DNA of 64,000 nucleotides from NCBI RefSeq assembly GCF_949628265.1, contig NC_088787.1, positions 26,898,501 to 26,962,500 on the forward strand, in the 5' to 3' direction. Positions 1 to 64,000 of this stretch are shown one piece after another. How positions within the stretch are numbered: position 1 is the first letter of the stretch; each line of letters opens with the position of its first letter. The position numbers were made by a program, and so were the translations under genes. The notes beneath the pieces are model-generated. The model was given only the letters and a program-made list of their open reading frames with translations, was not told the DNA's origin and ran no database searches. Origin of the DNA: Cloeon dipterum. Taxonomy: Eukaryota; Arthropoda; Insecta; Ephemeroptera; Baetidae.

Positions 1-1047
1 TTCACATTTTAAAGAAAAATGGAATTGCAGACATTAAGAACATGCCGGCTATAGTAACTTCGTATTCAGGCACTCAACAGTATCAAGACATTGTATTGTC
101 TGACCTAAGGATTAGCGATACAGTGATGGATGAAATTCAGCCGGTCATTGTAGCTGAAGAATGGTGAGTAACCTTTTTTGTAACACAATATACGGGCACA
201 CCATTTTAACACTATTTATTTGGCCAGTAAACCCTTGAGTTAAATCTTAAAACTTAATAATCAAATTTGAACATTGTTATTTATGCTGAGCTTACTCCTC
301 AAACTTCATATCATGTCAGGAAACATGGAACTGAAAATATTTTAAATTATTTATCTGATGCCCAAATGATTGTAATTTAATTTATATTTTTTTCTTAGGT
401 CATTAATGGTTGTCAACAATGTTAAGATAGATTTCCATTTAATCATTTCATCAATTTGTGTTTTCGACCATAATGTTTATCTATTATTAAGCAAAAATAA
501 ATTTTTGGTTTTATTAGAATAATATGCTGAAATATAAATACTAAAAATAACAATTTAAAAGATTTTTCAAATTTTAAAATTGTTTTGGAATTTATTATTG
601 GTTTTGTGTTCAGTTGCATTATTTATTTTTAGATTTTATTAACTTGCAATTTAATCCAAATTAAATAATACCGCCCTCTAAAGTTTAACAAACATTCTTT
701 CAGGATAGGAACGCGATTCGACTGTGGCAATTCATACATTTTAGAGCTGCAGCTTTTTAGGAAAAATTGTGATAGGCCTGTGCATACAAAGTCGCTCCAC
801 ATCAACACACGCTGCCTTGGAAATGGAGTCTGGAGAAAAGTATTTAATATTTTAAATTCCTTTAGGTCTAAATTAACACACTGCTTATTCTTAGGTTTGT
901 ATTACCATGGGCCATTATGGAAAGGGAGTAAGGAAGATTCGATTCATTCGAAAGGGCCAGGACAATCAATTTTGGGCTGGATTCTATGGCACTAAGTTTG
1001 CTTTTTGTCGAGTGCATCTGCAACTTCCCAAAGCTAATTATAAATAG
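1..1047 (+). CDS. F-box-associated (FBA) domain protein, 3' part (5' end outside window)
   Basis: Three exons are visible: 1-163 (open upstream), 704-839 and 895-1047, with GT-AG junctions in phase, ending in TAG. The peptide has the FBA (F-box associated region) pattern known from FBXO2/6/44 proteins: a Trp-Ile-Gly-Thr-Arg-Phe-Asp-Cys-Gly segment followed by an EL strand in exon 2, then YGKGVRKIRFIRKGQDNQFW and an AGFYG motif near the C-terminus in exon 3. In those relatives the domain is a beta-sandwich that recruits substrates, often N-glycoproteins, to an SCF ubiquitin ligase. The F-box itself would lie upstream of the window and is not seen, so substrate-receptor function is inferred. 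The second intron is only 55 bp. It is transcribed toward the IDUA gene, tail to tail. Confidence 0.6.
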
Positions 1048-1378
1048 CAAAGAACATGACCTTTTTCAACATTATTAAGTCGCCAATGATAATTATGTTT
1101 TAATGATTTTATTTTATTTATTTTATTTTTTTATTAAAACTGTTATGGATGATCTAAAAATTTGGTTCGTCTCAAATTATAAATTGATCATAGGCAAATG
1201 GATACCTTAAATATCTTTAATACTTGAAAGTACTAAAGTTTTACCTATGCTTTTGATGGAGCCCTGTTAACCTAACCAAAAGGCGTCATGATGTAAAAGT
1301 TGAGTTAAAATTTAACGATTGTAAAGACAATTAAACATAATTTTATTTCATCCTTCTCACAAAGGTGTTTAAAACCTT
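1048..1378. other. Intergenic gap between two convergent genes
   Basis: About 330 bp of AT-rich sequence between the stop of the FBA-domain gene and the stop of IDUA on the other strand. It must hold both 3' UTRs. I see no clear AATAAA on the plus strand and no further coding exon. Confidence 0.5.
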
Positions 1379-4300
1379 TTAACCCCTTTGGGTTACAATA
1401 GAAGATTTGTACCCATGTCGTTTCCATAAATCAACAGCATGCACTTGATATTCGTATTTGATTGCGTCATGATGCCATTGTGTCAAAATGGACCCTTGAG
1501 TCAGCTTTGTCCAGGTGGCATCTGAACTGTTCCGACTATATATCTCATAACCAAGCAAGCATCTAAAAATAAAGAAATTACTGTGAAAAAAGTAGTTTGA
1601 ATGGCTTTGTAAAGTTTTTGATAAATTGAAGTTAACTTTCTAATTTTACCCGTTCGCGCAAGTGGTTGTGGGATGATACCTAGATCGAAGTACAAAGATT
1701 TTTATTTAAAAAACAACTACAATACATGAGAGAAAAAACCTAGTTAAGGTGAAAAATTTTTACTGATTGCTTGAACGATCAGGAATCTTGGGGATTAGCA
1801 AAATTTGATATGTGTGCAATCTAGTGCTTCAATAATTAATTCTATTTTTATCTTTTTGCACAATTTTAAATTTCCTAATAGGAAATTTAAAATTTTTCTT
1901 GAGATTAATTGCGCAGCGAGCTCTTTGATTAAGAAAAAAATTAAACTACGAAAGAGAATGGAAACAGTGAGGAAAATCAAGGGAGTCAATGAATTGAACC
2001 GTTAGAAAGTATAAATAAAAATTCTTGAATATACCTGGTGCCAACTTCCAGATCACTCCAAACCAGCAGGGTCTCTCCAGGTGCCGGGTGCAGTGCAGTC
2101 AGGTTGGTTGGCGCACCAGGCACGGCTTCCCTTTTGCTGCACACCTGGACAAGAGCGACGCTTGGCACACGAAGCGTCAGCGTGAGACCCATCGTAATTG
2201 GTGCTGATGTGACCACGCGGAAGGGACCCTGCGCGTCTCGCATGCGGCGTCGTAGGACAGCATCAGGAACGGCGGGGCTGCCTCCATCTCGCCAAACGCG
2301 TTCCGGGTTGGTTCGAATGTTGTCCAACAGAAAGAGGGCATAGCGCGCGTCATCGGCGCAACGACTGCCCTCGCAGTGCAGCGCCAGGTCCACAGTGATC
2401 GCCTCATAAGGACAGTCTTGCGTTTCATTGGCAAAGGAGATGACTGTGGCACCTTCGAAGGCGCCATCGTCGCTGAATGATGAGCTTGACAGTATGGTTA
2501 GTCTGAAATATGCATTTTTTTCAATTAAAATTATTTATTGAAAAAGAAAACTTAATAAATTTTACACGCAGATAATTTTAAATCTTTTTTGCGGTAGACA
2601 TGACTAGGATAATGGTTCCTATCCTGCTAAATCGGCTTTAATTAATTCTTCAACTAATAATCGGTAATCGTCTCGATTATTCAGGAACACCACAAGAATT
2701 GCTAGCTTCAAATTCTTAGGTTTTAGTTTTGTTTTCAAAATAAACGATTGCATCTTGGACGTTTTCATCGACGTTGACTCCAAATTCTCTGCTCAGTTAA
2801 AAACGGGAAAACATTCGACTTCTGCAACGTGGTAGAAATTTTGTTTTGAAAGTATATTACTGTGAGGTCAGCGAGCTCAAAACAGCCGCAGCACCAGATA
2901 GAAACGTGGGATTCAATTTTCTTTTAAAAGTATAGCTCCATATCACCCATCCTAAGTCAATTCGGTTCTGCATGATTGTGAGTTGAGCCGATATTTCGTG
3001 ATCTTTTAGTTTTAATGCAGAATTTAATATTCACGTTGTTTTAATGCATGCACAATCAATTACAATTAGTACTAAAGCAACCTCTCTCGGTTAATTTTAT
3101 CTGGGTATCGACACATTTAAAATTAAATTCTGATTATCCAATTTATCCTACAAATGAATTTGTGGAATAAAGACTAAACTGGTAGCATTCTTTAAGTACC
3201 TGACCTATCACTCATGCACAAATTTGGACTGAATGCAACTTCTGCGATAAACCAATTTACTTTAATCATTTCCTTTGACTGTGAATAGTTAATTTTTATT
3301 TAAAAAAATTATATCATAGTATTTTCTATGTTTATTAAATGCATCTCATCATTATATAGTTTACCGTACCAAACCCCAAAAAATTGTTCGCATATGTATC
3401 TATGCAACAAATTTATTGAGAAGTAAATAGTAGATCTTTTCCATGTCGCCCTGCACATTGGAATGCGTTCAAGTATAATACAACCAAATATCAAAAGATA
3501 TCTCAAGTCCTAAAGCCTATATTTCAATTTTTTAATTCTTTTATAAATCAACAGCATTGTGGCTCCTATTTAAATTTTTAATACTATATATCTGCCCATT
3601 TTTCGCACCTGTCATCACTTCCTTTTATAGTGAAAGGAACGAGCTTTTCTCCCAGCAGGGAAAGAAGGACCAAACTGATGGCAACTGGCTTCAAAAAGAA
3701 GTGGGTTGAACTTTCAGACTGTTGGAACCTTGCCAGAAGGGTGCGTTGCGTGAAGTAGTGCGGCGCGTGCGGAAGGAAAGCGTTGTCGTTGCTTAGGAAG
3801 GTGACGTTGTCCAACAGTCTGATGGCGGTGCGCACCACCATTGCTGCGTAGCGCACGTCCGCGTGCCAATCGCACAGCCTCCACCAACCGCTTAGAGGGT
3901 CGGCTTCACTGGAAATTCGTTTAAATTATTATAATTTTCGTTGTATAAAATATATTATGGTGTAAATCTTTTGAAACTCAACTCGTTTGACATCGGTATG
4001 CTGTCGAGATTTGGATAGCGAAATTTAATAGTTTTGATCAGACCTTGAGTTCCTGCTATCACCTATATAGATAAGGGAAATTTTGAACTTGAAAAGTAGA
4101 CTTTAAATTCTATTACCTCATCAGCACTATTTTTTCCTTTGCGGTGGAATGAAAGGAACGAGATCTTTTTCTCCGGCTGCGAGAGGCGCGCGAATTCATC
4201 CAAAGCTTGCCAGCAGATGCGGTGTTTTGGCCGAAAGAGACCCGCAGGACCGCCAACCTTGAGGCCCACTTGTGTCAGGGCATCGACCACAGTCCTAAGG

Positions 4301-5269
4301 TAAGAGATATAAGCTGGCAGCGAAGCGTTCCAGTACATGCGAAGGTCAGGCTCGTTCCACGTTTCCCACCGCCAAAGTTGGACTCTGTCAGACCCGAATT
4401 TGGACTGGTATCGCGATATTGTCTGAAGAACAAGGCTTCGCAGCGGCTGCTGGTCCGTTTGATCGTCAAGTAGAAGCTTGCCGGAAGGATTTCCCATGAG
4501 TTCGAACGAGGGACTCAAATTGTGCTGGTGCAGCAAGGACATGGTTGAGTCTAGCGCGGAAAAGTTAAAAGTTTTCTCCGCCGAGTCACTAAACAGAGAT
4601 GATTTTTTTGTTAATTCAATAATTTATTTGATTCACAATATATGAAGTAAAATATATGATATCTTTGAGCTTTTTGGTAGATTTTTATTTTAAAAGAATG
4701 AAAACTAAAAATATTTTGTTTTGGATGAAACTTAAAATCTGTAGCTAATAATTTACGATTTTTTTAAAGATAGTTGTTAAAAGTAAGAAATCATACTCAC
4801 TGGTTGTAAGTGATGAAATCGAAAAGCCAATGAATACGGACATGTGTCAATGCACCCCCACGCAGTGAGCCGATCAGTGCAAAACCCAAACGCTCATCGC
4901 GAGTAAGATCAAGAGGCCATGTCCAGTTTGTCGAATTCCGAGCCTCGGGGCTGCAAACCACATTGTTATAAATATCAATATGCCACAATTTGTAATTTTA
5001 CTGATTTAAAACTTCTCAAAATATCTCAGAAGATTATTTCGAAAAAAAATCCGCAATGATTAATTTGCTATGAATCGCTATGAATAATAATTTAGCAGTA
5101 AGCATACTGAAAATAAATTTATGCAAGTTCATTTTCGATGACAAAACCTGAAGCCCGTTGATGTCCAAATGTGAGAGAGATATTTTGGTATTTCATTGGA
5201 ATATGGAAAATCAACTTTAATAGCGATGCCAGTAGTTGCAAGACTCAGCACCAAACACAACAAAGTCAT
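1379..5269 (-). CDS. IDUA: Alpha-L-iduronidase (lysosomal glycoside hydrolase family 39)
   Basis: Seven exons in transcript order: 5148-5269, 4801-4950, 4117-4589, 3983-4062, 3609-3908, 2035-2502, 1379-1562. Exon 1 starts at an ATG with a hydrophobic signal peptide (MTLLCLVLSLATTG). The enzyme removes terminal iduronic acid from heparan and dermatan sulfate in the lysosome. Family motifs visible include WTSTGF, VRIHWLFDF, FELMGNPSG, the ETWNEPD acid/base site, the HRKG turn, NDEADP with the nucleophile Glu, and LLSNDNAFL matched by SNDNAFL. The C-terminal fibronectin-like part retains VWSDLEVG and an A-x-D-x-W motif. The joined length is about 591 residues against roughly 650 for the human enzyme. 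Odd point: exons 2 and 3 join in the wrong phase unless one A is removed from the five-A run at 4560-4564, so there is an apparent +1 frameshift. The intron at 2503-3608 is the longest and contains nothing recognisable. Confidence 0.93.
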
Positions 5270-6918
5270 TTTATCTTATGATGACAAATGACAAGGTCAA
5301 AGCTCTAAAACGACCTCTCGTTCACTTCTTTGGTACTTTTATTTCAAAAGCTGAAAGGAAAACTCTTATCAAAACTACTTCTGAGCAATATATGCGTTCA
5401 AATTCTGGAGGATATATTATTCCATGATATAATTTTCTTCAAATTTGAGACTACGATGTGTGCACAATTAGCATAATATCTCATTCACAAAGTTCGTAAA
5501 AACTCTAATTAAATAATTATAACTTAATGAAGACGAATGTGTAAAGAAAGAAGAATGGATTTATAGCTGTTTTTTTGCTCTTTTTATCCCTGTCCGAGGA
5601 CCGGGAAGGGCGCGCACTGCACTAGCACGAATGCTGAAACCCGGGTCCCAATAACACCGCGAACGGATAACATGGGCGCACCAGGCCGCACAGGGACCCA
5701 GCCCACTGAAGGGCCACTTGCCTTCGCACCGAAGACTTTTTTTGAAATGCTAGACATTCGTCCCGTGAAGCCAAATCACGCGCATGCTGGAAAGGTGCAA
5801 ACCAGCAAGTAGCGAGTCGGTGCAAGTGCGCCTCCCAGCCCGTTGAGCAATTTGAGCAATTCGAGTCACTAAACTAACCACTTTTTGCCATCTCTGACAT
5901 TGGGTAGCCAGTATTAGATCTCCGAACTGCTCAAATACCTCCCATTGCTTTGACACTCCTGAGAATGCCTTAACAATGCGAGCCAACGGGCATGTTTTGG
6001 AAGCATGATTTTTTTTGTTATAAAAAAATAAAATTGATTTCTCTGGCTAAGCAGCCCAATGACTGAATAACTAAAGCATGAAAAAAATTGAATGTAATTT
6101 TTGAAACGAAAAGGTATGTTATGAGTTTTATGAAATGACCCCTTTATCAAATTAAACAGCTTATTGTTAGACTAGAATATCAATCTACTCGAGGAGCTAT
6201 AGGAATTAAAAATGTATCATTGCCATCTTTATAAGTATAGGCATGCTGCAATATTTGTGTGTTCAGCAGGTTGCCTACTTCTCAGTCAGTATGGATAAAA
6301 TAGACTGATATTCCAAATTTATTTAAAGCACTTTTAATTTATAGGTAAAAACAACCATATCAAAATAGCCACAATTTTTCAGCTTTCTCCAAGCAATTTA
6401 GCAGCACGAAAAAAATATTGATTCTGATCTGCGTGTCAACTGCATGAGACTCTCGCTATATCAAATCTTTGTAGTAGTCAAATTTTTGTTGCAATAAATA
6501 ATTTGCAGAGTCAGTTATTTGCCTTTTAACTGTTAAAAACATTTTTCTTAGTTCTTCCTTCTTTTTGGCAAGCCTTGGAAAATACTTTTTCCTTGTGGTG
6601 AAGCAAGATTTCTTTAAATTTAAATAATGGCCTATTTTATAATCAAGATGACGGATTAAATTTTTTATTATTATTAAATGCGCTTGGAGGTTTGTTTAAA
6701 TACTTACATGATGTGATACAGAGTCTAGAGTGAGCGGTTTCAAATTGTGTATCATCTCTTCATACATATTTGCGTGTTTATTTATCAAACATTTAAAAAG
6801 ACAACATATATGTGCTTCAACTCAAACAGGAATCCCAGGAAAATGTACGTTTTTTCAACGTTAGTCACACGTTAATATAACGAGCAACAGTTTGATTTGT
6901 TAATTCATCTCCACTATA
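5270..6918. other. Intergenic region with one long repeat copy
   Basis: About 1.65 kb between the IDUA start codon and the next gene. 5570-5998 is a copy of the interspersed repeat family described separately. The remainder is AT-rich and shows no coding exon that I can support. Confidence 0.5.
5570..5998 (+). repeat. Interspersed repeat family R1, longest copy
   Basis: This begins with a T-rich run and TTTTTATCCCTGTCC, continues through a GC-rich block (GGGCGCGCACTGCACT, then ACCCGGGTCCCAATAACACC), and ends with a segment resembling CTCCTGAGAATGCCTTAACA and GCGAGCCAACGGG. Parts of it recur at 12371-12474, 14518-15030, 16267-16353, 44084-44210, 46186-46480 and 53765-54110. Different copies keep different parts. 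No transposase or reverse-transcriptase reading frame is present, so it is a non-autonomous or low-copy mosaic element; its class is not determined. Confidence 0.75.
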
Positions 6919-7805
6919 ATGAATAATTGGCGAGTTTGGCTCCTTTTCTTCAATGCCCTGCAACTTTCGGAACGCGTAAGATTTTTTTACCTTTTGGCAC
7001 AACACCAATGTACTTTTTTTTAATTTTAGTGTCTTGGCAAGCAACAGTTAAATTACAAGAGTGAACATGACATCAAGTTCATACTTAAAACTGGCCTAAA
7101 CACTTTAAAATTCTTAGGCGAAATGAAGGAACCATATTTTAATGTAAAAAGGTCTTTTTATGATGCTGTGATCCTGATGGGAAATCTAGAGAATGTAAGA
7201 TAAAGTTTTTATTTGACACTTAATTTCAAAACTGAAATTTAAAAATAGGTCGGATATGGTACTGTCGACAAACTGACGGATGAAATAAAAGCCAACATAA
7301 CAAATTTAAATCAACAATTCAACAGATATACATCATTGACAATTCCGAGTATCGTCAATGACTTCAAGTTCAAGATGGGGCAAGTCAACAAATGCCAGGA
7401 AGAAACTAGTCAGAATAGAGCAAAGTCATTAGCAATTGCGTGTGTCAAAAGTATGTGGAGTTCTATAATGCACACCCGAAAAAACCTAACGAGCCATTAT
7501 TCGATTATTTTGAAAAAAGCTGCTCATATATCTTCAATTTTTAAATATCACATATCAACAACTATCCAAAAGGTAAAGTAGATATTATATATTTTTATTG
7601 AAGAGTGTTTTGATATCATTTTCCATGAAAGGATCCCTCTCCTGATGCAGTGGTAGTCCGATTGGTCAATGAGCAATTGGAAGAGTTTGTTGGCTATCAC
7701 GTGGAATTACTCGATCTTTTTCTCACATTAAAGGAGGATTATTATGCATCCCCTACGTTAGAAACTTTTTTGATGCATTTGTTTGTTATACCCTACTATG
7801 TTTAA
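6919..7805 (+). CDS. Small secreted protein of unknown family, 239 aa
   Basis: Four exons, all joined in phase 0: 6919-6975, 7030-7194, 7249-7572 and 7632-7805. Exon 1 is a signal peptide (MNNWRVWLLFFNALQLSER), so the protein is predicted to be secreted. The mature chain begins CLGKQQLNYKSE, is rich in Lys and Asn, looks largely alpha-helical, and has two cysteines in exon 3. Introns are 54-59 bp. An AATAAA lies at 7811-7816, six bases past the stop. I do not recognise the family. The neighbour at 8219-10201 on the opposite strand has the same plan (signal-peptide exon, four coding exons, phase-0 introns, CxxxQ near the mature N-terminus, two Cys in exon 3) and may be a distant paralogue. Expression and function cannot be read from sequence. 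Confidence 0.75.
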
Positions 7806-8218
7806 CCCAAAATAAACTTAAATAGTCTACGTCCAATGCAGTTTCGAGCTGATGATGTGTTTATTTCATAAAGTGGAAAATTGTTTGATAATTATAATGG
7901 TGACAATAATTGATATAAAAGCGCCAAAAATCTTAAATTTTAGCGGGTTGCGCCAGATTTTCACTTTTTCTAAAAATGTTCTGAGGTTCTTTCTGTATAT
8001 TTATTTAAATAAAATAGAGACTATTCAGTGACATCTAATATTACAGGCATGTATATAATACGTTTTATTGTGTGCATGCATTTAATATTTTTTTATTTAT
8101 AGAATTTGAGCAAACGTGGCATGAATATATATACACATACTGAACTGTAGTACAAAAAAGAATATATAAATAAGTATAAATTACTAAAACAAGAAGCTAC
8201 ATTAATTTTTATTAGCAA
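7806..8218. other. Intergenic gap between two convergent small-protein genes
   Basis: About 410 bp of AT-rich sequence containing the plus-strand AATAAA at 7811-7816. No coding signal is seen. Confidence 0.5.
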
Positions 8219-10201
8219 CTAACATCCTTTCGAATTCTTATATCCTACGGGTACATACACTGAGCTATATTCATCAAAATGTTGTTTTGCACATTTATCA
8301 ACCAAGCGTAGAATTTCTCGTGCCTTTGTAGGAACCTTCTCGTACACCTAATTTAAACACAAAATTTATATCTTCATAAAAACAACCTGTTAGTATAGCT
8401 CACCGGTTGGATCAGATTCTCAACGCCGTTCTTCAGGATGCAGTAAACGTTGGCAGCGCTTTTCATCAGTTTTAATCGCTGGTAGTCAGGGAATCGACGA
8501 AACCTCGCAAAATGTAGTACATCAGCTTCGCTCATATCTCTATCAATCCTCAAGCCTTCGCATATTTCGTGCAACATTCTTGAATATACCGGAAGTAAAT
8601 GATATTTAAATATATATTCGGCTTTCCGAACTGCCGCAATCTCTTCAGTTATATTTTTGGAAAATCTTTCCACTTGGCCTTTATCTACCTGTAAATAAAA
8701 GTAAATTTAATTTCCTGGTTTAAATTAGAACCAAAATTTTCTGAACCAAAGCATGCCTTGTAGTTTTAATTTATAAGTGAACGACACATTGAGAACAGAC
8801 TGAAAATAAAATCTAAAGAAGAAACATGCTACAGAACGATTCTCCACCGCTGACTGAGTACTTAGAAAAATTGAGTGAAAGAAACCTTTTGACTTGACAT
8901 CACTTTTTCCTGCAATAATAATTTTAATTTACCTGTGCATCATTGAGAAGCTCAAAGATTTCTTGGTACATTGTATCTTTAAAAGTAATAATTTGATTTC
9001 TTCTGTAAATTTGTATGTCTAGGAAGGTTCTTCTTGTTAAGTTGGATTGCATTTCGCACAATCCACGAGCCTGAGAACAGAAGACGTAAAAACAAGACTG
9101 TTAAAGACATTATAGTATTTAATAAAGTTTGGACATTAATGACCATGGCGTCTTTTACATGCAAAGTCCATGCAAAAATATTTTTGAATAAAATAAATTG
9201 CTCGACTGATTGAACTACTGCAATATTAACTGTTATTCCCACTTCCCACATAAAGTAGATTTTGCCATGAAAAGTAATTCAATTTGAAGATATCACCTTA
9301 ATAATCTAATGTGGAAAATAAATAGATAGTTTTGTGGGATGTTAAACAAACTCGCAAAATGGAATAGATCATGTCTAGAGTTTTTACAATCGATCGCTGC
9401 AAAATTACGATCACCTGGCAAATAGAGCGCGGCTTATTAGTCGTGATGCGTCATTAGAATTTATAATACGTGTCCGCAAAACCGTGCGCCGCCAACTCGC
9501 GATCTGCAAAATCTCGCGCCGCCGCCCCGCGCTCTGCAAAAAATCCGCGCCGTAGCAAAGCTCCCTGCCGCCCCGCGCTCTGCAAAATCGTGCGATGCTG
9601 CTCCACAGTCCGCTAAAACTCGCGCCCTGCCGCCGCGCGTGTCGCCAAATCGTGCGTAGGAAGCCTTCAATAATTTCGTAAAAAATGTCTCCGCGGTGCC
9701 GCGATAGTGACCGTGGTCGGCCCCCGCCCCCAGCCGCCCCCGACCCGCAAAGTTTTCGCCCAGCGCGCATTCTCCTTCAGGGTTGCCATGGAACGATTCG
9801 CATCCGGCGCCCAAACGCTGCACCGCTGCGCAATTCCTCGCTCTCATCAAGCAACAATTGAGGAGAGAATGTTTCGTGATCGTGAAAGTAAAAAGCGTTT
9901 ATAAGTTAATTCTAACGGGCGCATCGCGAAGACCACGGTATGTTTTGTTGGTTTTTCGCTAGCATTTTTGCCTCTTTTCATCTGTATAATACCTGACCTA
10001 TGCATTATGCATATATATTAGAGCCATTTGAAGTAGATGAAAATAAACAAGTAAAAAACAGTGATACCAAAAAGAAAGCCAGTTATATTGTCAATTTAGA
10101 GAGATTGAGAGGGAAAATTGTCTTACCTCGCCGGTTTCACTTTTCACCAGCAGAACGACCATGCTCATGATCAGAAGAGCAAAAATATGCTTGAATTCCA
10201 T
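8219..10201 (-). CDS. Small secreted protein of unknown family, 208 aa
   Basis: Four phase-0 exons in transcript order: 10127-10201, 8933-9070, 8404-8688 and 8219-8347. Exon 1 is almost entirely a signal peptide (MEFKHIFALLIMSMVVLLVK). The mature part begins near ARGLCEMQSNLTRR and continues as a charged, mostly helical chain with several cysteines (HEICEGL, VYCILKNG, DKCAKQH), ending in a C-terminal Cys. I do not recognise the family. It is convergent with the gene at 6919-7805, which shares its exon plan. Intron 1 (9071-10126) is unusually large and contains a GC-rich tandem array. A TTGCAG just before the start codon could be the acceptor of an upstream 5'-UTR intron. Confidence 0.75.
9468..9660. 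repeat. Degenerate GC-rich tandem array in intron 1 of the 8219-10201 gene
   Basis: About five imperfect units of 30-60 bp, each opening with a GCAAAA-like core (CTGCAAAATC) and followed by CGCGCCGCC and CCGCGCTCT-type blocks. GC content is far above the surrounding intron. Related GC-rich sequence without clear periodicity continues to about 9900. Confidence 0.65.
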
Positions 10202-12370
10202 TTTCTGCAAAATGCAAAACAAAGAATGGTTATAAAACAAATAATGGTAATCTACAGCACTATAGGTTACGGTATGGTTTGAGTATGGGGCTACACTTTT
10301 TAAAGTATTATTAAGGAAATTTTAGTTTCTATTGATTGTTCATCCCTGTCATATTTTAGACGTTAAATAGCTAGAAACGTTTTAATTTTTGAAAAAGGAC
10401 AGAAGGCCGAAAGTCTTCTTTGGCTTTGCCATGATCAGGTAAGCAATATTCTCTTTACGCGCGGCGTGCACCCTCACAAATTGCGCGCAGCAAAACTGAG
10501 ACGCTGCGCTGCTCTCGCTCGCTCGCAGGCACTCACCAGCGGAGTGAGTTCACGTACATTAAAAGAAAAAAACCCTTTTTAAATAAATTTACCCAAAATA
10601 TTTAGGAAAAAAAAGTTTTTAAATTAGTTTAATTAGTATTGCCTTTAATAACATTTTTTCATTGAAAGATGAATAATTTTTATATTTTATTATCAACAAT
10701 AAAAATCAACTCCGTGTGTACAAAACAGAAGTACAGACTTCATAAATTAAAGATATCAAAAATTGAACCATTTTCATACCACGCCAGGATTAATAAAAAC
10801 CACAATTGTTTCAATGACCAGTTTCATGATTGTCAATCGGTGGTTTTGGCTTTATATTTGAGATGCACAGCGGTCCTAAGTAGAGTCTTTAATACTTAAT
10901 TTGTTTGCCTAACAGAATTGATAACCCTTATGCCACACTTTTTCCCCCTTGACAAATTGTTTAGCATGATTGTATTGTTATTAAGACTGAGAATCGTGAG
11001 AATAAAGAAGTATATTATGAGTCTCTGGTGTTTGAACTAGTTTTAGAGTTAAAACAGAGTGTTTCTACTAAAAATTCACAAAATGTGTGTAAATAATTCT
11101 TATAAATTGAAATTTGAAGCAAAGCATATTTGCATCTATAGTGGATAAAAATTTCATGCCATTTTGAGGTTGATAGTACATTTATGACTTACTTTTTTTG
11201 AGTGGCGAGAGATCGGGAGGGATGAAAGTCGAAAGGTCTTGTGGCCGTGAAGGTAGACGAGATAGTGGTGGTAGTTTTTTTCCGAGTAGCTGCATCTCTC
11301 GCCAGTGCAGCGAATCTAAGCTCTGCGCATGCTTCAGGTGGGGGTAAGTCACAAGAATGATTTTCCTTCCCTTGAAAATTTATCACGATCAAACATTTAT
11401 GATTAGGGCTGTGAATTTTAGACGATTATTTTCGGGGAAAATAGTTGACTATTTTGAGACGGGTTTTGGATAAATTTAGACGGTTTTTGTCAATTTGTTT
11501 ATTTCTATTTTCCACTGCAAATACTATATTACCACGTTGAAAATTCAATGGAAATTGAATCGTAATTTTTGCATTTCCAAATCTCGGGTTCGAACCATTC
11601 GAATTTCAAAAAGGGTCTGAGTTTATCTCTGGAAATCATAAAAATATATTTTTTGAGATGATTCTTGAATAAATTAACTTAATTTGTATATTTTAATTTT
11701 TCCCAAAAATATGTAAAGGTTCTTTAACGGCCAGCTGAAATTTTCAGACGAATATTTTTGCGAAAATAATAGGTTTTAGAAAATTTTGTTGAGTGGGGGA
11801 AAAACTGGAAATTTAATCAGCTTTCTTAATTTAGGCAGTTTTTAACACTACTATGCACTGGTGAATTTTAATGAAGCCAAACACAGACCTCTTTCGAAAA
11901 TCTGCAATGTTTGAAAAGACAAAAAACTTTCAAGACTCAAAATTACTGTTTATTATCTTACCACAATTTAATTTTCATAATATTTCTCATACCGAAAGCA
12001 ATTAATTTCCTTTGCTAAAAAAGAGCAGTAAAATTCGAAAAATTGGATTTTGGGGCACTTTTTGTCTGAAGGACATGGAAAAAATAGGGGTTATGCATGA
12101 AATTTCATTTTTTTTTTAAATGAAAAACATTCTGTAAGCTTTGGAGAAAAGTTGAGAAATTTGAATTTTTATTGTACATATTGTTGTCAGAAGAAAATAC
12201 GACTTGTAGTATATGTAAATGCAGGTGCCTCATTGTCAGTGTGTAGCAAGCTATATTTCTTCGTATTTTTTTTACTGTGAAATTTGACAACAGTTGCTTG
12301 CCTTCATTTTCCAGTTGCAATTTTATTCCAGATTTTGACAAATATAACGAAATACAAACGAAATTTCGGT

Positions 12371-12474
12371 GCGGAGGCAAGTGGCCCTTCAGTGGGCTGG
12401 CTCTCTGTGTGGCCTGTTATTTGGGAGCTATTACAGTGCGCGCCCTTCCCGGTCCTCGGACAGGGATAAAAAGC
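12371..12474 (-). repeat. R1 repeat fragment
   Basis: Reverse-complement match to the start of the 5570 copy, including CCCTGTCCGAGGACCGGGAA and the CCAGCCCACTGAAGGGCCAC block. The middle is shorter than in the 5570 copy. Confidence 0.75.
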
Positions 12475-13101
12475 TAAAAGAAAAAAAATTCATTGATTTT
12501 TTCGCTTGATTCCGAAACTTCTCGTCACAATCTATTCAACGTTGTGCTAATTATGGTGTAAATTCCTGGTGAAATATTTTTTCTGGTGAAATAAATCATG
12601 ATTTTAAATTAGAAGATGGCGCTCGCCGCTTGATTAGCATGCAAGCTTTGCAGCTGATTTTCACAGATATTTAACTACAACCTAGGTAAATTTGAGCTAT
12701 TTTCCACATTTTCTTAGCTTATTTAAAGTAAAGGTATAAATTTTAATTCAGTATTGTCAGCACCGATCCACTCAAAAAAAAAAGAATGGGCGTTGATTAC
12801 ATTTCCGAAACTTTCAACAGTAAAATATAACATATTTTATTACTGATTCTACAATATTGTTAAGCTCAATTCCTAGTCGCGGAAAAATAGCTCAACTTTC
12901 AATAACCAAACGCGAATTTCTTTTTATTGTTGTTTATTGTCACAAATTGTCAAATACATTCATGTTAAAGCAAGTCATCAAAAATATATATAAGCATGTG
13001 AGAAAAGGCAGCACTCCTGGCAAACAACTTACGAAAGCCCTGTCCAGGAGGACAGGGCCGGAGTGGGCCCAGACTAGTATCGAAAACACATCACTAACAC
13101 T

Positions 13102-13320
13102 TTAAAAACTTGAAATCACGTATTTCTTGCAGAGAGGAATAAACTGCGCCACACTACATGTCTTCATCACAGGTTGAAGATCGTTCCAAAATTTTACCAC
13201 TCGATAGTCGAACACATTTTTACCGAGATCAGTGCGGTATGTTAAGGTACTTGTTGCAAGTAAGGGGCAACAATCAATTCGACAAATAAATTTGGGCGTT
13301 TGTTGAAAAAATTTCATTCA
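13102..13320 (-). mobile_element. Non-LTR retrotransposon (LINE) C-terminal remnant
   Basis: The minus-strand reading frame contains YRTDLGKNVFDYRVVKFWND followed by LQPVMKTCSVAQF. This matches the segment that closes many LINE reverse-transcriptase ORFs, a T-x-L-x-K-x-x-F-x-x-R-V-V-x-x-W-N pattern followed by an S-x-x-x-F motif. Only about 70 residues are left and no catalytic FADD-type motif is seen nearby. It is therefore a dead fragment, and its clade cannot be assigned. Confidence 0.5.
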
Positions 13321-14517
13321 GCCTGCTGCGGCACTTCTGAAGTAAAGTATATTGAAGAGAGAAATCGTAGAGACAATAGCGAGCTTTAGCTCACGTGGTG
13401 CGTGGAGAATTCTCTGGAATTTGCTTCCTGTTTGTTTTTCTTTCATTCATAGTTTATGAATGGAATTTTTGGCCTTCATGAAGTGCGGCAAGCAACTCAT
13501 ATTTCACCTGATTTTCTCTCTTGAGGGCCTTTTTTGTATTGGCCGTATCACTGACTCAAAAGAGGTACATACTTGAAACGTAGGAGGCCTTTACAAAATC
13601 AACAATAGCCACTATACATATTATTCAGTAAATGAATGGACTTTCACAATTGTCACTGCTCGACTTTTTTCTCTCCCTTCAGCAAAGAATTCCTAAGTGA
13701 CAAAGAAGTATTCAATGGCTTTGAGAGCATCTCATCAATCAGGGGAATGACCTCTAAACAGTATTGTCGGTGTTGTTGCTTTGAAGTGGCCTGTGGTGAA
13801 GGTTGACAAGGAACAAAAATGAATTGTACCTTAACATACGCGAGATTAATTTGTTGTTCATAGGGCTGTGAATTTTAGAGGGTTGACTATTTTTTTCTGA
13901 TGGCCTCTTTATTGGGTTATTATTAACTTATTACTAAAAAAATCCTGCCAGTGTTACTTGTTAATAAAGGTTGAGACACACATATTTAATAGCCTAAAAA
14001 TAGTTTCAAATTATAACAAACTCAGGTTGACAATTTTCAAGCCGACACACAATAAATTACTCAGGGTTCAATGGATTTTGATGAGATTTTTTTGCGTAAG
14101 CTTTACCCTAATTGATCGACAAATCAGTTGAGAAAACTCCGATTTTCCCATTTTTTCTGGTTTCGCGGGTGTTCAAAGGTCAAAATATGAGAATTTTGAG
14201 TGCTTCATAACTTTGCTCAGGGCGGTCATAGAACAAAAATTAAAAAAAACCGTTTATTCGTGTTAACATGGAAAAACTTTTATGTTGACCTCAAAGTGGT
14301 AGGTCCAGGTCAAAACATTAATTTTTTATTTTAAATTTGAAAAAGAATGTATTGAAATTTTTATTTTTTTCGTAGCCATTATGTAGAGCACAAAAAATTA
14401 AGTTATAAACGTTAAAATTTGGAATGGCGTTTTGTCTCATTTTTTTTTATAAAAAATTAGCTTTTTTAAATAAAAAAATCAAAACCCCTTGTTTTTCGAA
14501 GTTTGTATTCAACCTGC

Positions 14518-15030
14518 ACTTGACCCTCAAATATCACTCAAATTCTGCCAGCATGGCAAAAGCCCTATTATATTCAATGCGAGCCTCTGGTTTGGTTAAA
14601 TTAATCGGTAAAAATAAACAAGCGAAATTTGCAATTTTATTTCTATTGAATATTTTGATTGAAAAGTTGAAAAGTAGTGGAGATATTAAAAATATGAACA
14701 ATAACCAGCCAGGTGGCTCGCATAGTAAATTTAGGTATCTATTCTAGCTGCTCTCAATGTCAGAGATATCAAAAGGTGGTTACTTTAATTAAGTGACTCA
14801 AAATGCTCAAATAGATCAACGAACTGGGAGGCGACCGGCGCTGACTCGCCACTACTTGCTATTTTTCACATCTATCCAGCGGTTTTAAGAACAAATGTCT
14901 TACGTTTCAATAAACGAAACGGGAGGCCAAATGGTGGCCATATTGGGCCCAATCTCCGCTGCGGCCACTCGAGCCCCATTTAATCCGCTCGGCGGTGATA
15001 TTGGGCTCATAACCCACGGGATGTGTTGAG
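14518..15030 (-). repeat. R1-related repeat copy, diverged
   Basis: This shares CACTTGACC..TCACTCA..TTCT with the 53765 copy, CTCAAATAGATCAACGAA and GCTGACTCGCCACTA with the 46186 copy, and a closing CCACGGGATGTGTTGAGCAG that matches CCACGGGATATGCTGAGCAG at about 46455. Its orientation is the same as the 46186 copy. Confidence 0.55.
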
Positions 15031-16266
15031 CAGAAGTTCAAAAAATAATTAAACTGTGCTCGCGCTCGCATACACGCTAAGAGATGAGAGCGAGCAACAG
15101 CTTATGCAACCTGCATTACACCCAAGTTCTCATATTGCATAACTCACTGACTTCCCACCCATGCGCTGCTAGTTCTCATTGGTACTTACAATTAGGAGTG
15201 TCATTTTGAATATCATGAATTTTAGTTAAATCTCTGTTGTTGGTTGCTTTTTCAGAAATGAATTGAATATTTCATGATAGACACTAAGAGTCCGTTATTA
15301 TTCTTTATTTTTATTAAAAGTTATTAAAATAGCCAGCAGGTTATCAATTAATTTTAATCGTGAGGATTTAGATTGTGTGTTTAAGGTAATATAAAGTAAT
15401 ATAAAAGAAATTTTTTACTCAGCAACCGTTTTCGTTTAAAAATGTCATAATTCCAGATTTTATTGCAATTGGGTGGTAAAAAATATTACATCAATGAACA
15501 CAAAGAGTGGAAATAACATCTATCCCTGCAACCCAAATACGACATCTAAGTCATTGTTAGGTACACTTTAATAGTCACATTATTTAATTATTCTAGATCG
15601 ATCAATTCTCCGAAAATTTTCAAAATTTTAAATTTAATATGATGAAGGGTTATGTCATCTGGCATTAAGTTCACTTACATAATTATTTTTATTGTATTCG
15701 TTTAAAAATAATATTCTTGCAATGGTCAATACAATAAATACATTGAATAGAAAATTTAAAAGCAAGAAATTTATTTTGCCGATGTTCAATTATTTAATTA
15801 TTCTTGTTCAAATTGATTATGTTAAACCAATTTGAGTTATTCGCGGTACAAAGCGCATGCAGGTTCTTAGTTATTGTTTTATTTCGTTTCGGGCACGCCG
15901 ACGTTGACTCAGTAGAGTCCAGAACTAACCATAGGCGGTAGGGCAAGGGACCGTGGGGCTGTTGTGAACCTCGGCTTTCGTTCAGCTTGGGATACAGAAC
16001 AAAAAAATCCCCAGCGCGATCCGAGCCGCTCTCTGCTTTTGTGCCACAAGCACACAAGACGGTTCTTTTATTCCTCTCGCCTGGAACCCCACCCCCCGCG
16101 TTCGCCCTATATTTTAGAGCGATTTCCAAACTCTAAAAAATCTCGCTATATTGTTTAAAACACATCACTGTTTGATGCACTGAATGATTCATTTTGAACA
16201 ATGAATTTTGTTGTGGGAGCCGAGTGCCGAAACTGACAGGGGCCTGTAAATATACGCGTCCCATTT

Positions 16267-16353
16267 TTTTGCTCTTTTTATCCCAGGGCGCGCACTGCAC
16301 TGGCATGAATGCTGAAACCCGGGTCCCAATAACACCGCGAACCAGCCCACTGA
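16267..16353 (+). repeat. R1 repeat fragment
   Basis: Near-identical to the 5' part of the 5570 copy: CTCTTTTTATCCC, GGGCGCGCACTGCACT, AATGCTGAAACCCGGGTCCC, CAATAACACCGCGAAC. A short deletion is present after TATCCC. Confidence 0.8.
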
Positions 16354-16838
16354 ACATAGAGGAGACCAACCCTTTGGCCTCCCCTGAATTTCCCAGTAGC
16401 TCGTCAGCTGTTGTTATCAATTTGGCTCGGCCGCATTTTCGTGCCCTTTTTTCCCTCCTGTATAAATATCGCTGGCCCACCGTGCGCCGTCACCCAGCCA
16501 AAATGCCCATCTTGTAGCTCTCGAACTCGTTTTACCCCACGGTCATATCTATATTAATTGTACCAGAAGCAAAACTTTCAATTTGGTTTTTAATTAATAT
16601 TTTAGACGCAAAATTATTGTCAAGTGCAGCGTGGGTGCCAATTCTGACAATACGTATCTCGTCTTTAAATAATAATACTGTACATAATGTTAACGAACGA
16701 GAGATAAAAATTGCTGATGTCAACCTGAACAATCACACTTTTTGCCCATCCCTGATATGAATAATCGCGATTGAATTGCGTATATATTGGAAGTGATTTA
16801 CGAGTGAGATTCAAATTGTTGATAAACACACAGGCATC

Positions 16839-19380
16839 ATGAACAAACTTTTGATCTTGCTCTTTGCCGCCTTAGCAGCCGCTTCAGAGGTAACTTTTTT
16901 AAATTCTAGTTCAACAGAATTTTATACTGTTGTATAGAGCTCCCACTTTTACTTTCAAGTATTTTTCATAACATGAACCAACATTGATTTTGATCGAATC
17001 ACTTGAATTGAGATTAAATATTATCTTGGTTTAAAGTTGTTCAAAATACAAGTACAAGTTAATGACACAAATTTGGCCAATCTGTGTATTCAACTTTCTT
17101 ATTTTTACTCTCTTGTAAGTCAAATACTAACTATTTAAGGTTTGCATCGCGTATTTGATGAGATGAAATAATTTCTAAAAATTTCATTTGAGTTTAACTG
17201 AATTACTAATAAGAGTTAAAAATTGTTAGCAGCCACAATTAAAAGAGCGCTTTCTCCTGGAATAAATATTTTTGAAAATCTTGAACTAAATATTGTCAGT
17301 TTCATTTTATTTTATCTCTTTTTGTAGGAATTAGGTCCGCAGAAAGTGATATGGATGGATCCAGTCCGCGACGTCCAAATGCGTCCTCGAGCAGGTGCGG
17401 CATTTCGATTGATTTGCAAACAGTGTAAAAATAGACGAATGACATGTGTAATGCTTAATTGACAGTCGATTCGCGGCTGCTAGACGTTGACGGCGGACGT
17501 CCTGCCGATGATGGTGATGTTGCCTACCAAGCAGGCATTCTGGCCAATCATGGCGTTTTCTGCAGCGGATCTCTCATTACCGAAAGTGCCATCCTCACCA
17601 TTGCGCACTGCGTTGACGGGTAAGACGCGTCGTTTCCGGGCATTCTTTTTTTAAGAGTCTCGATGAGAGCGGTGCTAAAGGTCATACTGATACAATGATG
17701 AGAATAAGTAACAAATTGGTGACGATATTGATTAAAGTAATGGAATTTACAATAGCCCAAGTATTTAAACTTGTTTTTTCTGCGGGAATTACAATTTTGC
17801 TATGTTGCAGGAAGTGAAATTCCTATAATCAAACAATCATAAGTGCATAATACACTTGCACAAAGTTCAGTGTCATTTCAAATCAGCAATAGGAAGAATT
17901 ATTCCCTTGCTATCGCATCGTGTGTTTCATGAAACTTCTGTTATTTGCGGTCTCTAAGCACATGAATAAAAAAGCAATTTGGAGCTAATCAGCCACTTGA
18001 GATATTATCGAGTGCGCATTAAAGTGAATGTTGCTTTATCAACAGGCGTCGTTTTTTGCAGTTCTCTTTGTCGGCACCTTAACAATAATCTAACTTTTGA
18101 ATCTGAACAACCAACTCTACATGTTTCCAAAAGTGATAACATGTGTTTCGTGCAATAAGCTGAGTAATTCCACTATCGACAATCTAGACGTCAATGTCAG
18201 GATCAAGATGACCAGTATTTTTATTTTGTTCAAGTGTGATGTAATATTCAAACTGTGACTACACTATAGTTAAGTTTTTGTGCTGATGCAGTGCTAAAAA
18301 TTGTTGATAAGCAATATTTTTTTAATATTATAATGGTACCTGAAGAAACCCCATGTAAACCTTAACTACTTTTTTGCATTTTTCGCCGTAAAGTCGTAAT
18401 GTGTGGGAAATCTACCTGGGCAAAGTGCAATTGGTCCCATCTGATGGCGACCCAGACCTGAAGAGGCATGTCATATTTTCAAATCACGGGATAGTCCACG
18501 AGCAGTACGATGCATGGAGCAACACAAACGCAGTAGCAATCATCCGACTTCCTGGACCAGTCACCTTCTCAAGTAATATTTCGCTTCATTTAAAAAGCGC
18601 AGCCGTTCATTATAATTCCAACTTCTGATTTTTCAGAGTACATCAAGCCCATTTTGCTGCCGAAGCTGTCGCAGATTCAAGAGTGGCAGCAGAGGAGCGG
18701 ACCCAACAACATCACTGGTTGGGGTATCGCTACGAGAGGTTTTGCATTAATTTTCTCCTTATATAAGCATGAGTATTCATAAATCTCAATGTGAACCGGT
18801 TCAGTCTATCATTATGCCCCATTAGTAGTCAAACGAACGGAATACCAACGCATAATATCTTCAAAATTCTCTCTAAAATTTTAGGCTAAAGAAATACGTA
18901 TACTTTACTCGTTCACTCTAAATTATAATTATTATTTTTTACGCCTAAATGAAGAAATGTATTTGAGATGACGATACTATAAGCTTAATTCTGTTAATTA
19001 GGAGAGATGAATCCAGAGGATCGATTGAAGGTCATTATAACTAACATAATTAGCAATGACGACTGTGGCAAAGTGTACGGCGCCAGCATCATCCACGAGT
19101 CGATGCTCTGCTTCGAACAAAGAAATACGAGCCCTGCCAGTTGCTACGTGAGCATGAAGGGTTTTGAAATGATGCCGCCACTAATTATTGTTGCAACTGT
19201 TGACAGGGAGATGCAGGTGCTCCGATCGTGGTTGAGGACAATGTGCACAATGTGCAGATCGGCATCGTGCTCTACGGTTCGAGGCAGCAGTGCAGTGACA
19301 AGCTGCCCGGCATGGCCATCAGAACCGCACCGTTTGTTGAATGGATCGCGTCGCACGGAGGTCCAGCCGTCAGACCGTGA
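16839..19380 (+). CDS. Chymotrypsin-fold serine protease homologue (catalytically dead), 290 aa
   Basis: Seven exons: 16839-16889, 17328-17394, 17466-17619, 18394-18572, 18637-18738, 19002-19147 and 19207-19380. Exon 1 is a signal peptide (MNKLLILLFAALAAASE). The S1 fold is recognisable from the His region TIAHC (His87), the ITGWGIAT segment and the C-terminal FVEWIASHG helix. Two catalytic positions are changed: the usual NDIALI is NAVAII (Ala137 for Asp), and GDSGGP is GDAGAP (Ala236 for Ser). No RIVGG-type activation site is visible. It is therefore a secreted serine protease homologue. In arthropods such proteins act as cofactors or adhesive partners in clip-protease and melanisation cascades, but this one has no clip domain. 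An AATAAA lies at 19414-19419. The lipocalin gene follows on the same strand. Confidence 0.9.
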
Positions 19381-20029
19381 TTCCAACTCTCTCCAAATAC
19401 TTTTCTTAACCAAAATAAACGCATTTTCTATAAAAACTGAACTCTTGCTTGGGCCAATCGCTGTCAATTAACGCTATTAAAATAACGTGAAATAATTTTC
19501 CCTTGGTTGTAAAGTTGTCCTTTGATCGCAGCAATAAATTAAATAATATGAACATAAATTATTTTTTGCTGATTTGCGTCATTTTATTTGACAATTCATA
19601 AAAAGGCAATAACAATAATTAATAAAAAAAAGTTTCTCACGTAAATCATTTTAAGCTTTTTAGAGAGGCAATTTTTAACGCCTATTCATCATCCCTTCTG
19701 TCAATCTAATAAATTATCCTGCAACAATTGCGTTTCAAAAGTTACAAATAGAAAACAGATCATCAAAGAGCGATAAATGTGCATCAAGGTCTGCTTAACA
19801 AGCGAGTTCTGCAGTTGCATGGGTTTCAATCAAGTGGTGCGTCATTGCACTCACACGCGCTTGCGTTTTTCTCCAAGGATGTAGGGAGAGTTGTCGCAAT
19901 GAGCAGGGCGAAATATCGCATCTTCTGGTCCATGTGACAGGATTTCCTCCGCCTCGATAAAAGCTCGTCGCACTCGAAAAGCAGCCGCGGAGCCATCCGC
20001 CCATCGATAATTCTGCCGAATGCGTGACA
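19381..20029. other. Intergenic gap with protease-homologue 3' UTR and lipocalin promoter
   Basis: About 650 bp. It contains the AATAAA at 19414-19419 and a GC-richer stretch from about 19800 to the lipocalin ATG, likely promoter and 5' UTR. The long antisense frames in that stretch lack any recognisable protein. Confidence 0.45.
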
Positions 20030-21274
20030 ATGAGTGCAATTAGATTGATTGCTCTTTTCGTTTTGGCCGCTTCTCTGGCCACCGTGCAGGCCCGCTTGCC
20101 GCGTCGACACCAGGTCCTCTGCTCCAACCTCAAGCCGGTCAGCATTGTCGATCAAAAGGCGGTAAGTCGATTTCAAAATGAGCATTCAAAAAATCTCTCG
20201 AATATGAAACCATGACACAATCCGTAAGATTGAAAAAAAAAGAAAAATGTTTCATAATATTTTTGTTAAGGTAGAAAAACGTTATTTGGATGTTTTCAGT
20301 ATTTTTAGAGTGCCCTAATGTTCCTACAATGATTTTTTTAATTCAAATAAAACACAGAACGATAGAAATTGCATCATTATCAATACATCAATTTATAAAA
20401 AGCATTTGACTGTATTGTTAACCAAAATTAAAACAGATAAATTAAATGCTTAATAGTTTAAAGTCAGTTTGCGTTATTTGTATCGACTGCTCTACTTTCA
20501 GCTGGAAGGATCTTGGCTGACCGTGGAGTCAATCCTGCTTCGAAATGGGTACCCTGAGTCAAACGAAGATTCTCGAAGCAAGGTTTGCGTTCGCACGTCG
20601 ATTTTTGACGCATCGTCAAGAGGCCTGAGCATGCGATCAGACATAAAAAGAGGCGCGGAGAAACGGAAAACTGGCGTGACTAAAATCGAAATATCTGACC
20701 CCTTGGAACCCGGACGATGGACCTTGATGGCTAAAAGACCTTCCACTCTTAGTAAATTCTTATTTTATCTACACTACCATTCATAATTTAACTTCTTACA
20801 AAATGCAGAATTATTCTACAAAAATCTTATTTGCCAGCAAAATGAAATTAAAATTTAAGGAATTTTAAAATATTTTGTATCTCTATAGAATGGTCATGGT
20901 TAAACCCGACGAATGAAGTGATTTATTAATTAATTTCAAACATAAATAATAAATCAAACATAAATAACTTCTTCTTCTTCTGTCTCTGATCGATTCTTTA
21001 GTCATAAAACAAAACTTGATTTTCAGATTCTGAATTGATGGTAGTTGCCGTGAGATCCAGCGAATTCCTTGTGCTGGCCTACTGCCAGCCGCTCTCCCTG
21101 AGTGACGAAGGAGAAGCCGATAGACCCGCCCTCTGGGTCAAAGTCCTCGGGCGCCCTTCCGCCTACGGAGGAGTGTCCATCAGCACCAGGGATCTGCACT
21201 CGCTGAGGAACCGTCTGTCCGAAATGCTTGGACTGCGAGAATTAAATTCCGTGCGCTACGACACTTCATGCTAG
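20030..21274 (+). CDS. Secreted lipocalin (apolipoprotein D / Lazarillo-like), 209 aa
   Basis: Three exons: 20030-20161, 20502-20751 and 21027-21274. The start ATG gives a signal peptide (MSAIRLIALFVLAASLATVQA). Exon 2 opens with the lipocalin signature G-x-W as LEGSWLTVE (Trp49). A paired cysteine precedes it in LCSNLKP. Exon 3 supplies the strand FLVLAYCQPL, matching the V-x-x-x-C-Q/R element in insect lipocalins, and a C-terminal helix (RDLHSLRNRLSEML) ending in Cys. The family binds small hydrophobic ligands such as pigments, retinoids and odorants outside the cell; the ligand here is unknown. An AATAAA is at 21319-21324, overlapping the 3' region of the convergent EGF receptor gene A. 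Confidence 0.75.
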
Positions 21275-21330
21275 ATCGATTTCTCGGCATTTTATAATTG
21301 CTTAAGGCATTTTTATCAAATAAACGTATC

Positions 21331-21336
21331 TTTATT
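21331..21336 (-). terminator. Candidate poly(A) signal of receptor gene A
   Basis: AATAAA read on the minus strand (TTTATT on plus), about 210 bp after the stop of gene A. It lies within 15 bp of the plus-strand AATAAA of the lipocalin gene, so the two convergent 3' UTRs probably overlap. Confidence 0.4.
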
Positions 21337-21544
21337 TTTAAATATAATATATTCACAACTTTATACAGTTTGGCACACGCAAGTACTCTATCGCGTCTCA
21401 TTCATTTTAACCTGGGAATTTTTTGCCGATTGTTCTTTTCAAAAATATTCTGGTTCGCGTAATTCAAGCATTATGTTTTGTACATTGTTGGGAAAAACAC
21501 CAAGCGCAGCTATTAGCAATCACCTCACGTCAGCTCTTTGACGT

Positions 21545-24500
21545 TCAAATCGCTGCGCCGTTCGCAACTTCGCTGGTGGCAGTCTTGCTGTAACCTTCGG
21601 AAACTCGGAACTCTTCTTTTCTTCTCCGCAAGAATAAGAAGGCGCCTATCGCAATCGCTGCGACGATCACCGCAAACACAACAAACGCGATTACTCCACC
21701 TACGGACGAGCCCGAATCCGAACCGTCCTGAGATGCTGCAGGGGACACTATCAACTCGCACAGCTCGCCTGGAATGTGGAAAATGGAAGAAATATTAAAA
21801 TTGAGTGGCAATTTTAAAGCAGTGAATCCTATAAGGAGTAAGTTGACGATTTTGGCGCTTACGGGAGAAAATAGCATTTTTGCGCGTTTCCTAGAAAATG
21901 CTTCTTAAAACGCCTGCCTTGTTCGTAAGAGTTATTCGTTGAAGCCGTTGAAGCGGAAAAGTTATAAGGAATGCTAATGATTATGCGAGTAATTTTAAGC
22001 ATTTAACTCAACAAACAAATGAAAAAGGGATTTCTTGTTTGTCACTTTACCTATTCAATCCATCTAATTGTAACAAGCACGTATATGCCTTACGTTTACA
22101 GTTGGTTGAGCGCACGCAAGAAGTGAATCATGAATATTGCATTTGGCGTGTGTGAATTCATTACAAGTGAAGGCTCTGTACTAAGAAGAAGTAGAAGTAA
22201 TTATTGTTTGCCTTATAGCTATAGAGCTGAAAAGTAGTAGCTTGAACGTAAAGAACGAAATAGAGCTCAGGTGTGGAAAGAAATAATTAAAAGGAAAAAT
22301 CCGTAAATCGTAACCGTAATAAAATCACATCAACAGAAAGAAAACTTAAGTGTCACGTCAATTATTTGAGAAAAATTATTAATTTTTCTACACGCTGCAA
22401 ACTGTATTTAGACACTGTCAGGCCTATACTTATATTTGTCCAATAAATATTTTCCTATGGTTATACACAACATTTTTGTGACTTTAAACCAACCAAAGGT
22501 TAATATTTTAGTTAGACTTAATAGTCAATATGAAACAACGCGATAGAATTTCACTCTCGCAATCAATCAATTTAAAACATAATAAATAATTTAAGTTCAT
22601 TCAGAGTAAATTATATTCTATAAAAGGGAGAAACACAAAAATTAAAGAGAGTGCCTAAATTGAAGAAATTCAAATGTGTCGTCAATTTTCATATCCTGCG
22701 CGTTGATTATTGCTAAAAAATTAATTAACTAAAAATTGATTAGAAATATTATTTTTTTTTTCAAAAATCAACTATATAATCAAACCTTTAGGTTTCCAAA
22801 TGTGCATATATCTGTTCTGCAAACTGAACACAATATTCAATATAAAAATCATCTCACCTTCAAATCCATCCTTGCAAATGCAGGAGCCGTCCTCGTTGGA
22901 GCAGGAGGCCTCGTTGGTGCAGTTTAGCAGACACTCATTGGCGCAGTCGACGCCCCACGTGTTGTCTGAGCACAGCTCATTACAGAAGCGGCCCGTCCAG
23001 CCGGCGGGGCAGTTGCAGGCGCCGTCCACGGGGTCACACTCGGCCCCATTCTCACACAGGCACCGCGAGATGCACCCCTCGCCGTACGTGTCGGATGGGC
23101 AGCTCTCGGAGCAGTCGGCGCCGCTCCAGCCCGCCGCACAGGAGCAATTGCCGCTGACGGAGTCGCACTCGGCGCCGTTCTTGCACTCGCACTGCTGCGA
23201 GCAGTTGGCGCCGAACTTGTCCGCCGGACACACCAGGTCGCACTTATGGCCGGTGTAGCCGTGGCTGCAGGAGCAGTGGCCGGTCTGCGGATCGCACTCG
23301 GCGCCGTTGCTGCACTCGCACTCACGCGCGCAGTCGTTGCCCCACCGGCCCTTGGGGCAGTCGGACTCGCACTCGGGGCCGGTCTTGCCCGGCGGGCACA
23401 GACAGCGACCGGTCTGAGGGTCGCACTCGGTCACCGACTGGCACATGCACTTTTGGCTACAGCGCAGACCGAATCGGCCGGCGGGGCACTGGCTCGCGCA
23501 GTCGCTGCCCTCCCAGCCCGGCTGGCAGATGCACTCGCCTGTAAAAGGGGAGGTTCAGATTAATCTCATTTTCAGGAAAGCTATGCATTTGAGGGTGCGG
23601 CACTAATATTTAACACTTACACGGTTCTCAACCACACCCGCTGGATAGAAATTTTAACGCTTTGATTCAAAAATTGTGCTTGAATTATTTATTAGGTTAT
23701 AATTATGGTTATTTTATCTGAATAATAATATATGTTATGTGTGTTAGGATATTTGTATATCTTCATAGAAGTAGGATTTATGTATGAGGAAAACAAATGA
23801 AATCATCCAGGAGAGTGATAAATTGTAAACAGATGATATTGCATGCAACGAGCAATAATGCTTACAATTTGAGAGGGGGACTTGTGCGGCCAAGGCTAAA
23901 ATGTGTATCACGCTCACAATTCAGCTGCATGGTAAATAAGACTCACTAACTTTAGATATTAACTGTGCAGAGTGTTACAGATGATAAAAAAATATAATTG
24001 AATAACTCTTTAAAAAAACTTGATATGCGTAAGCTACCAAATGGCTATAGGCATTTCCTGCCAGCGAAATGTATTCAACTCTGCGTAGTTACGCTAAGGG
24101 CTGCTTCTATTATTAATTTAAGGAACGAAGAAACCCCACTCAGGATTAATCCTCGGTAGAAAGGTGTTTGGGCATGGAATTAGTCAGGATCGTAAGAGGT
24201 ACGAAATTGAATAGTTATATTACGTTTTCTGATTTTTCTCAATTTCTTTCACTCGTTTAATTTTACGCGAGTTCCCAAAAAAATGAGGCAGTAATTTTCC
24301 AGTTTTTAAGCATGAAATTAAAAAAAACACCAAGAGTTCCTTAATTCCAGCATTAAAATCGCCACTGATGTTCAATTGCTTTTTGGAACTTAATTAAATC
24401 ATCGAATGATGTGTAGGCATGCAATCAAAATCAAAATGAAATATATACATATTAGTTAAACATTAATTTAACTAATAATTTCTAAGATTTTTACTGGGCT

Positions 24501-27500
24501 GGATGAAAAATATCGTTTTTAACCTTTTTGCGCCTAAACTAAAAATGTAAGAGAATTTACAAATTTTTCACCCTGTTAATTCCACCCGTATACATAATTA
24601 TTTAATTTTTTCTGACGGGACTTGACGCTTGAATAAACAATTATTTATAGTATTAGGTAGGATTTGCTCTTCTCAGTCAGTGTCACGCTCTCCCACATAT
24701 CACAATGAAGCTTTAAGATCGAACGCAGGGGGAGTTTAAATCCCTGGCAACAGCATCAATCAAAAGATCCGTTTTCCCTTTTGATAGAAACAGTAATCTC
24801 GGCCCCTCAGCAGCGGCTTTCCAGACCATTGACGGGCGCCAAAAAAGCTAAAGGCATTCTGGCAGCTCAGGCTACTGGCTCGCCGTGTTTTGGGAGAAGC
24901 GAGAGAGTGCCAGCCAGCCCGCTCTGCTCGCCGAGCAATAAAAAAGAGTGGAAAATAAAGAGCAGCGTGCATACCTGTTACATGATGGCATTCTCCATTC
25001 CGGCACTCGCAGGTGTTCTCACAGTCTTCTCCAAACTTGCCGTCGGGACAGGGATGCACACAGAGCGGTCCTGAGAAACCTGGCGCGCAGCTCACCTCGC
25101 CCGTCTCGGGGTCGCAGCTGCCAACGATTCCTATCGACAAGTCGTGCATTAAAAAATCAAATTGGCACTTACTTGATTTCAGCGTCACTAAACTTACTTG
25201 TGATCTCAAAGAAAATAAAAATACATCTATGAATTACTCGAATTGACATTTAAAACTTTAATATGCTCAAGTAATTGCAATTTTATTCAACTAAAAATAA
25301 TTTGCATTGATTTTTTATTTAAACTGTGAAATCAATGGGCTTAATCTGTAACGGTAAAATTAAAAGCAAGCTGAATTTAATTTAATATCCATCTAACCTT
25401 TGTGTTTCGGGCAGCGTTCCTTGCAGCCATAACCATATCTCCCGTTGTCGCACAGTTTGTCGCAGGTTTCGCCCTTTTTACCGGCCGGGCATTTGCATTT
25501 TGCTCTCTTGGTGAAGTAGGATTTCGTGCATGACGCCCCTCGCGCGCAAGGACAGTTTGAATTGCAATTTGAGCTCGTCTTGCCAATTTTGCATACGCTC
25601 TCACATGAAAATCCTGTTAAGGAACAATAATAAAATAAATAATATGATACAGAGTGCACGTGCTGCTAAATAACACGTACGCATAGTTTGGTTAGCAAAG
25701 AAGTGATAGAAATTTTTAAAGTCATAATAGGTTGGGCAAACTCAAGCATGAAAATAGATCATTGATTTTGAAGGACAATTTTTTATAAATCATTGAAAAA
25801 CATTTAAAATAATTGATGTGGAGGATGAATTATTTATAAAGTTATTTCAACATTTGTAGCCATTTAAAATTTTAGATAAAAAAAATTATAAAGGCAAGTT
25901 TAGCTTAAAATGTCCAAAGAAGTGCAGGTAGTTAAAAAGCAGCTTAAAATATCACTAATTTTCGTGAAAGACGGCAGAATGAATTAGGAATGTTCTGATT
26001 TATTTATAAAGTGATTAAATTTGAAATAAGCTATACTAAAATCGAAATTAAGTTTCAGCAAATCTCGTTTTCACTGCTCTCGTAATTGAAAAATTATGTT
26101 TTTTGCATATATAATCCACATCTTCTCTTTCAGTCTTGGGACTGGACTTGAGACTACAAAAAAGCTAAGCATTGTTAAACCCTATACATAAAATTAACAT
26201 AATAATCTGCTATGTATAGAAAGTAAAAAGAGTTCAAGTTATCAAATGACACATCATACCATGGAAGCTAGATTTGCACTTGCAGTGTCCAGTCACGTGG
26301 TCGCAGCTCTCGGTGTTGTCCCAGTCGCATTCGCAACGGTGGCGGCACTGCTGTCCAAACATGCGGGCCGGACACGCGTCCTGGCAGTGGACGCCCGTGA
26401 AGCCGCTGGGGCAGAGGCAGGTGCCGTTCACGGGGTTGCAGACGCCGCCGTTTTGGCAGTCGGGACACTTGAACTCGCAGCCGGTGCCGTAAAAACTGTT
26501 CCCGCACGGATGCTCGCAGCTAACGCCTTCCCAGCCTGCAGATGACGTGCACGAAAAGGGCAAAAAAGAGTTACATGCGAATCGCTTTGAGGAGGCATTT
26601 GGGGCTGTCAGTTGCGTGGAATGTGCCGCGGAAAGACTCTCACGAATTTCGCAGGCGTATCAAAGTGACATTTATCATAAGTGTGAGATATAGAGCTTGG
26701 TCTGCATTCCACGAGAATAATAACTAACTTAAATTTCCATACAAGGCAAGTGAGATAAAAAGTAGGCTACCACAAAAAAATTAATTTTATAAACGAGTCC
26801 AACTTTACAACGAAGTTTCGGATACATATAACCTTTATTGGAAAATGAAATTAAAATTTTGGTTTATTCACGTTAGGCGGATAAAAAACTTGAATCAAGT
26901 CCTTGAGTACAGTTTTTCTCCCTGAACGATTTTCAGGTGTGGTTGCTATTTTGGGCTGATGTGGCGTGCGAAGAGCATAAGCACGTCACGGAAAACGAAT
27001 CGCGAGTATAAAAGCTGCGCTGTGCAGAGCGGTGCTTGACCCCAACGCGAGTGTCAAGGTCGCCGAGCTTTTGAATTCGCAGTGCATGAAACAGGCGGAG
27101 TCCGCAAATTGGACGTTTATGCAGACGCCGTACCTTGAGTGGCTTATTACAGGCAAACACTCTAATTGCTAATTACTTCTGCTGAACTGTGTAATTACCT
27201 ATGTAGTTCACACCATGCAGCAATATTTTCCTACAAGGAAATTCAGGTCATAAATTTTACGATGCTCAATATTTCTCAATATTGAGAAATTGAATGGAAG
27301 CATTTACTTTGCTTTGTTCCCATTGTTCATCAACTTTAACATTAATTTTTGTTTGTGTGTGACCCAAAGTATTTTATAATGGTCCTTATCAATTACACTT
27401 CATGGATAATAAAACTGAAGACTTAAAACTGGTAAGGTGCACCTTTTTCTCCATTTTGAAATTAAAACGAACTACTGGGAGAGATTGTTGAGTAAAAACT

Positions 27501-28766
27501 ACCTGTTGTGGAGTAAAGTATTGGATATTACACAGACCACTGAATGCCAACAAGCGTTTTCAAACTTTAAAGTGACGACAAAAGTTCATTGCTGTCAGTG
27601 GCTCCTGACGATATTGATCAAACTTTCAATTGCTTAAATTTTTTAACAGTTCATTTATGCTGCAATAAAATAAAAAATTTTCTAAGCAACGAGGATCAAG
27701 TGTGTTTTTAAAATCGAAGATATATGAACCCACAAAAAGGCTTATATTAGGAAGTTTTCCATGAATATTATGAAACTTTTGGGCTTTAGATTGTTGCAAT
27801 CAACAATATATATCGCATTTTGACTTAAGTGTTGAAAATTTTAAGACAAAAATGCTTTTATTTTGGGCTATTCACAAATCAGTCAGCTAAGATTCCTAGG
27901 TACATTCACGACCAGATTTTAAATTTTACTGACTTCTCCGCGAATTAAAGGGTATTCGTGTCAATACAACAGATACAAACGAAAACGCACGAGGAAGATG
28001 ATTATTTTCATTTACCTTCCTGATTCCTTTGATATCCAATAAGACCTTATAAAAGCTCCCTGATTTGCTCGAATTTTGCCATTATTTTTGTTCATTTTAA
28101 GATTGATTGTTGCTGTCCATTATTGTCAGGACGCCACTCTACATTTAAAAAATATTGCTGCACGCTTTCAACAATTAAATGAGTTGCTAAATGTCAAAGT
28201 GGAGGCAATCGTGTGCTTCAAAGAGATATTCTTCTCTATGCCCGTTTATAACAAAAATAGCATGTTGATCATCATATATTTATCAATTTAGCAAGTCAGG
28301 AGCAGAGAGAATAAAACTCATCGCTCCATTTGAAAGTGTGGGAGTTCCGGAAATCCGTTTTCAAGAAATCTTTATCGCGTCTAGAATAGTTTGCAGCCAA
28401 ATATCTAAATTTAAATCAGACCTTCTCAAGCCCCTCTCAAAAGAAATAAAAAAGCACAACTGCGTTTTTTAATAATTCATTTATTATTACTCTTTTAATA
28501 TGCTCATTCCGTCGAAATCTGGCGGAATCTGGCGAAATCAGCATTAATTTTAAACCAAATTTACCTGCGAGACAGGAGCATTGTCCGGTCACGGGATCGC
28601 ACTTGCCGTGGACACAGTTGCACTCAGCGGCACAGTCCTGTCCAAAGAAGCCCTGGTCGCACTCAGTGGCGCAGTTATCGCCGGTGCGTCCCGCCGGACA
28701 CGGCTCGGCGGCCAAGGCGGACACCAACACCAGCAGCAACAACAGTGAGACCGTCACGGTGCCCAT
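21545..28766 (-). CDS. EGF-array transmembrane receptor A (MEGF/SREC/Draper-like), 584 aa
   Basis: Six exons in transcript order: 28565-28766, 26260-26535, 25398-25613, 24975-25130, 22858-23538 and 21545-21768. Every intron is phase 1, typical of shuffled EGF modules. Exon 1 begins MGTVTVSLLLLLVLVSALAA (signal peptide) and enters EGF sequence at once (EPCPAGRTGDNC), with no EMI domain. The extracellular part is a run of eight-Cys units of the CxxGxxGxxC...CxCxNGxxCDPxxGxCxCxxGW type. The last exon carries one membrane helix (VIAFVVFAVIVAAIAIGAFLF), RRRK, and a tail of about 25 residues without NPxY or YxxL motifs. Relatives are engulfment or scavenger receptors; that role here is inferred. 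The 681-bp EGF exon is very GC-rich compared with its introns. Introns 23539-24974 and 26536-28564 hold no further EGF exon that I can support. Confidence 0.88.
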
Positions 28767-31700
28767 CTCGAAAGGTACTCTTCGACCGAGAGCGTTTCTG
28801 GCTGCTGAGTGCGTGCGTGCCGCTCTCGAGGCAGACCCTCCTTCCACCAGCGGACCCCTCCGCCGCCTCCTGGCGCCCGGCACGCGGATAATAGCATTCG
28901 TTAATTGCCAAACAGGCCTTCCATGGTAATGACACATCGCTTTGGAAGGACGCTCGGATGCTGGGTGCGCGGCCGCTGAGGGACGCGGGAAAATTTCTCG
29001 CAGATGATGCGCTTATCTCCGCACTTTTTTGCAATCACACGGATTATAAGCTTTGTGTGTTGCCTGGAGTTGGTTTGAAGATGAGACTTCTCAATTAGTC
29101 AAGAACACCAGAGTGTACCTTTTAATTTTTACAGGTATTTAATTAATCGCCATATTAATCGCCTTGCTAAAAAGAGACATTACACATTATGATTTAAATA
29201 TGTTCGTAAGAATGTATCCATATTATGTGTTTAAACAATTTTTGGTGTTTTATTTATTTTATTTAAAGTTGTTCGTCATCACTGATGCACAAAAATAACA
29301 ATGTGTGATTCTCCAGAAGAAGCAGTAGCCTTCCACGAAGTGATTCACGCTCGAGCAAACGCTGATAAATCGCTTGCTCACCCTCATAATTACGCCACAC
29401 GTGATACAGCGGCGAGAGCGCAATTTATCAATTAACGCAAACACATAAGGCTCTTCTCTCCAGCATCCCTCAGCAAACACATATGCGGCTGGTGTTCTTT
29501 CCACAAAAACTTTATTGTGTGAATCATTCGACTGTTGTCGCGAGCATTCAAAGCAAATAATAAACTACCAGCATATCGCGAGAAACAAAAACGATGATAG
29601 CCATACTGCATGCTCAAAAATAAGTATATTTTAATAAATTGATCATGTGTTGAAATCAAATTTAAGGTTTAGACGTCTTTGTTTATCATTGTTTCAATTG
29701 AACGCCATTCAGATATTTTGAATTGAATAAATAGTTAATTATATATAAAAACGTTTTTTAAAGGAGTGAGACAATAACACAAACAAGACAATGAGATTGT
29801 TACTGCAGTTGATTTTTCGTTAAGGATCGCATCAAAGTAAAGGAATTAGTCTCGGTATTTACCTACAATTGCGATTGGCAGATTCAGGAATGGAAGGCTC
29901 GTTAAAAGCTTTTCTGAGCACTTCTTTGTTTGCCTGACTGAAGTCGCTCTGCATTGCCACTTGCTTGTTTCCAGAATCTTAGTTGACTGAACTCTCAAAT
30001 AATGTGCAACAATTGTAAGAAAAGGGCCTTTTATTTTCGTTATTTTTTTTATTAGCAGAACAATTGTTCCTTGTCTACAGATAACTTTGTCACAAATACA
30101 TATTGTGATAAAAACCAATGAAAATTTCATAAGAAAAATATCTCAGTAAATAACTATATTACAATATTATTCCGGGAAACATAATTAACATCAGTCAATT
30201 TATAAAAAATAATTGTCAAAGAAGTTAAATACAGCTTCCTTAAAACTTATAACTTTCATTAAATGTAAATTTAGCATCTCTGTCCAACATTGATTTCTAG
30301 CAACAACAAGATTATTTTACACTGTTTTTGAAAAAATCGGGCTACCCGTGCAGCTGCGGGCTCTCTTACACTTGGTGAGTTTGAGCTTGCATGTCCCGCA
30401 TTTATAGATAATAAATATGCTACCAGACGATTGTGTTGAATCAATTATGCTCTCGGTTGCTCGTTGACAAAGCATTATCGTGTCCAGTTCTATTTGCATG
30501 ACGCGTCTTTTGCGAAATAGCGCCAATGCAGCATACCTATGCAATGAGAGAATAATTATAATTCCCTACTTAATCCTTATCCGTTCTGCTTTTCTCTGTA
30601 TATATTAGCGATTACTAAACTCAACCACTTTTTCAAGAACAAACCGATCAATGCTCAGTGTAGTTCTTCGCACCATGAAAGTATAATCAGCTTAATAGGA
30701 AACCCTATACACTCTTGAATATATAAGTTTTGATTCAAACGTTTTTATAAAAATATGGTAACAGGACACATCATGACAAGGTTTAATTCATGGTCAGCAG
30801 ATTAACAAAAAATTGTTAGCAGAGTTAAAATAGACTCATTTTCGTTTATTTTTCCTTGAAATGAACATTAGTTAAAGGTAGAAAATAGTGAAAACTATTT
30901 ACCAACTAAATTTTCTCACGCGTAAAAGCTCATTAAATTTACTTTCGAAAAGAGATTGTTCTAAAAATTTGCACGTTTTAAAATGTTAATGTTTGCACTG
31001 AAATCCTTCACTGATAATCCAGGTAAAACCATAATAAAATTAAAAATGTAGTTGTTTGTTGCGATCCCCCGTAGAGAAGTAACCAGGAATCACATACATG
31101 CACCATAGGAAGTCGTGATGTTTGTGCGACGAGACACGAAAACTTACTCGCTTTGGCTATAAAAGGCAGAAGAGTTTAGGACTTGTCTGACCCTACGAAT
31201 ATGATGCGGCGCGGCGCAATTAAATGGTCAGCTCCTCGAGTTGTAGGCCTTCAACACAATTTTGCAGAATGTGGTCGCATTAGCATCACATTCGCGACTG
31301 GCTTACCACGCTGGCAGTTAGGTTTGCATTCAAACACTCGCACACAAAGCGAGCACCTAGTGACACTTGACAATTGACGAATGAAAGCGAAACATAATAC
31401 CTTTGCGATGACAATTATTGACAGTTTTGTTTTTTCAAACTTCATTGAACTGCAAATCAAAGGATTAAATTCCATAATATTATGGAAATGTGCATCATTA
31501 CGCAATGATGATGCAAATTTACCGTGCCTTTTTTAGAATTATCGTCTCGAACGTATTTATGACGTGCTACCGGGAATTATATCAGGAAAATCGTTGAAAC
31601 CGCACTTTACGTGAATGAGTAACTTCATTTCTGCTTCCATTCATTATATCCGTACTGTACGAGTTGATCGTGTTTATTTTGGATAATTTAAGTTGGTTAA

Positions 31701-32011
31701 TCAGCGCTACTTTGAAGTTTTAAATTTGTATTAAATTGGATTTTTCGAAAATATGCACAAAAATGAATTACACATTAAAACACCACAAAAACTACTTCAG
31801 AAAAATTTATTATGATATAAAATACTATAATCACAGGAAATATTTAAGTTCGTTTCAATTAGAGTTATTTCAAGCTGAAGGGAACTCGCCAACATTGACA
31901 GAAAACAATACTCTGTGATAAAGGAATTTATTTATGTTTTTAGTTCAACGTCGTACTATTTTGAAAATGCTTTCAATCAACTTTTCTTTATTGTATTAAA
32001 AATATATTTAG
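28767..32011. other. Intergenic region between receptor genes A and B
   Basis: About 3.2 kb. The GC-rich 28770-29030 is probably the promoter and 5' UTR of gene A. A TATAAAAGG at about 31158 (plus) is a plausible core promoter, but no supported exon follows. TTTATT at 31987-31992 is a good minus-strand poly(A) signal for gene B, 20 bp past its stop. The rest is AT-rich with nothing recognisable. Confidence 0.45.
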
Positions 32012-34241
32012 CTATTCATCCGCATCGCTATTTGAGTCTTCCAAAAAACAATTGGTTTCATTTGGAGACGACAGTTTATAAGCGAAACTAACAACGGATT
32101 CCGTTGTTGATGACTCATGACCATATTTCGTTTTATAGTATTTGTAACCAAAAATTGCAACTACTATCACTGAGAGTAAACATAGACAAACAACAGTAGC
32201 CACGATAGCCAATATCAGATGAGATGAAGATCCTGAATCGTCCACGTTAAAAGTAACAGTTCCTAGGAAACAAGCATTCCATGAAATACAAACGCAGTTA
32301 GAAAAATCCTCTAATTACCATTGCAGTCATCATTTTCCTTCAGACACGGCTGCTTGCAATCGTCGCCACTCCATCCTTCTTTGCAGAGGCAGTTGCCATC
32401 AACGTTTGAGCAAAATCCCTCGTTGGAGCAATCCAACTGGCATTTGTTAGCACAGTCCACACCCCAGGTGCCATCCGAGCAGGGCTCACTGCAGAATTCT
32501 CCGATGTACCCGGTCGTGCAGTTGCAGGTGCCGTTCACCGGGTCGCAAGTGGCCCCGTTCTCGCACAGACACACCAGTCCGCAGCCCTCGCCGTACAAGC
32601 CCTCGGGGCAGCCCTCCAAGCAGTCGTCGCCCGTCCAACCGGCCGGACAGGAGCACTCGCCGGTGCGGGCGTCGCACTCGCCGCCGTTTTTGCAATCGCA
32701 CTCCTCGCTGCAGTTGGCGCCGAAGCGGCCCTGCGGACACGGCAGCTCGCACTTGGCGCCGACGAACCCGTCCGCGCACACGCACTCGCCGTCCTTTGGG
32801 TCGCACCCGCCGCCGTTCAGACAGCCGCACTCGTGCGCGCAGTCCTGGCCCCAGCGTCCCTGGACGCAGGGCTCCTCGCAGGTGGGCCCGAAAAATCCCG
32901 GCGAACACTTACAGTCGCCACTGGCTGGGTCGCATTTTCCGTTCACGCATAAACACTTCTTCAAGCAGTTTTGGCCAAAGGTTCCGTTCGCACATGGCTC
33001 CGAGCACGAACCTCCTGTCCATCCTGGAAGGCACTGGCAATCACCTGAGAGTATTTTTAAGTTCAAAATAAATCAAACAATCTGTTTGAGTGGCATAATT
33101 TAATTGCATTATAATTTCAAAAATATTTAATGGAGGAAAAACTTAATTTAACCTGTTATAAAATTGCACTCTCCATTTTCACACTCTTTGCACACTCTGC
33201 AGTTTACTCCATATTTCCCAGGTGGGCATTGGACTGTGCAAAAAATCCCCTCGTATCCAGGTTTGCAGAATGATCTCCCGGTAATAGGACCACACTCTCT
33301 ATCGGAACCTATAAATCATAATATATATTTTATCATTTGTTACTTATGAAATGTGATCTCACAAACCAACACTCAATACACACTGTTGCTTGCAATTGTA
33401 ACCAAACGAGCCAGGGGCGCATGGTGTTCGGCAGTTACTAAATTTAACCCCTGCTGAGGCGCATTGCTGTTTGCATCTTGCAACTGAAACGATAACACAA
33501 ATTAACTTGAATTAACACACATCTTTTTATTGAAAACAATATATTTATTTCAATATATTTTCAAGAAATGATTTAAGTTTTTCTTACATTCACGACGGTT
33601 ATAAGAATATAATTCGTTGCAATTGCACATTCCGGTTCTTTTGTCACAGCCAATGAATTGCTTCTGACCGAATAAAATGTAGTATGATGTGCAGTGTGCT
33701 CTGCAGGTATTAGTACAATTCAATCCGTAGAAGCCTGCCGGACACGCTTCGTCACACTTTTCCCCTTGGTATCCAAAGCCACAAGCGCACTTCTCAGTTA
33801 AAACGTCGCAAAATCCATATTGACCACAACCACCAGGACAAATCAATTCTGGAACAGCCCTTTCGCAGAAAATTCCTGTCCAACCTGTTGCAAGGAAAAC
33901 GTATTATAAGTCTGGCGACCTTCATAAACACATGCAAAATGTTTGATATTACCAAAATCCTGGTTTCTTTTTGTTTCTAATTTTTATCGATTTTTTATAC
34001 TATTTTGATACATATATATTTGTTTTATTCATTTGAAAATATTGCTTCCTGTTTGATAAAAAATTGGTAGTTTACCTTTTTTGCACGTGCAAGATCCGTC
34101 ACTTTTAGAGCAATTTCCGTTTACGCAAGGACAAAAAACACTAACGTCAACACGGGAAATTTCTACAGTAGACTCGGTGTTACCGAGCACGGAAAATCGT
34201 AGGGTTGACAACAAAAGGAAAGCTTTCAGAAGCCACATCAT
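32012..34241 (-). CDS. EGF-array transmembrane receptor B, 570 aa
   Basis: Six exons in transcript order: 34076-34241, 33588-33884, 33367-33483, 33153-33308, 32319-33044 and 32012-32262, all introns phase 1. It starts MMWLLKAFLLLSTLRFSVLG (signal peptide), then a short Cys module (CPCVNGNCSKSDGSCTC). A distinctive exon 2 follows (GWTGIFCERAVPELICPGGC...), then exons ending in NCKQQC and GRSFCKPGYEG, then a five-to-six-unit EGF array in the 726-bp exon 5. The last exon has a membrane helix (LILAIVATVVCLCLLSVIVV) and a 45-residue acidic tail with tyrosines but no paired YxxL. It is a paralogue of C (same exon plan, exon 4 exactly 156 bp in both) and is head to head with it. Most of exon 5 is nearly identical to C at DNA level. 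Confidence 0.88.
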
Positions 34242-34818
34242 CTCAACTCAACAGCTCATTTGTGATTATAGCACTGCGCCAGAATAAGCATCCCGTTTGC
34301 ATTTGTTGATAAAAAATGTATTGATTCATAACATCCGTCTCCCCATTCTGTAAAATAAAAATGGTTCCGTAAATAAATCTGAAAATTACACAAGTATAGA
34401 ATAAACTGTGTTGATTGCTTAAATGAAAAATGAAAGGACATATAGGAACTCAAATTGAGCAAAAATATTTTTATAGGCAACCCTTTAATGTTATTTTTAA
34501 TTTTATAATTTTGAATTAAAATTAGGATATGCAGAATACTATTTCTCTTGAGAGACTAAGAGGATCCCTACAAGCTCAAAAATTGTTTGAAAGACGAAGA
34601 ATCGCTCATTTTTCATCTCGTATACAGTTACAATATAAATTAACTTCTTTTAAATTGAGACAAAATAAAGCACACAAAGTTAGATGTTTCATAGACGAAT
34701 TTCTGTAGCAGTTTCCAATTATCAAAGCAGAGTTAGCTCTTATCTTCACTGCTTGCTAGGAGAGCAGAAATAATGGGGTGCGTCGAGCAATCATTAAGAG
34801 GAGAGACTTGTCAGCATA
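34242..34818. promoter_or_regulatory. Shared divergent promoter region of receptors B and C
   Basis: A 577-bp gap separates the start codons of two divergently transcribed paralogues, so both promoters must lie here, or in unseen 5' exons overlapping it. The sequence is AT-rich. I see no strong TATA box or palindromic element. Bidirectional control is an inference from geometry only. Confidence 0.5.
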
Positions 34819-37764
34819 ATGTGGCTGCTAAATGTTGCTCTGTTACTGTGGACACTAGGCGCTCATTCGTTTGCTCAAGAAAAGTATGAGGGAAACGTCT
34901 CAAATAATTTCAGGACTGCTTTAGAAGCCATTTGCCCTTGCGAGCACGGATATTGCGACGAAAGAGACGGCTCCTGCACGTGTGAAAAAGGTATAAAATA
35001 ATAGTTTTTCCTCCCTCGCTCTCTCTGATTTAAATATTCCGCTGAAGAGTTGTCCAATTCATTAATTCTTTATGATCCCATTCATCAAACGTAAAAATTA
35101 AAGCAGTTAGCTTTAAAAAAAAATCATCATCATCTGCTTAAAAACCACGGATGTAACCTTAATGTGTAAAATATTTCTAATGTGCAATTATTTCCTAAGG
35201 ATGGTCTGGATTGCACTGCGAGAGATTTGCTCGAGAAGAGCTTTGTCATGGCGGATGCGGCCCGAACGGCTTCTGCAACATATTATCAGGAAGCTGTGGC
35301 TGTGGAACCGGCTATTATGGGGAAAAGTGCGACATTGAGTGTCCTAGAGGAAGATACGGCATCAATTGTGCTTATGAGTGCAATGATCATTGCACATTTA
35401 ATTTTCATCCTAACAGCCAATACAACAACTTAAATTTTGATGAAACCAGTTTTGGATCTTGTAGCACACATACAGGAAGTTGTATTTGCAGTGGCCTACA
35501 ATACCAGTCTTTGACATTATGTGAGCATCACTTATTTGTGTTTAATAATTTAATTGTTCAATAATGATATTTTAATTGTTCAATGATGATATTTTAATTG
35601 CTAGAAATTTACTCATCAATTCAATTAATGAGTTAGGGCTTTGATTTTTTTATTCAAATTATGCTGAGTTTTTTATATTTGTTATACTTAGAAGATTTTC
35701 AGTCCAATTCATTCCAATTGGAGGCTTAAATTGGGTTTTAGATGCAATTTATTTGTTCACCTTCATAACTTTTCATGATATTTATGTTTTATGAAAAACG
35801 TCATTTTCTTACCAGTTTTGTAGAAGGCTTCATTTTCTTGACTAGAATATTTTACAAGAAGGTATAAATAGGTGTTTTCAAGAGAGATTTGATGTAATCA
35901 GTAACTTTTTTAAGTTTCATTAGAGCACCAAATTATTATTTTGTTGTGTGGTTTGCGTGGTAAAAATGTGTCGAAAAATCCAAGTTTGACGCAACAACTC
36001 GTTGCATTTTTTCAAATACGCGGGGTAGTTATTTATCTTCTCAGCATTCACAAAAATGAGATTTACTCGAGCTTTAATGATGCTTTCTAGAATAATAAAC
36101 TGAATTGGATGATTTCAATGAATCTTCGATTTTCTCTTTGCAGATAGAGCATGTGTTAGAATGTGCGCGTTCGGAAAGACTGGCTTTCGATGTCGGGAAT
36201 TCTGTCCACTTGGCACGTTTGGCTACAATTGTAAACAAAAATGCCTGATAACTGTTGGTAACTATAGTATATCTTGCGGTTAACGTTCGTGGCTAAACTA
36301 TAAAAATTTCAGGTACGAATGGGACGTGTGACCCAACATCAGGAAGATCGATTTGCAAACCTGGATACAGGGGAGTCTTTTGCACTGTGCAGTGTCCAAG
36401 TGGCACATACGGCCCAAATTGCAGGAAAAGGAAGAATTGCAATAATGGCGAGGCAAACTTTATTACAGGTACATAATTGTTTCGAAATATTTATCCGTGG
36501 AAATGCTTAGCATAAATACACAAATGTTATGTCTCGTTCAGAGCTGCCTAAAATTGAATATAATGATTTGTATAATGTTTTGTGAAAGTTTATTTTCTTG
36601 TATGTAACTTTTAAATAAAACATGTTAATTTCAGGTGATTGTCAGTGCCTCCCAGGATGGACAGGAGTTTTGTGCTCGGAGCCGTGTGCGAACGGAACCT
36701 TTGGCCAAAACTGCTTGAAAAAGTGTTTCTGCGTGAACGGAAAATGCGACCCAGCCAGTGGCGACTGCACGTGTTTCCAGGGATTTTCTGGACCAGGCTG
36801 CGAGGAGCCCTGCGCCCAGGGGCGCTGGGGCCAGGACTGCGCGCACGAGTGCGGCTGTCTGAACGGCGGCGGGTGCGACCCAAAGGACGGCGAGTGCGTG
36901 TGCGCGGACGGGTTCGTCGGCGCCAAGTGCGAGCTGCCGTGTCCGCAGGGCCGCTTCGGCGCCAACTGCAGCGAGGAGTGCGATTGCAAAAACGGCGGCG
37001 AGTGCGATGCCCGCACCGGCGAGTGCTCCTGTCCGGCCGGTTGGACGGGCGACGACTGCTTGGAGGGCTGCCCCGAGGGCTTGTACGGCGAGGGCTGCGG
37101 ACTGGTGTGTCTGTGCGAGAACGGGGCCACTTGCGACCCGGTGAACGGCACCTGCAACTGCACGACCGGGTACATCGGAGAATTCTGCAGTGAACCCTGC
37201 TCGGATGGCACCTGGGGTGTGAACTGCGCCAACGAGTGTCAGTCTAACTGCACAAACGGGGGGTTTTGCTCAAACGTCGACGGCAGCTGCCTTTGCCCGG
37301 ATGGATGGATAGGGAGGATATGCGAGAACACTTGTCCCCAGGGGAAATACGGCACCGACTGCAGATTTTTTTGCGAGATCGACTGCCACAGTGGCTTTTG
37401 CAACCACATAAACGGGAGGACGTGTGAATGTGGTAAAAACTATACAGGTGCGTTCACATCTCCACAACCCATAAAACAAATTAAACATATTATTTATTGC
37501 TATATTTCAGGAGACTCTTGCGAAACACCTTTATTGATAAATCAAGTCAACAATCTTCACGTCTTTTTGGTTACGACTGCTGCTACAGTCTTTATCAGCG
37601 CGCTGATATACATCGTAGTGACCTTTTTCAAAAAATATGCACTGCTAAATTTTTCCGTCAAAACTGGAGGATGTGTAGATGAACCTAGTCTTACGTATCA
37701 ATCTCTCAGGGACGATGCAAAGCTTTTAGCACAAGATTCTGAAGATACGAATATATCAACATAA
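34819..37764 (+). CDS. EGF-array transmembrane receptor C, 609 aa
   Basis: Six exons: 34819-34990, 35200-35520, 36144-36257, 36313-36468, 36635-37447 and 37511-37764, all introns phase 1. It starts MWLLNVALLLWTLGAHSFAQ (signal peptide), then CPCEHGYCDERDGSCTC. Exon 2 has GWSGLHCERFAREELCHGGC, exon 3 ends NCKQKC, exon 4 has GRSICKPGYRGVFC, and exon 5 carries the EGF array plus one extra unit compared with B (CENTCPQGKYGTDC). The last exon has a membrane helix (VFLVTTAATVFISALIYIVV) and a 45-residue tail with two YxxL sites, YALL and YQSL, 16 residues apart. An ITAM-like pair is seen in Draper-type engulfment receptors, but here the first Tyr sits very close to the membrane. An AATAAA lies at 37781-37786. 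Exon 5 shares a converted tract with B. Confidence 0.88.
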
Positions 37765-38353
37765 AACGGATCTATTTCTGAATAAATTTGACTAGCATTA
37801 AGTGTTTGGCTTTTATTTTAATTTTCATTTAAGTTATTGATTTATTTATTGATTCAATTCAAATCCAAATTTTGTGAGCCAAAGCGCACGCAGAGAGTAC
37901 AGCCCTATAATGATTTCATTTTTTCAAAATCGATTATGCTAATAAATATTTAAATCAGTGAGGTTTTGCTGCTATAGTTTAGAACTATTGTGCGAATTAG
38001 CTTATTTCTATCTAGTGTGAATAATACATTTTTAAATATAAGCATTTTGCTACGACACAGACACTTATAAAACTATCTCACAAGGATGTTGGAATTGCAC
38101 TTTATTTGCGTGTGTCTTATTCGGTACAACGTTGTACCTGCCTAGGGTATCATTGGTAAAATAAGAGAACAGCTGTTATTTTGTTCCGTTGATAAGCTAC
38201 TTGGAGTGCTTAAAACTGAACTTTGCAACTAAATTTTTGAAGTATTTTTATTTGTTAACTATTGATTCAGTTGTTGCTGTATGTCGCAATAATAAGTTGA
38301 GTACAAGTATTCAATTTATCAGTAGGAAAAATGCCAGTTTCCTTTCTGAGCCA
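37765..38353. other. Intergenic gap between receptor C and its decayed copy D
   Basis: About 590 bp, AT-rich, with the AATAAA of gene C at 37781-37786. No coding exon is seen. Confidence 0.5.
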
Positions 38354-38780
38354 ATGATGTGCGCTTTAAAGGGCTTCTACGTCTGCAGTCTTACTCATCT
38401 TTTGGTGCTCTACCAATATGACATATCTCTGTTCCAAGCATTTTTCTTCATAGTACTCGCCCACAAAACCCTTGGTTTGGTGCAAAACACGAATGAAGAA
38501 TTCTGCCTCTGCAACAATGGAGTCTGCAACCAGACGAATGGAGCTTGCAATTGTGAAAAAGGTAAGTGTTTAGAATCTATTGTAATTAAATTATATTTTT
38601 TTTGTGTTGGAGCTATATTCAAAGGAATCACGTTTCTTTCACTAACATGCGGACTGGCGTTTACTGCGAAAGGGCTGTATTGAATATCCTCGAGGTTTAC
38701 GGTTCAAACGGAGTTGTGACTCTTTATAAAAAAATGCATTTGTGAAAATCTTGTTGGCTATGAGTTTGATTGTGAGTTAA
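38354..38780 (+). pseudogene. Decayed EGF-receptor paralogue D
   Basis: 38354-38561 is an intact first exon. It starts MMCALKGF (compare MMWLLKAF in B) and ends with CLCNNGVCNQTNGACNCEKG at a normal GTAAGT donor in phase 1, as in B and C. The expected second exon follows at about 38645 as TGVYCERAVL (compare TGIFCERAVP in B), but the AG acceptor is missing. Continuing the similarity (YGSNGV, then CDSL, then KCICENLVGYEFDC) needs frame changes, and a stop interrupts it. No later EGF exons or membrane exon are found downstream. It is therefore a pseudogene. A short secreted product from exon 1 alone cannot be excluded. Confidence 0.7.
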
Positions 38781-39227
38781 GTATATTTAAAAAACTCAAG
38801 TAAGTGATGTTGCAAAATTTAGTCAACTGCATTTTAAGAACAGCAAAGCTACATCTGTTCTAATACTTATTAGTACTAATACCTAGTACTAATACTTATT
38901 AGTACTGCCTTGATATTTGCAAAGCTCTTATTGGAAAAAAAAGTAATGCACAATATGTTTCCATGTTTTTTTCTGTACAAGTATAAAATAGTTTGGTCGC
39001 CAGATATATGATTTACAAAACTTTGGTAAAGTAATACGCCGAATTGAATTTAAAATACGAGCGTTGACGATAGTAAACACCTTTTTTGGAATTAAATTAT
39101 AGATTAGAACAAAATACACTCAAGATGGAATTAGATCACAACATAAACACAACTTGTTATTTTATTTTACTGTACAAGAAAATTAAGGCTAAAATACAGA
39201 AACCGTGAGCTAAAAATAAGTATCTCT
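38781..39227. other. Intergenic gap with a small repeat
   Basis: AT-rich. CTAATACTTATTAGTACT occurs twice, 29 bp apart, at about 38860-38906; each copy is itself partly palindromic. The minus-strand 3' UTR of the homeobox gene should end here. Nothing else is seen. Confidence 0.5.
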
Positions 39228-41104
39228 TCAAAAGGCGAAGTCATTGTTGAAGCCCTCTTCTTCGTACTTCTGCACGTTGGAAACTGGAGTAACTTTCGGT
39301 TTTGTTCTTTTGAACTTCATCCTGCGGTTCTGGAACCACACTTTGACCTGCATCATGAATATAAACATGGTTTTAGAAAAGTTTTAACGCGCATATTGGA
39401 GCGACAAACCTGTTTTTCTGTCAAATCAAGCGCCACTGCTATTTCGTAGCGTCGCAGCCGGGTCAGGTAATTCGAACGCGCGAATTCAGACTCAAGATCT
39501 CTGATTTGTTGTTTGGTGAACGCTGTGCGCTGGTTGCGTGCCTTGGTTCGTCTGCTGCTCGGCGAATTTGCCACTTCTGAGTCTGGCGAGTCTGCAAAAA
39601 AGAAGACAGGGGATGATAATAAAATTAGATTACACGATGGGAAATAGTAATAGATACGGGATCTTAAGAAATAAGAAAAAAATAACACGAATGAATCATC
39701 AGCAGTTCGCAGAAGGGCACCACTCTCTCTACTAGCGCTTTTTCTCCACTCAGAACATGATTTTCCAATAAATTTGTTGTCAGGGGTGTTTCCTAAGAAA
39801 CACATGTCACGTTGCATTGTTGAAAAAACGCGACAAGCGTGACTCAGTCATGCAACCTCATAAAACTCAAATGATCCACTAATACAAGCCGCGAGATTTA
39901 TGTGTGGTACATGTGTTTGCTGTTTTCTTTCTCACTTCTTGTTTAATTGACAGCCGCTTTTTGCAACTTGTTCAGCGCTGCTATCAAGAAGTGTGAGTGA
40001 CAATCAAAGTTTCATTCTTGAAATCAGAGCAAAGGTTTAATAAGTGCAAATGATACCAATTAATTTCACAATTAATATTGCAATAAGAAACAAAAACGGA
40101 TACAACGACATAATGTAGAATATTTAATTAATATTAAAATATTAAATTTAAAATTGATTTATACTTTTCTGCAAGGTTTTCAATCTTATCAGTCCTGCAG
40201 CTCAAGTATAGCTGAATGACGTACGCAAAAATTCTGAGTGATTTTATGGAATGAAGACTAGATGACTTGCAGAAATTGTTTTAAGTAAGATTAAAGTGGA
40301 AAAATGAATCGGCTAGTATTTAGGGAAACCAAAAATTATTTCTTCCTTATGATATTGCGGCAGACACTTTATTGCAATAGACTAATAGAAAATTGTGTTA
40401 TTAATCTCTGTGCACAATATTTTACTTCTTTGCATTACTGCGGCTGTGCAGTAATAGGAAAATTTACTGTACTAACTAGAGATTTTATTTGTCTCTTCAG
40501 CATACAAAATAAATTTTGTTTCTTGGTGAAATTGTTTAATTTTTGTTTTGTGCTGCATTATAATTTGGTCTTCAAATATCTACACTTAATCCCTGGGAAC
40601 ATGGAGCGTTGTTAAAATCAGTTTAAAGTCATCTGTTTGAATCTGAATGTGAATGGAAAATATTCCCTGTAAAATATGTCTATTTTTAAATTATATTAAA
40701 TAAAAAATCACTGCAAAAAGGGAGAGTAATAATCTTGGCAATGAGCGAGAAAAACAAAAAGATTTTGGGAATAAACAATTAAGCTCTATATTTTTTATAA
40801 ATTCTAAATTTGTTTGGCATTTTAAAAGATAAAAGAAAACAATTTTTCTTAATATTCCATGATAAATATGCATATTAAATATCTTACCCCGGGGAATTGG
40901 TGCTAGATAAGCTGACGTGCACTCTGGCACGAACGGCTGGTTGTGTTGGTCAGTGACGGTCCAGCCTGCGTTAAAGAAGCCGGCGACGGGCGTCTCGCAG
41001 GAGCTGACAGGTAGGTGCCCCCATGAGCAGCCGTCGTACTCGGGGGTTGGCGGGTAGTATAGGTTCTGCGGATCGAACAACATCTCCGAGGCGGCCAAGT
41101 CCAT
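39228..41104 (-). CDS. btn: Meox/buttonless-type homeodomain transcription factor, 172 aa
   Basis: Three exons in transcript order: 40888-41104, 39410-39591 and 39228-39347. The start is the ATG at 41104 ([12 protein letters not shown]). The homeodomain spans about residues 90-149: [13 protein letters not shown], then [20 protein letters not shown], then [17 protein letters not shown], with an intron inside the recognition region between Gln44 and Val45. The [13 protein letters not shown] core is characteristic of Mox/Meox proteins, whose Drosophila member is buttonless, required for dorsal median mesodermal cells. The N-terminal region is Pro/Tyr-rich ([10 protein letters not shown]) and the C-terminal tail after the homeodomain is only about 23 residues, much shorter than vertebrate MEOX1/2. 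Gln50 is present (WFQNRR). It is a nuclear DNA-binding regulator by family. Intron 1 (39592-40887) holds no further exon. Confidence 0.88.
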
Positions 41105-41842
41105 GGTCAAAGTTCAAATGAGCCGCACATGAACCGCAGATGACACTCTGGACCGGCACGAAGAGAGATAAGAAGCCAGCAGTGTCAACAAAGGGCGGGG
41201 CCACCGTTCTCTCCGTGTCACTCGCCAGACTGCAGGCCTTGATGGATGCTGCCAGATTAACAATTGGTCAAGATTTCGAATGTTTTCCTCATTTTATATA
41301 TAACAAGTTCGATGCTTCTTGTTTGTATATCAATAGAGAGTAAATAAGTTTTAAGGCAAGTTGGCAAATAAAAGCAACTTTTTTACTCGAATCATGGGTG
41401 CATTTATATTAATCCAATTTTTTGTTGGTTTTAATTCAAATTACCATACACTCAAAAGTTGAGAATTCAAATTAAAGAAAAACAGCATGACTTTGTTACG
41501 AGTTATTTTTATAATTTGGTACTTCTTGATTCTTGCGATTAATCATATTGATTTATTTAAGACCATTTAAAGAAAGCGAGAACAAATTTATGAGAGCAAA
41601 TATACCATAAAAAGATTGATAATTGCAATTTTAAGTAATCTTGTGCCGAATTTTATTTGAGTTAGACCCATTTATTAATCAATGCAATATCAAATATTTA
41701 AACTATTAGTTATTTTTTTCATCTGCAATGCCGTTTTCAAATTAATTTAATTTGCTTTGGCCATACTCAAGGAAATTGAAACTGGTGCTCGCCTTAAAGA
41801 CTTTAAATGTATAGATTACTCAATTTAGGGGCGCTCGGTAAA
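41105..41842. other. Upstream region of the homeobox gene
   Basis: About 740 bp between the homeobox start codon and the palindrome. 41105-41260 is GC-richer and probably 5' UTR or promoter. The rest is AT-rich with no exon seen. Confidence 0.45.
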
Positions 41843-44052
41843 TATACAGGGAGGGGCATAATTGAACGTTCAAAAAGAACTGAACACCCCGTAGCGTGAG
41901 GTTGGGGTAGGATCAAAATTCCAACGGCGCGTCGTTCAGAAACTGTGAAAGTTTTTTCGGTGAAATTTTCAACCCTCTCGACAGAGCGATTTCATCGCTG
42001 CACCCCAAAATCCAACTTTGAAAAAAGTTTCTTATGGGAATCCCATGTTAAACCACTTTGAAAAAAAGTTTCGAAAATTCAGCGTGCGAAAGTGTTTATA
42101 AGACCAAAATTTTGCGCTGATTCCGATTTTGAGGTCCGTTTATTGTTCCGGAGGCCGGGGGGGTTGTTTTGTTGGGTGGGAAGCTTGGCTCACAGGGGAT
42201 GACGGTCAAAATCAAAGTCTGCAATAAGTGTCGTGCCGCACATGTTTCCGGGGGGAAATTTTCCGCAAAAACCAAATTTGAGATTCAAAATTCGAAATTT
42301 TTAAGATTTTGAAGAAAATTCGGTCAAAATCCGAACATTTTGTTACCCTCCGGGAACCGCATTTCCGAGGCGGTCGAATGTCATACATCTCGACAAAAAA
42401 ACATGAAATTCGGTTTGTGGGCACAAAACAAAGTGCTGAGCAGGAAAAAGTGTGGTTTTTGAAAATCAGACCAAAATTGTTCATTTTCATAAGGGGTCCG
42501 AGTTTGGCCTTGCAGCTCGGCACCTATGGGTCCGAGAGCAAAAATAAGCACAGATTCTGAAAGCTGATGAAATTTGCAATCTTCTTCATGAGGAATAAAA
42601 ATTTCCTCCGCCTTCGAATTTTCCGGAAAATTCAATTCAAAAATCACTAGACTTCTTGGGAAAAGGAAAAATATCGATAAAAATTTTTCAAGATAGCCAA
42701 GATTTAGTACAGGTCTTCATCAACATTTGATGAAAAAATAAAAACATTCGTGCAAGCCGTTTTTGTGCTGCGCGCGATTTCCCAAGTGTCCAACTCAAAA
42801 AACCAAAAAATATCGAAAGTGTCCGAAAATTGTCCAGTTGCACATTTTTGGACTCGTCATGAAGTGCTGATTCCAAAAATGTTTGATTTTTAAAAATTAG
42901 AGCATTTTTGAAAAAGTTATGGATTTTTGAACTTTTTAGGACATTTTGGAAAATTTTAACTTTTTAAAAATAGCGTAACTTTTCGAAAAATGCTCGGATT
43001 TTTAAAAACCAGACATTTTTGAAATCAGCACTTCATGACAAGTCCAAAAATGTGCAGCTCGACAATTTTCGGACACTTTCAATTTTTTTCGGTTTTTCCA
43101 GGTGGACACTTGGGAAGTCGCGCGCAGCACGAAAACGGCTTGCACGAATGTTTTTATTTTTGCACGAGAAGTTAATGAAGATCTCTGCTAAATTTTGGCT
43201 ATCTTGAAAAAATTTTCTCGATATTTTTCCTTTGCCCATACAGTTAAGAGATTTTTTACAGGAATTTTCCGGAAAATCCGAAGGTGGAGGAAATTTTTTT
43301 TCCACATGAAGAAGATTGCAAATTTTATCAGCTTTCAGAATCTGTGCTTATTTTTGCTCTCGGACCCATAGGTGCCGAGCTGCAAGGCCAAACTCGGACC
43401 CCTTATGAAAATGAACAATTTTGGTCTGATTTTCAAAAACCACACTTTTTCCTGCTCAGCACTTTGTTTTGTGCCCACAAACCGAATTTCATGTTTTTTT
43501 GTCGAGATGTATGACATTCGACCGCCTCGGAAATGCGGTTCCCGGAGGGTAACAAAATGTTCGGATTTTGACCGAATTTTCTTCAAAATCTTAAAAATTT
43601 CGAATTTTGAATCTCAAATTTGGTTTTTGCGGAAAATTTCCCCCCGGAAACATGTGCGGCACGACACTTATTGCAGACTTTGATTTTGACCGTCATCCCC
43701 TGTGAGCCAAGCTTCCCACCCAACAAAACAACCCCCCCGGCCTCCGGAACAATAAACGGACCTCAAAATCGGAATCAGCGCAAAATTTTGGTCTTATAAA
43801 CACTTTCGCACGCTGAATTTTCGAAACTTTTTTTCAAAGTGGTTTAACATGGGATTCCCATAAGAAACTTTTTTCAAAGTTGGATTTTGGGGTGCAGCGA
43901 TGAAATCGCTCTGTCGAGAGGGTTGAAAATTTCACCGAAAAAACTTTCACAGTTTCTGAACGACGCGCCGTTGGAATTTTGATCCTACCCCAACCTCACG
44001 CTACGGGGTGTTCAGTTCTTTTTGAACGTTCAATTATGCCCCTCCCTGTATA
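41843..44052. mobile_element. 2.2-kb foldback palindrome (probable non-autonomous DNA transposon)
   Basis: Position x pairs with 85895-x across the whole element. Arms of about 1.08 kb flank a loop of roughly 35-70 bp centred at 42947/42948. The outer ends are TATACAGGGAGGGGCATAAT on both sides, read inward. The outer part of each arm (41843-42565 and 43330-44052) looks identical, so the same 103- and 83-codon frames appear on both arms in mirror positions. The inner part (42566-42900 and 42995-43329) is about 85 percent identical by eye. TA or TATA flanks both tips, compatible with a TA target-site duplication. No transposase is encoded, and the mirror frames look non-coding. If transcribed, the RNA would form a very long hairpin. 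Confidence 0.85.
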
Positions 44053-44083
44053 AATCGCTTTTATAAACACAATAATTGCATAA

Positions 44084-44210
44084 TATGGTCCCTGTGCGGC
44101 CTGGTGCGTCCATGTTATCCGTTCGCGGTGTTATTGGGACCCGAGTTTCAGCATTCGTGCTAGTGCAGTGCGCGCCCTTCCTCAGACAGGGATAAAAAAG
44201 AGCAAAAAAA
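44084..44210 (-). repeat. R1 repeat copy next to the palindrome
   Basis: Reverse complement of the 5570 copy: it contains GGGACCCGAGTTTCAGCATT, GTGCAGTGCGCGCCCTTCC, and CAGGGATAAAAAAGAGC at its end. It begins about 32 bp beyond the right tip of the palindrome. Confidence 0.8.
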
Positions 44211-46185
44211 ATCAGGTTTTGAATGAAATTTTCCTGCTCATACAACCTCAACGGATGCTTTTAAAATTGCCATAGATTCTATTTCTCCTCAAAAAAGCCC
44301 TCTCTGAGTAATTAAACACCAGTTGTTAGGAATCCGTGCAGATGTGTGACAAAGACTGATGACTCTGGTCTGCTTGTTTTCTCAGCCTCAAAAACGCGAG
44401 CCTGTGTATTTTTGTTTGTGAAGGTGTGTTCGCGACAACCACTTCCGCACCCTGCACACCAGACTGCGTGGCGACGCTGTCCCACTCCATCTCCCTATTT
44501 CTGTGCAGCTATATAGCGAGTAAATCTTGAATAAGCCAGAGAGACAGCTATAAAGCTTTTTAATTTTAATGTGTAATTATGTTAAATGGGAAAAATGAGA
44601 ACGTATTGCGAGAAATTCACACGGCACTAAGCTGTTAACGGTTTTCTATCAGATGAGTCAAAACTCAAGATTTTCATGATTATTCGCTTGAGCGTTAGTG
44701 ATTTCAATTTTCATTCAATTTAAATATAACATAGTCACGTCTCATGTAGAAAAATAACATTATTTATACCGTCTCATGGCTTATTCAGTGATTTATATCA
44801 TGACTTTTATTAGGATTTAAAAGTAAAATAAAAATTTTCTGGTCAAATAAGACCCCCAAAAATACACAGGAATAAAAAAACCATTAAAAAAGAAAAACAA
44901 AACTGGAATAATATATATATTATTTAAGATTAAGCAAATGGAATATACTTTATTACCTGTAAATTTATTTTAATTTTTTAATTTTTATATTCTCTCCTGT
45001 ATTGTTTTAAAAACGCAAACCACTAATGCAGCACAGTAAACAATCATCATAATTAATGATGGCATGACTTTTGAAAGAGGACCTCATGAACGAAGGCACT
45101 CTGCTATATTAGACATGCTATATGAAGTCTCCCACGAACCTAGTTTCGCTCAATGAATTCTGTGCCTGCTGCCTGTTATGCCGTATCAAATTTCATATAT
45201 TTGCGTCGCTCGTAATTTACTTCTTGCACAGGAAAATATCGCTTTTCAGGAAGCAATATGAAATAGAGTGTGGATGTTTTGAGATCAATTTCATTTTTGG
45301 ACTGTAGCCCAGCCACCCGCAACCCAAGAGACGCTAATATTATGCTCAGTGAGCGTAATGCTTCCTTGCAAGTAGAATAAAATACACTCAAAAAGACTTC
45401 AGTAGATAATCTTGAACGAAGAAGAGTGTTCACTTTTTTTAAAGTTTGCTATTTCTCTCTGTAATTTTAATTTAGTCATTACATTTTTGTGAACAAATTT
45501 TTTCAAATCGAAAAATATTGATATCTTGCCTATTTTATGATAGTAGTTCATTATTCATGCTATCATTATCATGCGCAATAATGTGAAAAATTAGGGAGAG
45601 AAAAAAATTACAAAAAATAGGGATACATAATTCACAAAATTGATAGGCACACACATTGTGCGGTTGTAATTTGTCCTTTCACTACAGTATTAATTAATTA
45701 ATTAATGCATATATTCGTGAAGAATTAGACGGTTTATCATCAATGTAAAAAACATCAAAGTTTTGATTTGGAATTCGTTTCAGTGTTTTGCGCCAGCTTT
45801 GCGTGTGAAGAAAGGCTAATCAATCTGTACCTCGATTGTTTTGCTTCAAACAAACGTCGACAAAGCAAGAAAAACAAGAGAAGCGTGCTGCATCTACCCG
45901 GGGACAAGCACGCGATGACTCATTTACTGGTGATGAGGATACCAGAACAAGCGACTCACCCGCGCAATGTGACAATAATATCTTTGCCCACGCGCGGCGA
46001 TATACTGCGCTATCACTGAGCCACTTAAAAAAATAAAGAGACAGCCGCACCAGTGCAGAAGGTATAGCTACTGCCAAGATCACTATAACTTTCTGTCCCT
46101 ATTAAAACAATGCAAAGAAGGATTACTATATTAAAATTTAAGCTACGAAAATGAAGTCCGTTTAAATTATAATATGGAACAACCC

Positions 46186-46480
46186 ATTGGCTCGCATTGT
46201 TAAGGCATTCTCAGGAGTGTCAAGGCAATGGGAGATATTTGATCATTTCTGGGATCTGTTACTGGCTACCTATAATGTCAGAGATGGCGAAAGATGGTTA
46301 GTTTAGTGGCTCTAAATGCTCAAATAGCTCAAGGGGCCGGCAGGCGCACTGGTGCTGACTCGACACTAGCTGGCGTGTCATATGAAGACCGCGGTGCGGG
46401 GTGGCAAAAAGATTGCCTTTATTGAGTGGCTTTAAGTGAGCCCATAGCCACGGGATATGCTGAGCAGAGGTTAGATATAA
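46186..46480 (-). repeat. R1 repeat copy, 3' half
   Basis: Minus-strand match to the second half of the 5570 copy: CCCATTGGCTCGCATTGTTA, AGGCATTCTCAGGAGTGTCA, AGGCAATGGGAG, and TCAGAGATGGC. It extends past the 5570 copy into sequence shared with 14518-15030. Confidence 0.75.
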
Positions 46481-46837
46481 ATAAAAAAATAAAATAAACT
46501 CGGTATAGTCGACATTTAACTTAAGTTTGTAATACATTGGCTTGTTTCTTTAGGAAGATGAGTTGATCAGCATAAATTCATTTTATTTAAAATAAAATTT
46601 GATCATCAAATGGACATGTAAAAGAAATAATTAAATCCTGATTCACTTTTGATAGACGCATTTATTGATTATGAAACGAACAACCGAAATACAAATAATT
46701 ATTCTATTAAAAATAAATGGCTTCACTACTGAACTAATTTTAGCAGTTTTTGTTTATACAATTGAGAAAAAATCTATAAGGCTTATCAGTGTATCTTGAT
46801 AGGGGCTCGATATTTGACGTTTACAATAACGCATTTT

Positions 46838-49477
46838 TTACTGGGAGAAAATTTTGAAGTTCATTCCCGAAAAAATTTGCATCGCAGTTTTCACTGTGCT
46901 CCTAGCGTATTCAACGTAATTTTTCAACTCTTCCTCGTCCTCAGAGCCAACAGAGTTCAATCGAAACAACGCGGATTTGTTTAGTTTCGCTTCTAAACCT
47001 TGCCAGTCAACCAGCTTTGTGCTTGGGGATGGAATGCTCTGGAAATACGCAGCCAAACCGTCGGCGGCGTCCGGCTCTGTTTCGCAAAATTCTTTTTTCT
47101 GCAGCATGCATCTGCATTCGTTTTTAGTGTCGCTCTCAACGAAGAACACTGCCGCCAATCTGAGCATTTCGCATTCCCTCGTCTTGCACTTTCCTGAGTA
47201 TATGTTCTTGGCACAGGTGCTTTTGCCCTCGCCCCCCTTTCCTCCCTTTCCATGTCGGCCAGAAAGTCCATCCGCAGCCTGGACACGCAGTTGATGGTCG
47301 TCTTTCCACACAAGGAAGAAATTGTGTCCCGCTTTGCCACCCTTTCCTCCGGCACCCCCGTGCCCTCCGTTGGTTGGCGGCCGGGCGCCCTGCTTGTTGA
47401 CCAACACAAGCGTCCCCTTGTCAGGGTGCTCGATCGAGTAGCCGTGACTCTTGATTGGTCCCCAATTTGCAACGCCACTCACGAACTCAGGGTAGAAATC
47501 GGTGAAGTGCGGCGAGGGGCTGCTCACCCCTTCCAGCCCTCTGGCACCGTCTTGACCGTCGCCGCCGTTTCCGCCCTTGCTGGCGATGGTGAGCTGCGCC
47601 CCCCGTTTCACTTCAAGAGCCAAAATCAGGGTGTGACCCGCGTTGTGGCCGTCCTCGCCGGGTGAACCATCCTTGGGGGAAGAGCTTAGCCTGGGAGAGG
47701 CGCTTTTTCCGTTCCTACCGCTCATGTTGAAAGTCAAATTACCGCCTATAACCTCGATGGTCGGTGCAGCCAAGGACACATTGGCGTCGACAAGAACTAG
47801 GTCGCAGTCAATGAAAATTGTGCCCTGTGCAAAAAGGTAAAGGTTTTGCAGTTTTTGAAATTTTCCCAGCTCTGGAGCGATTTCAGATAAGATCAAATTT
47901 CTCCCTTCGTAGATCAATTCCTGTCCGAAATTGTTAAAGGACCGGCGGGTGGTGTGGTTCAAATTTCGGTTTAAAATTGAGTTCAGATCTTGGATCATTT
48001 GACGGGTAGGCTTCAAGCTAATGAGTTTGTCTTTGTTAGCGACTTTGATTTTGAATTTTGACAGGTTAAAAATGAAATCTTTGTAGTTGTCGGCGGATAC
48101 TTCAAGAAACGCCGATTTCCGCAATATTTGCACTTCATATGATTTCAGCTCCACTGTCAGCCTCTGTAAAAATGTGTAAAAGTCATCCATTCCTTTGATA
48201 ATTTGCGATTTATCGATCACGGTCTGCTCCACTTGGTCAAGGAAATTAGAAATATCTGCACTCGCTAAATCGTAAGCGAGTTGAGTTGATTTAATCAAGT
48301 TTTGCATGATGGACAAGTCGATGTTTCGCCATGCGTCGCATACGGTCGTCAGTTTTTCTTTCAAGCTCAATAATGCGTCAAGGGAATCAAAAATTCCACC
48401 AGTCAGAATCAACTCTTGAAAATTCAACGATGCCTTTGATATAAATGACGCTTTCTCATTAATCTTGTGATTAATTTTCATAGCGCTTTCAATGCAGACC
48501 TGAAACTCGTTTAATATCTTTGCTAAAAACCGCGTTGCCAATTTGTTATTTTTCGGAATAATATTCTGCATTATGTAATCACGACTTCTGTGAAGAATGG
48601 AAAATGGAAACTGAACGCCGTCTGTTGGGCAAAAATCAAGACTGCCGAAAAAGAGAACGCGCAGCTCTTGCTGGCATTTTGACATCATTTCCGACGCCCA
48701 GGGCGAGGTTTCCTGGTCAGGGTTGCGGAAGAGAGCGATATTTTCCGCTGTGCCGTTCGCATAAATCGAACCTAAGACTTCCAGCATGTCAAAAGTCTCG
48801 TTATACTCCCCTGAATATTTATCTTGTTCTGTCAAATCGAAATCCAGTTCGTCTTTCACGGCTAGCAATTGATTTAGGACGCTGCTCAAAATTTCTGAAT
48901 CATCTCCCTGCTGGTCATGCACCTTTGCCACCACAAGCCCAACAGAGTTTTTGAAAACTTCGATTCTGGGCAGTTGCTTGGCGGCGTGCCTCAACAGTTT
49001 CAACACTGGGGCCGTGTCCGCACCATCCATAAGGTTCGCGTGATTCTCCACAAAAATTAATTTCAAACTCTCGGCGTGCTGCAAAGCGCTCTTTGTAAAA
49101 TACGCTCCCGCGATGTCCAACTTTGGCTCTCGGGATTCGGTGAAGCCAGGAACATCTACCAAAACGTTTCCGGTGGCTTTGTCCTGGTAGAAATGTGGTA
49201 GGACATCTTGAAATTGCGTCCGATTTTGGCTTCTCTTACTTTCAAACACGAGTTTGCTGCCCTTCCGTCGCACCTTTAGCGTCTCGTCCTTTATCACGAA
49301 TTTTGTCAGAGTCGATTTGTCGACACCGCTCGATCCAAAGAGAAATATAAGGTCTTTTTCGGGCACTCTTAGAAGCTCCCCGTAGTTCAAAAGCTCGTGC
49401 ACCTCTTCAAAAGGCGAATTTTGTTTCGCAAAAGAAATGCTGCAGATCACAGATATCACTAGGAGAAGACGCTTCAT
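46838..49477 (-). CDS. Secreted P-loop GTPase-like protein with glycine-rich region, 879 aa
   Basis: A single uninterrupted coding exon. The start is ATG at 49477 (MKRLLLVISVICSISFA, a signal peptide); a longer upstream frame exists, but a 49-bp intron ends exactly at this ATG. Residues 43-60 (LIFLFGSSGVDKSTLTKF) resemble a Walker A/G1 loop, but the last Gly of GxxxxGK is Asp. Residues 106-112 (LVDVPGF) fit G3 (DxxG), and LVVAKVHDQ near 181-189 sits where a G4 motif would be, though not canonical. A long helical region of about 300 residues follows. A strand-rich segment (IFIDCDLVLVDANVSL) comes next, then glycine clusters at roughly 634-650, 702-717 and 737-752. A Cys-rich stretch near 754-798 precedes an acidic C-terminal part. 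The combination of an export signal with a GTPase-like fold is odd. I recall uncharacterised arthropod proteins of similar design but cannot verify a family name. Ligand and nucleotide binding are unknown. Confidence 0.85.
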   Translation of the reverse strand: MKRLLLVISVICSISFAKQNSPFEEVHELLNYGELLRVPEKDLIFLFGSSGVDKSTLTKFVIKDETLKVRRKGSKLVFESKRSQNRTQFQDVLPHFYQDKATGNVLVDVPGFTESREPKLDIAGAYFTKSALQHAESLKLIFVENHANLMDGADTAPVLKLLRHAAKQLPRIEVFKNSVGLVVAKVHDQQGDDSEILSSVLNQLLAVKDELDFDLTEQDKYSGEYNETFDMLEVLGSIYANGTAENIALFRNPDQETSPWASEMMSKCQQELRVLFFGSLDFCPTDGVQFPFSILHRSRDYIMQNIIPKNNKLATRFLAKILNEFQVCIESAMKINHKINEKASFISKASLNFQELILTGGIFDSLDALLSLKEKLTTVCDAWRNIDLSIMQNLIKSTQLAYDLASADISNFLDQVEQTVIDKSQIIKGMDDFYTFLQRLTVELKSYEVQILRKSAFLEVSADNYKDFIFNLSKFKIKVANKDKLISLKPTRQMIQDLNSILNRNLNHTTRRSFNNFGQELIYEGRNLILSEIAPELGKFQKLQNLYLFAQGTIFIDCDLVLVDANVSLAAPTIEVIGGNLTFNMSGRNGKSASPRLSSSPKDGSPGEDGHNAGHTLILALEVKRGAQLTIASKGGNGGDGQDGARGLEGVSSPSPHFTDFYPEFVSGVANWGPIKSHGYSIEHPDKGTLVLVNKQGARPPTNGGHGGAGGKGGKAGHNFFLVWKDDHQLRVQAADGLSGRHGKGGKGGEGKSTCAKNIYSGKCKTRECEMLRLAAVFFVESDTKNECRCMLQKKEFCETEPDAADGLAAYFQSIPSPSTKLVDWQGLEAKLNKSALFRLNSVGSEDEEELKNYVEYARSTVKTAMQIFSGMNFKIFSQ

Positions 49478-49526
49478 CTGAAAAAGTGTCTTATAAGATG
49501 TCTGAAATATTGTCTGCATTAATTAC
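49478..49526 (-). other. 49-bp 5'-UTR intron abutting the start codon
   Basis: Minus strand: ACAAAG|GTAATTAAT at the donor and CTTTTTCAG|ATGAAGCG at the acceptor. Splicing would remove the upstream in-frame ATG and place the signal-peptide ATG directly after the junction. Confidence 0.6.
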
Positions 49527-50264
49527 CTTTGTACAGCTTTCCGGAGCTAATATGTCGCTCAACAGATGCGAGACACACACACACCGCACTTGTTTTTAAT
49601 GAACCGCTCAGTTGAACTGAATGAGCGACTCACAAACTATACAAGAAAAGGCACAACAGGTCATCTTGATAAATATTGAAACAAACAAAACAATTTGTCG
49701 CTGATGTTTTAAACCGTCGAGAGATGGAGTATTTTTATGTCTTAAATTTTCACCATTCGATCGGTTTATCATGCTGTTCCCAAACTTACAAACTCCTTAA
49801 AAACTTATTAACAGAAACAGCTTCTATTTTTTTCCTAAATTAAATCAAGTGTTTATATATATGTGTGTGTGTGTGTGTGTGAAAACAATAAATACACATT
49901 ATAAAATATAGCAAATGTTTTAAATTAATTTTGGTTGCATATAAAATAGTGAAATTACGTTCCATTTCTTTGAATGAAACTCTTTTTCTGGAATTTGTTC
50001 CAGTTACAATTTGAAATGTTTCTATAAAGGCCGCTCCAGACAGTCTTTTTATTTAATTTTGAAATAAATTGAGGTGGGTGTTTAAGCGTCTAAAATGCAA
50101 ACAATATTTATTTTAATTTCGTGTTTTTAAATTTAAAAAAAATCAATCTTTCGTAACGCATATTAAGCAGCTTGCTTCCACTCCATCGAATTCTGTGGTT
50201 TCCTTTTCATGTACAACAATTCTTCCAATTTCAAACAAATTGTTTCTAGTAGCTATTGTTTCTT
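49527..50264. other. Intergenic gap with a dinucleotide microsatellite
   Basis: About 740 bp, AT-rich. 49855-49881 is a (TA)n/(TG)n microsatellite. It holds the promoter of the GTPase-like gene and the 3' end of the Ig-receptor gene. Confidence 0.5.
49855..49881. repeat. TA/TG microsatellite
   Basis: A short TATATA run followed by about ten TG (GT) units. Confidence 0.9.
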
Positions 50265-51483
50265 CTAAAAGCTCACACGTCTCTCATATCTTGGAGAGAT
50301 GCGAGGCTGATTCCTCATTTGAATCGGCTGCTGACTGTGGTAGCACGGCTCTTCTTGGGTAATGCGGCGATCTTGACCAAAGGACAGCTCATCCTTGTAA
50401 ACGATGTGTCTACCCTGATTGGACGGAGATTCGTCTTGATAAACAGTGTGTCTACTTTGATTATATGGTGGGCCGTCCTGGAAAGTAATCCTGTTGTGCA
50501 CGACGCAAGGCTCCTGCTCTTGATAGCTCCTAATTGAGGAACATCTTGGAGATTCAGAGTAGTAAGTCTGTTTAGTGGACGCAGTTTTGATTTTCTCTGA
50601 CCAAGCGATGCAGCAAACAAAGAGCAGTGCAAGAATTAGAACCACGATGAATGCACCAATGCAAACATAGAAAACTAAAAGATAAAAAAATTAGTGTGAA
50701 CACAAAGATATTTTTTCTAACCGATATTTGGATGACACTGGTCCTCACCACGAACCACCAAGAAGAAAGACCAAGTAGCATCACTGTCCGCTCGACAGGT
50801 GTAGGTCCCTTGGAGGTCTGACATCATGTTCTCCAAATTGAGATCAAATGATTTAGGGGACATGTACGCATTGCTGCAAACGCAGTATATATTGCAGTCC
50901 CCGAAAATGCGCGTGTATGGGTACGTCAAGCCTTTTTTATCCAATGTCCAAATCACTTGAGAGTCCAGGGATTTCCTGATTTTTTTAGTAGGAAGTCGGT
51001 TAATGTCTCTATTACTCATAATATATACATATATATATAGTAAAAGTATACAATCTTCGACTCACACTTCTCTGTACAATTTATTCTTATGGAAATATAC
51101 GAGAAGTGTAGGTGATCGAGAAGTGTACGATGAAAGTAATTACTTGGCTGGACATTTCACTTTCCACGATTCCCCATTCTTTGCATAGAATACTGGGATG
51201 CTGACGTTCTTCCCGTCCACAATCTCAAATTTCTCAAATCCGTCTGGGACGTGTCCCTTGCGCGTGTTGCCGCGATTCTTTTCCATTTTCTTGCCAGCAA
51301 CGTCCCCTATCATTGCAGCTGCTCCTGTCAGCGTGGAAGGTCGGATTTTGAAATTTGCAGTGATAGATTTTTCTTATCATATGTACCTGTCATCCTTGTG
51401 GTATTCAAACCAGACGCAACTTTCGCGTGGACCAAAAAGACAAGCAGCAGGCTGATGGAGAGGACAAATTGCAAAGGAAGCAT
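50265..51483 (-). CDS. Single-Ig-domain type I membrane receptor with repeated cytoplasmic tail, 324 aa
   Basis: Four exons in transcript order: 51387-51483, 51144-51324, 50722-51008 and 50265-50674. Exon 1 encodes a signal peptide (MLPLQFVLSISLLLVFLVHA). The ectodomain has one Ig-like fold: the B-strand Cys in WKVKCPAK, the Trp in VIWTLDKKG, and the DLQGTYTCRAD F-strand motif, with three extra Cys between them (GDCNIYCVCSN). Exon 4 opens with a membrane helix (YVCIGAFIVVLILALLFVCC), then a tail of about 107 residues. The tail has four tandem units of about 14 residues: HNRITFQDGPPYNQS, RHTVYQDESPSNQG, RHIVYKDELSFGQD and RRITQEEPCYHSQQ. Two carry VYQDE/VYKDE sites that could be phosphotyrosine docking motifs. 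The family is not recognised. It is divergent from COPE with 608 bp between starts. Confidence 0.8.
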
Positions 51484-52091
51484 GTTGCAATGAAGGAAAT
51501 TGAAGGATAGAAATTAAAATTATTCGTGTCCAATGCAAGAATTCACAAATTGTAAAAAGCGTAAAAAACAACAATGAGAATAAGATTTTTAACAACTATT
51601 ATCATAACTAATCGTCATTGCAATAATTTAATTTTATACATAGTTTATTATTCTTGACGTTTTGTTTTAAGGTATATTTTATCCCCTCTGACCTAAGGAG
51701 AGTAAAACTTTAATCACCTTACTCCAATTGAAACACTACCGCAGCAACACTTTTCACACCAGAGCTGATTCTCTAATGTTTAATAAGTACCAAATTAAAC
51801 CTCTCTTATTGAACAAAAACGTTTGATTTTAATGTGAGAATAATGTAAAATCACTTAAAACAGTTGCAATAATTTTTAATAAATTTATATTTATGATTAT
51901 GTAATATAATTAATATTGAATAATCCGGAATAATCCTTTTATACACTAACAAATGAAAATCGAGGCAGAAACTCGCGCGCTTCGACACCTTGACAAAACT
52001 CACGAAGGCCATCTGGCGGGCATTGTCGAACGTCGTTTAATAAACACGAAGTCAGACAAGACACTACGCCCACCAAGGCAAAAAAGCAAAA
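51484..52091. promoter_or_regulatory. Divergent promoter region between the Ig receptor and COPE
   Basis: A 608-bp gap between divergent start codons. 51950-52091 is GC-richer than the rest and is likely COPE promoter and 5' UTR. No specific elements are identified. Confidence 0.45.
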
Positions 52092-53316
52092 ATGTCACGT
52101 CAACAAGAAGTCGACGAGCTTTTCGATGTGAAAAATCACTTTTACATCGGCAATTTTCAGCAATGCATTAATGAAGCACAGAAGTTAAAGGTAGCACCTT
52201 TGTTTTTAGCCTATTTAAGACGCACAGTGACCTCTGTTTGATTTAAATTACAGCCCTCTTCAGCGGATGTCAAGGTGGAGCGAGACATTTACCTCTATCG
52301 GGCCTATTTGGCCCAACACAAGTTTAGTGTGGTGCTCAATGAAATTTCGAACTCATCCCCACCTGAGATTCAACCACTTAAATTGCTAGCAGAGTATCTC
52401 TCTAAGCCCTCGGCAAGGTAAAACGTTCTGCACGTAGATCGTGTTTATCATACCGACACTGTTATAAATTATCTGTAGGTCCGACATCGTGAACAAGCTG
52501 AACGAACTGACCTCTGGCAACATTGACGTGTCCAACCAAACGTTCCTGATCGTGGCAGCAATTATCTACTTCCAAGAGGCAAACTATGAGGCCGTCTTGA
52601 GAATTTTGCACAATTCTGATAGTCTTGAATGGTTAGAATAGCAGAACCCTCTTAATAACATTGTTTAAATTCAAATTGTGGATTCTGTTTGTGGATAACA
52701 TATTTCAAAAGCCACTTATTGAGTGCTTTGTACATTAACATTTTTAATCTCCCTTTTGTACAGCTCTGCTTTGGCTCTGCAAACTTACCTGAAGATTGAC
52801 CGAATTGACTTGGCCAGAAAGGAGCTGAAAAGCATGCAGGAGCGTGATGACGACGCCACCCTAACCCAATTGGCCCAGGGCTGGGTCAACATTGCCATGG
52901 ATGGAGAGAAGCTGCAGGAGGCCTTTTTCATCTTCCAGGAGATGATTGAAAAGCACGGAGGCACTCCGACACTGCTCAATGGTCTTGCTGTTTGTTACAT
53001 TGGCCAGGCCAAGTTTGAAGAGGCTGAGTCGACCCTGCAGGAAGCCCTGGAAAAGGACCCAAATGACGCCAACACGCTGATCAATATGATGGTCCTTTCG
53101 CAGCACACGGGGAAAGCACCTGAGGTCAGTTGATGCTTTTTCAAACTTCGAAATTCATTTAAAATTACTAAACTTGCATTTCAGGTTTCCAACAGGTACT
53201 TGAGTCAACTCAAAGACTCCCATGCACAGCATCTGTTTGTGAAGGAATATGCCCAGAAAGAAGATGAGTTTGACAGACTGGCCAGTCAATATACACCAGT
53301 TCCAGTTTCCTCATAA
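52092..53316 (+). CDS. COPE: Coatomer subunit epsilon, 302 aa
   Basis: Five exons: 52092-52190, 52254-52417, 52479-52631, 52764-53124 and 53185-53316. The protein starts [20 protein letters not shown] and ends in TPVPVSS. It is a helical TPR-like protein matching epsilon-COP: [16 protein letters not shown] at the N-terminus, [48 protein letters not shown], and the conserved block [20 protein letters not shown] continuing to [20 protein letters not shown]. Length agrees with the usual 300-310 residues. It is part of the COPI coat that drives retrograde Golgi-to-ER vesicle traffic, stabilising alpha-COP. AATAAA at 53452-53457. It is convergent with CLPX. Confidence 0.95.
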
Positions 53317-54976
53317 CTCTTATATATGTCGTTTTATTATGCTTGTGTTTGTTTATAAAATATCATTAATAATGTTAAGTACTCAGTACACAAGTAAATT
53401 CATTCCAGAAAGTTTCTGAATTGGAAAACAGGCTTTATTTATTTATTGCAAAATAAACATTTTAGTGTAGGGTCAGATCAAGGCTTAGCCTACGATGACA
53501 AGGAGCAAGGAACAGGTTTATTTGACAGGAAAAGGGATAATATCAGCGGTGCATCGGGTCCTCTTTGCGTTGGGTGAAGGGGGAAACGGATGCAGAGCCT
53601 AAAATTGCTTGTATATAATTAATATCGTTTTTGGGATATAAAGGATACCGAGGACACCATAAATTTAAATGCTAAAATCAAGCACTACTTCATATCTTAT
53701 TTTTTCATTTTTGATCGGTTCTCCTCTTTTGAGATGGGCGACCCCCTGATAGCAAACAACTAGCTAAAACTGCGTGTCCCAATAACATGGGCACACAGGT
53801 CTCATTTGAGGAAGTCCAGCCCAGAAAAGGACTAGCTGCTCGTGTTACTATCCCTGTGTCTTGCATTGTTAGACAATCTTCCTATGAAATTGATTCACGC
53901 ATTTTGGAAAGGTGAAAACCAACAAGTAGCGAGTCGGAAAGCTTTCGCAATCCTCCCAAATTCGAATGGACTCGTCATCACAATGACAAAGAATAAAACA
54001 TAGGCGCATCAGCCTTCACTTGACCCCCAAGCATCACTCAGATTCTCACATTGCAAGTGGACGCAAAGCATGCTCTCAACAGTTCGAGCCAATGGCTTGG
54101 TCAAACCAAAACATTAATGTATCTGGAAATTTGAGTTAAACATTTGTAAAGAGGTGGCAATTTATTCAATCAGATGGCTCAAGAACAGCCATGTAATATT
54201 TTGGTGTATGTCATGACTGACAAATTTTAATAAATGGTGGAAAATGTAACCTCAAAAATATTCGGGCTCTATTGCTATTTTAATATGATAGGCATGGAAT
54301 AGACCTGTGGGTTTTTGTATGAAATTCTCTTCCAATCCAGCAAGTTAAGTTTAGAAAGTACTTTTGTTTTCATTTCTTCCATAGATGTGTCACAACGGGT
54401 GACAGTGTGGTGTTTAAAGTGAAATGATTGAGAAAGCTCTCAGAGCCTATGCTTGACCTTCTCCTTTTTCTTAGTCATTCTTTAATGGCTTTTGATATAA
54501 AATGGAGAAAAGAGTAAAGACATGGTGTACACTGTTCAACTGTATTCTTCAAAACTTGGAAGTTACAACAGAAGGATATTATTTGATCTAAACGACAAAG
54601 TATTTACAATCTGAGGTAAATTACATTTGAAAATCTTATAACAATGCTTCTTTTTGCAGCAAAAAAGTTAAATCACAATTTACTCAGTAAAAATAAGTGG
54701 ATACACATGCAGTCCTAACCAACCACCAAACAATTATTCAACACAAGCTCAAAACCAAAATTCACTAGACTGGAAAGAGGGGTTGGAAGTGAAAACTTAT
54801 GTCAAAGACCAGTCCACTTGTTCTTTTCACACAGCGTAGCAGAATTTTACACTTGTGTTCGCAGATCTTACTTTGGCTGGATAATAGGGGTGGAAAGGAC
54901 CTGATCAAGGGAGGATAAAATAGCCAAGTCCAGAAGTAGTTGTTCCCAATAAAAAAAGATCACATAAGCATATATC
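53317..54976. other. Intergenic gap between convergent COPE and CLPX
   Basis: About 1.66 kb. It holds the COPE 3' end (AATAAA at 53452-53457) and a diverged R1 copy at 53765-54110. 54130-54976 has no coding signal and may be a long CLPX 3' UTR. Confidence 0.5.
53765..54110 (+). repeat. Diverged R1 repeat copy
   Basis: It retains GTGTCCCAATAACATGGGC, CCAGCCCAGAA, the CAACAAGTAGCGAGTCGG block of the 5570 copy, and CACTTGACCCCCAAGCATCACTC, which matches the 14518 copy. It closes with TTCGAGCCAATGGCTTGGTC. Confidence 0.6.
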
Positions 54977-58612
<3,636 letters not shown>

Positions 58613-61600
58613 CTGAAATTAAAAATATATTTTGTTATTTTTTATTCTTTATCTAGTCATAAGAAATAATTTCATTGATGCCTCTGGCAAATTTGCGATG
58701 CGTTATGAATATTTTTTGAATAAATAAAATGATGTTTACTAATTGAAAGCTTCTCCGCATTAGATCCGTGCTTCTTGATCTTAGTTAAAACGTCGACATT
58801 TCAGGTTGGTTGTTCCATATATTATAATTAAAACGGACTTCCGTTAAAACAGCCATTCGTAGGTTGGAAAGTGTTTATGTGAAAAAGCAAGAAAACAATT
58901 TAAGGAAAAGACTGGTTTTGGAAGCTGTAGCAATAGAATGTGCGGACAATGTGGTGAGTCAACCTAGCCACCTACTCGTCGGAATCTGGACAAATATTTT
59001 TCGGCATGAAGGATAAAACTCCTATCGCACAATAAACCAGTCCTTAACCTTTTGTAAATTCTTTGGTCTTTTGTTAAAATATTTTTCTGTTTATTCTGTT
59101 CTTGACTAGTGTTGGAGCCAGTTGTGTTTATTCCATGAAAAAGGTATAGTGAATATTTGTATACTTTCATTATTTAAAACTTTTAACGTAGCAAGATTTT
59201 GTAGTTAATTATTTTTTGGTTGATAATTGTAAATTATTGTTTCTATATCCATGAAATTGGGCTCTACTTTGAAGAAGAAACCTTTAGGAGAGGAAGATTA
59301 AAAAGGGGTCGAAGGGGAGGTTTCAAACCAATGATGGCAAAGGATTAAGTCTGTTTGAATTAATACATGCAATTACAAAAGTAAATAAATTACTTTGAAA
59401 GAATTACCGCTATACAACGAATCACATACATGCTGCTGAACATTGAAAGAGGCTGAAATATTTCCCCACTTCTAATTCCGCTTTTAATGAATGACATATG
59501 GAACAACCAATCTGAATGGCAAATCCACTTGTTTTTAAGTTTACTTTGAATCGCAAAATGGCAAAAAAAAAATTCAAACCATTTGATTCTAAGATTAAAT
59601 TGCTTAAAATGGATAAGCTAACTTTAAGACACGATGAAAGTTTTGCGAATGCCTAGCATCAAGTTCATTTGTAACCGTTTCATTTAATTTATTATTTGAA
59701 TGAACTCCAGGCTGTGATAAATATCGTCAACATTGAAAAACTGCCACCTCTCCTGGCTCAAACTGGTCTCTGCCCATCATCAATTACCCGCCTAAGAACC
59801 ACTTTTGAAAATGGCTCCATACACAATGGTTTGAAAGTCTTCCACGTTGGCCCAAGCAGAAAAAAATTAACTGCAGATTGAGCAACACTCAATAGATCGA
59901 GAAGCTCTTTCGACCAATTCCTTCACGTCTCAGAACTGCAAAAAGCAACAAACTCTTGCCCTGCAGTTCTTTTCTGCGGCAGCACGTAGCGCCTATTCAT
60001 CTTGTTAGTAAACCTTTTGAGTGATTCAGCAATGCATCGTAAAGTTAAGGTGGGGAGACAGGGTCCGCTGCGGAAAATGCACACACAATGCGTTTCTTTC
60101 CACACTACTTGACAAAATTACTTTTTAATGATGCAGCTCGATTTTTACGCCTACCAAGGCTACTTTCTAATGGCGCATTGTGCGTAGGGATGTGACCAGA
60201 GTTGCTGAATGCACTCAATGGCTCAACGCAGCGGGGGATGCGGCAATTCGTTTCCCATTGCGATCACTAACGTTTTAAGACGTGACGCGGATAGATGTGA
60301 GAGAACGCGAATCGTACTGAATGCGGAAACTAATCGCCAAAGCAGCATTGCGAAATTCCGATAAAAAATTTGATAGCGATCCTTAGTTTTTATGGATTTA
60401 GTAATGTAACCAAAATGCATCAAAGGATAACTGAACAAGAAGTGGATTAGATTAATTCATCAATAAAATTGGCAGAATTGTCACGTCATATTAGGCCCCA
60501 AAGAAATGAAACCTTTTGAGTCTATTTTAATTTGTTGCTTGCTAGTATCCAAAACGTATATATATTTAAATTCACTTGGTGATCCCAGGAATTGTGTTTT
60601 CTCGCATAGCTTCCCTGACGAATAAATTGATTGAAGAGTTAAAAATTTTATATCGTCGTGCAATGAAGAAAAGAAAAAAAGTTAAATTAACACTAGCAGG
60701 TTGTGCCATGGGACATTGTACATAACATTAATTTAACATATTTAAGCAGTAAGTTGTTTTTTTCTAACGAACGTGTGCTAAATATGCCTTTATTGCTTCT
60801 CTCCACAATTAGTGCCTTGTAACATTGTTTATTGTGTGCAAAAAAAAGATGAGCTGTCGCGTGGTAGTCAAAATAAAATAGTGATTCAAGTAAATTTAAT
60901 GCATGGAATAAACAAACAAAATAATAAAATACCAATTTTTAGTGTTTCAACTATATTTCATATTAATGTAGAAATATAACTCTTTTTATGATGGATATAT
61001 TATGCTTTTTTTAGAAGTCAACAATACGTGCATTTTTTAAATTAACACGGAATTAAGTAAATTGCTTGTTTCTGCATTGAATGGCATAAACATACACCGG
61101 TATTTCTAAACAAGCAAATATTTTACAATGCAACTAATTAAAACTCAAAATCTAAGTGATTGACCAATCAACTCCGCATTATCTATACTTGTTATATAAA
61201 CACGAATCGCGGGTTAACACGATAAGTTTAAAAAAATAGCCAGCATGTTGTAAACAGATAGCATTTGATCAATAAGTATTGCATGTGTGACTCAAACTCC
61301 ATTTCATTTCCTTGCTCCATAGCGCGAAAAACAGAACATAAATCACGACCCCAAATAATGGCTGATTAATGCGTAGCAGATGTCGTTTTCTAAAATTCAA
61401 ATTCAGCTATTAGCCTTTCATGAAAGCAGCGGAATTAGGCCTCTCAGCTTGGAGGTGCGGCTGCTTATTCAATTCCAGCCGCATATTGTCCTAGTCAGAT
61501 TAGCCTGAGTGCACTTTCCATTTGATGCAGCTCGCGCTTTGCGGCTAGTTAAAATCTTACATATTAATGACACCCGCCTCTTGTTGCGTTGGCACCGAGT

Positions 61601-64000
61601 CAGTAATTTTTCTCGCAGGAAGAGTCACATCGCGTACAGAAAATTAAGCAACGTCGCACCGGTTCGCTCAATGAATGCAAACGTAGATTTTCAGCCTTTT
61701 GCTGCAAATTGGCTTCAAAGCCGGTTTACCATGACACGTGCAATATGGTAACCAGTATTGTATTCGCTTTGAATTCACCAACGCAGAAGTTTTCAAAGAG
61801 GCACACATAAATTATATTGCTTTCCAGCAAAAAGATATGCAACCAAAAATAGACTAGCATACAAAGAATGTGTCGAAAAAAGCACTACTTTCATTGAAAT
61901 TAAAGTGCGATGTCCAATTCAGCGCTCATGTGAACTAAAACTTAAAATGCTCGATCACGAGCGCAGAAACCATATCAAACTTTTACTCTGCATTCAAATA
62001 TGCTGCTAGAGATGAAAAATTGTACACTCTCTGTGCACGTCTGCGCTCTCAGGAAATACGGTGAAGTGAGAAATTAGCGATAATTGTTTAACTCAACTGA
62101 GTTGAATTTTCATGGTGTCTAATTACGCGCAGTTCTGCTAGTTAAGAGCAATGCAAGGTTGCCGCGTGCGAATTTTAGAGAAACGTGACTTGGAACAGCT
62201 ATCTCATAATTCTCTAGAGTGAGCTGCGAATTTGTTTGTAGCCAACACAATGGCGAGCCAAAGTTGCAGACTCATCTTCTGTTTACTCACTTTCCTATAC
62301 GCGCAAGCGATCACTTTTTTATCATGCTTTTCCAAAGATGGCTAATTGATAGATTATACGATCAAAGCAATTTAATTTTCTGCTATAATTGATGGTGAGT
62401 AATTAAATCACTCTGTAGCATTGTCATCATTTTAGCTGTTATGGTTTATAAATTTATATTGTAACGGTTGTAACTATTAACTGAGATAAAAAAGGATTGA
62501 ATGCAACTTTTAGACAGATTTAAATGAAGGTTTCGTTTACAACACTATTAAGTTTTGCCATCTTGAATCCCATTGATACGAGTAGCTTATCGCAATTCAA
62601 TGATTTAATTTCTCTTTTTTTATTTTAATTAATATCTCAATTTCAAATTGTAATTAATGCAACGCATTTTTGCATAAAATTGTAGTGAATGAGAAAGTGT
62701 GTGATATTTTAGTTTAGATGATGCACGACGTACTCCTTGATTATTTGCTGTTAGCGGCATGGAGTTCTAGGTATCTTTTACGAAAAGATTGAAACCAGAA
62801 ACACTTTCGTAATCACTTCAATTCCAAACCGCGAAAAGTAGCGTTTTCGGCAGCACTTTGCGGCGTTTTGGCCTTGCGGTAGGTGCTAATAAGGACGGCG
62901 ATCGACGCATGCCGGTCGATTCGGCACCAATGATGGCCTAGGTCAAGAATAGGGAGAGTGCTTCTAATGTGCAGCGTAAACGAAATAGCTGCCGGCATGT
63001 GCGTTAGAAAGTGAGAGCTCGCGGCAGTTGCATAACGTGCTTTTTATTTATTGGCGCCGGCAGGGTGATTAATTTCTTGTATTCCGTTTGCTCGACGGCC
63101 AGCGCAAGTACACTGCATTCATATCTAGGACACGGTGCACACGACGTGATGAGACTGGCTTTACTATCCACTCCAATGTCCTGCCGTTTTCTGATCGCCT
63201 CTTGACGATTTGGGTCAGCGAGGTGTCGCGGCCGGGGTGTTTGCTTTACTTCTGCTTTTCAAGGGCAAATCCGTTTCGCGCGAATTGACGCTCTCGTCTG
63301 ACGTTCACCGCATGTGCAATGGAATGGATCATAGAGAGATATGAATATCACTTACGCAGTTGCGTCTCTTATGGCAGTAAATCTTAATTTAACATTACGT
63401 CAGCATGCAGGCGAAATGGATCTTTAATTACGTTCATTAAGGAAAATAGCAGAGCGTAATATGCTTGGGGTAAACGTGCGGTTGCTCTTTAATTAAGGCT
63501 GTTCCTTTCATGCACCAATTGTTTAACAACGCGTAGGCGTAAGTTTCGAGCATCACGCGTTTAAAAAGCTCAAAGCTTTCCACGGTAGTTTGAAGTGATT
63601 AATGCACCCTTAACTTAAATGCAGTAGTGCACAGACAACGGAGAGAAATTCGTGACCAATAATTGAAATCATGCATTCAGCTAACATAAAATATTTGAGA
63701 ATCTTTGGGATACAGACACATGCTAATAAAATCAAGAGTTGATTATTGGAATTGATAAAGGTGAAACCATCGCAAGACAGAACAGTAAAGAAAAAATTTT
63801 TTTAAAAAAATATATTATGTTGGAATATCTGTGACAAACACAAAAACGATTGCTGGAGGGCAAGTAAATAAACATTTCTTTGAAGCAATTAAATTCTAAA
63901 AACAGAAGAATTTGGATTCCAGCATTTTTTGCGTCGTTGCTTGGTTTTCTAATCAACGTCGCTCGAGGAATCATCACAAATGCGGCCTACTTGAGCTGAC
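58613..64000. other. No supported gene (5.4 kb)
   Basis: AT-rich up to about 61.3 kb, then more mixed composition with many short homeobox-like TAATTA/TTAATTA words and GC-richer islands at 61.4-62.3 kb and 62.8-63.4 kb. No open frame has a recognisable motif or convincing splice signals. The missing first exon of CLPX should lie in the left part. The right part could be regulatory sequence of a gene beyond the window, but that is only a guess. Confidence 0.4.

Follow-up and report, generated by a model that had tools for sequence, protein, structure and literature searches.

The palindrome at 41843-44052 of the window (the whole 64,000-nucleotide stretch of Cloeon dipterum DNA analysed here) is a non-autonomous, TA-flanked DNA transposon with terminal inverted repeats (TIRs) and the tip CAGGGAGGGGCATAATTGAACG. 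This small jumping-gene remnant, whose outer halves became identical recently while its older core did not, is a good illustration of a type of element that is already known. Comparison with its relatives at diagnostic sites indicates that the abrupt identity step within its arms is a mosaic junction of two source sequences. We propose, with a probability of roughly 60%, that the window element arose from a 4.4-kb parent by internal deletion through a repeated palindrome.

Direct pairing of window positions confirmed the geometry that the initial annotation had described, in which x pairs with 85895-x without any indel over more than 1 kb per arm. The repeat finder returned gap-free arms of 1,089 nt each that are 95% complementary, and the palindrome is the longest of six inverted repeats of at least 80 nt in the window. 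All 726 pairs of the outer arms (41843-42568 against 43327-44052) are identical, in agreement with the ~720 bp first estimated, and the inner part (42569-42947) contains 61 mismatched pairs in total. The first 363 inner pairs account for 51 of these (14%, close to the ~15% previously given), and 10 of the last 16 pairs at the palindrome centre are mismatched. The step is indeed abrupt, and its earlier placement near 42565/43330 is corrected here to 42568/42569 and 43326/43327. If mismatches were placed at random, the chance that none of the 61 would fall in the first 726 of 1,105 pairs is about 10^-30. Beyond the element, 73 of 100 pairs are mismatched in the 100 bp outside each end.

The element proper is bounded by TA target-site duplications at 41845..41846 and 44049..44050. 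The left terminal tip, CAGGGAGGGGCATAATTGAACGTT, lies at 41847..41870 on the plus strand, and the tip pattern search places the right one at 44025..44048 on the minus strand. This 24-base tip occurs exactly 12 times in the host genome, among 18 matches with at most three mismatches. The tip pattern was matched at both ends in five elements (the window element, L031, L032, L033, and L034). All five have CAGGGAGGGGCATAATTGAACG at either end and TA beyond it on both sides, and their flanks are otherwise unlike one another. The older relative L064 has TA at both ends as well. The tips as first annotated require slight trimming: the shared tip is CAGGGAGG, at 41847 and 44048, and it is preceded by TATA, from which the other copies share just the TA. 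TIRs with a target-site duplication at the exact ends, by which a TIR transposon is recognised, are thus found in several copies. No empty site appeared in the host genome, where a query joining the two flanks at one TA matched only the window halves and copies of a repeat in the right flank. No open reading frame of at least 150 aa overlaps the window element, stop-to-stop frames inside L031 and L034, the relatives scanned for frames, reach 141 aa at most, and four frames of these two gave no Pfam match. Given the TA flanks, the shared tips, and the lack of a coding frame, the element is therefore assigned to the non-autonomous TIR DNA transposons of the TA-targeting kind.

Related copies with the same tips had been anticipated elsewhere in the genome, and they are present, other contigs included. 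The left arm gives at least 49 matches at no fewer than 25 places in the host genome (190 Mb, 10 contigs); places were formed by joining rows within 6 kb and 40 of 104 candidates were scored, making the counts lower bounds. The nearest relatives are four elements of ~4.4 kb, L031 (contig C5), L032 (C1), L033 (C9), and L034 (C4). These are inverted repeats with arms of ~1.6 kb whose identity, gaps counted, is 96.1%, 99.1%, 99.6%, and 99.7%, respectively, and each arm holds a smaller palindrome of 1.0-1.6 kb with halves (PL and PR) that are 84.8-87.5% identical. Their common layout can be written A.PR.PL.spacer.a.PL.PR.A', where A is the outer 600 bp, PL and PR are the halves of the old palindrome, and 'a' is a diverged older neighbour of PL that occurs on one side only, the side depending on orientation. 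All four have a long unit in which PL runs outward into this diverged 'a'.

Several further observations concern the wider family. On the small contig C9, a partial left arm (988-2031) with the same 30-bp left flank precedes the full 4.4-kb L033 element (3821-8250), reflecting either a local duplication or an assembly problem. Among other tip carriers, L053 has only about the first 63 bp in common with the window element, and L063, L064, L065, L067, and L068 share pieces with it that are mostly 71-84% identical; L066 gave no match and is probably a chance hit. L035 (C5:5894670-5900702), with copies L036 and L037 on C3 and C1, is a 6.0-kb non-coding TA-flanked element with the left end TATGGGGGACTCACAC. 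Three copies are 99.85-99.92% identical over 3.9 kb, with the right end compared in two of them, and the element contains two palindromes, one of them an old relative of that in the window. A sister family comprising L039 (C2:8190622-8195023), L027 (C2:34881187), and L024 (C3:33147087) has the tips TACAGGGTGTACAAGAAATGAACG, with 11 exact tips, and has the inner palindrome in common with the window family. The first 526 of 881 bp queried from the L034 spacer match the end region of this sister family, at 86-91% in the better copies.

The PL and PR copies of the four 4.4-kb relatives were used to trace the origin of each part of the window element. A site was considered diagnostic when it is uniform among the PL copies of the four, uniform among their PR copies, and different between PL and PR, with the PL reference below position 601 being the four long units only. 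Element positions 319-640 hold 27 diagnostic sites, and both window arms are PR-type at every one. A further 21 sites lie at positions 727-1105, where the left arm is PL-type throughout and the right arm PR-type throughout. Positions 641-726 contain no diagnostic site. The left outer arm (41847..42568, plus strand) thus consists of the outer 600 bp and a PR-type stretch, has no mismatch to the right outer arm (43327..44048, minus strand), and adjoins the inner left half PL (42569..42947, plus) and inner right half PR (42948..43326, minus) of the old palindrome. Because the left arm is PR-type outside and PL-type inside, the step is, on these sites, a mosaic junction. The junction interval can be set at 42453..42568 on the plus strand, as the last strict PR-type site is element position 610 and the first difference between left and right is position 727; this interval is largely identical between PL and PR.

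Extraction from 15 of 20 loci, using only alignments that span the centre, gave 16 palindrome copies at 10 loci; L040, L042, L044, L046, and L048 yielded no palindrome copy. In the trees, sequences with less than 60% of columns were dropped. In the tree of positions 727-1085, the left half of the window palindrome groups with both L031 PL copies (support 100), and the right half is joined, also at 100, by the PR copy in the right unit of L031. In the tree of positions 301-640, the window left arm groups with its own right arm and the L031 right arm (90), within the A'/PR clade (92) and apart from the 'a' clade (99). Across the window element and the four 4.4-kb elements, PL and PR fall into separate clades, so the inner divergence is old, inherited, and common to the five elements. 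In the midpoint-rooted inner tree, PL joins the sister family (97) and PR joins L035 (83), and the two are not each other's nearest kin. Since PL leads into diverged 'a' in the long units of all four relatives, the position of A beside PL in the window is a derived junction. The older L035 differs in that its inner halves group together (support 100) at ~92% identity, so inner homogenisation or renewed palindrome formation has happened in its lineage.

Outside the inner palindrome, arms tend to match within an element. Across the outer 600 bp, no site separates the two arms of the window element or of L032, and two sites do so in each of L033 and L034, against 11-17 differences per 600 bp between the lineages W (the window element), L032, and L033/34. 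L033 and L034 were counted as one lineage because they differ from each other by only 1-3 per 600 bp, no more than between their own arms. In L032-L034, homogeneity extends through 1,606 bp with 0 or 1 difference per 100 bp. Near-identical arms within elements, set against the differences between lineages, argue that the ends were matched after the lineages split. Long TIRs that make up most of the element and are homogeneous within the copy are therefore seen in the window element and three of its four relatives. The exception is L031, whose own arms differ at 12 of 600 sites; its right arm is window-like (2 differences per 600 bp to the window right arm), and its left arm is nearest to L032 (8 differences per 600 bp), a link with a tree support of only 53. 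From its sequence, L031 looks like the product of an exchange between lineages.

The internal deletion that we favour would have begun with a parent of the layout A.PR.PL.spacer.a.PL.PR.A' and near-identical outer arms, as found in three of the four closest relatives. PL and PR are homologous, so the left PR and the right PL of such a parent form direct repeats that are ~86% alike. If these repeats exchanged, or if strands annealed prematurely between them, perhaps during repair of the gap left by excision, the middle would be deleted, leaving A.PR(short).PL.PR.A', which is the layout of the window element. The step would then mark the crossover and not a decay boundary, and as far as the crossover the left arm would match the right, the arms of the parent having already been alike. 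The 4.4-kb layout shared by all four nearest relatives speaks for this deletion. Against it, W-type sequence was not seen in both arms of any 4.4-kb copy, L031 having it in the right arm only, and no transposase partner was found among the matches listed. Moreover, position 712 is A in both window arms and all PL copies and G or T in the PR copies of the four relatives, a state that a simple crossover does not predict, although this is one site. A is also present at 712 in the more distant PR copies L039, L047, and L035; it is possible that it represents the older state or a point mutation, and the hint of mismatch repair is accordingly weak.

The main rival is TIR-to-TIR gene conversion in a 2.2-kb element, without a 4.4-kb intermediate, whereby the right end was copied over the left for ~720 bp from the tip. 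The product expected from conversion is almost that expected from deletion. Homogeneous arms within elements of three lineages that differ by 11-17 per 600 bp do imply some end-homogenising process, and A at 712 in both arms would suit patchy repair, ambiguous as that single site is. Conversion, however, needs a 2.2-kb parent in which PL is flanked by old 'a', and no young complete one is present among the loci read, while the 4.4-kb layout already yields the product by one deletion. We therefore regard conversion as possible and rather unlikely. The initial annotation saw a mobile element of foldback type whose outer arms became identical recently, which the same-tip copies bear out, and attributed the identity to homogenisation, by hairpin-mediated conversion or repeated end-to-end repair. 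In favour of homogenisation through a hairpin or cruciform, the inner 758 nt do fold strongly as RNA (-456 kcal/mol, against -163 to -204 for three window stretches of the same length), and the renewed inner halves of L035 would fit such a process. Once transcribed, such a hairpin might serve as the siRNA precursor that the initial annotation proposed. However, the tightest hairpin, the inner palindrome with its arms nearly touching, has remained at 85-87.5% in the window element (86%) and the four 4.4-kb relatives, whereas arms lying 0.76 kb apart in the window element, or ~1.2 kb apart in L032-L034, are near-identical. With the inner palindrome still diverged in all five elements, and PL and PR inherited, hairpin-mediated conversion is disfavoured here and we judge it improbable, although L035 leaves it conceivable for the wider family.

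Inverted artefacts of long-read sequencing yield identical arms, and an assembly or library foldback artefact could in that respect mimic the outer palindrome. Such an origin is very hard to reconcile with a diverged centre between identical ends, two different flanks, TA at the exact tips, and related copies on other contigs, and we give it hardly any credence. The preferred internal deletion illustrates, through the diagnostic sites, that a single exchange between nested repeats can produce an identity step in a palindrome, with no need to invoke hairpin conversion along the whole arm. The small family also allows the products of exchange to be compared: the window element, the mixed-arm L031, the homogenised L032 and L033/34, and the older L035. 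A more speculative and rather doubtful extension is a palindrome ratchet, in which inner palindromes would serve as recombination handles while the ends are repeatedly recopied outside an unconverted core. If so, a single element would hold dated strata, with an old core at 86% and new arms at 100%, matched and transposase-competent ends would be gained at each turn, and L035, with its inner halves renewed at ~92%, would represent an earlier turn.

The window element would have been inserted at TA and moved in trans by some transposase, and its mobiliser may be a transposase-bearing element ending in CAGGGAGGGG or CAGGGTGTACAAG. Transposase-family profiles, tip searches, and the spacer of the 4.4-kb element revealed no autonomous partner. 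Profile matches in the host genome number at least 49 for PF13358 and at least two for PF03184. When distances were measured to 44 tips, 14 sister-family tips, and 20 relatives, the nearest match listed for either lay 16 kb away. The autonomous partner with the same tips, for which the initial annotation suggested a search, is thus absent among the listed matches. PF01359 had no match in the host genome and, like PF03184, none in any control genome. One locus matched by PF13358, L073, contains at 676-2559 on the minus strand a 628-aa retroelement frame with RNase H and integrase zinc-binding and core domains, so the PF13358 list mixes retroelement integrases with transposases. Two Tc1-like elements (L071 234-1542 and L072 270-1578) are 98.8% identical and have open transposase-like frames of 343-344 aa. 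Their TIRs of ~29 bp are unlike the long TIRs of the window family; flank plus tip starts with TACAG, and the tips, which read TACAGTATGACC, do not match the window tip beyond TACAG.

A TA target duplication is a trait of the Tc1/mariner superfamily, and it is found in the window family. In Caenorhabditis elegans, palindromic TA-flanked elements and the foldback elements Tc4 and Tc6 are long non-coding palindromes, some of which target TA-type sites, and the window element resembles them, by description only, in being a non-coding long palindrome with TA flanks. The host genome gives no support for a nematode: SL1 with up to one mismatch, the Rfam SL1 model (50 of 61,889 candidates scored), and TTR-52 each had 0 matches, in searches run with no positive control. 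EGF and homeodomain exons point to an animal. Galileo, a P-superfamily element of Drosophila, has 98-100% identity between the TIRs of one copy, non-autonomous copies of long TIRs with internal sequence recruited into the TIRs, and chimeric copies with ends from two subfamilies, for which the authors discuss gap repair, template switching, and ectopic exchange (PMC3573991; PMC4168063). The window family closely resembles Galileo in its long TIRs matched within the copy, and L031 is comparable to the chimeras. Galileo has target-site duplications of 7-8 bp and a P-type transposase, and its chimeras lack matching duplications (PMC3573991; PMC4168063). On these points the window family differs, as its duplication is TA and no transposase partner was found among the listed matches, and L031 has TA on both sides, although 2 bp cannot decide. 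Tm1, a Mutator/Foldback element of root-knot nematodes, is similar in its foldback-like long TIRs and non-autonomous copies; its duplication is mostly 9 bp, and only 5 of 61 elements are reported to have identical TIRs, with a mean of 93.15% (PMC3169594). Only TA is common to the flanks across our five elements, and with neither the 7-8 bp duplication of Foldback and Galileo nor the ~9 bp of Tm1, the window family is placed in neither group.

Other features of the window were noted in passing. Over 42829-43066 on the minus strand, the palindrome core scores 50.6 bits against the MIR2606 microRNA precursor model, below its gathering threshold of 139.7; the hairpin form of the core is probably the only reason for this match. 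Beside the palindrome, a repeat of ~95 bp lies at 44087-44181 and again at 5604-5698; it had no match in an Rfam search of 40000-47000 (E up to 0.1), and an 83-bp part of it has at least 38 other copies at 98-99%. An 893-aa frame at 46841-49519 on the minus strand gave only sub-cutoff matches of the P-loop type. The minus strand also carries a homeodomain exon at 39356-39817 and a glycosyl hydrolase 39 exon at 4063-4539. Finally, multi-EGF exons occur as an inverted duplicate (93%) at 32370-33053 and 36626-37309, with a more diverged copy (71%) at 22864-23380.
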